Positions 1 through 64,000 of a DNA stretch of 64,000 nt are shown here, one piece after another. Position numbers and translations under genes: made by a program. The DNA comes from Bolinopsis microptera. Its lineage: Eukaryota > Ctenophora > Tentaculata > Lobata > Bolinopsidae. The notes under the pieces were generated by a model. That model was not told where the DNA came from and did not search any database. It worked only from the letters and a program-made list of their open reading frames with translations. Position 1 is the stretch's first letter. The number at the start of each line of letters is the position of its first letter. Where the stretch lies: the NCBI RefSeq assembly GCF_026151205.1, contig NC_087079.1, positions 8,608,635 through 8,672,634 of the forward strand, read 5' to 3'.

Positions 1-2167
1 TCTGCAAGCCCTGTTTCTTGTTTAATAAATAATACGGCATATAATTATCGTGTTTCGCATTGTAAAATGTAATAAACATTGGTAATAGAGTAATATTATT
101 GGAAATTCTTTTTGCTAGGTTTATAATATTTAATTATTTGTAATGGTTTCTCCCGCTTTTCTTCCTTGCACAACAAGCCCTGTCTCTTATAAGTTGTCAG
201 TGGAACTCGAATTTGAAAATTAGTTGACTCGAAACAGTGTGAGCATGTTTGACTTTGTCGATTGTCTTGCGTGGTTAAACTAGATGCAACGTTCAACGTA
301 TGATTAGAAGGTGGCACAGGAGAACATATATATTGTTATTGAAATTTAAGTCATTTTTAAGCAAATAAGTAGTTATGTTGCGAATTATTTTGCATCATGT
401 CAACTTCATTGTGTAACGAAGCTGGCTGTACATTTTGAAAATTTTGTGTTGGCCTAACTTGGTTAATCAAATTGTTTTTTCCACTGATGCCAAAAATTGG
501 CATCGGCAAAAGCTGCCGATGAAAATAAAGCTAAAGCAGCCTGCCTAAATAATGAGATATAATATTGATCAGATTACCCGTTTAGTGGTAGCTGTACCTA
601 AGAGAAAAATTTCAGAATCAAGATTAATTTTAGATTTAAATATGTACAGGTTCAAGGGTTAGCAAGTTGTGGCAATCAGAAGCCGTAAAACAGCAAAGTG
701 ATTACCACACGTGTTTTGTGCCGGCCATCCCTGGGCCTGCAGTTAGATTTCTATCGATGCACTGGCATCAATAGGAAACTAATTGCCAGCAGTACTGATA
801 ATATAATTTTTTATTGTTGAAATATGTGAAATTCTAATAACGCAAATTTCGTTTAACACTAAATAGCTTTAATCGCGAATGCAGTTATGATCAAAAGAAA
901 ACTAAGAAAATTAGAAAAAAAGATTTTATATACAAAAATAATAAAAAAATGTTAGCTAGACTGATATTATGTTAACTTACTCTCAGACTTAGTTCTTTGA
1001 TTTAAATGATTGTTAATGTTTTGAGGAGGGAGGAGAATGATGGACAATTCATGGACAAAAAGAGACTGAGAGTAGAATTTTAGATGAGTTTTATTAATGT
1101 TGATATATTAATAGTTGATATATTTTAAAAATGGTTGACTGTACACATTTACCAATTTCCAGATTGTCAATAATAAAAGAAAGAAAAGTTCGAAAAGGAA
1201 GTACAGCCAATCATTTATGTTTACTAGAAATTTGAATTTAAAAAATTATCTTTAAGTAAAAGCTCTAGAGATATGTTTTCATTAATGAAAAATGTCGTAT
1301 TAAGACTAAATTTTTGTTGCATTGTAAAATACATGTTGTAAAGATTCATTTGATAATTTTATTCTTTAAGCACGAAACATCCAAAACATAAATAAAATTA
1401 TCTTAAAAAAGGGAGGTATGTTAGGTAATAGGATTGCATAATTATGATTAAGATAATATGGAACAGGACACAGGTGTCTTGATCGTGACCTTTCGATCTA
1501 GGACCATAAGGGTCAGTTCATTCAACCATGCATTTAAGTGAACGCTCTGTGCTGTGCAAAATATACTGGAATTTTACCATTGGTTGACAACTAGGCGAGG
1601 TAGCCGTCCATTGGTTGTAAGTCATGTGACCTAGGTCACATGACCATAGCAGGTGGACTAGGCCTCATTTAACCTCGGTCAGCTCGAGCACTAAACATTA
1701 GTGTGACGTCAGAATAGTTATTAAGATCGGCACGGCAGGTAATATAAATACAGATGTTTCGTGTCGTAAAAGTTAGTTTTTAGTTTATTTTAAAACCACT
1801 TCTCCTAAACTGTTGTTTCCGTTGTTCCCAAAACAATACAAGAGAAGAACCCCGTTAACATGCGGAGTCAGACTCTGCTACCGGTCTAAATAACGATACT
1901 GAACTTTAAACTGACACTAGAAACGAAGGATAGACATAATTATGACAGCGTATTTAACAAATAGACTAAAAATTATTACAATGGACTAACACTATTTATA
2001 TACATATTAAATTATAGTAATCAAATATGAATCGTGATCTAGAAATTCTTCATCAAGAGAGGGTCAAAAACTTAAAGAAGCATCATCCAAATATTCAGTG
2101 GGCACAGAATACAAAGAGAGTATAGATTAAAGAGGGTACAGAATAAAACCTTAAAAATTTACAGACC
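1..2167. other. Non-coding stretch before COA4-like gene
   Basis: No convincing coding region is seen on either strand; the one short open frame near 96-317 has low-complexity composition and no recognisable domain. AT-rich throughout. Two regulatory-looking words stand out: a perfect 24-bp palindrome at 1621-1644 containing two E-box-type CATGTG/CACATG words, and a full CRE word TGACGTCA at 1704-1711. They lie within 90 bp of each other and could mark a promoter, but no gene start can be tied to them. Confidence 0.5.
1621..1644. promoter_or_regulatory. Perfect 24-bp palindrome with twin E-boxes
   Basis: The 24 bases are identical to their own reverse complement: a 10-base arm GTCATGTGAC, a central CTAG, and the inverted arm. 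Each arm contains TCATGTGA, the M-box/E-box type word bound by bHLH-zip factors of the MITF/TFE class in other animals. A CRE word follows at 1704-1711. A regulatory role is inferred only from the motif. Confidence 0.35.
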
Positions 2168-2443
2168 TCACCTCTTAGCAGCCTGAGCTGACATACACTT
2201 CCTAAAGTCGTTCATCTCACCCTTACACTTGGCCCACTTCCTGTCGTTGTCATGGTAACAGTCCTGCAAGGCGAAGTGCTCCTTGGCACACCCACTTTTC
2301 TCTATGATCATATCATACTCATCCACCTCCTCCTCCTCCTCTGGTACGTAGGGTCCTGCGTTGCAGTCCTCACAGATTGGGTTTCCACCTCCAGTTGGGG
2401 CTTTACTATTGTCAGATCCTTCTGATGGAGCTGAAGTTGACAT
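2168..2443 (-). CDS. COA4: Cytochrome c oxidase assembly factor 4-like (twin CX9C)
   Basis: A 91-residue protein with a twin CX9C fold: C52-x9-C62 and C73-x9-C83, with the surrounding pattern (GCAxxHFALQDC then KCMSxQ) typical of COA4/CHCHD8. Proteins of this family are imported into the mitochondrial intermembrane space, oxidised by the MIA40 relay, and help assemble complex IV. The N-terminal third carries an extra CEDC pair (C24, C27) and a run of acidic residues before the CX9C core. The ATG at 2443 is the only reasonable start. The frame stops right after AAKR at a sequence reading AG|GTGAGG, which could also be a splice donor, so the C-terminus may be longer than shown. Family assignment is secure; the exact 3' end is not. 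Confidence 0.85.
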   Translation of the reverse strand: MSTSAPSEGSDNSKAPTGGGNPICEDCNAGPYVPEEEEEVDEYDMIIEKSGCAKEHFALQDCYHDNDRKWAKCKGEMNDFRKCMSAQAAKR

Positions 2444-2812
2444 GAAGGCACTGTGCTACATTGGGGTATTTAATTGTTAAGGTTGTTGTTTGGAGATTAA
2501 CTGATTTTACTGATAGTGATAGTGTGATGTATATATAATGTTCAACATAAATATACTTATAAGATAATACAGTATGCCAACGGTATGAAGTTATCATTTT
2601 GAGAAGCAAATGCGGAACAATCACACAGCAAATAAAACAGAAATTTTGAAAATTAGCAATGTTATGACAATTAAGTCATAATAACAAAAGCTATCAGACA
2701 AAAGAATACATCGTAACCACATACTTTGTCAAAAATCATTGCGGGTGATCACACACGAACATCGTACAGAACATAAGACAACACATTGTATCTGCATTTA
2801 AATAATCCCATA

Positions 2813-4171
2813 TCACCACTGCGAGCTTAGTGCCGATGCAGTCTTCTCGACGGCTTTGTAAGACGTCAAAAATATCTCAGACTCCAATGTCTTTGCTGGT
2901 TTGAGTTTATCAGACGAAGCAGACGAGTACACTGCCGTAATAGCAGTTAATTCTGAAGAATCTTCTAGTTTAATTTGACCTCCACCATTCAAACAGCCCG
3001 AAGGACAAGCCATTAGTTCGATGTAATCGTAGTTACACTTTTTGTGCTTTATTTTTTGAATGATGTTTTGAATGTTCCTGAACCCATATGCCTTAGCAAC
3101 ACGGTATTCAGTGTCATTGATTTTAACAACAGCTTCTAGAAGATCCTTATTTCTGAGCTGTTTGAAAGTAATGTCCAACTTGCCAGGGTAGTTAAAAGAT
3201 CTTGAGATATGATAGAGGATTCTCTCTGCGAATCCGCCAGATCCACCACCACTAGGAGTTTGAAAAGGAAAAGAATCATCAGTTAAAACAGAATCAAAAC
3301 ACTGATTAACTGACACCTCGGTAGGCTCCACAACTCCCCAAAGATCAAACGACTCTGCCGTGCTCAAGACTAGGTCAGTTTCAGGACAGTCATGTTCTTT
3401 TGATAAGAAGTCGGCTCTGGAAGCTTCTAGCTTCTTATCGTAGCATGGCATAATGGTAACATGATATACCTGTGAATATGGTATCATTTCCCGTTTAGAT
3501 ACAGCAGATTTCACCAGAGATCCCATTATACTCTGTGGTGATCTGACCCGACTTACGTGATCCAACACTGCAGCACCTTGGGTCTTCTCAGCGTAGCAGA
3601 TCCATCCCGGGCACGCCGACGCTAGAACAGGTTTCTGAACGCTAGTTTTTAATGTTTTGGTGGTTTCTGTGTCTGATCCTTGTTTCTGGAGGTCGCTATT
3701 CAGTAACTCCTCGGCGGATAACTGATGACAAACTTCACTTCCTTCAACAGAGCAGAACACGTACTTGTACCCGTCACATCTCAGTGTTGATATCAACCTT
3801 TTACACGCATCTTCATACCCGATTCCTAGCTTGTGAGCAATAGAACTTACCGATTGTGGAGACAGAGTAGCAACGAACGTGTGTGACTTGTGTGTCTCAG
3901 TACGTGCTCGTTGCAAAGTTCCAACCGATTGAGATTCAATTAGGACTGTTTCAGCAGAAGTTACACAACCACTGCAAGCCAGGCAGTCAGTCAGTGATAT
4001 AGTCTGCTTTTCTAAGGGAAGAGAGTTTTGGGAGAGGCCACCGTCGTCATGAACTCTTACAATTCCGCGTTTCTTAGATTTCTTCACTGGAACGGGCTTT
4101 ATACATTCTTGTGATGGTCCAATGAAATCGTTCAGGTCGGTTAGGCGCAGAGCTCCGCTAAAGTTGTTCAT
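2813..4171 (-). CDS. CIAO3: Cytosolic iron-sulfur assembly component 3 (NARFL/Nar1)
   Basis: A single-exon frame of 452 residues that matches CIAO3/Nar1 along its length (human form about 476). It carries Fe-S clusters and passes them to the CIA targeting complex in the cytosol. Visible ligands: C23 in GPSQECIKPV and the CLACSGC trio (C63, C66, C69) for the N-terminal cluster, and the hydrogenase-like cysteines in ASACPGWICYAEK, MPCYDKKLEASR and MACPSGCLNGGG for the second. Other conserved blocks are RSPQ..MGSLVK, GGGSGG and AYGFRNIQN. It ends in tryptophan (SSQW), as CIAO3 proteins do, a conserved C-terminal aromatic tail. The start at 4171 is supported by the conserved opening FSGALRLTDLNDFIGPSQEC. 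No introns are needed. Confidence 0.95.
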   Translation of the reverse strand: MNNFSGALRLTDLNDFIGPSQECIKPVPVKKSKKRGIVRVHDDGGLSQNSLPLEKQTISLTDCLACSGCVTSAETVLIESQSVGTLQRARTETHKSHTFVATLSPQSVSSIAHKLGIGYEDACKRLISTLRCDGYKYVFCSVEGSEVCHQLSAEELLNSDLQKQGSDTETTKTLKTSVQKPVLASACPGWICYAEKTQGAAVLDHVSRVRSPQSIMGSLVKSAVSKREMIPYSQVYHVTIMPCYDKKLEASRADFLSKEHDCPETDLVLSTAESFDLWGVVEPTEVSVNQCFDSVLTDDSFPFQTPSGGGSGGFAERILYHISRSFNYPGKLDITFKQLRNKDLLEAVVKINDTEYRVAKAYGFRNIQNIIQKIKHKKCNYDYIELMACPSGCLNGGGQIKLEDSSELTAITAVYSSASSDKLKPAKTLESEIFLTSYKAVEKTASALSSQW

Positions 4172-5267
4172 CTGATATCTGAAGGAGTAGAAATAGTTTT
4201 TATTTTAAAGGTGGTGTTTTGTTTCACTGGCCCCAAATTGGGACCGAAAATTGGGAATGGTTTTAAATTAAAACATGTGTTTGCGCGCGTTAAGTGCGCG
4301 AAAACAGAAACACTTTCATTTACTATTTGTTTGTCGCGTGTTCCATTTCTTACATTTTTGGACGTTTTGCCACAGCTTACAAAGATTTGGCACAATGTTC
4401 GGGGATTAGACTTAATTTGTTGCCTCGTCCCCTATGAAAGTATGATAATAGCTTCCGGTAAAGAAGTAAAACCTACCAGCGTGTGGGATAATACTTTACT
4501 CCAAATAGATGGCAGTTTCCACCGTTAATCTTCGTTTATGCCTACGTTCATTAGACCTACAGAAGACGTTTTAAGTTATTTTTCATAAATAACTGTTGAC
4601 AAGCATATCTGATCTATGCCGCACAATTAGTGTATTCATGTAAGTGTGTGCCAGCGAACAAACGAAATTGTCATCAATAATTGGACGAAGAGTTGTAATA
4701 GAAGGCTAGTATAGTTAATTCGTTGAAAAAAGGGAGCATACCAGTAGATAGAATTGAGCATTTCCAGTTTGAACTAATGAAACGAACAATTTGGAAAAAA
4801 GTGGAAATATTTGGATTATAAAAGCTATGAAAAACCAAATGTTTCAAATAAAATATACAATCGCAACCAGATAAAACCGTAGTATAAGCAAATAATTGGA
4901 GTGAATGTTAACTAATAAATATCCCGTCTCTTAGACATTTTAGTAAAAACTAATGAAACAAAAATATTTAGAAATATATAATGCAACTATTTAGTGTACA
5001 AAAGCTACGACAAACAATTAAATGTTTTAAATAAAGCAATCTTAAATAAAATATTTTAAATAAAATCTTACAATAATGATAACCTGAACAGTGAACAGTG
5101 AACACCCATAAAACACCAAACATGCAAATGATTGGACCGAATGTAAATGATCAACTATCCTGTTGCTAGCAACGAAAAAATAAATTAGTTCAAATAAAGA
5201 GTAACCAGATCACCCAAAGAACACTATACATGCAAATAATAAGTTATAAATATCCTGTTTTATTTTT
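4172..5267. other. Intergenic spacer with degenerate AT-rich repeats
   Basis: No gene is seen between CIAO3 and the EXD3-like 3' end. From about 4770 to 5265 the sequence repeats a loose unit of roughly 190 bases three times (AAAGCTAYGA, TGTTTYAAATAAA, CAAATRATTGGA and ATCCTGT words recur in the same order), too diverged to delimit exactly. The 105-residue plus-strand frame at 4211-4528 has no domain signal and is not called. Confidence 0.4.
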
Positions 5268-8200
5268 TCACAAATTATGTTTTTCCTTGAAATTCTGGAG
5301 ATGGCATCCTTCCCAGTACATCTTCCCGCAATCATAACATCCCCAAAAAGTCTTAGTCTCAGCAAATTTGCTGATCTTCACCTTATGCAACTGCAACTTC
5401 ACCCCATACTGTGTCATGCCATCAGACGTCACAGAAATGGTTTCCACAAAATTCTTTCTCCTATCGTACACATCATACATTTGCTCTACCGTGCTAGAGT
5501 TGCAGGTTGCCTGTGCTGCTTTCAGTGCTTTAGCTTGTTCAGGTTCCATTGTCAGGAAGTAAGGACAGTTGCAGATTGCGCAGCGCGAGAACAGATCATC
5601 TTCCTCAACCACTAAGTTGAAGTGTTTCCTGACTTCAGCAAGTTGAGTGGTGGCATTCTTTCCCAGGACCTTATAAACTCTACCAGGATCAGTTAGCTTA
5701 ACCAGCTTATCACAATTCCCATCACGTGACAGAATAACCCTGCCTTCAGCAAGAGAAATCTTAGCAGCATCATCAATACTCTGTGTGTCCTCTAGAATAA
5801 CACAGTCCACCCCAAGATGTCGGAGTTTCTTACCCAGGCCCTGACAGGGAACGTCCACTATAACACGCAGCATGTATGAGGGTGTTGGTTGCGAGGAGGC
5901 TGGCATGTAGGATGCCACAACTTTACATTCCTCAGGGATCTCACTAACGTTAACTGTGAGGTCCAGCAGGGGTGTAGGATGGAATATTTGGGTAAGTTTG
6001 TAGTATAGAGGGAGGAGGATGAATGCATCCAGTGCTGCGTAAATTCGTTGGTCCGGAAATAGAGGACGTCGGGTCCAATCAGAAATTTGATAAGTTTTGT
6101 CCAAAGGATAGGAAAACATCATTTCACAGAGACGAGCCAATCCAGTGGTTCTACTGACACTATCTGATCGAGGGAGAGGTTTACCTTCCCTCACCAGCTC
6201 CCGTATCTCATGAGAGCGTCTGATACGCTCCGCTCTAGTGTGATGTTTGTGAGCTATCGCTAAATCAACAACATTCTTGTGGGACCTGATTTTAGTGCCC
6301 ATAACTTGACAGGTTTCTGACAGTTTTGTGAAATCCTGATGGAGAGAGTAACCCACCAGAACAACCTCTTCAGTGAAGACATCCTCCACAAACTCAGTTA
6401 GAAGATCATCGCTACAAAACTCCAGGATACGTGAGATATCCAACAAGAAAGCTGTGTTGTGAGTGGACAGCTGGACCAGGGCTACTGGGGATGGTTTGGT
6501 GGGGTCTAGTAGGGCTTGCCATTCGCTGTCAAATCCTATAACGCCAGCACTTGACAGTACGTCTTTACATACTCGCAGGGAAGTGGGGGAGTCAACATCG
6601 AATATAGAAACGTTGGGAGGTAGCCCAACATAACCATTGGAAACAACTGGGTCTGTTGGCAGAATTCCTTCTCTTATCACAATCTTAGTTGTAGTGGTAT
6701 CCGGTTGTGAGGCCTGCATCTCCTCCTTGTGGTCTGTATTCTCACTTATCACTTCCTTCTCTTTACTCACAGACGGCAGGTTTGTAGAGGCAATGTACTG
6801 CTGGAGTTCCTCAGGTAAGATGTTGAGTTTAGGTTGAACATGTTGATAGAGTACCGCTGCGTACTCTAAATCCCGGTAATGGACAAGTTCTTTGAAAAGG
6901 GCGTGTTGCAACACGTCGCTATCTCTCACTGTTGTAACCAATGTGTTAGTCCAGTCCTCCATGGCACCTTTACGGTATCTACAATACAGTATCGACTTCA
7001 GATTACTGATTGTTTTGCTGAGTGATAAGTTGGGGGCGGCGGTGCCGTCAAGTTCGTACAACTTCAACATGCGCTTGATAAGTGTGGAGATCTGCTCGGA
7101 GGTGAACTTGAATTGAGCGGTTTTTATCTGGTAATCAAACTCTGTGTGTAGACGTTCCAATAGAGCTGACATGTTCTCATCTGAGGGTTCCAGAAGGTCG
7201 TCCAGTGCCCTGTTAAAATATTTGTACTGTTATTCGTCAGATGGTGTCGAATTCAATTTCAGTAAATTTCTTTATAGCGAGAGTTAAGACGTTCTATTAA
7301 TTTCACTAATGAAGAAGCAGTAAAATTACATATTACAACCCGTGATTATGGATAATTATTAATTATTATGCATGATTGCTAATAAAACAGCTAAACTCAG
7401 CATTATTAAACACCAGCACTTTGAGCATGATTACTAAAATGAGTGCATGATTACTAAAATTAGTACCTGATTACTAAAATCAGTACTAACACCCACCTTA
7501 CGAAAGTAGCGGAAAGAGTTTTATTGCACAAGTAAGCCTCAATAGTCATCAGTTTATCCATCCCAAGTAGTGGTAACAACATCTCAGCTGTGTCAAAATA
7601 CTCCTGTGATTCGAGAAGTAAAATTAACTTTATTTTAGGATATTTCCGGATTACAATTCTACAAACTTTACGACTTTCAAACATTATTTCAATGAAGATA
7701 GCAATTGACGATTCGAGAACCCCTAAAATCAGCAAACAAAAACCTGAAGTTTGAGTTCAGTGATAACGAGCGCCATGTGTTTCAGATACTTTGTCTTCTT
7801 GTGATCCAGTTTATCCTGCACAAACATGACTCCCTCGTGGGGAGGCACTGTCTCTAGCTCAAATATATCACGTATTGTTGGGAAGAGGGAGGCGTTGCAC
7901 AGATAGCTAACATCTAGTGCTTTCAGCTGGTTCGATATGCTCGGTCTGGGGAAGCAAGTGTTTAAAATACTAGCGTGAAACATCATATCATAATCTGTAA
8001 CAAGCTTAAATGTTGATACCACAATTTATATTTGTTTACTTGTATAATGTATGAAATGTAACGGCTAATAACTGGTATCTGAGCCGTTTGATTTCACAAT
8101 TCTTGACAGTTGAACGTTACCTGGGAGCAACAGTATCTAGTTTCCAGAGCCGGAGTTCATCAAGTGCAGCCCGCTGGAACACTGTCCTCCCACTAGCGTG

Positions 8201-9933
8201 TGTGATACCAAATGTAATCAACAAGTCACAACTCAGTCTGTACGTATCAAATGCTTCTCTGTAACACTGCCGGAACGAGTTCAGGACCTTCCCTCTTGAT
8301 CCTGTTAAAGTTAAAAGTAGTGAGTCATTGTGTCCAGACATTTTAATTTGATTTTTAAAGTTCGACTCGAATTTCCAATTACTAACATTATTGTAAGATA
8401 CAGTCATAAAAATTGATAATTTAATCTATTTATTCTTGTTACCTGCGAGCATACATTTCTCCATGTACTGGACCCACTCGGGATCAGACCGCACCCTCTT
8501 CTGTTTCTCTTTAGGAACATACTTCTTGATATCACCATCTGAGGGTGAATATTTATGTCAGAAAAAAATGACTGATACCGTCCGGAACTACATCCGCCTT
8601 ACTAATACTAAAGATTACCGAACCAAAAAATATGGAAATATTAAGAGAAATAACATTAAAACTAACGCTTCTGAGATGTGAGAGAGGTAGGCTCCACAGG
8701 TTCATCACCCCACATATCACCATCATCACCACCTCCATTCACTGCAGCAGCTCCGTTACCAGAAGACACTGAAGACTTGCCAACAACACCCTCCTCCTCA
8801 AAAGAAACTGCCTTGCCAGGCACATCTTGCTCTCCAAATGTTGGTGATTCCGAGGGATGACCATCAGTTGTGTTGGTGGCTGATCTATCAAGGTGCTCCA
8901 AGCCTCCATTATAGCTGGGCAGCTCAGTATCAGGACTACTAGAACTTCTACCGTCGGAACTTCTTGTTGTGGGAGGTGGTAGGGAGACATTGGCAAATGA
9001 ATTCGGAGTTATGAAGGGAACAGAGATATTTGGTGAAGGAAAATCTTCATCAACATCGTCTTCGATTATCACATGATTATTTTCCTTGTTGTATTGTGGT
9101 TGGTATTCAGTAGGGTTGGAAGGGAGAGAAAATGCATCAACTGCTGTAAAATCACTGGTAGGGATGTCTTGTTTGGCAGTCGAGGGTTCAACTGAAACAA
9201 CATCAGCGAGAAACTCGTTTACAACATCATCATCTGAATCACTTTCAGATAGAGCTATTATAACTTTGGCTTTGGTTGTGAAGACAGTGCTGGGAATATA
9301 TGATTCATCTTGAGGGTCCAGAGTGTAGGTGGAATCTAGAAGTGCTGAGCTGAGCTGCTCCTCCTTCTCAGCTGAGGTATCTAAATACAATAGCTGAGAT
9401 ACTTCATCTTCTACTGCCACTGGTGCTGAAGGTAATTCATCTTCTACTGGTGGTGAGGAGGGAACATCTTCAGACAATAGCTGAGGTGATTCATCTTGTT
9501 TCGTGATATTGATGATATCAGGAGACTTGGCTTCGACAGCTGTTGAAATCTCTTGTTCAACTTCAATAAACTCTGCTCTAAGAATTGCCTCGTCACTTTT
9601 TTCCGGTTTCAGGTCGGGTTTTATCTCCTCTGAATTCAGTTCCAGGTCGGACGTTATCTTCTCTATTCTCGGTTCCAGGTCGGGTGTTATCTTCTCTATT
9701 CTCGGCTCCAGGTCGGGCGTTATCTTCTCTATTCTCGGCTCCAGGTCGGGCGTTATCTTCTCTATTCTCGGCTCCAGGCCGGGTTTTACCCTCTCTGGAA
9801 GCGGACTGGGTTCAGGTGAGGAATATTTAGACCAGTTACTCTGCTTTTTGGGTTGTTCTTCATCTTGTGGAGGGTTGAGGTAGTTGTATACGATGTTGAA
9901 GATGAGAGAAGGTAGGTAGAGAAGGGACAACAT
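5268..9933 (-). CDS. EXD3: EXD3/mut-7-like 3'-5' exonuclease
   Basis: Minus-strand gene. Exons in transcript order: 9933-8667, 8538-8443, 8301-8121, 7945-7744, 7603-7497, 7209-5268; donors, acceptors and phases (1,1,2,0,2) all agree and give 1264 residues. The last five exons alone encode about 842 residues, close to human EXD3 (876), and hold the recognisable parts: an N-terminal helical region, a DEDD exonuclease domain (IGFDSEW, VGYSLHQDF, YAALDAF) and a C-terminal Mut7-C RNase-like domain with a zinc ribbon (CAICNC and CYDCG). The family degrades or processes RNA from the 3' end; worm MUT-7 acts in transposon silencing. The first exon is unusual: a hydrophobic start (LLYLPSLIFNIVYNYL), then about 390 acidic, disordered residues including an 11-residue repeat. 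It may belong to a separate transcript; the core identity is firm, this exon less so. Confidence 0.83.
8667..9933 (-). other. Putative first exon: hydrophobic N-terminus plus disordered region
   Basis: Open frame from ATG 9933 to a phase-1 donor (C|GTTAGT) at 8667, or to a stop at 8662 if unspliced. It encodes a short hydrophobic stretch at residues 1-19, then a proline, glutamate and serine-rich tail without a fold. Residues around 55-100 contain an 11-residue unit (LEPRIEKITPD) about four times, encoded by a 33-bp tandem repeat near 9640-9790. The donor phase fits the next EXD3 exon exactly, which is why I join them. The alternative is an independent single-exon gene. Confidence 0.5.
9640..9790 (-). 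repeat. 33-bp coding tandem repeat (11-residue unit)
   Basis: About four near-identical 33-bp units inside the disordered first exon. The unit length is a multiple of three, so copy number can change without breaking the frame. The first units are the most alike and the outer ones have diverged. Confidence 0.85.
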
Positions 9934-10195
9934 CGCCTGATGCAAGGTTAGATGGGGTATAAATGTTAACAAATGTATCAATTAAACTGCAGACAAAAGC
10001 TGAATCTTCATTGAATATTGTTGTTACTTAGCTAGATTTCTTAAATTAATTAAACTAATTATGTTGTAATGAAATGTATTAGAAGTTCTGTATAATGTTA
10101 TTAATTATTGACCCATAAATATAGACTGTAATTAAAGTGATCTTGACTTGTAAATCTTTATGAAAGAGAGAGAGTCAAAACGGTCAAGTCCGATG

Positions 10196-10203
10196 TGACG
10201 TCA
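10196..10203. promoter_or_regulatory. CRE word upstream of EXD3-like gene
   Basis: TGACGTCA sits about 265 bp upstream of the putative EXD3-like ATG, in the 350-bp gap before the 3' end of the next gene. The full palindromic CRE is bound by CREB/ATF-type factors in animals. Its position suits a promoter element, but function is inferred from the motif alone. Confidence 0.35.
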
Positions 10204-10285
10204 TTTGTCAATTGTGATAACATTATAGACTGTAATTAACATGCCTATAAAACTATATAAAAAGTCTTGATAATCAATTCAATCT

Positions 10286-11212
10286 TCAATCTCTCCCGAT
10301 CAAATGAGTAACTTCCGGCGGATCAATCCTACAAATATTATCAGCCAAATTAAAATACCCTTCATAACACACAGTATCAGGAGTGGTATCAAAATGGTAA
10401 TGACCACCATCACCGTGGTCACTAAAACAGTGACTGTGCTCCAGTCGGAGATCCAGTCCCGGGTCCTTGCTGACAAACACGCTGGTATGTGTTAGAGGAC
10501 CCGACATCTCGTGGAACCTCAACCAGTTGTTAATGTCATCCTCGGTATGCAGAGGAGAACAAGAGAATCCAGGCATGACGTGGAGTTTTGCTTTTCCGTT
10601 TGTGAGTAGGAATGTTCCGCCCACAGCTACCGGGTCAGTGAAATCTTCTGTCAGACCCTTGTTTAAACAGTTGATAAAGTTTAAGGAGCCTTTCCTTATC
10701 TTGGCGGTCACGTGGATCACCTTACCAGGCAGTCCTCGACAAAGAAATAAATTTCCCAGTAATCCAAACTCATTATGTGGATATTCCTTACACTCATAAT
10801 CATTTCCTTTATCATCAATTATTTTCGTGTACATCGATTTAACAACCCCATCTTTACCGGTCTTACCATTATTGACAAGCTCTGCATTTTTACCCAGAAG
10901 CTTGCTCGCCACAGCACTAGCTCCTATCACATATCCATCAGACAAGCCACACAGCTCAGCCACAGTGTCCAGGTTATACTGTTTCTCAACGTTGGGAGTG
11001 GGTATGAGATTGGGGACCCCACCCACATCAGCAACACAGGGCTCACCTCCCAGTCCAGGAAGAGCTAACTTCCAAGGAGCAGCTGTTAGATCGGGGCAGT
11101 CCACCACTTCCACTTTAAATTCTTCGTAGTTAGCAGCTAGAGATTTCTCAAATGATTTACAAACAGGGGCGAAGTCAGGTTTCTTTAGGGCATGCTTTGT
11201 TACTGACAGCAT
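10286..11212 (-). CDS. C11orf54: C11orf54-like ester hydrolase (DUF1907)
   Basis: A single-exon frame of 308 residues matching the C11orf54/PTD012 family (human 315). Family members are zinc-binding proteins with ester hydrolase activity in vitro and are found in cytosol and nucleus. The zinc site is visible as the histidine cluster LRLEHSHCFSDHG-GGHYHFD. Other conserved blocks are VVDCPDLT, VGGVPNLIP, GNLFLCRGLPGKVI, GGTFLL and the C-terminal HLIGRD. The only upstream methionine is at 11212, inside the 3' end of the TTC32-like frame, so the two frames overlap by 38 nt in different registers. This suggests a shared transcript, or a 5' exon spliced to an acceptor near here (TGCTGTCAG). Identity is firm; the mode of translation is open. 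Confidence 0.95.
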   Translation of the reverse strand: MLSVTKHALKKPDFAPVCKSFEKSLAANYEEFKVEVVDCPDLTAAPWKLALPGLGGEPCVADVGGVPNLIPTPNVEKQYNLDTVAELCGLSDGYVIGASAVASKLLGKNAELVNNGKTGKDGVVKSMYTKIIDDKGNDYECKEYPHNEFGLLGNLFLCRGLPGKVIHVTAKIRKGSLNFINCLNKGLTEDFTDPVAVGGTFLLTNGKAKLHVMPGFSCSPLHTEDDINNWLRFHEMSGPLTHTSVFVSKDPGLDLRLEHSHCFSDHGDGGHYHFDTTPDTVCYEGYFNLADNICRIDPPEVTHLIGRD

Positions 11213-11567
11213 ACTCTATTGCTTCCAAACAGCTTGCAGCGTCTTTAAAATCTGGAGATATTTCTAAAGCTTTTAAGATATCTTTTCGAGCTTCAGAAAA
11301 GAAATTCAGACGATACTGAACTTGAGCTCGGTTGTACAGCGCGGTCGTGTTGCTAGGATTGTACTTCAAAGAGTCAGTATAATCGTCAATAGCCTTGTAG
11401 AACTCTACTTGAAGGTAATGACACTGTCCTCTGTTGTTGTAAGCTGAAGATAAGAGCTGTTCTGGACCTGAGGTCTGGAGTTTGCGTATAGTCGAGGAGT
11501 ACTCCGCAACTGCTTCTATTAGCTTGTGCTGTTTTAGTAGCTTGTCAGCTTTGAGCAGCGCTTCCAT
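11175..11567 (-). CDS. TTC32: TTC32-like tetratricopeptide repeat protein
   Basis: A single-exon frame of 130 residues made almost entirely of TPR helices. Three units are visible: a degenerate first (KADKLLKQHKLIEAVAEYSS), then SAYNNRGQCHYLQVEFYKAI and ALYNRAQVQYRLNFFSEARK. The size and the block YNNRGQ-x3-L/F-x-V-x-FY-x-AIDDYT match TTC32 (human about 150 residues). TPR proteins of this size are scaffolds; no specific role is known to me. The stop lies 38 nt inside the downstream C11orf54-like frame, an arrangement expected of a dicistronic message rather than two independent animal genes. Confidence 0.82.
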   Translation of the reverse strand: MEALLKADKLLKQHKLIEAVAEYSSTIRKLQTSGPEQLLSSAYNNRGQCHYLQVEFYKAIDDYTDSLKYNPSNTTALYNRAQVQYRLNFFSEARKDILKALEISPDFKDAASCLEAIEYAVSNKACPKET

Positions 11568-12040
11568 GTTCCATCAAGATCTGGTGTGTATTGGGTTATG
11601 GATGAAGTACTTTTTAAACAGTTTAAAATACTGTCCATAAAACTGAAACAGTCGCTTCAATAAAAATGTATGCATGAGCAAATGTATACACTAATTGTGT
11701 AGCACCATAAACAATAAATATTGAATTTCTGTGCTTTAAAGTTATAATGTATCGATCCTAATAAGACAAGAAAACTCCACTCATTTTTCAAGTGTATATT
11801 CTATCATGATAACGCTCCATAATAGAAAACAAAGCTTTTATAATTGACATTAAAATTCAAATAAAATAATTGTCAAATTCATAATCTAAACCTCAGCGAA
11901 ACTATTTATCGTATCATACAAACATAAGAAAAAGATAAAACAAAAGCAAAATTTCTGGCTAAATTGAAGCTAGAACTGATATTATGATACCAATAAATAA
12001 CTTTAATGTGATCTAATAATTTGTCTTTAACTATACTATT

Positions 12041-14991
12041 CTAATCTGTTTTATCTTTATTTTTCTTCCATCGTTTCAATATTTCAAGATACGCAACTAT
12101 CAAAGGAAGTCCCACAGGCAAAAACAATGGAATGTAGATAGCAAACTTCTGGTCATCCGGGAAGTAGAGCAATGCGAGGATGGAGGGATCTGAGAATGAT
12201 TTCTCTGCAGCATTTCTTGCTAACGAGGCCTGATGTAAAGCTTCTGATAGTTTTCCTTCACTCAGTGCAGTCTGTGCTTTGTTAATTCCTTCTACGGACG
12301 ATGCAATTTGTCCCTGAAATGTAAGGGCACGTTTTAAAGTCAATTTTGGAAAAATATTTTGAATCTTGATAGTTAATTTTGGCAATACTTTTGAGTTCTG
12401 GCCGAATTCTGAAGTTTGTTATTTTGTAAAAGAGACTTATAGCTGACTTATCAACTTGATATTGATACTCGAACAAGAATCTTTTCTACGGAATCTTTTG
12501 TTCGGAACAACAGTCCTTATGGAGGATAATGCAAATCGTAAATAACAGTGAGTAACAGTGGTACTTGTTATACTGGTACTATTAATAGTACTCACAGCGA
12601 TATGGTCTCCAATGACCATGTTAGGTATTGAGTCCACAAGTCTTATCAGAGAATTCAGAGTATCAATGGACCTGGGGTATACAGATTTAGCTATTTTTAT
12701 GTTTAATTTATTGTCCATAAGGAACGATCAAACTATATAATTGAAACTCGGACTAATTAGCTCAAAGTGGAATAACAACTTACTTCAAAATGTGAGTGAG
12801 AGTTGCTCTAGATTCCATAAAGAACTTCTCTTGCGGTGAAATATCAGCAGAATTGGTGGATTTTAGCCCCAAAAGTTGTTTAAGTTGAGGTAACAGAACG
12901 TTAAATGTTGTGGAGTGATCTATCGTGGTTTTGTTACTGAAATAGTTATATCGTTATAAGTGGATGCCAGGAATTTGATTTTTTAAAGTTTTAACGATTC
13001 AAAGTTTACGAAAAACCTGTCACCATTCAATTCGATTAAACTTAATTCTAGCGGACCATGTACTGATGAGAACTTGACTGTTAATATATATTATAATAAC
13101 TAATTAATATTAGCTATGATAATAACCTGGTATCGTAGAGAAGAACAGCTCCAAACTGGGGGCTAAGAAAAGAGGGCAGCTCCTTCATATCACCATCCTT
13201 AGTTTTGATAACCAGAGGAGAGTACTTCCCTTCCATAAGGTAGATTATAAGGTTTATATCGTTGGTAGTCGAGGTTCCGAGTTTACTTTCAATCGGGTTG
13301 ATAAGGTGGGGGAGGTTGTTCTGAAATATATTGTAAATATTTTTAATGAGGTGGTGCATATTGCCTTGATATGAATCATAACTGCCGTTCGCGTTATGAG
13401 TTCTGCAAATCAACATTGGCATGAACTGGATAAAAGCCCTTTTTCATGAATTATGCGGCAAAAATGTGTTTGTTTCCAAATAAAATATCTATATTTTTTA
13501 TTTGTTTTTACGGTCTAATGATTGGAGTCATCAGTGAAACACATTTCACATTTTTAGTATACTCATAAAATTTACATTCTGAATATTATTTATTATAAAT
13601 AACAAGTCAATCTAACTCACCTCGGATATGAAATACACATCACCACTCTTAACCGGCTTGTGAGGTAGCTTGACATATCTCATAACTTGTGTTTGGTACG
13701 TGACTTCTGCTATACTACCAAGTTCTGTAATGAACGGCTCCAGGTATTGTTTTGTTCCTTCCACTAGGTTGTAGTCTAGCTTTATAGCTGCAGGATCGGG
13801 GTTTACCACACTCACTAGGATGTTGTAGGAGGTGGCTACTGCCATCGCATTACGCACGTCCTGAGACATTTGAAATAAGTTTTTGTGTTGGATGGCCATT
13901 CAGGACTGACAAAATTGGTATAACAGCTATATTACTATTATTTTTACTTATTTGATAAACCTTAAAACCATAATATTTATGAGTATAGAATATAGATAGA
14001 CTCCATTTGGTAAGTCTATACTTTATAACAGTAAATGAAGAACCTGAAGAATAGGATGTAGAGTTGGATCATCTAAAGCCAGGATATGGTTCTGTAGCTG
14101 AGTCAGTTCCACATAATTGAGAATATCTTCAGCAACATCAGCTATCATACGCTCTATTTTATCAAAGGAGATCTTAAGACCTTGGGGGGATATTTCAGCT
14201 TTGGAGGGTCGAACCACCTGAAAGGATGCACAAATAAGGTGAGATGGTATTCACGTTTTACAGAAATGTTATTGTTGAAATTATGATAAATGAGAAACCA
14301 CGTTTCTGCAGTATGGGATACTAATTGTCAGCAAAATTTCACAATATAAATGGTAACAAAGCAGGAATCAGCTACAACAAACATAAAATGTGGTAAAAAT
14401 GAACTCACATCATTGGTGAACAATATAGAAAACGACTGCTCCCCACATTTCTTAGCAATACTCAAATCTATGTCGTATATGACACGACCCTGATTGAACG
14501 CTCTTGATAGGAGGAATGGTTTTAGAGATAAGATTATCTGTTCAACTCGACCATGTTGAACTTCTGAAAAATATTTGGGATGTATTAAACATGTCAAGAA
14601 GCACGATGAAATTTTATAACCGTTCAACATACAAATATCCAGCGGTAAAATGAATTGTAAGGTAAATGATCTATAGAAACCATTTATTGTACACGTCAAT
14701 CAAAGTAGACTTATGACCATGTCTTTCAAAATGAGAAAGTTGGTACTTGGTTATGTTCGGCCGAAGAAATCAGACTTTCAATAAACACTCACCTGTCGGA
14801 TCAAAACACACACCAACAGGGATACTGAACAATGTCTTATACTCTGTTAACCCAGTTATCTGAGAGTGAGGCAGAGCAGCTCTGTAAGTGTCCGTAGTGT
14901 ACCACCACAGAGGAGTTCCTAATACTATCACTATTATTGAGTAGTACAGGAGGTTTATCTTCTGGACTGTTTCAGGGAATTTTAGCTGCAT
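12041..14991 (-). CDS. PIGS: GPI transamidase subunit PIG-S
   Basis: Eight exons in transcript order: 14991-14793, 14563-14409, 14217-14044, 13860-13621, 13320-13127, 12936-12784, 12671-12596, 12313-12041. Phases (1,0,0,0,2,2,0) agree throughout and give 487 residues (human 555). PIG-S is an ER membrane subunit of the complex that attaches GPI anchors to proteins. The N-terminus has a membrane helix followed by GTPLWWYTTDTYRAALPHSQI, a family signature. The middle carries NILVSVVNPDP and LPHLINPIESKLG. The C-terminus has the diagnostic LLYFPDDQKFAIYIPLFLP, where the second membrane helix begins, and a basic tail. The large luminal domain lies between the two helices. The shorter length is spread across the luminal domain; no exon appears to be missing. 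Confidence 0.92.
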
Positions 14992-15352
14992 CCTATAGGA
15001 AATCAGTTTAGATATTAGATACATTTACACATTTATTTGAATGGAGACAATTGATTGACGAATCCATGAGCCAACTATTATACTATATAATAAGATATCT
15101 CAATAAATTAATTTAATTGAACAGAATTAGCTATCAAAACAACGATTCACATGTTATTGAGATTGATAATATATAATGATCCATAAGATTTATCAACATT
15201 TAAAATTCATTCATGATTAGCATCTTATTCTCTTGAATTTTGCAAATAGTGTATTTTTACACAAGGAGATCCCGAATCCAGATACACACGAATCAGTCCA
15301 CATCTACTTATAAAATAAAAATACACAATACAGATAATCTGATAGAAGATTC

Positions 15353-16292
15353 CTAAAGTCCTGCTGATTCTTTTAAAGCATTATCGTAACCACCAGTTTC
15401 ATTGTTTATCTGTGTCAGTTTAGCCATTCGGGCTGGAGAGAATCCATAAGCTTTTACAGGTTCTGTAGTTCTCATTGCCTTGATCCATGAATGAACATGT
15501 TCGAGATTGGAGGGAAGAACAAAGTTCTGCCCCTTCTCTCCCATAAGAATTGGAATGGCCTCAATCCGCTCAAAATAAGGCCAAAGCATGTAATCAGCCA
15601 TGCAAGGCTGATCTCCACCCAGAAAATTTGTTGCTCTTGTTTTGAGCTCTTCTTCAAAACTTTTCAAATGGATCACAAGATTGCTAAAATTCTCAGACTT
15701 TTCTTCATCAGTTACCACACGACCAGGGATCTTAAAACAGATAGGATAGATATATTTCATCATTGTGCTCTGTTTTTCGACAACAACCCTGTCCAATGCT
15801 TTTTGTAGGGGGTCAGAGGGATGAAGCTTTGGTTCAGGATAGATCTGAAGTTAGAATTAAATTACTATGGCATTAATGTTGACTTCAAGTTTGAAGTCAA
15901 TTTTTTGAAACCTAAATTTGGTCAATGTAACTTAACATTTTAATAGAAATTTGAAAAAGTACTCAAAGCTTGTATATATAATAGTAAAAAAAGATCATTA
16001 AAAAAATGAGTTTATTCACCTCATCTAAATAATCACACGTTATCAATGATTCTGGTATTATTTTTCCCTTGTGTAGGATAACTGGTACTTTCCCTAGAGT
16101 CGAGTCAAGAAACCAATCTGGTTTTTTCTTCAAATTTATGTTTATGTTTTCAAAGGTAAGATTCTTTGCAAGGATAACAAGTACTGTTCTCTCTGCAAAC
16201 GGACAGAATCGCATATTGTAAAGCTGGAGTTTACTTTCATCTTCTTTAGCCGGTTTTTCAGATCCCATTTCTAGATGAGTTGATTCCCACAT
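15353..16292 (-). CDS. Omega-class glutathione S-transferase, copy A
   Basis: Two exons, 16292-16020 and 15844-15353, joined in phase 0, giving 254 residues. The thioredoxin-like N-terminal domain contains NMRFCPFAERT with catalytic cysteine C30, the hallmark of the omega class (dehydroascorbate reduction, thioltransferase activity), then LGKVPVI and the SLITCDYLDE glutathione-binding segment. The second exon is the helical C-terminal domain (GGDQPCMADYMLWPYFERIE). The start MWES is chosen because it is conserved in the neighbouring copy; MGSEK, eight codons in, is a possible alternative. It lies 419 bp downstream of copy B in the same orientation. Confidence 0.9.
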
Positions 16293-16710
16293 ATTGTAGC
16301 ACAACACCTATATATATCTCCATAGATGAATGATGATATAAGAATAGTAAGCAAATTTATTATTAAAAACCGGATCTAGATACTAAGCTATTTGTTTTAA
16401 ATAAAGAGGAGAAGACTACACTATTTAACAGATTTTGTACACTCATGGTAAACAACGATTCACATGTAATTAAAATTGATCTTTAATCATAAGTACATTA
16501 TTAATAATATTATCAATCAAATTTATCAAAACTTTAAAAATGTTTAATTTAACAGCCCAATATTATTCTCTTGTATTAGGCCACATAGTGTGTTTTACAA
16601 AACAATCCAGAATCCAGATGCACACAATCCAATTGAATTTAAATCAGTTCACATCTTGTGCAATAAAACATAGAATAAAACAAATCACAATAAAATATGC
16701 TAGAAAATTC

Positions 16711-17653
16711 TTAAAGTCCTGCTGATTCTTTTAAAGCATTATCGTAACCATCTGTTTCTACATATATCTGTGTCAATTTTGCCATGCGGGCTGGGGAGAA
16801 TGCGTAGGCTTTAACAGGTTCTGTACTTCTCATTGCCTTAATCCATAAATGAACATGCTTGAGATGGGAGGGAAGAACAAAGTTATGCCCCATTTCTCCC
16901 ATAAGAATTGGAAAGCCCTCAATGCGCTCAAAAGTAGGCCAAAGCATGTAATCAGCCATGCAAGGCTGATCTCCACCCAGAAAATTTGTTGCTCTTGTTT
17001 TGAGCTCTTCTTCAAAACTTTTCAAATGATCCACAGCTTTGCCAAATAACTCTGACTTCTCTTCAACAGTAACAACACGACCAGGAATCCTTGCAAAGAT
17101 AGGATAGAGATATTTCATCACTTCACTCTGCTTTTCAACAACAACCTTGTCTAGTGCTTTTTGTAGAGGATCAGAAGGATGGAGCTTTGGTTCGGGATAA
17201 ATCTGAAGCAAGAATTTAAAATAGTTATAATCAATAGGTTGCAATTGATTATAACTATGCATTGATGTCGAAGTAAAAAATCATATTTGTAATTCAAAAT
17301 GGCCAAAAATCTAGAAAAGAATGTACTTGAAGCTCATGTATGATTCATATCACAAGGTGAAGGAAACAGAACATAATCACCTCATCTAAATAATCGCAGG
17401 TTATCAATGACTCTGGTATTATTTTTCCCTTGTGTAGGATAACTGGTACTTTCCCTAGAGTCGAGTCAAGAAACCAATCCGGTTTTTTCTTCAAATTTAT
17501 GTTTATATTCTCGAAAGTAAGATTCTTTGCAAGCAGAACGAGTACTGTTCTCTCTGCAAATGGACAGAATCGCATATTGTAAAGCTGAAGTTTAGTGTCA
17601 TCTTCTTTAGCAGGTTTTTCAGAACCCATTTCCAAATGAGCTGACTCCCACAT
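16711..17653 (-). CDS. Omega-class glutathione S-transferase, copy B
   Basis: Two exons, 17653-17381 and 17202-16711, phase 0, 254 residues, with the same exon lengths (273 and 492 nt) as copy A. The catalytic cysteine in NMRFCPFAERT, the LGKVPVI segment and the GGDQPCMADYMLWP block are all kept. Most changes between the copies lie in the C-terminal helical domain (for example KYLYPIFARIPG against KYIYPICFKIPG, and ERIEGFPI against ERIEAIPI), the part that sets substrate choice in this class. The similarity runs on past the stop codons, so the duplication included 3' flank. Both copies look functional. Confidence 0.9.
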
Positions 17654-17699
17654 ACTGAAGCACACCACCTATGTAGTACATACAAATTATTGTAAAGCT

Positions 17700-18058
17700 A
17701 CTTTAGTTATGTGAATATGGGAAAAATGACCTACTGACCAGATTTCGTACGTTTATCATATAGAGCATAAAGCAATCTTTCAGCTTAAATATTCCTCTGC
17801 ACTTATCAGATGTTGTACAAAATTTCTGTTCCAGACTAATTACTGTTCGCTATTTTTTTTTAGATCAAAAATTAGTACAATCATTACAAACGCAACAACT
17901 GACCTTTTGAAATTGATGTTGGGATGTACGAATAGACGATAAGGACCTCAGACAGAACATGAGACCTAACATAAAAATGTTCTATCAGTAAACAAGAATT
18001 ACTACACCATAGATGCTCTTGTGTTTAAGTTACACTGACACTCATGAATAAAATATAA
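17700..18058. other. Spacer, no gene seen
   Basis: AT-rich sequence between the upstream side of GST copy B and the transposon block. No conserved frame or repeat was recognised. It presumably includes the promoter of copy B. Confidence 0.4.
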
Positions 18059-18180
18059 AAAGGGGGGACCCCCAACCCATGTAGCTGAGACACCTCACAG
18101 CAAGTAGACCAAAGTGGGTCTTGCTTGTGAAAGGTGCGTCAACTACCCGCTGAAGCGGTGGGTTGGGAGTCCCCCCTGGG
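18059..18180. repeat. Structured ~120-bp inverted-repeat element
   Basis: The outer arms AGGGGGGACCCCCAACCC and the complement of GGGTTGGGAGTCCCCCCT pair with about one mismatch. Inside lie a second imperfect hairpin (CACCTCACAGCAAG... against ...CTTGTGAAAGGTG) and a third small one (ACCCGCTGAAGCGGTGGGT). This nested hairpin block directly precedes the Helitron-like copy A. It could be the 5' part of that element, a small foldback element, or a structured RNA. No transposase is nearby. Confidence 0.5.
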
Positions 18181-18189
18181 ATCATTTCG

Positions 18190-18827
18190 TCCGTAAAATT
18201 ATCACCTTAATAATACCAAGAAATTCGTGTGTGTGTGTGTGTATGTTTGAAATTTCTGAACGGTTATACAAAAAAACGGTAAGAGTTACGGGACTGGTTT
18301 TTTCGGTATAGTGCCGACAAAACTCTGACGAAGCCAATAAGCAAATTTTATAAAAATCGGCCGGTGGTAAGTGGCTTAATTGATGGTTTTGTACTAATAA
18401 TGCAACATTATGGAGTGAGCCACTAAAATGGCTCACTTTTTCTTCCTATTCGCTCTCTTTGTAGCGTTGGTAATTAGGTTAGCTCCTCAAGTGATATTAG
18501 GAGTGTACTTGGGCACTGATTGTGGTCTGTTTAAACTGTAGAGAGAGTTCATACTTTCATACGACAATGTTTATGCATAATAGGGGGGGGGGGGGGGGGG
18601 GGGGAGGCACTCATTGCGGTCGGTTTGTTTACTTTCATACGACAATGTAATGCATGTTTTCAAATATAAGGCGGGTGTGGTGCGGAGTTAATAAGGGTTA
18701 ATTTCTAAAACGATTTAAAGCGGTTTAAGACGGGAGTGATGAGGTGTAATAGTCGTGGTACAGATACTATTGGATACGTGAGGGAACTGCGGCAGTGAAA
18801 TCCCGGCCGAAGGCCGGGTTACACTAG
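18190..18827 (+). mobile_element. Helitron-like non-autonomous element, copy A
   Basis: The right end is a classic rolling-circle terminus: a hairpin CCCGGCCGAAGGCCGGG at 18802-18818, five bases, then CTAG at 18824-18827 followed by T, matching the hairpin plus CTRR|T rule. The body (CA/GT microsatellite, TTTTTTCGGTATAGTG, TTAATTGATGGTTTTGTAC, a 22-G run, GTGTGGTGCGGAGTTAA) recurs in the opposite orientation at 55.26-56.34 kb. There is no Rep/helicase frame, so it is non-autonomous. The 5' end is unresolved; the two copies align from about ATCACCTTAATAA onward. Confidence 0.62.
18583..18604 (+). repeat. Poly(G) run of 22
   Basis: An uninterrupted run of 22 G inside Helitron-like copy A. The matching place in copy B is a shorter, interrupted G-rich stretch, so this run expanded after the copies split, or its length is partly a sequencing artefact. 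It could form a G-quadruplex. Confidence 0.9.
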
Positions 18828-18923
18828 TATACAACATAAAATAGTACAGTAAAATATCTAAATTTGCATAAACAAATCTAATACTTTCAACACTACTATA
18901 TAACAAATAATTTGAGTTCAGGG

Positions 18924-19877
18924 ATGGAAGAAAAAAATGTACCCGAGAGGGCGCCGACGCTAAAGAAGAAACGACAAGTAAAGATAAGCCCCTCAAAAGC
19001 TAAGTCAACAGCTGAGGATGTTTCTGCGCCTGCTGCAGAAGAAAAATACTGCCCATGTGAAATCTTTATGGCTGATGAGTTATCTGTGGAATGTGAAGCC
19101 TGTAAGTTGTTCTGGCATTCAAGTTGTGTTGGCCTGTCTGGGTTGACAGATGATATGTTAGGACATCTGACTAACTGGAAGTGTCCCATTTGCTTTGTGG
19201 CACCCCACACAGTTAAGGACACTGATGACCAGAGAGCTGTCAGGGCTATTGTCAAAGAAGAGCTCCAGAAGTTCACACCAGCTTTAGCGAACTCCTTAAA
19301 AACAGTTCTAAACAACAGCACGGACAAAAGTGTGAAAAAAGCTGTTAGTCTCTATTCAGATATTACAGCTAAGTCTCAACAAACTGTTCTGAAAAATCTC
19401 AGAAGTTCAGAAACAACCAAAGAAGTTGTCCAGCAGGTACAACGTAACATTGATGCAGATAGGGTGGAGAGAGAAAGAAAGAAGAAAAATGTTTGCATCC
19501 TGAAGGTACCGGAAAGCACCAAAAACAGTGTCAAAGATCGTGAAAAAGAAGACATCGACTTTTGCATCAACTCACTTGAGATGGAAAAGGGAGACATTGT
19601 GTCCTGCTTTAGAGCTGGCAGAGTCAATAAAGACATACCAGAGTACTGCAGGCCCCTTATTGTCAAACTCTATGACATAGAAGATGTAAAGTACTACACG
19701 AATGGAGGGAGAGGAATCCGGTCAAAGAGTGGTCATTGGATAAACGAAGATTTGTGCAGAGCTGACCGTAAGGCAAATTTTCAAGCACGGGAGGAAGCAG
19801 AGAAGAGGAAAAAGCAGAAGAACACAGAGAAGAGTCAGAAGATCGAAGAGAAGGAAGCTACAGTTGCAAAGGAATAA
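18924..19877 (+). CDS. LINE ORF1: PHD finger plus coiled coil, intact
   Basis: A 317-residue protein starting at ATG 18924. After a basic N-terminus comes a C4HC3 PHD finger (CPCEIF, CEACKLFWHSSC, WKCPIC), then a probable coiled coil with many lysines and glutamates, and an RNA-binding-like block (NVCILKVPES, FRAGRV, RPLIVKLYD) typical of LINE ORF1 proteins. ORF1 proteins coat the element RNA. PHD fingers of this kind are known from CR1-group LINEs. The frame ends at 19877, and the ORF2 frame is already open before that point in another register. Confidence 0.85.
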   Translation: MEEKNVPERAPTLKKKRQVKISPSKAKSTAEDVSAPAAEEKYCPCEIFMADELSVECEACKLFWHSSCVGLSGLTDDMLGHLTNWKCPICFVAPHTVKDTDDQRAVRAIVKEELQKFTPALANSLKTVLNNSTDKSVKKAVSLYSDITAKSQQTVLKNLRSSETTKEVVQQVQRNIDADRVERERKKKNVCILKVPESTKNSVKDREKEDIDFCINSLEMEKGDIVSCFRAGRVNKDIPEYCRPLIVKLYDIEDVKYYTNGGRGIRSKSGHWINEDLCRADRKANFQAREEAEKRKKQKNTEKSQKIEEKEATVAKE

Positions 19878-19882
19878 GCATA

Positions 19883-22800
19883 TTGTATACTAATGCTAGT
19901 GGATTCTTTAACAAAATAGATGAAGTAAAATGTTTATTGATGCTAAACAAGAACATTGATATTATATGTGTCACAGAGACACATTTTGATAATGATATTT
20001 TAGATGCTGAAGTTCAAATTGACGGTTACACAATTTTTAGAAAAGACCGTGACTTTAAAATTGAATCTTCTAAAAAGGATATTAGTTCTGGAGGAGGGTC
20101 CATCATTTATGTTAAGAATTATATTAATTCATAATTAGTAAAAGAAAGTTGTAATGCACTTGATTCTTTAGCTGTGTTAATAGATACTGCAAGTGGTAAA
20201 CTTTGTATTGGATGTATTTATAGATCACCATCTTTAAATTCTGACCAAAATTTAAAATTAATTTCTTTTCTTAAAAATATTTGTAATGTTAATAATGATT
20301 TTGAAACACTCCTGGTAGGAGACTTTAATTTACCAGATGTCTCTTGGGAGACTGGTTGTGTAAATGGAGGTTTGGTCAGCACTAATAAGTCATTCTTGAA
20401 TCAAGAAATCTATATTGATATGTTTAACGAAGCAGGGTTGTCCTGGTATTTTACTACTGAAATAACAAGGCGGAGGGTTGTAAAGGATAGACTCCAAGAG
20501 AGTCTGCTGGATCAAGTACTTTCCACCAATGATGCACTTATTAATAAATGCACAGTGCTGTCCCCGATTGGCAAAAGTGATCATGTCAGTGTGGTAGTCG
20601 ATCTAAGTGTTTCTGTAGATTCAATTAAATGTAAAGAGAAGATTCTGAAACCATCATGGGGTAAAATAACTAATGATGATATTTTAAAGTTTAGTATTGA
20701 AAATATTAACTGGGATTTTAGTTGCTCTAATGATGTTCAGCTTATGTGGGATGAGTTACATGGCGAACTTACGACTGTTGCTGGGATAGTACCGACTAAT
20801 TCGGTCTATAAAAACAACAGACCTGTGAAGCTGCCATGGGACACATCCTCATTGAAGCGCATGAGAAAGAACAAAGATAAAGCATGGACTGCATTTGATA
20901 TTGAACCTTCTAGTGTTAATCTTAGTCATGCAAGTAGTAAACAGCTCATCTATGAGAACGAGGAAGTGAAAGCAAAGATAAGATATGAGAAGAAGATAAC
21001 TTCTAATTTAAAGATCAATTGTAAATCATTTTATTCTTATTTGAGAAATAAGAGAAAGGTTAAAGCTTCGGTACCAAGTTTAGATAAGGAAGACGGTACA
21101 AGGACAACTAGTGCAGGGGAGTCTGCAGAGGTACTTGCAAGTGCCTTTAGTTCTGTGTTTGTTAATGAGCCACTCGGCCCATTACCTAGAAGTTATAGTA
21201 AGAATACTAATAGTATATCTGATATTGTTATTACCTTTGATAATGTTAAAAAGGAACTATTAAAGCTTAATATTTTTAAAAGCACTGGCCCAGATGGGCA
21301 TCATCCAAAGCTGCTTAAGTCCCTAGCTGGAGATGCTAGTTTTGTAACAGCTCTTACTAAATTATTTAGTGCCTGTAGTGATACTGGAAATCTTCCGGAG
21401 GTATGGAAGTCGGCATCTGTAGTTGCACTTTTTAAAAGGGCTCTAAGTCTGACCCTCTTAACTATAGACCAGTTTCTCTTACTTGTATTCTTTGTAAAGT
21501 TTATGAACAGTTTGTTAGATCCCATGTGTTAGAATTTTTAGAAGACCGTATTTCAAAGGACCAACATGGGTTTGTTAAAGGAAAATCTTGTTTGTCAAAT
21601 CTTTTGGAGACTTTCGACACTATACTTAATTTAATAGATGAAGGTGCTCCTGTGGACTTATTTTATTTTGATTTTAGTAAAGCTTTCGATTCTGTTCCCC
21701 ATTATCGCTTGATTAACAAGCTAGAGAGTCTAGGGATAACTGGTAAAGTTTTAGAAGTAATTACAGATTTTATCTCAAATAGAACTATGAGAGTGTGTGT
21801 AGAAGGTGAAACTTCAGAGTGGAAGATTGTATGGTCAGGAGTTCCCCAGGGATCAGTCCTTGGACCATTACTATTTGTGTTATTTATTAATGATTTACCA
21901 GATAACATTAAAAGTAAAGTTAAAATATTTGCTGATGATCTTAAGCTTATAGCTAATGCCTCCGAGCATGAAACTATAGCTAATGATCTGAACGAACTAG
22001 AGATGTGGGAGAGTAAATGGCTTTTAAAGTTTAATCCTACTAAGTGTTCAGTAATGCATTTAGATGTTAACGATAACCCAAGATCAAGTTATTCTCTTAA
22101 TGGAGTTACATTGGCAGAATCTGTACAGGAAAAAGACTTGGGAGTTATAACCCATAACTCTCTGCTTTGGAATGAACAGATTAAGGCTTCAATATCTAAA
22201 GCCAACAGAATGATATGTTGGATTGTTAGAAATCTGATTATCAGGGAAAAATCTGTGATGATATCCATTTACAAAGCTTTAATAAGACCCCATTTAGAGT
22301 ATTGTGTTCAATTGTGGAGTCCAGTTGCGGCTCATGGAAGTTGGGGGATCATCTTGGAGCTGGAGAGCGTCCAGAGGCGGTTTACCCGTCTGATTGACGA
22401 GGTGGGTACTCTTCCATACAGTCGTCGACTGGAAATCCTCAATTTGACAACGCTGGCAGAGCGGCGAATACGTGGGGACCTCATTGAATCTTTTAAAATG
22501 ATAAGTGGTTTGGCCAATTACGGAGCTGGTTTGTTCAGTATGAGCAGATCTGGTCTTAATGTGGTATCAAACAGTAGATGCAGTAAAAGTAGCAGTAAAA
22601 TGAAGAAAGTCCACAGTTCTTTTCTTCCGGAGAGGGTGAGACCATATTGGAACAAACTCCCCTCGGATGTCAAGAATTGTGGGACTGTGTTAAGTTTTAA
22701 AATAAGATTAGAGGCTTTCAAAAAAGAGACTATTTTAAACGGATCCGTAAATGATATTCATTTTTGGTATGTTTCGGACGAAGTATTAGGAAAGATTGAG

Positions 22801-22914
22801 GGATTAAATTATGCTACTAATAAAGAGAAGCACAATGAATATCTTGTGTGTCATCCTCATGTTGCTAAGAAACGCTTTATTAACTTATATAGTAGTGGAA
22901 AGTATGTAAATTAG
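19883..22914 (+). pseudogene. LINE ORF2 (endonuclease and RT), one stop and one frameshift
   Basis: The ORF2 frame carries an APE-type endonuclease (LYTNASGF, TETHFD, GCIYRSP, VGDFNLPD, SDHVSV) and a CR1-type reverse transcriptase (STGPDGHHP, SKAFDSVPHYRL, GVPQGSVLGPLLF, FADDLKL) followed by the usual C-terminal region. Two lesions: a TAA at 20132-20134 where copy 2 has TCA, and a one-base loss in an A-run near 21436 that pushes the frame out just before the RT core. The catalytic blocks themselves are intact. The frame is open upstream into ORF1's last codons, and no ATG stands at its head, so translation probably depends on reinitiation or frameshifting. Confidence 0.88.
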
Positions 22915-24316
22915 ATTCATTTTATCTTGGTTGTTTAGGCCAATAGATTTAAGATATTTTTAAAACTTTAGTAGATATATTTTTGATGATGTGTGATGAT
23001 GTTTGTGTCATTATATTTTGATTTATGATTTATGATTTATGATTTATGACCTCAAAGCTCGTCTTCTGGGGGATGAGGTTGAAGGAAATGTTTTGCAGTT
23101 CAAGATGCTGGGCCGTTGATCTTCCTCTGATTCCTCTTAGTGCAATGAGTGTACTTCTTAACAGATCAAATCTGAATCGTGTTCTGATATGATTTTTTGA
23201 CTTGGCTCTTGGCTTCTTTTTTTTATTTTTTATTTTTATGGTCAGCTATCATCTCAGAGACACGATCTACAAATACAGTGCATAGCAGTCCCATACCTCC
23301 AGAGGTTGTGAAGACTAGAGGGACACTCATGAATATCACGATATATGATAATTATAAATTAGCTTTTATATCAAACTATCCACTTTTAAAGTTCTTGCAA
23401 CGTTTTACAAAGCACTGCTATCTGACTGACCAAATAGTGGTTTTATTTATAACATAGAATTAAGTTCGAAATAACCCTGTCAATTTATCCTCGGGCCAGT
23501 GGTCTGACGGAGTCAAGTCAAACAGAACTAATCATAACAACAAGAATATTTAAAACTAGTCTGAATGGTGAATGGGAAAATTTACAACTTGTTAGTTTAG
23601 ACTATACAATTATTGTATGTACGTGCGTGTGCTGTGTATGTCAATTCCTAACCAATTTTATTGAAATCTTATGAATAGCTTAAAGTAGCGCTCGATTTTG
23701 TCATAATTTTTTAAAAAGTTTAAAGTGCGCGGCGTCCAAAGAGTGCGCGGCGTCCCAATTTTTTGATTCTATAAACCGATTTTGAATACAAAAATGTTTA
23801 ATAATTTCATTTAAATTAATTCAAATCAAATCATAATGAAACAAAAATTTTTACTTTACACGTTTCCACAATCAATAGTTTTTAGAAAAATTTATAAATT
23901 AAAATATTATAAATATAATTATATATTATAAATTTTAAATATTCACCACTAATAACGAATAATAACAAGTAATTATTGTATTAAATATTGCACAATTACA
24001 AAATAATTTTGTAACATTTTTGACAAAAATTAAGACACGTAATAATTTTTGGGCGAGCAAATTAATAAAATCCATTTTGTTTACTTGGAGGACTTCGCCG
24101 CTTCGACGCGCCGCGCAAACTAGCATTCTTCATGCTTCGCATCGAAATTGATGACGAGATTGTTGCTCTGTTGATTTGCAGAGCAACGATCTGGAAGGAC
24201 GTTGACATCGTCAATCAGTAACTCTAGCTAACTCTCCCGAAGCAGGACCTAAATTGTGCTCAAGAAGAAAGGAGAGTCTCTGTAGGACGACTTGGTTTGT
24301 GGGTAGTCTGGAGTTC
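22915..24316 (+). repeat. Long 3' region shared by both LINE copies
   Basis: About 1.4 kb after the ORF2 stop is nearly identical in the two copies, including sequence beyond the ATTTATG tail. It contains a pair of TGCGCGGCGTCC words and a GC-rich patch (CTTCGCCGCTTCGACGCGCCGCGC). On the minus strand a short basic frame lies in the copy 2 version (29325-29507, PLIGKLLDRIPDSRLPTNQV) and looks like the start of some other element's protein. It may be a second element joined to the LINE, or genomic flank carried along in the duplication. Confidence 0.6.
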
Positions 24317-24471
24317 TTTTAAACGTTATTGCCGGTGTCAGCACTTATCAGGGTTTGTTATGTGACTCTTGGACGCTACAAGGATGTCAAGAGCCAGATC
24401 TTGTTCAAAATTCATGGTGTCCATGGTGTCAACGGTATCTTTCGGCTCACATTTGTGGACTTGTTAGTCAT

Positions 24472-24778
24472 TAGCTACATAGAATTATTCAAGATCATGA
24501 AGTTTTCTACTCCTATGTCTATGTACGAAGAGTATTCTCGTTCTTCCAGGAAACCAATGCTTATTATCAATAAACCGGATCCCCCAGACAACCATAACAC
24601 GAGGTCAACGAAAATATGGAATATAATAACCCCTAACCTTAAAATCTTTGATTGTTCTGTTAGTATTTCTTGCCTGAAATCCAAACTGAAATCTTCACTA
24701 CTTTCCAACCAGCATTGTCATGCCGTGTATGACTGGACAAATAAAGACTTTGATATTTGTAACCTTAAATTTTCGTAG
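24472..24778 (+). pseudogene. C-terminal fragment of another LINE RT
   Basis: The frame ending at 24778 reads TRSTKIWNIITPNLKIFDC, then LKSKLKSSLL, the usual 'xxWN-x-LP... FK-x-KLK' tail of CR1/L2-type ORF2 proteins. It begins where similarity to copy 2 stops, so it is a separate, 5'-truncated insertion. No RT catalytic part is present. Confidence 0.6.
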
Positions 24779-25497
24779 GCTCCTGCAGGGATTCCACCTG
24801 ACCTCCAAAATTTCATGACCAAATCGACATACTCTGCCAGCGTATTCCTCTGTCAAGTTAAATGTGATGTGTGAGTGAGTAAGTGTAGTGTAAAGAGATC
24901 CTATTTTTATATCCAATTTGAATTCTAATAAAGACCCTAAGCATTATGATCAAATTTTTAGTACAATAGTTATATCAGGGTTGACATCTATGATTAATAT
25001 TATAACCCAATATTCATTTCTTTTTCTCCCTTAAATTTAAACCCCCGGCCCCCATTGAACACCCAAAATACCTACCGTCCTTAATAATCGTAAAGACCAT
25101 TTGTTACAAAATAGCTGCTAGAATAATGCATGCCAAATATTCCCTCTTACAATCACAAATTATAATGCCTTCCTATCAACGCCTCTAATTTGGTCATTAA
25201 TCAACCAGACTAGCGTTTTGGTGTGTACAAAAGCTACCAGCCAGTACATTCCTTGCCCCGCTAGTTGATTGTCAAAAATCATACAGCTCAGAACAAACGG
25301 CCATTTACCACTAAGAGCATTATATGTTTTCATTTGTTTAAATTTTATGCTGTAAAATGTGCTAAAACTTTGATTATTTGTTTAATTGATTATTTGTTTA
25401 ATTGACAACATAAAATAGTACAGTAAAATATCTAAATTTGCATAAACAAATCTAATACTTTCAACACTACTATATAACAAATAATTTGAGTTCAGGG

Positions 25498-26451
25498 ATG
25501 GAAGAAAAGAATGTACCCGAGAGGGCGCCGACGCTAAAGAAGAAACGACAAGTAAAGATAAGCCCCTCAAAAGCTAAGTCAACAGCTGAGGATGTTTCTG
25601 CGCCTGCTGCAGAAGAAAAATACTGCCCATGTGAAATCTTTATGGCTGATGAGTTATCTGTGGAATGTGAAGCCTGTAAGTTGTTCTGGCATTCAAGTTG
25701 TGTTGGCCTGTCTGAGTTGACAGATGATATGTTAGGACATCTGACTAACTGGAAGTGTCCCATTTGCTTTGTGGCACCCCACACAGTTAAGGACACTGAT
25801 GACCAGAGAGCTGTCAGGGCTATTGTCAAAGAAGAGCTCCAGAAGTTCACACCAGCTTTGGCGAACTCCTTAAAAACAGTTCTAAACAACAGCACGGACA
25901 AAAGTGTGAAAAAAGCTGTTAGTCTCTATTCAGATATTACAGCTAAGTCTCAACAAACTGTTCTGAAAAATCTCAGAAGTTCAGAAACAACCAAAGAAGT
26001 TGTCCAGTAGGTACAACGTAACATTGATGCAGATAGGGTGGAGAGAGAAAGAAAGAAGAAAAATGTTTGCATCCTGAAGGTACCGGAAAGCACCAAAAAC
26101 AGTGTCAAAGATCGTGAAAAAGAAGACATCGACTTTTGCATCAACTCACTTGAGATGGAAAAGGGAGACATTGTGTCCTGCTTTAGAGCTGGCAGAGTCA
26201 ATAAAGACATACCAGAGTACTGCAGGCCCCTTATTGTCAAACTCTATGACATAGAAGACGTAAAGTACTACACGAATGGAGGGAGAGGAATCCGGTCAAA
26301 GAGTGGTCATTGGATGAACGAAGATTTGTGCAGAGCTGACCGTAAGGCAAATTTTCAAGCACGGGAGGAAGCAGAGAAGAGGAAAAAGCAGAAGAACACA
26401 GAGAAGAGTCAGAAGATCGAAGAGAAGGAAGCTACAGTTGCAAAGGAATAA
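25498..26451 (+). pseudogene. LINE ORF1, copy 2, one nonsense codon
   Basis: Same ORF1 as copy 1 with a few substitutions (for example SGLTDD to SELTDD). A CAG to TAG change at 26008-26010 cuts the protein after the PHD finger and half of the coiled coil. The frame continues unbroken after it, so the lesion is young. Confidence 0.88.
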
Positions 26452-26456
26452 GCATA

Positions 26457-28029
26457 TTGTATACTAATGCTAGTGGATTCTTTAACAAAATAGATGAAGT
26501 AAAATGTTTATTGATGCTAAACAAGAACATTGATATTATATGTGTCACAGAGACACATTTTGATAATGATATTTTAGATGCTGAAGTTCAAATTGACGGT
26601 TACACAATTTTTAGAAAAGACCGTGACTTTAAAATTGAATCTTCTAAAAAGGATATTAGTTCTGGAGGAGGGTCCATCATTTATGTTAAGAATTATATTA
26701 ATTCATCATTAGTAAAAGAAAGTTGTAATGCACTTGATTCTTTAGCTGTGTTAATAGATACTGCAAGTGGTAAACTTTGTATTGGATGTATTTATAGATC
26801 ACCATCTTTAAATTCTGACCAAAATTTAAAATTAATTTCTTTTCTTAAAAATATTTGTAATGTTAATAATGATTTTGAAACACTCCTGGTAGGAGACTTT
26901 AATTTACCAGATGTCTCTTGGGAGACTGGTTGTGTAAATGGAGGTTTGGTCAGCACTAATAAGTCATTCTTGAATCAAGAAATCTATATTGATATGTTTA
27001 ACGAAGCAGGGTTGTCCTGGTATTTTACTACTGAAATAACAAGGCGGAGGGTTGTAAAGGATAGACTCCAAGAGAGTCTGCTGGATCAAGTACTTTCCAC
27101 CAATGATGCACTTATTAATAAATGCACAGTGCTGTCCCCGATTGGCAAAAGTGATCATGTCAGTGTGGTAGTCGATCTAAGTGTTTCTGTAGATTCAATT
27201 AAATGTAAAGAGAAGATTCTGAAACCATCATGGGGTAAAATAACTAATGATGATATTTTAAAGTTTAGTATTGAAAATATTAACTGGGATTTTAGTTGCT
27301 CTAATGATGTTCAGCTTATGTGGGATGAGTTACATGGCAAACTTACAACTGTTGCTGGGATAGTACCGACTAATTCGGTCTATAACAACAACAGACCTGT
27401 GAAGCTGCCATGGGACACATCCTCATTGAAGCGCATGAGAAAGAACAAAGATAAAGCATGGACTGCATTTGATATTGAACCTACTATTGTTAATCTTAGT
27501 CATGCAAGTAGTAAACAGCTCATATATGAGAATGAGGAAGTGAAAGCAAAGATAAGATATGAGAAGAAGATAACTTCCAATTTAAAGATCAATTGTAAAT
27601 CATTTTATTCTTATTTGAGAAATAAGAGAAAGGTTAAAGCTTCGGTACCAAGTTTAGATAAGGAAGACAGATAATGTGGTATCAAACAGTAGATGCAGTA
27701 AAAGTAGCAGTAAAATGAAGAAAGTCCACAGTTCTTTTCTTCCGGAGAGGGTGAGACCATATTGGAACAAACTCCCCTCGGATGTCAAGAATTGTGGGAC
27801 TGTGTTAAGTTTTAAAATAAGATTAGAGGCTTTCAAAAAAGAGACTATTTTAAACGGATCCGTAAATGATATTCATTTTTGGTATGTTTCGGACGAAGTA
27901 TTAGGAAAGATTGAGGGATTAAATTATGCTACTAATAAAGAGAAGCACAATGAATATCTTGTGTGTCATCCTCATGTTGCTAAGAAACGCTTTATTAACT
28001 TATATAGTAGTGGAAAGTATGTAGATTAG
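26457..28029 (+). pseudogene. LINE ORF2, copy 2, RT domain deleted
   Basis: The endonuclease half is open (26457-27674), without the stop found in copy 1, and carries all endonuclease motifs. The 1.46-kb deletion then shifts the frame and ends it at 27674. The last 117 residues of ORF2 resume from 27676 to 28029. With no RT palm this copy cannot reverse-transcribe; any mobility would need help from an intact relative. Confidence 0.88.
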
Positions 28030-29794
28030 ATTCATTTTATCTTGGTTGTTTAGGCCAATAGATTTAAGATATTTTTAAAACTTTAGTAGATATATTTTTG
28101 ATGATGTGTGATGATGTTTGTGTCATTATATTTTGATTTATGATTTATGATTTATGATTTATGACCTCAAAGCTCGTCTTCTGGGGGATGAGGTTGAAGG
28201 AAATGTCTTGCAGTTCAAGATGCTGGGCCGTTGATCTTCCTCTGATTCCTCTTAGTGCAATGAGTGTACTTCTTAACAGATCAAATCTGAATCGTGTTCT
28301 GATATGATTTTTTGACTTGGCTCTTGGCTTCTTTTTTTATTTTTTATTTTTATGGTCAGCTATCATCTCAGAGACACGATCTACAAATACAGTGCATAGC
28401 AGTCCCATACCTCCAGAGGTTGTGAAGACTAGAGGGACACTCATGAATATCACGATATATGATAATTATAAATTAGCTTTTATATCAAACTATCCACTTT
28501 TAAAGTTCTTGCAACGTTTTACAAAGCACTGCTATCTGACTGACCAAATAGTGGTTTTATTTATAACATAGAATTAAGTTCGAAATAACCCTGTCAATTT
28601 ATCCTCGGGCCAGTGGTCTGACGGAGTCAAGTCAAACAGAACTAATCATAACAACAAGAATATTTAAAACTAGTCTGAATGGTGAATGGGAAAATTTACA
28701 ACTTGTTTGTTTAGACTATACAATTATTGTATGTACGTGCGTGTGCTGTGTATGTCAATTCCTAACCAATTTTATTGAAATCTTATGAATAGCTTAAAGT
28801 AGCGCTCGATTTTGTCATAATTTTTTTAAAAGTTTAAAGTGCGCGGCGTCCAAAGAGTGCGCGGCGTCCCAATTTTTTGATTCTATAAACCGATTTTGAA
28901 TACAAAAATGTTTAATAATTTCATTTAAATTAATTCAAATCAAATCATAATGAAACAAAAATTATTACGTTACACGTTTCCACAATCAATAGTTTTTAGA
29001 AAAATTTATAAATTAAAATATTATAAATATAATTATATATTATAAATTTTAAATATTCACCACTAATAACAAATAATAACAAGTAATTATTGTATTAAAT
29101 ATTGCACAATTACAAAATAATTTTGTAACATTTTTGACAAAAATTAAGACACGTAATAATTTTTGGGCGAGCAAATTAATAAAAGCCATTTTGTTTACTT
29201 GGAGGACTTCGCCGCTTCGACGCGCCGCGCAAACTAGCATTCTTCATGCTTCGCATCGAAATTGATGACGAGATTGTTGCTCTGTTGATTTGCAGAGCAA
29301 CGATCTGGAAGGACGTTGACATCGTCAATCAGTAACTCTAGCTAACTCTCCCGAAGCAGGACCTAAATTGTGCTCAAGAAGAAAGGAGAGTCTCTGTAGG
29401 ACGACTTGGTTTGTGGGTAGTCTGGAGTCAGGGATTCTGTCGAGAAGCTTTCCTATCAATGGAATTTCTTTTCTAGGCTTTCTTCGCTTTCCTTTGGAGG
29501 TAGACATTGTTGGTTGACTGATAATTACTCATCGTTTTTAGTTCTTTTAAACGTTATTGCCGGTGTCAGCACTTATCAGGGTTTACTGGGCCGCGCTCAG
29601 CCTGTCATTCCGCCTAATCTCTATTCGTTTGTTGTTTACCAACATTAAAGCCTGGGGTCCTCAGGTAAATCAGGGTTTGTTATGTGACTCTTGGACGCTA
29701 CAAGGATGTCAAGAGCCAGATCTTGTTCAAAATTCATGGTGTCCATGGTGTCAACGGTATCTTTCGGCTCACATTTGTGGACCTTGTTAGTCAT

Positions 29795-30903
29795 GTTATG
29801 CTGATCCAGTTAGTGACGAGCTATGAAGTAATCATTCGATCTCATTAATACAGCTGATCCTATCAATGACGATCTATAGAGTTATCAAATTTTAAACCAT
29901 GTTCAAACGAAATGCTTGGGTCACATTTATAATCGAGTAGTAAGTCTCAAAGGGTAATGAAATAAACGCTTTACTAATTACAACTTTTAAAATTGCAAAG
30001 CAACAATATGTAGTGTATGTTTACAGCACACTACCATGTAGATCTGTACTGAAGGGGTACCTTAAAGAGATTCCTGATTTTTTTGGCAGGTCCCCTTCTT
30101 TGACCTTCAATCATGTTTCCAATCATTCGGCTGAGTCGAACAAGTAGAAAGATTCAATGGATCCTTAGCTACTCCCTAGACTAGGTGACATTGGGATTGT
30201 AACCTTGAACCTTCTTCATAGAAGGTGAAAGCTCTAGCCACTAAGCCAACTAGTCTCCAATATGTGGTCCCTAAGCTGCTGTTTTACATTACTTAGGCTT
30301 AGTTGACTGTAAATGTCTCTAATGTTATCAAATCTTGAATACACAAGTTCTAAAATATTCTAGGTTGTTTTATCTAGTGGACATGGAATTAGATTGTCAA
30401 AAATTAATTTTCTTGCCTCTGCACTGTTATAATGAAACTTCCTGTTAAGCAATTTAATGATTTCATCTTCATTAAGTCAGTTATAGTATCTAGAAACTAA
30501 GTTGGTATATTTAAATCAAAGAGAGGGACTATTCTAGCTTTTAATATGTTTTAAAGCACTTTCTTCAATGAAACACCATGTACATTCCCCTTAAAGATCC
30601 ACACAGCAGATGCTTTTCACTATATATATACGTTACAGTTAAATAGGTGTGACATACTATTATATTCTTATAATTATATCATATGAATTGATTGCACTGC
30701 TAATAAATAAAATACTTTGTTTTACTATAATATAAACCGATACATATTATGAGTACTGTAATTAAACAAATCCCATGTAATCAAGTTATTACAATTGTGT
30801 TTTTTATCTAAATTTCATCAATGATAATTTCTCCAAGAATTAGGAAAATTCTCATTAAGTTATTTACTAACTAAATACTGTCCTATTCCAAGCAGTCAGA
30901 TGT
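29795..30903. other. Spacer upstream of the p190RhoGAP gene
   Basis: No coding region was recognised in this 1.1 kb. It contains a tRNA-like segment (30181-30259, minus) and AT-rich sequence, and should include the main promoter of the downstream gene. The exon 1 ATG at 30904 is preceded by an out-of-frame ATG that stops after two further codons. Confidence 0.4.
30181..30259 (-). repeat. tRNA-derived SINE-like segment
   Basis: On the minus strand the sequence has a tRNA D-arm with A-box (TTGGCTTAGTGGCTAGAGC), an anticodon-like stem (TTCA-CCTTCTA-TGAA) and a T-arm-like GGTTACAATCCC, in order and at about the right spacing. The T stem pairs poorly, so it is unlikely to be a working tRNA; a SINE head is more likely. 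No tail or target-site repeat was delimited. Confidence 0.45.
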
Positions 30904-33900
30904 ATGGCTGATGAATTTACATGCTGGGTGGCCGTCGTTGGCCTCCCAAGTTTCAGTTCAAAGGAGAATATTGGTCCAGGAAAATCATGTCTTTGCAACC
31001 GATTTATGAGGTAACATTGACTTTATCGTCATTTGCTAATTTTTTCATGTGTTATCAACTTTATATCTTTGTAATGTGATCATGTTCAAACCTTCTGATC
31101 TAAGTCAAATAATCATTGTTTAGATTACAATAATGATAACATAATATATAACAGTGCAGCATGTGACTGTTCCGGTTCTCATCTTCCTAAATGATACAGA
31201 TCTTTAACTGTATGTTAATTGTTCATAATCATAATGTAGTTACTATGGTTATCTTTAACATGTGCTTGTATTTCAGATCAAAGGAAGATGAATATTCAGA
31301 TTACCATCCTTCTGGTGTCTCTAATCAGGACTTCTGTGGTCAGATAATAAATAATGAAAACTTCTTATACTGGGGGTATACTAAAAGGACATTTGATAAC
31401 TGTAATTGGGGATTAAGAATCATAGAACACACCCAATTTTATGATGACAGTAATTTCAAAGCTTTTGGTGGGAGTGAAACCTATCTGAAACGAGCGTTGA
31501 ACCCAAAGATCAATACTCATGGCCCTAAGTATCAGTATATTGATTATGATCAGCTGGCATTTGGTGATAAAGATTCCCGCTCTGAGAAATTTCCTTGTGA
31601 AAAAGCAGAGAAGGTTGTGATTGATGCGTATATTTATGTGTTTGATGTTTCTAGGGAAGATGTTCATTTTGTTGAACAGTACAATATGTTCGAGTCATTC
31701 GTCAAAGGGGTCAAAAAGCCCTTAGTTCTGGTTCTTTCAAAATATGATGAAATGCAATGTAAACATATTGATGCAATAAAGAATCTGACCATACGAAATA
31801 AGGCTCCTGTGGTTGAGATTTCTTCTCATGACAACATAAACATCAACCTTGTTTTCCATCTTGCAGCAAAGTTAGCCAAACAGGGAAATAAAAGTACTTT
31901 AAAGAACTTTGTCACACCATCATATGAAGAATCCTTTAAAATCCTGAAAGAAAAGCGCACTGAAGTATCAAGAATGTTTAATACTCTTACTGAAAAGTCA
32001 GTCATTGACAAGAATGTGACATGGTTTGAATTCATGCAATTCTGCAAGGAAAACAAGCATTTTCAGAATTATTGTGAGTTGTATGGAACAAAGAAGGCTA
32101 AGTCCATTTTAGACCGACACATAAGAAATTTGACAATCAAGCTCAATGAAAAACGAAAAAATCTTTATCTTAAAGATCTGAAGACCGTTTTTGGTCATTT
32201 CATTGGTAGTTTGAACCTTGCCGATCATAAAGTTGCCATTCAGTTTATCAGAAACCATCCTGACTTTAATGAGTATTTTGTTGCTCTATCAGATGAGAAA
32301 TCTTGGAAAGATATGGGAGTGCAACATTCCCCAGAAACGAACAGAATTCTTATACCACTTGATTTACTCCATGAGCAGGAAGCAATCATTTGCTTTGATC
32401 ACAGAATCGCCAAGTTGCAAGAGGAGCAGGATGAAATAGATCTGGCTGACGAATTTGAGCGGTCTCTCACACAAGCTAACAACATTCTTCCTGGCCTGAG
32501 TTTAGATGATGTACTTAACTGTGTTGATGAAAAGTTTTCCAAGTTGAACAGAGCGAAAAGTAAGAGTATTTACAACGATCACCAGCTTGTCATCGCTAAA
32601 CAGTACGAGAAAGAGTTAGAGGAAATGTTGTTGGAGAACACTGACCTGTTTAGAATGCAACTTCCTGGGTATGACTTCATGTTAACTGCCTTAAACAGTT
32701 TTTATTGATTGCTAGAAAACTCGTGAGTTATTTTTTGTTGGCACTAATCTTGTAATAATGTAAATTTTGCATAACTTTACAATATCTTTATTCCCAGGGG
32801 TGACCTTAAGCCAGACGCTTTACAATCTTTAACTAATGGCCTTAAAGAAGATGTGAGGTGGACCAACTTTTGTCACATGGAGAGCAAGAGGGACTGTCTT
32901 CTTCTCCAGCACCTTGCTGTAATTGTCAAGGGAACCAGAAACCAAATGGAGCTGTCTAGTGTTGAGAAGCGGTACAAGTCTGTTATTGTCGAGAAAACTA
33001 TGGCGTAAGTATTTTCCTTAATGAGGATTGTTTTTCCCTGTAATTCTTCTTTTAAGTACGTGGTTTTGCGGGTATTTTAAATACTAAAATTCTAAATGCT
33101 TGCGAAATCGCACTGCATTGTTCTCGAATCACAGATCAAACATCACTAATTAAAGATAAACATCTCCACGAATTCAATGGTCATTGATTCAGACATTGAA
33201 TAATGAATATGTACACGTCACACCTGGGCCATCTGCAATCTGCATCAGTCGCAGCAGGAGTCTGACCTTTATATCTGCAATCTGCATTAATCGCAGCAGG
33301 AGTCTGACCTTTAAATCTGCAATCTGCATCAGTCGCAGCAGCAGTCAGACCTTTAAATCTGCAATCTGCATCAGTCGCAGCAGCAGTCTGACCTTTAAAT
33401 CTGCAATCTGCATTAGTCGCAGCAGGAGTCTGACCTTTAAATCTGCAGCCCTGTAAGAGCCCGCTGTACACATATTCTTATATATAATAATCTTACACTG
33501 CACTGTACCTGCATTATATCGTATTTCATAAGAGTGGGGGTGATAAGTGTAGTGGTGATAAGTTTAGTGCAGGATTCTCACTTGCTACTTACAACTTATT
33601 ATTAACTCGTTTATTAAGGTGTAGGTAACCTGCTCATATAATTATATGTAAATCAGCACGTTGAGTGTGTGCCCGAAATTATACTTTGAAACCTGATCTA
33701 CAACTCCGACCCGGTTTTCTGGTGTGAAACACGTGCGGGGTTATTTACTAAAGCCGGCCTAGTGGTGTGCTACTAAAAGTTAAGTTTGTTCCCAATTAAC
33801 AACTGTACACTAGTTAAGTACACTAAATAACATAGTTAAAGTAAGGAAAGTAATGTCCTGTATCCCGTTAAGTTCTTGTATTATAAAAATAAGTTTATTA

Positions 33901-36900
33901 TTCTACCCTACGGCCACCAGGAGAAAATATCTGAATTCCTACTTAAAGTAAAGTCCTGTACTTATACTTGTATGAAAGTAAAGTTTAAATTTGGTTAATA
34001 TCACATCGCACTTTCAGGAGAAAGGAACTGGGTTACTCGAATACACTGAACGTTGGGGACGAGGAAGTGGCAGTAATCGTTATGTCCGGCTGCACCGACA
34101 CCGCTCAGAGATGGGCTGATAAAATATCCCAGGTTAGTACTTACTCATGAGGAGTGTTGCTAAATATATTAAATGGGAGTTATGAATGTGTCACTTTAAA
34201 ATGATCATGTCATATATCCTGGTTTCTCATTCCTAACATAGCATTTAATTATGTTTATATATAACATCGCGGGTGATAATTATAAATTTAAAGGCTTTTA
34301 GAAGAACAAGATATTAAAATGTGGTCGATGCTATTCCAGGAGAGCTGTACAAAATACTTAATACCTATTCGTATTCTTTTCACAGTAGTAATATGACATT
34401 TAACATCATATATAATATTCGTTTTATGTTATGGAGTTTTATATTAACAGGAAGCAATGTAACAGAAGCAATATATATAATGTAATGTTGCCATGGGGCG
34501 GCAAGTCCCCATACATCGCCGCCCGCTAGTTTTACTGCCTCTTAACATGTACATGGGAAGTGAAACCAAGGCTGTAAACTGTAAAGTGTAAAAATCATTT
34601 AAAATTTGACAAGTACCCACGAATTTGAAATGACAATGGTATGTCAAAGCTAAGTGAAACTATTCGTTGGATAATTCTCAATTAAACTTCGTCTGATTAG
34701 CTTGCTACACGCTCCTAACTCTCTTCACTAAAAGCTTCTTTTCACAAAAAGATCACCGACCTGTGTGACCTACTTTACACAAACTTACAATCTATTTTTA
34801 GGATTGTCTAAACTAACTGCCCCCTCTTCAGGAGTGTTCCGAGGTGACGGTTGATGACGTGTCCTACACTGTAGCGGTCACTGCTCGAGACCCCGACAAT
34901 GTCGAGATCTTCCCCGATTTTCCTATTCATTGTAAGAGCTTACATCTTGTGCATGATGATTTGCCGACTGTCGGATGACATATGACAGACTTGTTTACAA
35001 ACAAACCGACAGACAAACAATAAACATGAAACGACCCAGACAAAAAACATCATGCTCAGTGAGATAGGTCTCTTACATCATGCCACCATGACGTCATGTC
35101 AGATGATTGCATTGGATGAAGTGTACTGACTTGGCAGGAAAACTGGAGATCAGGTATGATCCTGTGTTGACTCAATTTGTTGTATTACTCTGTACATAAT
35201 GAGTTTAGTACCGGGAGCTACCAGCTATCCACCGTGCTCGAAGCTACTACAATACAGCTTTAATCTCAGAATGAGCATGTTTTGGAACATTTGTAAAAAC
35301 CAAGATCAGCTGTCAGACTTTTTTCAGAGAAGAGGGAGAATAAGAATGTCCTCCCCTTTAGCTTTGTCTATTGTTAGGTGTTGGGATTTTCAAATCGAGG
35401 GCGGCTTACTAATTTTAAACCTACCCAGAGGCTCCCTCGCTTTGCTTGCATTTGATTTTCTGCCACCATGATCATTGATCGTACGAACAATAGAGTATCA
35501 TAACCCCACCCTACACAACCAATTAAATATTCATACAGCATGTTAATACCCTGTAGTATTTAGTCTGGAGCCACCCAACTCTCATCTCTAACTGCCGTTA
35601 TCTGTCGCTGCTTCAGAATCAGGGCTTATGTTTATTACCACTCCGTTCCGCCTTCTACTCATCTTTATTCATTTAACACCTGTCTTACTTTGATCATAAT
35701 CTTCTCTGTACTAGGGATTAGGGAACCATTAGATCCTCATGTGTTTACCTTAGAGGCAGGAAAAGCTATTCTCTCTTCAGCCTAAAGTTTTAAAAAGAAA
35801 TAAAAATCACGTACTTAAGCATTGTTAAAGATGCAAGCTGATCTTGTAATAAAATTGCGGGGAATGTAATTTCAAGCAAAGAAAAGTCTGCGCCTTAAGG
35901 ACAGGAAGGCCGTGCAGTAATTGATGCAAGCTGCCACACAAAACTGTGGACAACTCTGAGACTGACAAGACAGATCCATTATAATGATGATAATATAGTA
36001 ATGTGTTGCTTCCTAGTCTTTTGTTATAAACTGTTCTCATCTCCAGAGATGGACAATGGCCGCTAATGCAATTGTTTGCAGACAACAAAACATTGTAAAC
36101 AATTATAATCCTGCACAGCTCACTAGCTGCAGCTTGTAAATTTGTGGAATGCTTTAGGTTTTAAAATTTAGGTTATTTTATCTAACGGAATTGAAAAATT
36201 TTAAATCGAAAAGTTTATCTGTTGTAAATGGTACTTAACTAATTTACTTATTATTACTAATTAATTTGCTTATTTCAGTGATAATTGGTGTTTACCGAAC
36301 AGATGACTGGGACTCATTTAGAACAATAACCCGATCTTTTGACCGAATACAGAAGAGTTACAGAGGGTTACCGTGTCAGATAGTTTACATACCTTCAGAT
36401 AACCAGACTGTTACAGAGGAGGAGGGGTCCCGCTTTGCTCACAGGTGGGTTATTTGTTTACTGTGGGGTGGGGGGGGGGGGGGTTAATAGTCAGCTCTTC
36501 TGAAACGGGGGGGGGGGGGGGGGGGGGGGGGGGCGGGGGCTCTTCAGCTGTAGGCTTTCACAAAAAAAAACTAACAATGAATATGATAATTAAGCTATTA
36601 TATTGGAAGCTATAAACTCTATTTATAGCTTATTGAAAGCCTAAATTTTCTTTGGAATGTTTATCGAAATTTCAAACTAAAAGTTCTTTGTGGTCGATAA
36701 AAGCAATTAAATGTTTAAATTCCACGTCTAAATTTGAGCATGTGGCTAGATTTGGCTTCTATACAAGTCATCATAATCTTTTCAAAATTTTGTCCACGTG
36801 CCTGACAGAAAATATGAACCTATATCGCTCTGGGAAAATTAAATATGTTAAAAGTTAACACAGTAAACTTTTTTATTTTATACATTACTATAGCTAATTA

Positions 36901-39900
36901 TGATCTGGTTTACTCCAGTTATATATCTGTCTCTGGAAATTGGAAACCTTATCAAAATGGAAACATGAAAAGTTGCTGGATGAATTCTGTGAAACTACCG
37001 TTTACTGCCTTAAAAACTTCACTGATGCAAATTAATTCGTTCAGCTCCTAACTTCCCACTGAACAATTATGAACACTTTTTTCGGCGTCTTTGAGGACTT
37101 ATTATTATCAGATTATCGAACACTAACTTTAACCTTAAAAATACATTCATCGTCTTAGTCGGTGTTGAGACACACAAATATAAAGTTACAGGGAATATGA
37201 TAATTGTAATTTAAACCACTAAATTCAGGTCATATGTAAAATCCTATTGATGACTTAGAATTATTTACATCTACTCACAGTAAAATTTCTTCAGTTTGTT
37301 TTTGCAAAAATCACGTCCACTCTCTAAAAAGTGACCTGATGCCATTAAAAATTCATTATTTTGTCAACAACATATATATATTTTGAAGGTATAGTAAAAG
37401 GTCATGCTTACCAATAACACTAATATAGTGACTGTCGCTATTATATATTTATTAACAGTATCGAGTTATCCAGGTTGAACTGTGAGCTGATATCTGAAGA
37501 CACGCTTCAGGAGACTATCAGTTCAGTTCTAACTAGCAACATTGCTCTGATACAGACAAGATCTGAGTTTATAGAGACTCCTTCCAGCGCTAACAAAACT
37601 GTTTTAAAGTAAGGAAATTAAAGATAACAAAATGTATTTAAAAAGTTATAGTTATATTAATTATAATCATAAGAAATCAACGCAACGCTAAAATATTGTT
37701 ATGCATTGTGGCTATCGAACTTTAAAAACGAGGTTTGTCATGTAATTGTCATTTGAACGGGGTGATGACAAGGCGCTGATTACTAAGTCCGATTGTTGGA
37801 ACTTTTAAGACTTCCATGAGTCACTCTATTCGGCTACAAGATTGGCAAAATCCACCCATTGTAGAAGTTGATGAATATTTTGATTTACAATAGTTACGAT
37901 CTAAACTGGCTGAATAAATTTATAACCATTTAAGATAAAGTCTATTAAACTTGCACACTATCAATATTTAAACACACTATACTATAATCTCCCTCAGCTT
38001 AACAATAAGAATGTTGTATGACGACGACACAAGCCTGAAGGAGCTAACAAACTCCCTGTTTAAGTTCCAGTACTGTTTCGTGCACCCCTACGAGCCGGGA
38101 GTGTTCGTTCTTCACACCTTATTGAATGGAGTTCCAGTCTTTGTTATGGTTCACCTGCTCCATTATCTTGGTAGGAATGTTACATTATCTTGGTAGGAAT
38201 GTTACATAGTAACATATTATTTATCATTATTATCAGTATTCAAATTTATTAATACATTTATATTTAATATTATTTATCGTTAGACATTGGCTGTAAGAAC
38301 ACCTAGTCGTGTAGAATAAAATATGTGTTTAATGTTGTCCAAACTAGACTTTTCCGTCGGATTCCTCAAAATGCAGGTCTAGTTGTAGTCTGCACAATCC
38401 GACCTAACTTATCACAGTGTCACGCCTTAATTAGCACACGTTACACTACATCTCGCTACATCTACTGTATCTACCGTCAAATCGTGGTCAAGGAAGTCAT
38501 CGTGCATCATCTTCAATTAACAACTCATCCTTCAACCTCGCTAATTTTACTCTACACTTAACACTACTAGTTGTGTCTTGAATTATAAATCAACAAGTTT
38601 GGTTCCTGTAATTCCAATTTGCTGAACTCCAGAACTTACTTGTATATTTTATCTGGCCACATTCCAAGTATAGATCTGTAACAACATATCTCATGTAATA
38701 CCTATAAGTTGCGTAATATCATTTGCCTGTAACATAATATATTATATATATATAATGTATGGTATATAATATTATGTATGTCATAGTTATTATCTTATTA
38801 TGTGTCTAAATCAAAATTATCATCTCGGGCCCACCTGACCATGTCACTACTTTCCATATAAGTTATAAGTATAAGCTTATACTAACTTATTATAATTACA
38901 AATCACCTACGCAAGTTAGGTCTCTCTTGGACGGTCCCTCTGTCCACACCCCCCCCCCCCCCCCAGGCACCCACTCTCCATCTCTCCCCATATTCCTCAC
39001 TCCCCTCCCCCCTTTCAATGATAAGAGCTACAAATACAGTGCACCAGGTGGACTCAGAGTAACGCTATATCCATTTATCAGACGTTCAGGCACCTCTAAT
39101 AGCTAATACTGCATCTCTAACACTGCAATACTGATATTATATTCGGGGGGCACCCTGAATCCCCACAATGTGTGAGCTCTGTTGTACCCTCATTATTATT
39201 ACACACGTACAACATGTATCAGTGTTGTGGGTGTGAGAGATTGGGGTGTCTACTGAAAGTAGTCATCTCTGGGAGTGTGGATTATTGAGTGTGATCCTGC
39301 AACGTTTGTATCACAACTCATTCGTAGTTATTATCAATATTGTTATAACGTCTATAGCGCACAAATCTATGTGCTGTCATGCAAATTTATTGATAGATTG
39401 TGATGTGTTCACCTCAGTGACCACCGCTCAATGTATTACCACCTAGATTAACATTCACCAGAATAAACTCCTGCAATAACCGCAAGATCCCACTAATTAT
39501 AATCAGATATATATATATCGCCGCCTAACTTTATATCGCTACTAAACACAACATTTAATAATATATAACTCATTACATAATAACAAATAATAACGTAACA
39601 CTCCAGTAGAGGTGGTTGCCAGAGTAACAATTTACAAATTCTCACCACCCCCAGATAAAGAGTCCTACACAGAGCATGGCTGCGTGCTAGTCTGCAAGGA
39701 TTCCCGGCGAGCCTCCCTAGAAAATGCCAGGTATGTCGATTGTCGGGTATGTGAGATTTCAGAACGTGAAATTCAAACCCAATTCCGGGTTGCTGCGGAG
39801 GTGAGTGTAGATATATATTATATACGGAATATATTATATACTGCATACTTAATTGATAAGTTATTCAGGAAGAGTGAGTCGGATCAGGTTAAGTTTGAGT

Positions 39901-42900
39901 AAATTGTTGTTGATTTTAACACGCAGTTTAATCGTACGATTCAGGTAACATCCATAATCCATGCATTATTTATTGTAGTACGGGTATAATAATAACAACA
40001 TCAGCATAACAGAGCTCATGAATACTGCATCTTGTTTGCTACCTACATCTTGTTTGCTACCGGGTTGCTACCCGTACCCTTAAACAAAGCTTCAGTACAC
40101 AACAGTACGAACCTTATATTATACTCATAACACACATGAACTCCTTATGTCATTATCATCGAGATTATCATACACACACTGAAGGAGGCCTCCCTTCAAC
40201 CGCGTAATTTAAATATATTACGCATATTTTGTATATTGAGAGCAGCTCCAGCTTCTCATAATACGTGCGGTAATCCTAATTATCTAGTTAAGCTAGGCAG
40301 TAATTGAATTACACATACAGGGAGTGTTGGAGGGGGCTAATCTTTCAGCTGATAAATTGTTCTTCCTTATCAATCATTGTAGAGCATACAGTTTGTGCGG
40401 ACTTCTTAATTCTTATCAAGACCGGGGGTAAGGTCTAAACCAGCGGCGGGGATATTCTTAGAATATTCGGGATAATTTAGAGCGGCTGAATATCGTGTGA
40501 GTGTGTAAAACGTGAGGATTTGTAATTCTTAGGAAATATTGAGTAAAGGTGATCTGTATGTGGAGTTAATGTAAACTCCTCGTGAGTAGAGAAATAAAAT
40601 AAATTCTCTTAATGTGGTAAGGTATTTGCAAGCATTGCAGTGATAATATTAGTACGATGCTTGTAAATACCTGAACCACATTAAAGTGAAGTTATTTTAT
40701 TAGTCTAATTTTCAGTATTCACAGGTAAGCATGACACTTGATAATTGAAATGCTTAAATAAATAATAAATAAATTCTAACATTTATTACACGCTTCGACA
40801 TTAAAAATATACCCAAAGAATATGTTCATATTTTAAGACCTTCAAGCGAGACTTAGTATGGAAATAATAGAATCATGCACGCTATTAAATCATTTCAGAT
40901 ATTATCAGGTAGCAAATTGCTATAACAGATAGACTAATTGCTACATTGGCAGGTACTACATGACGGAGAACAACGTATCCCGTAGTCTGGGTCTAGTAGT
41001 GGTCCAGACCCCCAACTCTCTGTCTTACACGTCTGCCATCACCCAGACAGCCATCGACCTTGGAATTCAGGTGAGTGTGTGAGCTGTCAACTGAGTTAAA
41101 GTCTGATGAGTACCTAGTAGAAGTATAGTTAAATCATTTATTCGGGGGTTTGATTTTAAACGATCTCTGAAGATTGAAGGGGTATAATAGCCCGTAGTAC
41201 TGCTTATCATTGACGTGCAATATGACAATGGGTGACGCTCCTTTTTCTGACACCAATAAACACTCTGTCTGTATTATAGTAGGTGTTCAGTTGTATTCGG
41301 TCGCTGATTGGTTAAAAATTATCACGTGCGGTTGTATTTGTTCCCTGATTGGTTAAAAAGCATCACGTGTAAAAAGTCTCGTGTTCGTCCCTACAGTAGT
41401 GAATTCTGGAACAGTAGAGTGGACAAATATCTTTTGGGCGATATATCACTTATCAACGGAGCTCTATAATAACAGGGGTTTTGCAACTCTCTTGCAGATC
41501 TTGGAGATGTTGTGACGCAAATTGTTTGAATACTGGGCAATGGTCTCTCTAAGTGAAAACTAATGGAAGGAAATGTAGTTTTGTTCTCTTTGTTCAAATG
41601 TTTGAATGAGTTGACGATGGATTTAGATATAATAATAATGATGACATATCTTGTAAATATTAAGTATTTTATTATCAATTTGTTGAAATTCAAACGCGAA
41701 CGTATGATCACGAAACTGTTGCATCAGTTAATTCTTCGTTGCCTAGGTTTTCAAATTAAGAGATTAATTGCTTTCATCCTCCCGGTTTTTCCTGGCGTTA
41801 ACATTCAATTCGTATGAATGTGATGCGAAACAAATTACACCAAATTCAACCATAGTTATATAGTTTTGAATGACATTGTATCTTCGAGTTTAAAACGAAA
41901 AATGCCCATTTACAGTCGCCTTTAAATACTATTTTTATATTAGTTCACTGCTAGCTTGAGCTGAATAGTTCTTTATACTTATGAAGTATGTGTACTTGAA
42001 GTATAATCTACCACATCAAACACATAACTTTTTTATAACTCACTCTCTTTATTTCACAAAAACCTCAATTTTGTCAAAGTAAAACCTGCCTTTGAATGTA
42101 CTCAATCGATGAGAACAATAACTACACAGACTATATTCACATTTAAAAATTAAAGCTCATCTAATTAATTAAATTAGACAGTCCACGATGTAAGCTTAAC
42201 ATTAGTTACATAAACACGAACACCCCTCAGTACACAATGTTGGAACAAGAGCAAGCGAACAGGAGGGTCTCAATAGGACAACATACCACAGCAGTAGATA
42301 TGTTGTTACTCCACGTGTTGCAGCACAGTGTCCAGTTTGTTGGGGACACCCCCCTAGATCTCAGCTTGGAGGTGGATACTAGCGAAGACGAGGGCAGCTT
42401 GTGAGTTTTCTTACTGGTTTTTACTTTTCATGCCGTTTCTAGCCATCTTCAGTTGTTAAATTATCCATGTCATATAATATATTATCTCAGATAGGGAAAA
42501 AATATATTACACTTTCTGTGCAAGATTCGTATATTGATCAAGCAGAAATATTAATTTTGTTCTAAAATAGTCAAATCAGTTTCATGCGAAGTAGCAAGCT
42601 ACTGATCAATAAGGAGCTGGATACTTGATAAAGTTCAGTTTCTCAAGTATGATGTAACATATGGAGGCACTAAACTTGAAGCTTTTTTCATGCTCCGTTC
42701 ATGTAACTAAGTAGCTAAGTAGAAGCATACTTATGAGCGAATCACTTACTGTCCGAATGTCATATATTTACTGTAGTTAACTCCAAATATTGCAAGCCAA
42801 TGGTGTATCATTTTGTTGTGGTTAAACTGCAACATAATGGTTGTATACAAATGATTCCATACTCCTATCATCAACTTCTAAAGAAGCTTTCTAAAACGCT

Positions 42901-45900
42901 ACATCATGATTAGGCTACAATTTAACTGATGCCCATTGCCCAACCTATATTATCTATGATAGGTTTAATCCCTAACACCTTTGGATTACAGAGCGGAATT
43001 TGCTGAAATAGTCTAGATCTAGTCTTGAATAGTCTAGATAGAATTACTGCGCTTGCAAGCTCACTTCCGCAGAATAGGCGGGTACAATAGCTTCTAATTG
43101 CTGCCTGGGTGGGTACAATACCTATTAAATACTAAATATACTAATTGCGAATACAGCCTCTGGGATCAACGGGAATATCGTACTGTAATACCAGTAAATA
43201 ACGATTGCTGCAAGCTGTCTGCGTTCTGTTGCGGATATTGGTAAATAATATGATATGTTAATTACATAATAGTAATTACATAATGAGCCTAATGGGCGGA
43301 GATCTGAGGTCATGTAGCGGAATAAATAGTCATGGTTTACTCAGCGCTTGTGTACTGTGATAAGTGATTTGGTTCCAATGATCTGATGAATTAAGCAATT
43401 TGCCAATCACGATTTATCACAATCATTAGGTTTCTGAATATCAATTTTCATATAATTACAACTATTCAAGCCTGTTAAATTTAAAACCAGCAGGAAATAT
43501 ACCGTAGTTTAGAATGGCCAATCGCCAATATGCCACAAGATTTGAGGATATTATAATAACACATAATAATAATCGTCGTGTCCGCTGAACTCTTAACTAC
43601 CGTAAATACCGTGCCCATCAATTAGTACTGTTTATTTAAACAAGCTTATCACTATCGTCAGATTATCACTATCGTCAGATTATCATAAGAACACATGCTA
43701 TCAGTTTTGAGTTCAGATGTTCTTATCGGTCACACTGTCACAGATAAGCTGTTATGTGTCAACAGTTAGCGCTGTTATGTAACATTAACTCATCCTATGG
43801 CTTCTCTGAATCCATAAGATGCTATGACCTCGCAGCTTCGCTATTTCCCAAGTGAATAAGCGCAAAAGTTTGGTAATAAGTGCACAGTATGATTTAAAAG
43901 TTCAGGCTCTCGTTGACACAATATTATATGATTATAACAATGATAAATGAATAGTTTTACAATTTGAACTGACGTTTATTACATATTGTAAATTAAACGG
44001 TTTTATCATTCTGTTACAGCTGAGTGATTTACTTACTTGATAAGTTCTCATAATATATGACAGCAGCTGATCAAGTGCATCAAGTTCAGACATGACGATA
44101 TTTAAATTTGACGGTAAATGTTTTCAGCAACGACCTGTCAATAAAAGGAGGAATGCAGCGACACAGGTCCCACACCTTGGACAGACTCGGCTTTGCCTCG
44201 CCTCCTCCACATGGCCCGTACGGCAGGTACGAATTATTATTATTAATAATATCTATATAATCAGTATATCTATATAATCAGTTTTTACAGTATCAGTATT
44301 TTTAAATAATTTGTGGCAAGCTTGTTAAAATCTGTATTACCACACTGTTTCTAGCAAAAACTTATAATTGCTTCTGTTTAAACATAGTTAGGATAGTTTT
44401 CTCAAGACACCTAGTTGGCCTTTAACGTCATTTAACGTCATACTTCAACTCTTAAACAGATATTATGCCAACTAGGGTGTTTTAACTTTGCCATTATTTT
44501 TGCCTATAGTTTTGTTGGAAGTATTATTTTTTGCCCTAATAACGACTTTTCTTTACTTATTTCAATATTATCATTGCATGACAACATCAAATCACTAACC
44601 AAACTGCTGCGCCTCTTCTCACACCTATGACCTCTATTCTTCTCGTAAAGGGTAGCTTAGGTTTATCGTTGTTTGGGTATAGGACACTAGGGCGTAGGAA
44701 ACAAGGGCGGTAGACGTAACAGCTGAGGACACTGGGGCGTTACTTTCCTAAAAGGGTGGACACGAGGGCGAATCACATGATTCATTTCAGTAGAACACGA
44801 AGGCGGAACAAAAACCGTCCTAAATGATGGTCGTTTTAACTGAGAGGATTGATGGTTTGAAATTGAGTGAACACACCTCAGTGAAATTCGTCTACCCAAA
44901 GTAAATACCCGTTTTGGTACGTACTACCCCTGATCTAAACCCGGGTAACCGTAGCGTCAGCGACTGCGATATTTTGAAGGCCAAGTTTGTCACATGAACA
45001 TCTAGGCAGTGTTTGATCGGTCTAAGTACGTTACCAAACACCAAAATCTGCTGCTGAGTTGGCTGAGATATTTAAGGAAAATCTCTCAATTTTTGGCTCG
45101 TTTAAATCTGGGTGATTATTTGTTACATCACTATGTTTTGTTTCAAATTTACACGTGAGTAGATCCAATTCTTCGAGCTAAGCTTTACCTCAACCAGACT
45201 GTTGAGAACATTAAAAAACCCGTTTGTCAATGTTAAAGTGATTCATGTGACTCGCCCTCGTGTCCAACCTTTTAAGAAAGTACCGCCCTTGTGTCCTACG
45301 CCCTCGTGTCCTCCGCTATTGTGTCTACCGCCCTTGTGTTCTCCGCCCTCGTGTCCGGTTCCCCTATGACCTATACCGTAAAGGGTAGGTTAATGTTTTA
45401 CCAGAACTTGCTTATTGACCGTCACTATCACTGTCTGTAACCAGCCTGTATTTAAGCTTATAGACCATTTATCTGTAAAATCGATTCGTGACTAGTTAGT
45501 AGTTTCACCGGTTAGCATGACCAATTAAATCTTTATCGCTATAAAGTTGGTCTAAACGCCTGGCACGTAGAACATTTAGAATTGTCAGAATTGTCTTTGT
45601 TTTTGTTCGCTCTTGATGATTCAGAAAAATCCGGTCTCAACTTTCAGAGTAAAGACACATGCAAATTATGGAAGGGTATCTAGGTTTTAAGTATAGACCA
45701 TTTAGATGCCATCAGCCTGTTTATGGTTGTGCTTAAGAACAGTAATATTTAGAATTTAGATCAATATCATAAAAATGGTACTTTAATCTGACATACACTC
45801 AGAAGTCATCACCTAGTTATATTATATATTATATTGGCTGGCAGTCCTTAGATTTCCGCATTAAAACATAATTACTTATAACTGCGATTAATATCCATTT

Positions 45901-48900
45901 GGAGATTTTTGATACGGCATGCTTATTTAAAAATGAAACTTATTGCATAACACGAATATCACACGAAATGTAAGAAACCTTACTTGATTTTATTCACACG
46001 CCAAATTGATGTGAAATTTGATTGTCACCTTAATCAATCGATAAATTAATTTTGCGTAATAAGGTAATTTAGTTGTATTACATAATACATATATTTAAGT
46101 GTTGAACTGTGACAGCCAATAAAAATTCGAAACAGAGGTACCAAATTTTAATTACTGGTAGTTAATATGAACAATTGATGCCTTTTAAGGACAGATAGCT
46201 AATAGAAGAAGCCCGGAACAGTAACTGTTAAACAAGTCAATCCGCCGGATTCGTAAATTAAAGCCCCATAAACGGCCATAAATCGAAAATGAAGCACCGC
46301 AAGTAAGCCGTATCTGTCAAAGAATTAGCCAATAACTTGTGTTAAAATAAAGAGTTATCATCACTGACAGTTGTCAGACTGGAGAGCTGAAGCTTTGGCT
46401 GGTCTGGCAGTGCCCCAATCCAGTTTTAGAGGCTCCCGAAATCTTCCCGAAACCCCTGCCCTGTTCTCGTCATTATTAATAAGTCAAAATAAGAGTTGAA
46501 GTCGTATAAGTTACGACGAGAAAATGTCATAAATGAATAATTTGGGGACCTGGTCAGCAAATAATATGACGGGGCGAGTAGTTAAATTACGACAAGTGTT
46601 GGGTTACGCGGGTTGTTTACTAACGGTAATTATGTAGCAGTACGAAATTCTCCCCTGCCTCGGCCGAGGTTTTAACTTGTCAAGGCCGTATGTCACGTTC
46701 CAGTTTTATTAATCCGTACCAACTGTTTAATATCACCCTCTCTGCTTTTGCGTGCCGGATCGTGCTTCAACCTTGCTTTACCGACCTGTTCGTTTTTTAC
46801 CACCCAGCGTAAAACACCTGAGTTTTATTTGATAGAGTTGCTTGTTTTAGCCAGCGTGAAATGTAATTGATCCTCACTCCATGGATCCGATCGAGTACGA
46901 GGATAACTCTGACGGCGACCTGTCACCGGATGTTTTTAACGCTAACCGTTGTAAAAGTAATTCTAACCGTTTTGCTAAACACGTGTACGAGGTAATACCG
47001 GAGTTTGATTTTGATGGAGTTTCGGACCATTTCGATTGTTCTAGCGGGGAGGATTCACCGTTGTTCCGGCAACCGTCAAATGAGAATGATACTGGGGGTT
47101 ATCTGGCTTTGAACCGTTCTTTCAGAGTTGTTGAAAAGGAACTTATCCACTGTTACTGGTAATTATGATTGATATCGTGTTGATTTAATACGATGAAACG
47201 TATATCGTGTTAATATTAATGTGCTGAAATTGATATCGTGTTAATATTAATGTGATGAAATTGATATCGTGTTAATATTAATGTGATGAAATTGATATCG
47301 TGTTAATATTAATGTGCTGAAATTGATATCTTGTTAATATTAATGTGATGAAATTGATATCTTGTTATTGTTAATCTCCCCACTATTAATGCGATAAGAT
47401 TAAACATATAGCACTGAGGTCTTAGATAGAGCTATAGAGGCGATGACGTTGAAAATGTGTTGTTAGCTAGGTCAATCTGCTGATAAAACAATTTCGCGAA
47501 ACTGAAAATCTTTTTTACTTATTGAGTTTAATTGTTTACTGACATCAGAAGATTTACTGACGTTGTGCCGCATTAAAATTTAAAAGAGGTGCATCTAAAA
47601 ACTTTATTGTGCCCGAAAGTTAAAAGGTTTACTGATTTAAATGAAGGAGTAAATGAGCATTTTTAACAAGACACCATAAAATTAACTACGATATTTCTCA
47701 TTGTTTACAAGCCACTAAAACCGTGTACCACATCCTGTTTATATAGGTTCAAAGTGTAAAAATAGTACAAGTTTCAGTGTACATATTATCATTGATGTTT
47801 CCATGTACTTTTGAGAATGTATTTTCATCTATGCACAATGTTATTTATGAGGCTAAAATACCATCTTAAAACAATTGGCAAGACGATAGTCACTATCGCA
47901 CTTAGAAGCTGGATTTAAAGATTTTGTCTGGCAGTTAAATGTCGCAGACTTGTTGAGGTGAATTTTGGAGAAAATAAATTGAAATATAGTTGTACATAGT
48001 TCAAACTTGGATAAACAAAACTTAACCAGAAAGTCACGATGAATTACTAAAAAATACGTGAACTAACACAACTAAAATACGTGAACTAACATCTAACACC
48101 ACTAAAAATACGTGAACTAACACCACTAAAGACATCATCGCAGTTTGCCGGAGAAGTTCAAGAGTTTGAGTGTTAGTTGGAACGAACTACGAGATGACGG
48201 TATTGCCAACCACTCCTGGAGTTCCATGCCCAGAAACATGAAAGGTACAGTTCATTTACTGATATATTTCAAGGTTTTGTCACTTATCTTACGATTTATT
48301 TGCTCGTGTACTGGAATACTCCCCCTTCGACACTTGAAACTACACGTATTAAACACATTGTGTTTCGAGGTCATCACATAAATAATATAATACATACCTC
48401 CTTTTTCAGAGAAAGTAAGCCTAGATAAGACGCCTCCGATCTACTCTATAGTAAACAAGAACAGACAACGAGCTTCCTCTTCATTTGATAACCTAGAATC
48501 CGGACCCAAGTCTCCTCCAATTCCACCTCGCCCCGACAGGAATTTCAGTGAGACCAGCAGTGAGGGACCTGATGATAATCAGAACAAGACAGGTGGTTTG
48601 GTCACCCATTCACTGTCTGATTCTCCGTTCAAGCCTAAGAGGATTCCTAAGGCTTTCAAACAATCGAAGAAACTTACTGAAGAAGAGGTTATTGTTTATT
48701 ATGTTTTTACGCTATCGTGTTCAATGGCTTGTCTTGCGTAGTAACTACTAAATGCTATTTCTATATTATTCTGAATGAGTTACAGACTGACTTACTAACT
48801 TAAGTCAAGCCTTTTGTTCGACTGTGAAGTTCTTAGGTTGGAGTTATTGATTAAGTTTTTACCGAGTAAATCTCCTAATATTTTGATCTACAGGTTGAAC

Positions 48901-51900
48901 AGAAGAAGTTGGAGAAGAAGAAACGGGAAGAGAACAAGATTAAGAAACGGGAAGATAAGGAAGAAAGGAAGAGAAAAGCTAGGGAACAAAAGCAGGTTAG
49001 AATTCTATTGTACGCTTCACGTTATGTAGGAAGATCAGAAACTGGGGCAGTGTTAACACAAATTAACTCAAGATCAACTTAATATTGCATTAACAATAGT
49101 AGGTAAAGATCCGTTGGGATATGCGGATGGTGATTGCAAAATTCTAAGCTTGTAAAGGGTTCAGCTACTGGTATAGGTAATTATACTTCAATATTAGAGA
49201 AATGATGCACTGAACCCCTCAGATAATTTCTGTGGTTACTTACGAAACACTATCTATTCGAAATATTTCCCTATCACATCACCACCAAATCCTTCTGTCT
49301 GATTATAAGTTCCATCAAATAAGGAAGGTCTCTTCGCGAACAGTGAGCCAGCAGAGGGGCTGGCATGGGGCCAATAGGGGGCTGGCATGGGGCCAGTAGG
49401 GGGCTGGTATGGGGCCAGCAGGGGGCTGGCATGATATGAGAATTGAGTTTAACACCGCTCGCTTGTTTTTTTGGGAGTCTAGTTGGGATAATTATATCTT
49501 GCTAATATAGCTCGCTAAATCGCTAAAATGCATTCTTTTACCAACGAAAGGAAACATGGTGTTTAATGTCTCATGATAGCTGCTCGATAAATTTTTTTAA
49601 ATATTTTAGGTAAACAAGTTTAAGCTGGTATCATTGCCTCCAAAAAAGGAACCTAATTCTAATTACATTTTCTAGAACTATAATTCTAATAATATGTTCT
49701 AGAACTATAATTCTAAATTCTAATAACATGTTCTAGAACTATAATTCTAGAACAATAGTTCTCGAACTATATATTTCTAAAAATGTAATACTTAAATCTC
49801 GCCTTCTTAGCTGGAGAAGAACAAGAAAATGCTGGCAAGCTGGGATCCCAAACGAGACATCTCCAACACAAAGTCCTTCAAACAGCAGCCCTCGATAGCT
49901 GACTACCACAAAGTGGTTGAAAGTTGTTACTTTGGGCGGAGCTTGGAGGAGATAGCACCTTGGGGAGGGGTACCTTATTATGCTTCCTTGTGTGTGGAGT
50001 ATTTGGAGTGTCATGATTTGACGATAGAGGGGTTGTATAGAAAAGAGGGAAACAAGCTTCAGATTAACCAGCTTGAAGCTACTTTTGAGATGGGTGAGTT
50101 AAAATCGAAATTCCTTTTTAAAGCACTGTACTGTGTTGACGTTTTTCAGATCGTTTAGTTCATTTTCAAAAAACTCCTTTTCTACACATATTAAATTTGT
50201 GGTTTGAAAATCTGAAAATCATTCCATTTTTTAACCCCCTTATCAATTTACGTCGTAAAGTCATATCAATAACTCAATTTCAGCGTTCAGCGGTGAAGAA
50301 GAAAGCCTGTCCGGGTTCAACCTAGTCGAGTTAGATGTCAGTGTCCACGTGGTCGCCAGTTCCATTAAGAAGTTTTTGAAGCGGCTCCCAACTCCTGTGA
50401 TACCCCACGAGTTTCATGATCTGCTCCTGGCCGCCGTCGGTATGTAAACTTTGTAATTAAATCAAAACATCACGTACCATCATCTTCTAGGATCACGGAT
50501 GCTTGGATGTTTGCGCAACTGGTACTAGCGGATATTTACGTTTGATGTGAGGCGCAAAAAAGGCGTTGGGCACTCATTTCACGCGCGTTTTTCTCTTCCA
50601 AGTGGCCATAAATAAAACTCGTGCTTTGCATGCTATTTGACAAATTGGTTGTGCTTTCTCTTTAAACTGTTATCTAGCTTGCTCTCAGCTAAACCTTCAA
50701 CAGAGGTAGGAAATCTAGAAGCAACTGCAAATGCTGATCACGTGGTTCGGAGTCTGGTAAAGGTTCAGGAGATTCTGAATACTTTTGTTAAACAGAGAAA
50801 GCTCACCCTGGCGTACATTATCAGACATCTTTCAAGGTATGTTGGTTGTGTGTTGTCTCTGTTGTCTCTTTTATAGAACATGTGCGAAAAGTTAAGCTGG
50901 TTTTTAACATAATTGTTAGGATACTATCAAACAATGCAAATGTGCCCAGTTATTTTCATTCGAATTTGGAAAAGTTAGCGTCATCCTCAAATCACCATGG
51001 TTGAAGATTTAATCCTCAAATCACCAGGATAGCAGAGTTAAAAGACCAGAACAAGATGTCAGCCTTCAACCTGGCTATCATCTTCTGGCCCACTCTTCTC
51101 CAGCCCACCCAAGACGTACTGATGAAGAACGACGACAGAACCAAATTCAGTAACATGGTTGAATTCCTGATAGATAACTCTGACTCTCTGTTTGGTCCAG
51201 AATTACCAAGCTGCCCGCCTCCTGATGAAGAGGATATTTACGACATGGTATTCCACCCTGAACTTGTGGTTAGTCAACAAATCAAATGATTGACTTAAAT
51301 TTACACATTAACTACATAATTAACATCATGTTTATCACATCAGAATTGTTTTACAATTATAATAATTGATCCTCAGTGCTAACATGACATAGTCCCACTT
51401 GCAGAAACAGAAGACACAGGAAGAGTACGAGTACATAAAGCGTCCTAAAACCTACTTCAACCAAGCGCTGCGTGTGGGACATGTGCCCAGTCTGGTGAAA
51501 CAGATCGTCACTTTCATTGAACATGGTTCGTGTCCTTGAAACGTTGGAATTTTCATAATATGGAGCTAGATATGTATGTAACATATATGTATATAAGAGT
51601 TGTTGTATTGTTTTAAATTTTGGAATTCCGCGGAAAGTTTATGTCAAGCATGACTTGCTGCACAGACATAGTCTACACGTCTAATCGTCTCCATTACCAG
51701 GACGGATTACTACAAGTCTTTACGTGCACACAGCTCGGTCTGACCTGGTGGACAACTTCGTTAAGACATACGAAGCAGCTTACGCGGTAGACGAACATCG
51801 CTCGCTTAATCTGAGGAAAGTTCTGAAAAATCTGACGATAACTCGGTCCCCGACTGATGACAGTATCAGCGCCAGTACTACCACTGATGAGAACTCTGTC

Positions 51901-53542
51901 TCTTCCACATCAGGTGCTTTTAATGTTAACTTTCATGTTTAACTACTCGACTCTCTTAAAGAGATTTTGACAAAACAAAGCACAAACTGAAACCAATTCA
52001 TTTGTTATCACGTGATAATGTCCGGAAGTTTGAACAAAATTTCGTCATCTTGACACTAAGATCACTCATGAACGGGTGGCCCTAAAAAAGTAATGAGTAT
52101 TAGTGTCAATCATGCGAGAAGTTTTCTGAATGACCGAATGAAAATATAATGGAAAATGTAAAAATATAATGATAAATAATGTACATTTCCAGGAGACCTG
52201 TCGGACAGCAGATTCGGAGTGTTTGAAGAGCAGACTATGGATTGTACCATATTAGCTACTGTGCTCAAGAGATACCTCGCAAGTTTGATAATTCCTATGA
52301 TTCCCGCGGAGCATCATGTTAATTTCCTGGAAATTGCGACAGGTGAAGAAATTGTAGAGATAAAGAGATTGTAGAGATAAAGAGATTAGCTGATTATATA
52401 TTCATTATTCAGAATAATTCCATATTTTGTAACAAGAACTGTATCCCATCATAGGTAAAAATTAATACTACAAATTATGTTTATTTCGGATTTTTGATTC
52501 AACAAAATTGATATTCCTGTATTATAGTCGGTGAAGAAAGTCGAGGCGCAAAGATACGAGACTGCTTTGACGAGTTGAAGACAAGTCACAAAATCTTGCT
52601 GTCCTACCTGATGAAACATCTTAGCTTGTTTGTTATTTTTAATTGCATTCGTTACATACTTTATTGGGGGATCAAATTTTACCTTCCATCACTGCAGAAT
52701 GCTTAATTTTTAATCCATTTTCATACAGCTTGAAAATCAATCCGTTTTATGGAGGTGTAGCCTAACTATAAAAAACCTTCCTCTCACATAACTAACCTAC
52801 AGGATGCGAGACAAAGGAGTTGGCCAGCTTGAGGAGACATTTGCTCCAATACTATTCTACGGTAACACGGATCTCTGCTCCACTAACCTGACGGACCTGA
52901 CAGAGCCCACAAGTCCTGTTCCAATCACGTACAGTCCCAACATGGTCCAACAACAGCGGTGTATTAGATACCTCCTGGAGAATGTTCATGTTTATGCGCT
53001 CAAAGATGGAATTTCTTTGTATGCACCCCTTTATGAGACTATGGAACAGGTCTGACTAATGATAACAGAGAAAAGAATATGTTACATATATATTTTACAT
53101 AGCATATTTTACTTCACTCAATACTTGTTGATCGTTGAATATGTATTTCAAAAAGACATGAACACTAATATGTAATTCGATTTATTTTTCTAATTCCACA
53201 AATTTTAATGTGGTGATTTTCCAGGATATGAACTCACCATCAAGTCACCAATACAGCAGTGTCCACTACAGCTTGCCAGTCCTCCCAGAGGAAACACGGC
53301 ACTACGACCTCCCCTCCGACGTGCCCCACTACATCGACCCTCTCTACTCCTCCATCTCCAACACCTACACTCGAGATCCAGCCCTCAGGTCACCCATCAC
53401 CGGCCCTCAATACGCAGACCCGGACGACTTGTCCGAGTTGTACGAGGAGGATCCCACAATATCCCCCAACACTAATACGTATGTGGACGCTGTGCCACTG
53501 GTCATCAGAGCCAACAATTCGGATGTTCTGCCAAACAGATAA
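30904..53542 (+). CDS. ARHGAP35: p190RhoGAP homologue with a second, pseudo-RhoGAP domain
   Basis: Exon starts-ends: 30904-31010, 31277-32668, 32798-33004, 34018-34132, 34832-34931, 36279-36444, 37459-37608, 37998-38170, 39607-39730, 40953-41070, 42231-42400, 44128-44226, 48144-48244, 48410-48687, 48894-48995, 49811-50093, 50284-50439, 50689-50836, 51028-51268, 51405-51525, 51701-51913, 52193-52342, 52528-52627, 52803-53049, 53225-53542. All phases agree; total 5379 nt, 1792 residues (human about 1500). Domain order: GTPase-like domain with P-loop GPGKSCLCNRF (K27, S28) and SKYD in place of NKxD; FF-type helices to about 500; two pseudoGTPase (pG1, pG2) regions about 575-940; lysine/glutamate coiled coil; active-type RhoGAP with arginine finger R1211 (EGLYRKEGNK); second GAP-like domain with V1459 in the finger place; tyrosine-rich tail. 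It should inactivate Rho at the membrane and cytoskeleton. Family membership is firm; ARHGAP35 versus ARHGAP5 cannot be decided. Confidence 0.9.
33235..33444. repeat. 42-bp tandem repeat, five copies, intronic
   Basis: Five head-to-tail units of 42 bp with few differences lie in the intron after exon 3. The unit is a multiple of three and has no stop in one frame of each strand, which creates long false open frames on both strands. There are no spacers, so it is a minisatellite and not a CRISPR-like array. Confidence 0.92.
36470..36533 (+). repeat. Two poly(G) runs just after exon 6
   Basis: Runs of 14 G (36470-36483) and 27 G (36507-36533) lie within 90 bp of the exon 6 donor (36444). They might form G-quadruplexes in the pre-mRNA. 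Their exact length should be treated with caution. Confidence 0.85.
38161..38204 (+). repeat. 22-bp tandem duplication across the exon 8 splice donor
   Basis: The unit CATTATCTTGGTAGGAATG plus TTA occurs twice in a row and contains the donor TTG|GTAGGA, so two identical donors stand 22 nt apart. Only the upstream one (exon end 38170) keeps the frame into exon 9. Use of the second adds 22 nt and shifts the frame. Confidence 0.85.
38949..38964 (+). repeat. Poly(C) run of 16
   Basis: A homopolymer of 16 C in the intron between exons 8 and 9, followed by more C-rich sequence to about 39010. No other feature is seen here. Confidence 0.85.
44624..45399. repeat. Foldback element with ~110-bp inverted arms and direct flanks
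   Basis: Arms at about 44677-44784 and 45240-45377 are inverted copies built from a short alternating word (GGACACGAGGGCG and GGACACAAGGGCGGTAG types), the right arm being longer by extra units. About 455 bp of unrelated sequence lies between. Outside, a roughly 40-bp sequence starting CCTATGACCT and holding CGTAAAGGGTAG occurs as a direct repeat at 44624-44665 and 45363-45399. No coding capacity. It sits in the 3.9-kb intron after exon 12. Confidence 0.65.
46881..47158 (+). CDS. Candidate alternative first exon of the p190RhoGAP gene
   Basis: An ATG at 46881 in good context (CTCCATGG) opens 92 codons ending at a donor (CTG|GTAATT) in phase 2, the phase exon 13 requires. An in-frame TGA at 46857 and the lack of any AG between it and the ATG rule out a normal internal exon in this frame, so it fits a first exon fed by an internal promoter. 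The peptide is acidic and serine-rich (EDNSDGDLSPDVF, DCSSGEDSP). Joined to exons 13-25 it gives 2736 nt, 911 residues: coiled coil, both GAP domains and tail, without the GTPase, FF and pG parts. No transcript evidence is available to me. Confidence 0.42.
47168..47374. repeat. 31-bp tandem repeat, about five copies
   Basis: Unit built on TGATATCGTGTTAATATTAA plus 11 more bases, repeated about five times with the first copy diverged. It begins ten bases after the candidate alternative exon's donor. Confidence 0.85.
48047..48129 (+). repeat. Short tandem repeat just before the exon 13 acceptor
   Basis: Three to four copies of a unit containing AATACGTGAACTAACA end 14 bases before the exon 13 acceptor at 48143, taking the place where a branch point and pyrimidine tract would be expected. 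Confidence 0.7.
49347..49432. repeat. 22-23-bp G-rich tandem repeat, four copies
   Basis: Units of the form GGGGGCTGGCATGGGGCCAG/ATA repeated four times in the intron before the first RhoGAP exon. G-runs at regular spacing suggest possible quadruplex formation. Confidence 0.85.
49669..49770. repeat. Palindromic TTCTAGAACTATAATTCTA repeats
   Basis: Several overlapping copies of the self-complementary word TTCTAGAA joined by ATAATTCTAA stretches. It ends about 40 bp before the acceptor of the exon that carries the arginine finger. Confidence 0.75.
51405..53049 (+). other. Exons encoding the second, finger-less RhoGAP-like domain
   Basis: Exons 20-24 (residues about 1411-1687). Parallels with the first domain: ITTSLYVHTARSD against TIEGLYRKEGNK; DCTILATVLKRYLASLIIPMIP against DVSVHVVASSIKKFLKRLPTPVIP; LLSYLMKHLS against LAYIIRHLS; GQLEETFAPILF against FNLAIIFWPTLL; and a last helix RCIRYLLEN against NMVEFLIDN. 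The arginine finger is valine (V1459) and the conserved asparagine of the NLAIIF block is glutamine, so GTPase activation is not expected. A serine/threonine-rich insert lies between its first two blocks. Confidence 0.75.
53303..53428 (+). other. YxxPxD motifs in the C-terminal tail
   Basis: The last exon encodes HYDLPSD (tyrosine about residue 1714) and QYADPDD (about 1750), both fitting YxxPxD, with further YxxP sites between (HYSLPV upstream, HYIDPLY). In vertebrate p190RhoGAP two phosphorylated YxxPxD sites before the GAP domain bind the SH2 domains of p120RasGAP. Here they stand after both GAP domains. Binding is inferred from motif only. Confidence 0.6.
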
Positions 53543-55258
53543 CGATTGGTAATCCCACTTAACCACGGGGTGTACTCTGTAATCCCGCCTCTTTCCGGTG
53601 GAGGAGGAGTTACCCGTGTTATTTTGAAATTGGAGCTACAATTTGAAGCGTTGTATTCGTGTATATTGTACATTGTATGTAGAAGTAGTGGGATGCATGG
53701 ACTAAGGAGCCGATATTCCATTATATTGCATGTGACAAGGAAGAGCGACTGTTAAAACCATTATACGATAAACTCCTGTTCAAGTGATGGATATTTTTAC
53801 TACGGCTTTAAACTCGAATTTTGTTTTTAGGATATAATTAATAAGTTATTATAACCTTACTTTCGAAGAGATTCAGTAGGTTACAGAAAATTGAGTGTTC
53901 TCTCCTCACGCTATCCGGTTCACAAGCAAACTGCTGCAGAAATTCATTTCATTCAGACAATTTGTTATGTACTTCTGAATCATAGTGCTATTTTTTTAAC
54001 TGAGTTATAAGAAGGCTCCTTTGCCTCTTTTTAAAAACATTTTTGTTGGCTCACATTATTTTTAACTTAACGTTAAAGAAATTTTGTGATCAGTATACCT
54101 CACAAATTCAATTCATTGGCCCAAGGGTTGTTTTGATTTTGAAATGAAAATTTTGAAGGTTGTTAATTCAAAATACATTTTTGTTTTTTATGCCTGTGGT
54201 ATAAAATTATCTATAAATACGATATGATATATTATTCAATGTTCTGTCTTTTTAATAATACAAGCAGATTTTTGTTTGCAATATTTGTTGAAATATATAG
54301 AGTTTTACTGAACAATCTGACGAAGTTTACAGCAATAATCAATAAAAATCTTTCACTTGACATGACGGGAGGTCGGGAGGACCGTGAAAATCTGTAAATA
54401 TTAAGACCTTAAAGCTTTTAACTGCTCAGAAAGGAAGGAAGACCATGAAATCATCATCAAGTTGGAAACAATATCAATGAATATATGTAGAAATAAATTT
54501 GTGTCAATGATCTATTTACCTTAAAGTTAATATGGAGGTTTTCTAGTACAACTTTCTTATACATGAGAAAGGTTACTCGACATAAATTACTTCGGAGCGG
54601 AGAGGTTTCCATACCAACACTGGAGCCCACTCCAGTGTTGGTATGGAAATTGGACGCTGGAGGCCTTGATGCATGTTGAATATCTCTTAACACCGCGCGC
54701 GAAAAGAGGTATACATACAATTACAACGTGTATCAATGGAGGCCTAAGCGCTCATTTTAATGTCCGTTCAATTAAATTATGTCCGGTCAAATAATTTCCG
54801 ATAAGGTAGCAGATCTATCTACAGTGTGTTTTAAATTTAAGCCTTCCTTACGGTGGCTTTCACAACTTGTCCCTATGTCTCCAACTCCTGCTGCTGGAGA
54901 GAGAGAGACTCCCAAACCATATAGGCATATACCACAATCATATTATACATAGATGACGGCAAAATACTCCTGGAGTCTTGAAGCTCTGTTTAACTACCGC
55001 CCCTGGTGCAAACTCCAGCCCCGCGTCGGGTTAAAGACGGCTAGACAGAGACTTCCACTTCCAGTACAGGGGAAGTCGTGGACTGTTATGTGCAACTCGT
55101 AGGACTGTGCATCGTTCCTGATCCTGGTGGGTCATGTTACTTCTGAATCGGGATCGTCAAACAATTGTGAGTTGATACACAGTTGCCTGGGTGTCTAAGT
55201 GGAAACTAGTGTCTCTGGAGTCTGGTCTGTGGTCCTCGCTTATATGTTTATATATGTA
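53543..55258. other. 3' UTR and spacer
   Basis: The p190RhoGAP message probably ends near an AATAAA at 54341-54346, giving a 3' UTR of about 0.8 kb. Beyond it a perfect hairpin at 54606-54649 is the only structured feature recognised. No coding region is supported. Confidence 0.45.
54606..54649. repeat. Perfect 20-bp hairpin with 4-nt loop
   Basis: The arm TTTCCATACCAACACTGGAG is followed by CCCA and then its exact inverted complement. A 20-bp uninterrupted stem is far beyond chance and has no sign of decay. It could be a small foldback element, a transcript-end structure or a small-RNA precursor core. Confidence 0.85.
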
Positions 55259-56340
55259 CTAGTGTAACCCGGCCTACGGCCGGGATTTCACTGCCGCAGT
55301 TAAAAGGGTAGGAGTAATTACCCGCTGAGTCAAAACCCGCATTAGGTGACCCAATAGTTTCTTACGTTGGTTTGGACATGTCAGTAGAATGCCTGAAGAT
55401 CGGTTACCTAACTATCTACTTGAATAGAAACCCAAGCATGGGAAACGATCAAGAGGCAGGCCTAGGAAGAGCTTAAATGATGTTTTTATTGAAGATGCTG
55501 AGCAGAGATTGGATCGTAATGGACTCACGATTGATTGTATGAGAAGATTGGCTGCAGATCGAAAAGGATGGAGAAATATTACCGGCCGAAGTTGTATAAT
55601 ACAAAGTAATGACGCAGATGACGCAGACTAATCCTTTTGGATGGAGATCTCGCCATGTATGTATGTAACATAGTTTCTTAAACAATAATCTCATAATCAG
55701 TTATTTCTTGTGGATAATTAAGTCATTATTAGCCATGAGGCACCACACTCCATGATCATAAGGTCTGAACACCGAGTATTACACCTCATCACTCCCGTCT
55801 TGATTCTTGAACCGCTTTCTATTTTTATTTAAATCGGTTATAGAAATTAACCCTTGTTAACTCCGCACCACACCCGCATATTATATTTGAAAACACGCAT
55901 AACATTGTCGTATGAACTCTCTCTCTCTCTCTCTGCAGTCCAAACAGACCCCAAACACTAACAGTCCCCCCTCCCCTAATAAGCTTAAGGTATAACATTA
56001 CAGCGAATCTTCCGGGCTAATCAAATTATGACGCTACTTAAATGCAGCTATAACATATTACACAGTAATGAGAGAGAGAGAGAGCAAGCCCCGTAACTCT
56101 TGCCGTTCTGCTCACGCAATTTTATGTAACATTTGTGGTACAAAACCATCAATTAAACCACTTACCATCGGCCGATTTAAAAAAAATTCCTATGGGCTTC
56201 ATCAGAGTTTTGTCGACACTATACCGAAAAAATCAGTCCCGTAACTCTTACCATTTTTTTGTATAACACACGGACAGACAGACAGACAGACACACAGACA
56301 CACACACATTCTGGTGTTATTAAGGTGATATCTCGAATCA
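55259..56340 (-). mobile_element. Helitron-like non-autonomous element, copy B
   Basis: Reverse-complement relative of copy A. Its terminus reads CTAG at 55259-55262 preceded (plus strand) by A, i.e. CTAG|T on the element strand, with hairpin CCCGGCCTACGGCCGGG reading at 55268-55284. It shares the body words of copy A (CGGTATAGTG, GATGGTTTTGTAC, GTGTGGTGCGGAGTTAA) but has GT/CTGT microsatellites and an inserted LINE fragment at 55353-55631. The far end is not resolved. Confidence 0.6.
55353..55631 (+). pseudogene. LINE ORF2 C-terminal fragment inside Helitron copy B
   Basis: Plus-strand translation gives FLRWFGHVSRMPEDRLPNYL, one stop, then GKRSRGRPRKSLNDVF and LAADRKGWRN, the well-known C-terminal end of endonuclease-RT type LINE proteins. 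Only this tail is present, consistent with a 5'-truncated insertion. It belongs to a different family from the CR1-like copies at 18-29 kb. Confidence 0.75.
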
Positions 56341-56929
56341 CACAGTATCCTGTTCCTGAAAAATTCCCTATTTTTGAACCGTCCATGAGTATCGCCCAGT
56401 GTGAATTCTGGGTAATTCCGACCTGTAACGTCATTGCAGACCGCTCATCTGTCGTTGTTTTGAGTTTCCGATCCAAAACCAAATCCTGGGGTTACACGAG
56501 ACGTGGTAGCCAGTAGCCTGTGAGCGTGTTAAATCCTGGTGCTTCTTTGAGTTTGACTCAATGGATGTGTGTTCTACGTTGAGTTTCGTCAAGACTTGAC
56601 GAGCCATCACATCTTCTAACCACCCCACAGCGAAGTAAAGTCTCGCTCGTTGCTGGTTGCACCAGCACAGCAGAGAGTTCGTATACCCCACTAGACAGTA
56701 TCACGCTGTGACCCCCATTGAAAGTCACAGGGGCTACAACGTGAGGTAGTATATCCCTTGATCGGCGGCTTATTGCTACACGTTGTATAACTCTCTCGTG
56801 CACGCTCTCTCGGCCGGCCCTTTGTGGCACGAAATAAAAAGGCCAAGTAAAAGGGGTCTGGGGTTGCAACGTGTGCGACTTATTATGTATTATAGAAAGT
56901 CAACATGAACTTGATGAGCTTATCTTTGA

Positions 56930-57290
56930 AGTGCTCGAGATATTGATCAATGACATTCAAATCATCAAACGGTACTGGTAGGGGATTGCATTCCACAATT
57001 TAGCTTTAGGTCCCTGAACTGCAAATGTGTTGTCAAACAAGGTGAGGTTTTCTGTTGAACTGGTTTTACGTTTTGATGGAATAACTGCTAGGTTTCCAAG
57101 CTTTTGGAATTTGGCGTGAAACAAATAGAAGTAGAACTAAGAACTTTCAGATCATTGCTGGTCTTTCCGTGGAGGATTTTCCACATGTACTTGTACTTGT
57201 AGAGAATGATGACTCGATGGATGTCAAAATTAGACCATATACATGACCTATTTTCCGCAGAATCGAGAATATTATCCAAATATGATTTAA
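56930..57290 (-). pseudogene. Decayed LINE RT C-terminal fragment
   Basis: Minus-strand translation reads HRVIILYKYKYMWKILHGKT, a stop after KSLET, then in another frame LFDNTFAVQGPKAKLWNAIP, which follows the usual 'ILYxWKIxxG... FAVxGPKLWNxLP' tail of CR1/L2-type LINE proteins. One stop and one frameshift show that it is old. No catalytic part is present. Confidence 0.65.
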
Positions 57291-57299
57291 ATATTATCG

Positions 57300-58978
57300 G
57301 AGTATAATTAGAATTTAGAATTTAGAACATTTAACGTTTTTTTAGTAATAAGGACTGACCTTCTATTCAAGCTCATGCCTTTATATCATATTGTATCGTG
57401 TTACTAGAAAAAGATGGTGAATATATTAATATCATTGCCTGAGCCCTGAGGGCTCCCTTAATTAGAATTACCGCCGGTAATATTGTGTGTTACCATGGTA
57501 ACGCAGTGTCTTGCGCGTCACGTGACTTACTGATAACGCTACACGTGTTACCGCGTGACCTATACTGCGCGCTGTGGACCCAGTACACTCGGTGTGATGC
57601 TGATGGAGGTCAGTGTGGTTTCGTTAATGTCTTGAAGCACAAGTTTTCCCGATTTCAATTTCAGTGTAACCGTAACACAAGCCAGTCCGAGACCGGAAAC
57701 TGTTCGTTGTCTAGTGATCGTTTGTCTACGCCCTCTCTTGTGACTAGTGTAACTGTAACTTCCACCGATGCTAACATCAGATATGATTTAATAACTGATT
57801 CGTTTTGAAATTGTGGTTACTACTTCACAAAACCGATGATTAATCAGCAATTATTCCCTCTTAGTCTTGAGTATGTCCCGTACTTCAGAAAAACAATCTC
57901 TTAGCTATGACAAAAGTCTCCCCAACCTAATTCAACCCTACACACCAAAAGTTATAACATATGAACCAGGAGCCATCACTAGCGAAGAATTGAAATAACT
58001 TATCCGCAAATCTGTGTCTTGAATTGAGGCGCTATCAGCTATGACGCACAAAAGTGAGAAACTGGGGATTTATCTGCAGATCATTCAAGTTAGTGAATGT
58101 ATTTTTCTAAAATAACCAAATATGTTGAGGCTGAAGAGCATTATCAAACGTCTTATCTGCATGGTTTTCTTGTGTGGTTGTATATTTCAGGCGATCTCCT
58201 CATGTTGATCACTTTAAAGTTGATATCCATTATCCAATGATCAATGAGTTACAATTATATAAAGTTATATAGTAAAGTAGTAATTATCTTGCATGGTATT
58301 GATGATGATTGTTGAATCATGATTTCAGATTTGTGACATAAACACTGACAATGACCACATCAGTTTTTTTTGTAAAATCTGTCTCGATAAGCTACAGAAA
58401 ATATTTTCAATACTCTCTACATTCTACAACCCAACCGAACTTTGATGATAAAAATAACCCTATAAGTCGGTTATAGAACTTGATTCGTCATTCGTTCCCT
58501 CCTTTAATGAAAAGCCTCGCCAGATAATGGTTATGAATTTGTAAGTGTCCTGTTAAAATAGCTGCTCAAATCTGACACAAGGTGTTTCTTCGCACATCTA
58601 ATAACTGTCCTTCAGTGATCCTCCTTCTCCAATAACCTGTCACCAATCCTGCCACCGTCCCTTCAATATCTAGTTATTACTTTGCCATTTCCGATCGCAG
58701 ACCCTCTATATCGGGATATGATACGAAAATTCACCATTTACATTCTAGTTCTGGAGAGTTCTGGAGAGTGTATTCGATTTTTTGTTTGGTTTGGGAGTCC
58801 AGCGAACAATTTTAATTTATTTAAGTAATTGTAATGCTTTTTATTTGTAGGGTTGATGAAGTACTTATATTATCATAAGATCTGGAGCATTTATTCGTCT
58901 AAAATGATGCAAATACACAGCGGTTAAATTAAACAAGCTTTTATTATTGTAATTTAATCAGTGTTTACATAACTACAG
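57300..58978. other. Spacer or 5' region of the guanylate cyclase gene
   Basis: No supported coding region. A 107-residue plus-strand frame at 57485-57808 has no recognisable domain. The first coding exon of the cyclase is preceded by a good acceptor (TAACTACAG at 58978), so a non-coding or short coding 5' exon of that gene may lie here. Confidence 0.4.
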
Positions 58979-61900
58979 GCGCAGTGCGATGAGTCAGGAT
59001 GCGACCGGGACCAAGGAGCCTGATGAGGTAGAAGCAGCCGTTCGTGTTCCTAACACTAAACTCAACAGATTCGTGCAGTTTTTTGACGGTGGATGGGGAG
59101 AAGAGGGGGCTTACCAGGAGAAAAAGTTTGATTTTATTATAGATGTAATGATTTATTTTCAGTTACATTTGTTAATATTAATTTTCTGGTGCCGACGTAT
59201 CACAAGGTTCATCATTCCAACTATCTTGGGATAAATGTGGGTAAATTAAATTAAAATATATCAACCTCATCCAGAAGCCCAGCCACGAATCTCGACATGA
59301 TAGACACAAGTCTGGTAGACATAGATCACGAGCTTGCCAATGTGCCGCGTGCTTTCACTGACACAGACGCTAAAAAGGTCTTCTATCGGACTTCTGTTTT
59401 CCTTTCTGTTCCTCTTCTTACTCTTCTACTCTTTGCTGGTTTGGTGTTTACCGATTTTAGGGTTACTTTAAGAGATCTGCAAATCCATGTACATAATATG
59501 CTCGGAAAATGGTAGTTTCTGTTCGATGATCCATTTTTTTCATGTAGTAGTAAAGACGTGTAAATTTAATGAAAGTAAACTTCAGGGTTTGATGTATACC
59601 AAGCGTTGTCCCAAAGCCCAGAGGTGGGGAAGTACGAGATACGAATTCTTCAGGGTAAGCTTTAGAAGTCAATGCTGCTCATATGGAGGGATTTGAAGTT
59701 TTAAATGAATTTGATCAAACTGAAAGAACAATCTTTCGATTATGAGGTCTTGCTATTCTTACTTTTTTACTTTTGGAAAAGTTGTAGAGGAGGCCGAGGT
59801 TTCTATTGTCCTCTTAACTGATATCGAGTCGAATATTCACACATCTACGCACGTTTAAGCTTATTATGGAATCGCGATGTTGCTTTGAATATGTAAAATT
59901 TGCCTATAATGTTATCTAAATATTTATAGTTTATACATTATACAGGGATGAAGATAGGCAGTCTTATGACTGAGATACTGAGGGAGCAATCCTTCACCTA
60001 CATGTACGTTATGGATCACTCTCATTCAAACCTGAACAAACTCCGGCACGCCCAGGTAAAGAGTTGGGCCTTTTTAAACATTAACAGGGTCTAGGCGATC
60101 CTATTAATCTGCAAAGGACAAATTCCCTGTCATCTAAACTGGAACGCATTCAATTCTTTCTTAAACTACAGAACATAATATATTATTACCAATAATGGAT
60201 GAGGTTATATTATTATATGGGTATCTCACACTCACAGTACTACGCTCTCAGAGAGAAACAGATAAGCGAATAGACGAGCTATACAGAACGGGTTTCCCAA
60301 AGTACCTCACTACAACCAACCCTCACGAATATATCCTCTACACTGCAATGGAGAAAGATATCGAGTCTGATAACCTACAAATCAGTAACACCAGTCTTGA
60401 TCTTCTGCAGAGGAAAGAGGTTCGACTTTTAAAGCTTTAGTTATTGTATTTGTCCAAGGTTTAGTACATTTCATCAGATTAAAATAGCTGATGCAAATTA
60501 GTTTATTTCCCTTGATCATTAATACTGCAAGGATAAAATACTAGCAGGGTAAGTTCTTGTGTTAGTAAAGTTAAATAATATATCTAGCTCTTGTTAACAT
60601 TCTCAGAATATGACGCTCTTTGCATCATTTCCTATAGAATATAGCGCTCCTTGCATATTTTTCTGAAAATACAGCATTACTTTTATTGTCAGGACAGCAT
60701 TACTTTTATTGTCAGGACGTATTGGCCAAGTTCAAAGAGATAAGAGTACCACCGATAATCAACTCTACCCTGTACGTGAACTCCTACTACACCAAGGTTA
60801 TGGAGATTCTGGTGCAGTCAGTTGTGTACACTTTCAGCGAAGGTTTCTACTTTTTGGATCAATCGTTTCAAATTCTCGTGTTAACAAGAGTTTTATATAA
60901 CATATAAACCCAAGATGCACTACATGAAGAATTCGTTGTAACTTTGTTTGAAAAGCATTAATATGTAGTGAATCCTATTTCCTGTGTCTCCGTTGGCATG
61001 GGGATTTGATCGAATAGTAATGTGAGCAATCGCGTAAAATTATTATACCGCAGAGAATGTCTAAATGTTTAAGTTTCAGCTGTTTCCCATCCAGGATCAC
61101 TTCTGATCTATTTGTTTGTAGATGCGGGGCTGCAGGAAAAGATTACAATTGTTATGTTAAGTCTGTAGTCCGTATTCTTTCACTTTTTTCTCAACTGGTT
61201 CAGAGCCTGCACTGTTCGGAACAAGAAAGTGGAAGATGTTAGTCGCCTTCAAATGCCTCCTTGAGATTCAGAGCAGAGCTGCGAAGATCGATGCTATTGG
61301 CATGTTCTTCTACACCGAAGGTAGAATTATGAAGTTTTAAACATCGAATCTGAATATGTATCTAAGAAACTGTAATAGCAATCACGGTTGAGAAATCTCA
61401 CTTGTTGGCAGATCTGTTCCACTTTTTGAAGTTTATGTACCTTCAGTACATTGCTAGTATTCAATGTTTTAAGGGCCATATATTGTGTAATCACTAATCC
61501 TGTACGTACTGTTTGAAAAGATTGTCAGAAAATGTTTCGTTTCAAGGATATGCTGATGCGGAGAAAGTTCAACTGATGGTAGCTAATCAGGCGGTGGAGG
61601 ACTATTGTTTTTCCAAAATCCTCATGTACATTCCTGACCTTAAAACAGATACCGACAGATTATCTGATGCCATCGAACTTCTTAGAAATCATCGTTACAG
61701 AATACTCAACAATCAGTCTTTAGAGGCGTCCAGGTCGATGGGAATCAATTGGATTGCAGGTTATTACTCGGATAATTCATTTCCAGCCTTTCACGTTTTA
61801 TATTTTATACGCCATCCATCAAAATGATATTATTGTTGATTTTCAATCACACTTTCTTTTCAATTGTTCTCGTTCTCCTAAGCAAAATTAAATGGTTGGA

Positions 61901-62522
61901 AATAAAAGTGTAACGGGAAATATTTTCAATAAAACTCCTTCTTTTAGTAATCAATCTGTACAATGAGCAACTGAAGACGGTACAGAACATTCTGGCAAGG
62001 GCCATGCTGAACAATATAGATGACTTCAGACGAAATGCAAACATTCTGATCGGGATAACAATGTCCGCACTAGTCTTCATCGCACTTGTAGAGCCTTTTC
62101 TTTTCTGGGCTAACATCAGTGAGTCGAATTTAATATTTCATTTCTTTGTAGTCGTAAGGTTATCAAAATCCATGCTACCTTAAGTTTTAACTTTAGCAGC
62201 AAAATTTAATCGAAACCTAACCCTAGATTGATCTGTATGAAGCTTACCAGTTTCAATTTATTGTCCGACTAATCATATAGCAAGGAAGTCCACTAGGCTA
62301 TTAGGCTAGCTCCATAACCGAGGTTCAATCCTTCAGATAAAACCTACTCACTGGTGAAAGTGCAAACCAAAAACACGATACAACTAACCAAGTTAACTGA
62401 GGTTTTGTGTCGTGAGAAAAAGAGATCAGACGATTTGATTTACAAGCTGGTACCCGCTGACATTGCCAAGAAGCTCAAAAATCACATCGCTGTCACCCCT
62501 GAGATCTTCGACTCTGTTTCAG
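58979..62522 (+). CDS. Membrane guanylate cyclase with NIT sensor domain (5' part)
   Basis: Exons: 58979 (ATG 58989)-59125, 59275-59438, 59586-59654, 59946-60055, 60252-60419, 60716-60842, 61204-61320, 61547-61759, 61948-62118, 62337-62522. Phases agree and give 487 residues, open at the 3' end. A first membrane helix (about 81-102, VFLSVPLLTLLLFAG) is followed by a NIT-type (nitrate/nitrite-sensing class) helical extracellular domain (KIGSLMTEILREQSFTYMYV, then YYTKVMEILVQS), a second membrane helix about 401-425, and the cyclase dimerisation helix (KKRSDDLIYKLVPADIAKKL then PEIFDSVS). The end of exon 10 is where animal cyclases continue into VTIFFSD; that catalytic domain is not seen by 64000. 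The exon 2 donor is the least certain join. Ligand unknown; cGMP production is inferred from the family. Confidence 0.82.
60673..60718 (+). repeat. 23-bp tandem duplication across the exon 6 splice acceptor
   Basis: The unit AGCATTACTTTTATTGTCAG plus GAC occurs twice in a row and contains the acceptor TTGTCAG|GAC, so two identical acceptors stand 23 nt apart (exon starts 60693 or 60716). Only the downstream one keeps the frame of the NIT domain. Confidence 0.85.
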
Positions 62523-62837
62523 GTAGATTTTTAGATTGCATTTATTTTTTCTAATTTCTGTCGAAAAAATAAGAAAATTTGTAGAACTAAAATTTGTAAC
62601 TGTATAAATATTGAAAGCATGCATAACAGAAATATATATCTAACTAAATTGGAAATAACTCTGGAGGAAGTGGTCACCCAATTTTTATAAGCGTCGTATA
62701 ACTCTATTTAAAGTCCTAAAAGGTGAACGAAATTTTCAATTGTTATAATACTAACGAGCTTCTGAAATGTAATTTGTCAATATATTGGTTCAGCTAACTA
62801 AATTCACTTGTCCATTGGTTTAAGAATGAAATATCAT

Positions 62838-64000
62838 CTAGTTCATGTCCATGTCATCCATCATACCACCGTCTTCAGAATACTCAGCGGGGCAGTTGTG
62901 ATTTTTGTCTGGCCAGGGGTTCATGATGTGCTCACCCATGTAAATATCACAGAAGAAGCAGTCGTAGTCCATTTTATTACCAATAAAACGAGCTTTGAAC
63001 CCCTTCTTTTGGCTGAACTTTCCTGAAAACGATTAAATATTATAACGAGATACATTCTATTATAATACAGCCTCAAAGCTGGCTGCTAAAAACGTACAAT
63101 TGCAATAAAATTGCGCTAAACGCTCGAAATTTCGAGGCCAACTTAAGTGGTTCACGTGATTTTAGCACATGGTTTTTGACAGTAGACACTCAATCATGAC
63201 ACTCTGCCAGTAACTGGAACCTACCCATTGAGTTGTATTGGACTCCCTCCTCGAAATACTTAGTTTCGTAGTAACCATCTCTACCTAGGTGCACTCCTCC
63301 CCACTTAACATGAACATCCATATTCTTCAGTTTCATCATATTTCCTTCTTTCATGACCTGGTAAAGATTATAAATTATAAATTTCATTCATTCAAATTTA
63401 AATTGAAATGTATGTACATCATTATTAAAAGCTTATGATCTTCAATGACCTAGCTGATATCCTTCTTTTGTAAAGGATATCAGTTAATGAAAGAGCATTA
63501 GAGAGAGATCAGCTGATCTAACTTGCCCTGTGCAATGAAATATTAGTAGATGTACACATATCTTTAGAAATGGAGGTTTGTACACTTGAAATGCCCAAAG
63601 AAGCAAATTCCGAAAATTTTGATTAGCATAAAAGCTATACTTAAAACATCCAGATTTAACTAAGTGCCATATTTTGTCACTAAAATACATGCAATAATGG
63701 GTTGGGGGGGGGGGGGGGTGGGGGTAGGTACAGACTACAGGTTTAATGAACTGGACATAGAATAGTCTTATAGAGTTATAGAATAGTCTACAGAAATCCT
63801 GAGATAATATGGATGGTACAAAGAAAATATATTTTTATGAAGGCATACCTGTGTGGGGCAAAACATCTTCCCGCTTCGCTGAACCATTTTGAAGCCGACG
63901 TCAACCTTCCACATATCGTCAAAGCACTGAATGGCAATTTGCTCCTCAGGAGCACAAAGAGGCCAGCCCATTTGACCGTATTCATCTCCATTGCAACTTG
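62838..64000 (-). CDS. Uncharacterised cysteine-containing protein, 5' end beyond window
   Basis: Three exons in transcript order: from beyond 64000 to 63849, 63357-63225, 63022-62838, phases 0 and 1, stop at 62838. The visible 155 residues read MGWPLCAPEEQIAIQCFDDM, then KWGGVHLGRDGYYETKYFEE, then FKARFIGNKMDYDCFFCDIY and MNPWPDKNHNCP, ending in an acidic methionine-rich tail (DGGMMDDMDMN). Seven cysteines and aromatic patches suggest a secreted or luminal protein, but I do not recognise the family and assign no function. It is convergent with the guanylate cyclase exons, and if the cyclase continues past 64 kb it is nested in one of its introns. Confidence 0.72.
63704..63718 (+). repeat. 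Poly(G) run of 15
   Basis: A G homopolymer with more G-rich sequence on its right, in the intron between the first two visible exons of the unknown minus-strand gene. Confidence 0.85.

Follow-up and report, generated by a model that had tools for sequence, protein, structure and literature searches.

The closest described relatives of the protein considered here are the p190RhoGAPs (ARHGAP35, ARHGAP5 and the single p190 of Drosophila), with which it shares an N-terminal GTPase domain, an FF1 domain and a catalytic RhoGAP domain that best matches that of p190A. A single p190RhoGAP, with the GTPase-like domains pG1 and pG2, is described in Drosophila and in the sponge Amphimedon (PMC5593906). 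In p190A and p190B the RhoGAP domain occupies the C-terminal end (PMC6523970), whereas in the ctenophore Bolinopsis microptera the catalytic RhoGAP domain (GAP1) is followed by what reads as a second RhoGAP domain, devoid of the arginine finger (GAP2), and by a tail.

There is as yet no agreed account of how p190RhoGAP is kept inactive. For p190A, the region of the FF, pG1 and pG2 domains is reported to inhibit the GAP domain, which it seems to mask, and to bind adjoining residues 1069-1231 (PMC9840978). It has also been proposed, as an untested idea, that a pseudoGTPase domain binds in cis to the GAP (PMC6523970). The pG1 and pG2 domains are themselves degenerate enzyme domains that have been kept within the family (PMC5593906), as GAP2 would be; they are GTPase folds placed N-terminal of the GAP, whereas GAP2 is a GAP-type domain placed C-terminal of it.

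Two further precedents come from outside the family. The RhoGAP-like domain of OCRL and INPP5B is part of an inositol phosphatase and is not known to have a working RhoGAP beside it. Like GAP2 it is finger-less, and it binds endocytic adaptors (PMC3852207, PMC8305018); unlike it, GAP2 stands behind an intact RhoGAP domain. The other precedent is p85, the regulatory subunit of PI3K, whose RhoGAP domain is described as being without GAP activity and as missing Asn391 and Val394 among its contacts (PMC8305018). According to PMC3852207, p85 keeps the arginine together with a secondary lysine, whereas GAP2 keeps the lysine only. No description of a p190, or of any protein, with tandem RhoGAP domains was found in the open-licence literature, where the nearest phrases concern SYDE1/SYDE2 and the ASH and RhoGAP domains of OCRL1 rather than tandem RhoGAP domains; the word RhoGAP is absent from the text of three ctenophore genome papers.

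The p190RhoGAP gene

The gene was modelled as 25 exons on the forward strand, from 30904 to 53542, which encode 1780 amino acids in a single open frame (Table 1). It lies in a window of 64 kb, the whole stretch of DNA that was analysed, and the window contains no ambiguous N bases. A ctenophore source agrees with an ionotropic glutamate receptor encoded in the same genome, whose top PDB match is the ML032222a iGluR (E 1.8e-54) of the ctenophore Mnemiopsis leidyi. Genome searches for COX1, let-7 and GFP families and for an 18S primer pattern gave no match; the controls for let-7 and GFP were silent as well, so that for these two no absence is indicated. Splice sites were picked by hand on the basis of reading frame and GT-AG borders, and a candidate exon at 41498 was dropped because its reading frame closes. 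The last ten exons, from 49811 to the end of the stop codon at 53542, are all bounded by GT-AG introns and share one open frame; the donor at 52628 (gtttgt) is weak. Over the GAP2 region an automatic spliced aligner returned an identical intron 51526-51700 and an identical donor, with its phase, at 52343, placing the matching acceptor 9 bases further on, and it disagreed with the hand-placed sites of introns 51914-52192 and 52628-52802.

Table 1. Coding exons and domain regions of the p190RhoGAP gene model (positions in the window)
Feature	Positions	Strand	Remarks
First three coding exons	30904-31010, 31277-32668, 32798-33004	+	Encode the N-terminal GTPase (Ras-type) and FF domains (Pfam)
Middle exons 1-6 of twelve	34018-34132, 34832-34931, 36279-36444, 37459-37608, 37998-38170, 39655-39730	+	Open frame, GT-AG
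Middle exons 7-12 of twelve	40953-41070, 42231-42400, 44128-44226, 48132-48244, 48410-48687, 48894-48995	+	Open frame, GT-AG
GAP1 (catalytic RhoGAP), four exons	49811-50093, 50284-50439, 50689-50836, 51028-51268	+	Phase-0 introns on both sides
Intron between GAP1 and GAP2	51269-51404	+	136 bases, phase 0
GAP2 (predicted finger-less RhoGAP), five exons	51405-51525, 51701-51913, 52193-52342, 52528-52627, 52803-53049	+	Phase-0 introns on both sides
Last coding exon	53225-53542	+	Encodes the tail, with all four YxxP motifs, up to the stop codon

An earlier note on this DNA had taken the gene for a p190RhoGAP, and the domain searches agree. At the N-terminus the Pfam Ras profile scores 23.5 bits against a cut-off of 21.6, with no single stretch passing alone, and within the N-terminal 924 residues RhoGAP-FF1 scores 36 bits (cut-off 30.1) while FF_RHG35_4th, at 18.8 bits, stays below its cut-off of 27. 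This Pfam scan, which covered the model up to residue 924, gave no match, pG1 and pG2 included, in residues 474-924; the two pseudoGTPase domains, taken as given in the earlier note, are assumed to be present from the domain order of the family. A search of the whole genome with FF1 returned a single match, within this gene, which thus looks like the sole p190 gene. GAP1 matches Pfam RhoGAP at 111.9 bits and its four best solved relatives are all p190A or p190B entries (3fk2, E 5.1e-24; 5irc, 2ee5 and 2ee4), the best of them being p190A (3fk2). Its arginine finger is R1199 in this model, numbered R1211 in the earlier note.

Several other features were seen in and around the gene. The long intron 44227-48131 contains, at 46881-47162 on the forward strand, an open stretch that begins with ATG (MDPIEYEDNSDGD...) and has no Pfam match; it could be an alternative first exon or a cassette exon of the p190 gene. 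Another intron carries a tandem array at 33231-33447 (42-base unit, 5.2 copies, 94% matches), and at 50983-51041 a 29-base sequence is directly duplicated (two copies, 83% matches) across the acceptor of the last GAP1 exon. Upstream of the gene, the forward strand of 25456-27674 holds a PHD-like ORF of 18.7 bits, below the cut-off of 24, and an endonuclease ORF (Exo_endo_phos_2, 42.8 bits), and looks like the remains of a LINE-type element.

GAP2 as a RhoGAP domain

Spliced GAP2 (277 aa, residues 1399-1675 of the model) scores 41.7 bits with the Pfam RhoGAP profile (PF00620), for which the cut-off is 24.5; E is 1.4e-10, and the match covers positions 47-120 of the 148 in the profile. In a profile-profile comparison by hhalign with 13 RhoGAP domains from this genome, E was 6.9e-7 and the probability 91.9%. 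The strong match is confined to the middle of GAP2, and the ends, finger position included, match weakly. Thus, with block profiles of the family, none of 2000 shuffles reaches the 42.2 bits of the middle block, which runs from before the conserved lysine to HLS, while 3 reach the 5.6 bits of the N block (helix A and the finger loop) and 52 the 1.3 bits of the C block. A hydrophobic-core test was not significant for either end (10/12, reached by 18 of 120 shuffles, and 11/14, reached by 30 of 120). A long insert lies between the finger region and the conserved lysine. When the genome was searched with the GAP2 protein, it was found in this window only. On these matches GAP2 is classed as a RhoGAP domain, and the RhoGAP fold is probably shared. 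A second RhoGAP region behind GAP1 in the same frame, as proposed in the earlier note, is therefore confirmed: the exons given there hold, with GT-AG borders throughout and no stop, and the Pfam score exceeds the cut-off.

Origin of GAP2

Evidence on the origin of GAP2 comes from intron positions and from sequence relationships. The intron phases are 0,1,1,2,0 in GAP1 and 0,1,1,1,2,0 in GAP2, the extra phase-1 intron of GAP2 sitting just before the finger loop. The phase-2 intron has the identical position in both (HLS|R in GAP1, HLS|L in GAP2), the phase-1 intron that precedes it is displaced by one codon (LAAV|A and EIAT|V, respectively), and the first phase-1 intron of the shared series falls in a loop of differing length (FEM|A and SSTS|G). 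A phase-1 intron at the LAAV|A column recurs in RhoGAP loci L004, L006, L008 and L014 of the genome, and a phase-2 intron at HLS in L005 and L014. All three internal introns of GAP1 occur together in none of the 19 other RhoGAP loci, four of which are intron-less within the domain and several of which have partial models. The shared phase series, which was not seen complete in those loci, suggests that an exon cassette with phase-0 borders was duplicated within p190.

It is also conceivable, and we think unlikely, that GAP2 was derived from another RhoGAP gene and not from GAP1. By single matches to solved structures GAP2 is nearer to RICS (E 0.0033), to the RhoGAP-like domain of PI3K p85, which is the second-best match (0.021), and to chimaerin (0.036) than to p190B (0.52), and the tree, in which the end branch of GAP2 has a length of 4.46, leaves the domain unplaced. 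A tree constrained to group GAP2 with GAP1, p190A and p190B is slightly better than the free-search tree, and the AU test (p 0.534) neither rejects nor demonstrates that grouping. What speaks against a foreign source is the intron evidence: besides the absence of the complete GAP1 set elsewhere, with the reservation just given for intron-less and partial loci, the RICS-like locus L003 has none of the internal introns of GAP1.

Elsewhere in the genome, two RhoGAP domains, L011 and L012 (contig C3:16269583-16276481), lie about 6 kb apart on the same strand, are intron-less within the domain and look alike by eye; they are perhaps a tandem gene pair.

Loss of catalytic and contact residues

Residues of GAP2 were named after positions of p50RhoGAP as given in PMC8305018, the names being transferred by motif spacing. 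The GAP2 residues at positions 282, 319, 323, 391, 394 and 398 are Val, Lys, Ala, Gln, Glu and Pro, respectively. These were set against 20 domains, 13 of this genome and 7 from PDB alignments, in a table that leaves out 7 of the 19 RhoGAP loci fetched, L018 among them. The finger column (282) is Arg in all 20 and Val in GAP2 (V1447 in this model), a placement that rests on the weakly matching N block; both glycines that flank the finger are replaced in GAP2, by Ser and Ala. The secondary lysine (p50 Lys319), present in 20 of 20 domains, is kept, as is Pro at 398, which is found in all 19 domains with a letter there. Position 391 is Asn in 15 and Ser in 4 of the 19 domains with a letter there, and position 394 is Ile, Val or Leu in 18 of 19 and Thr in the remaining one. 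Because p190A has Ser and p190B Ala at position 323, the Ala of GAP2 there says little.

Since other RhoGAPs have Ser at 391, a change at that position alone would not condemn the domain. The missing finger, together with Glu at 394, weighs more as a mark of a dead domain, and judged by its residues GAP2 is apparently catalytically dead. The two substitutions to which attention had earlier been drawn, Val for the arginine finger and Gln for the conserved Asn, are both seen in the alignment against the 20 domains. The L018 locus (contig C5:17687000-17688000) has a RhoGAP-like domain in which Ala appears to occupy the finger position (ELFAVRG) and seems to be finger-less too; we take it to be perhaps a relative of OCRL.

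The earlier note had envisaged Rho or Rac being held without hydrolysis. GAP2 would then keep a Rho-family GTPase in the GTP form, as an effector-like clamp beside the working GAP. Retention of the secondary lysine and of Pro398 would suit such a clamp, but positions 323, 391 and 394 are described as binding determinants (PMC8305018), and GAP2 has Ala, Gln and Glu there. The Ala at 323 carries little weight, as stated above. Because of Gln at 391 and of Glu at 394, a position where 18 of the 19 compared domains with a letter have Ile, Val or Leu, and with both finger-flanking glycines replaced as well, the proposal is weakened, and we regard a Rho-GTP clamp as improbable.

Coding status and continuity with GAP1

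Codon use was trained on the other 19 exons, with background base frequencies taken from the six introns. By this measure the GAP2 exons have a log-odds score of +79.7 in the spliced frame, versus -21.8 and -20.2 in the other two, and the coding score is highest in the required frame for each of the five GAP2 exons and for the tail exon. All six introns come out negative whichever frame is taken, a result that is partly built in, since the background was taken from the same introns; the contrast between exon frames is unaffected.

These scores bear on whether GAP2 might be a relic on its way out, which stays in frame merely because the next exon encodes a tail that is needed. The length of its branch, the long insert described above, and the weakly matching ends would be in keeping with such decay. 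Against it, all five exons are in frame and resemble coding sequence in their codon use, and the middle block keeps the family pattern. Moreover, the cassette is skippable because it is phase 0-0. A relic seems to us an unlikely explanation of GAP2.

That a separate downstream gene owns the GAP2 exons is very improbable indeed: translation continued into the intron behind GAP1 would stop after six further residues (VSQQIK), as a separate gene would allow, but that intron measures 136 bases and its phase 0 matches on both sides, the first GAP2 exon contains no Met codon in its spliced frame, and neither AATAAA nor ATTAAA occurs from 51001 to 54340. Most likely, then, GAP2 belongs to the same gene as GAP1, as had been supposed, with the frame open across this intron.

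The YxxP tail

The exon that follows the GAP2 cassette encodes four YxxP motifs (YSLP, YDLP, YIDP and YADP), and there are no others in the model protein. Four in the last 105 residues compare with 1.19 expected, a count reached by 1.7% of shuffles, and none in the first 1675 residues with 2.48 expected. The phosphotyrosine sites of p190A are located between the pseudoGTPase domains and the RhoGAP domain (PMC6938330). It is possible that the tail is an SH2-docking segment to which the docking motifs for p120RasGAP have shifted. The genome search gave 33 SH2 and 8 RasGAP matches, with no SH2 match within 400 kb of any RasGAP match, in a search that can miss exons. With no SH2 near a RasGAP no p120-type gene is seen, which counts against docking of p120RasGAP at the tail. 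Two small contigs carry near-equal pairs of SH2 matches (C102:25555-26089 and C107:10984-11517), which are possibly copies or haplotypes of one stretch.

A proposed role for GAP2 in p190RhoGAP

The reading that we favor, with a probability of about 0.6, is that this ctenophore p190RhoGAP contains the RhoGAP exon cassette twice, GAP1 being the working copy and GAP2 a pseudo-RhoGAP that has been kept as a non-catalytic module for protein binding or regulation. GAP1 would be the working RhoGAP of the protein. GAP2, after loss of its arginine finger and of most of its GTPase contacts, would have been retained on the C-terminal side of GAP1, in a role like that of the RhoGAP-like domains in OCRL and p85. 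In its simplest form the proposal is that GAP2 binds either elsewhere within its own protein or to a scaffold partner. A binding or regulatory module is inferred from three precedents, namely inhibition of the p190A GAP by the FF, pG1 and pG2 region, the proposed pairing of GAP and pseudoGTPase in cis, and the finger-less module of OCRL; binding might take place either in cis or in trans.

A more specific and decidedly speculative version, to which we would give little credence at present, has the dead GAP2 docking in cis with the family's own dead GTPase, a pseudoGTPase domain, and thereby opening or locking GAP1, in a two-GAP form that might even be ancestral.

Whichever partner GAP2 may have, the occurrence of a second RhoGAP domain in the p190 of this animal lineage is relevant to how the family evolved. 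In the same speculative version, and provided that ctenophores are the earliest branch of the animal tree, a two-GAP p190 could be the original arrangement and the single-GAP form of other animals a loss. A natural p190 with a spare, dead GAP would also separate binding from catalysis, and would thereby make testable the idea that a pseudoGTPase domain binds the GAP in cis.
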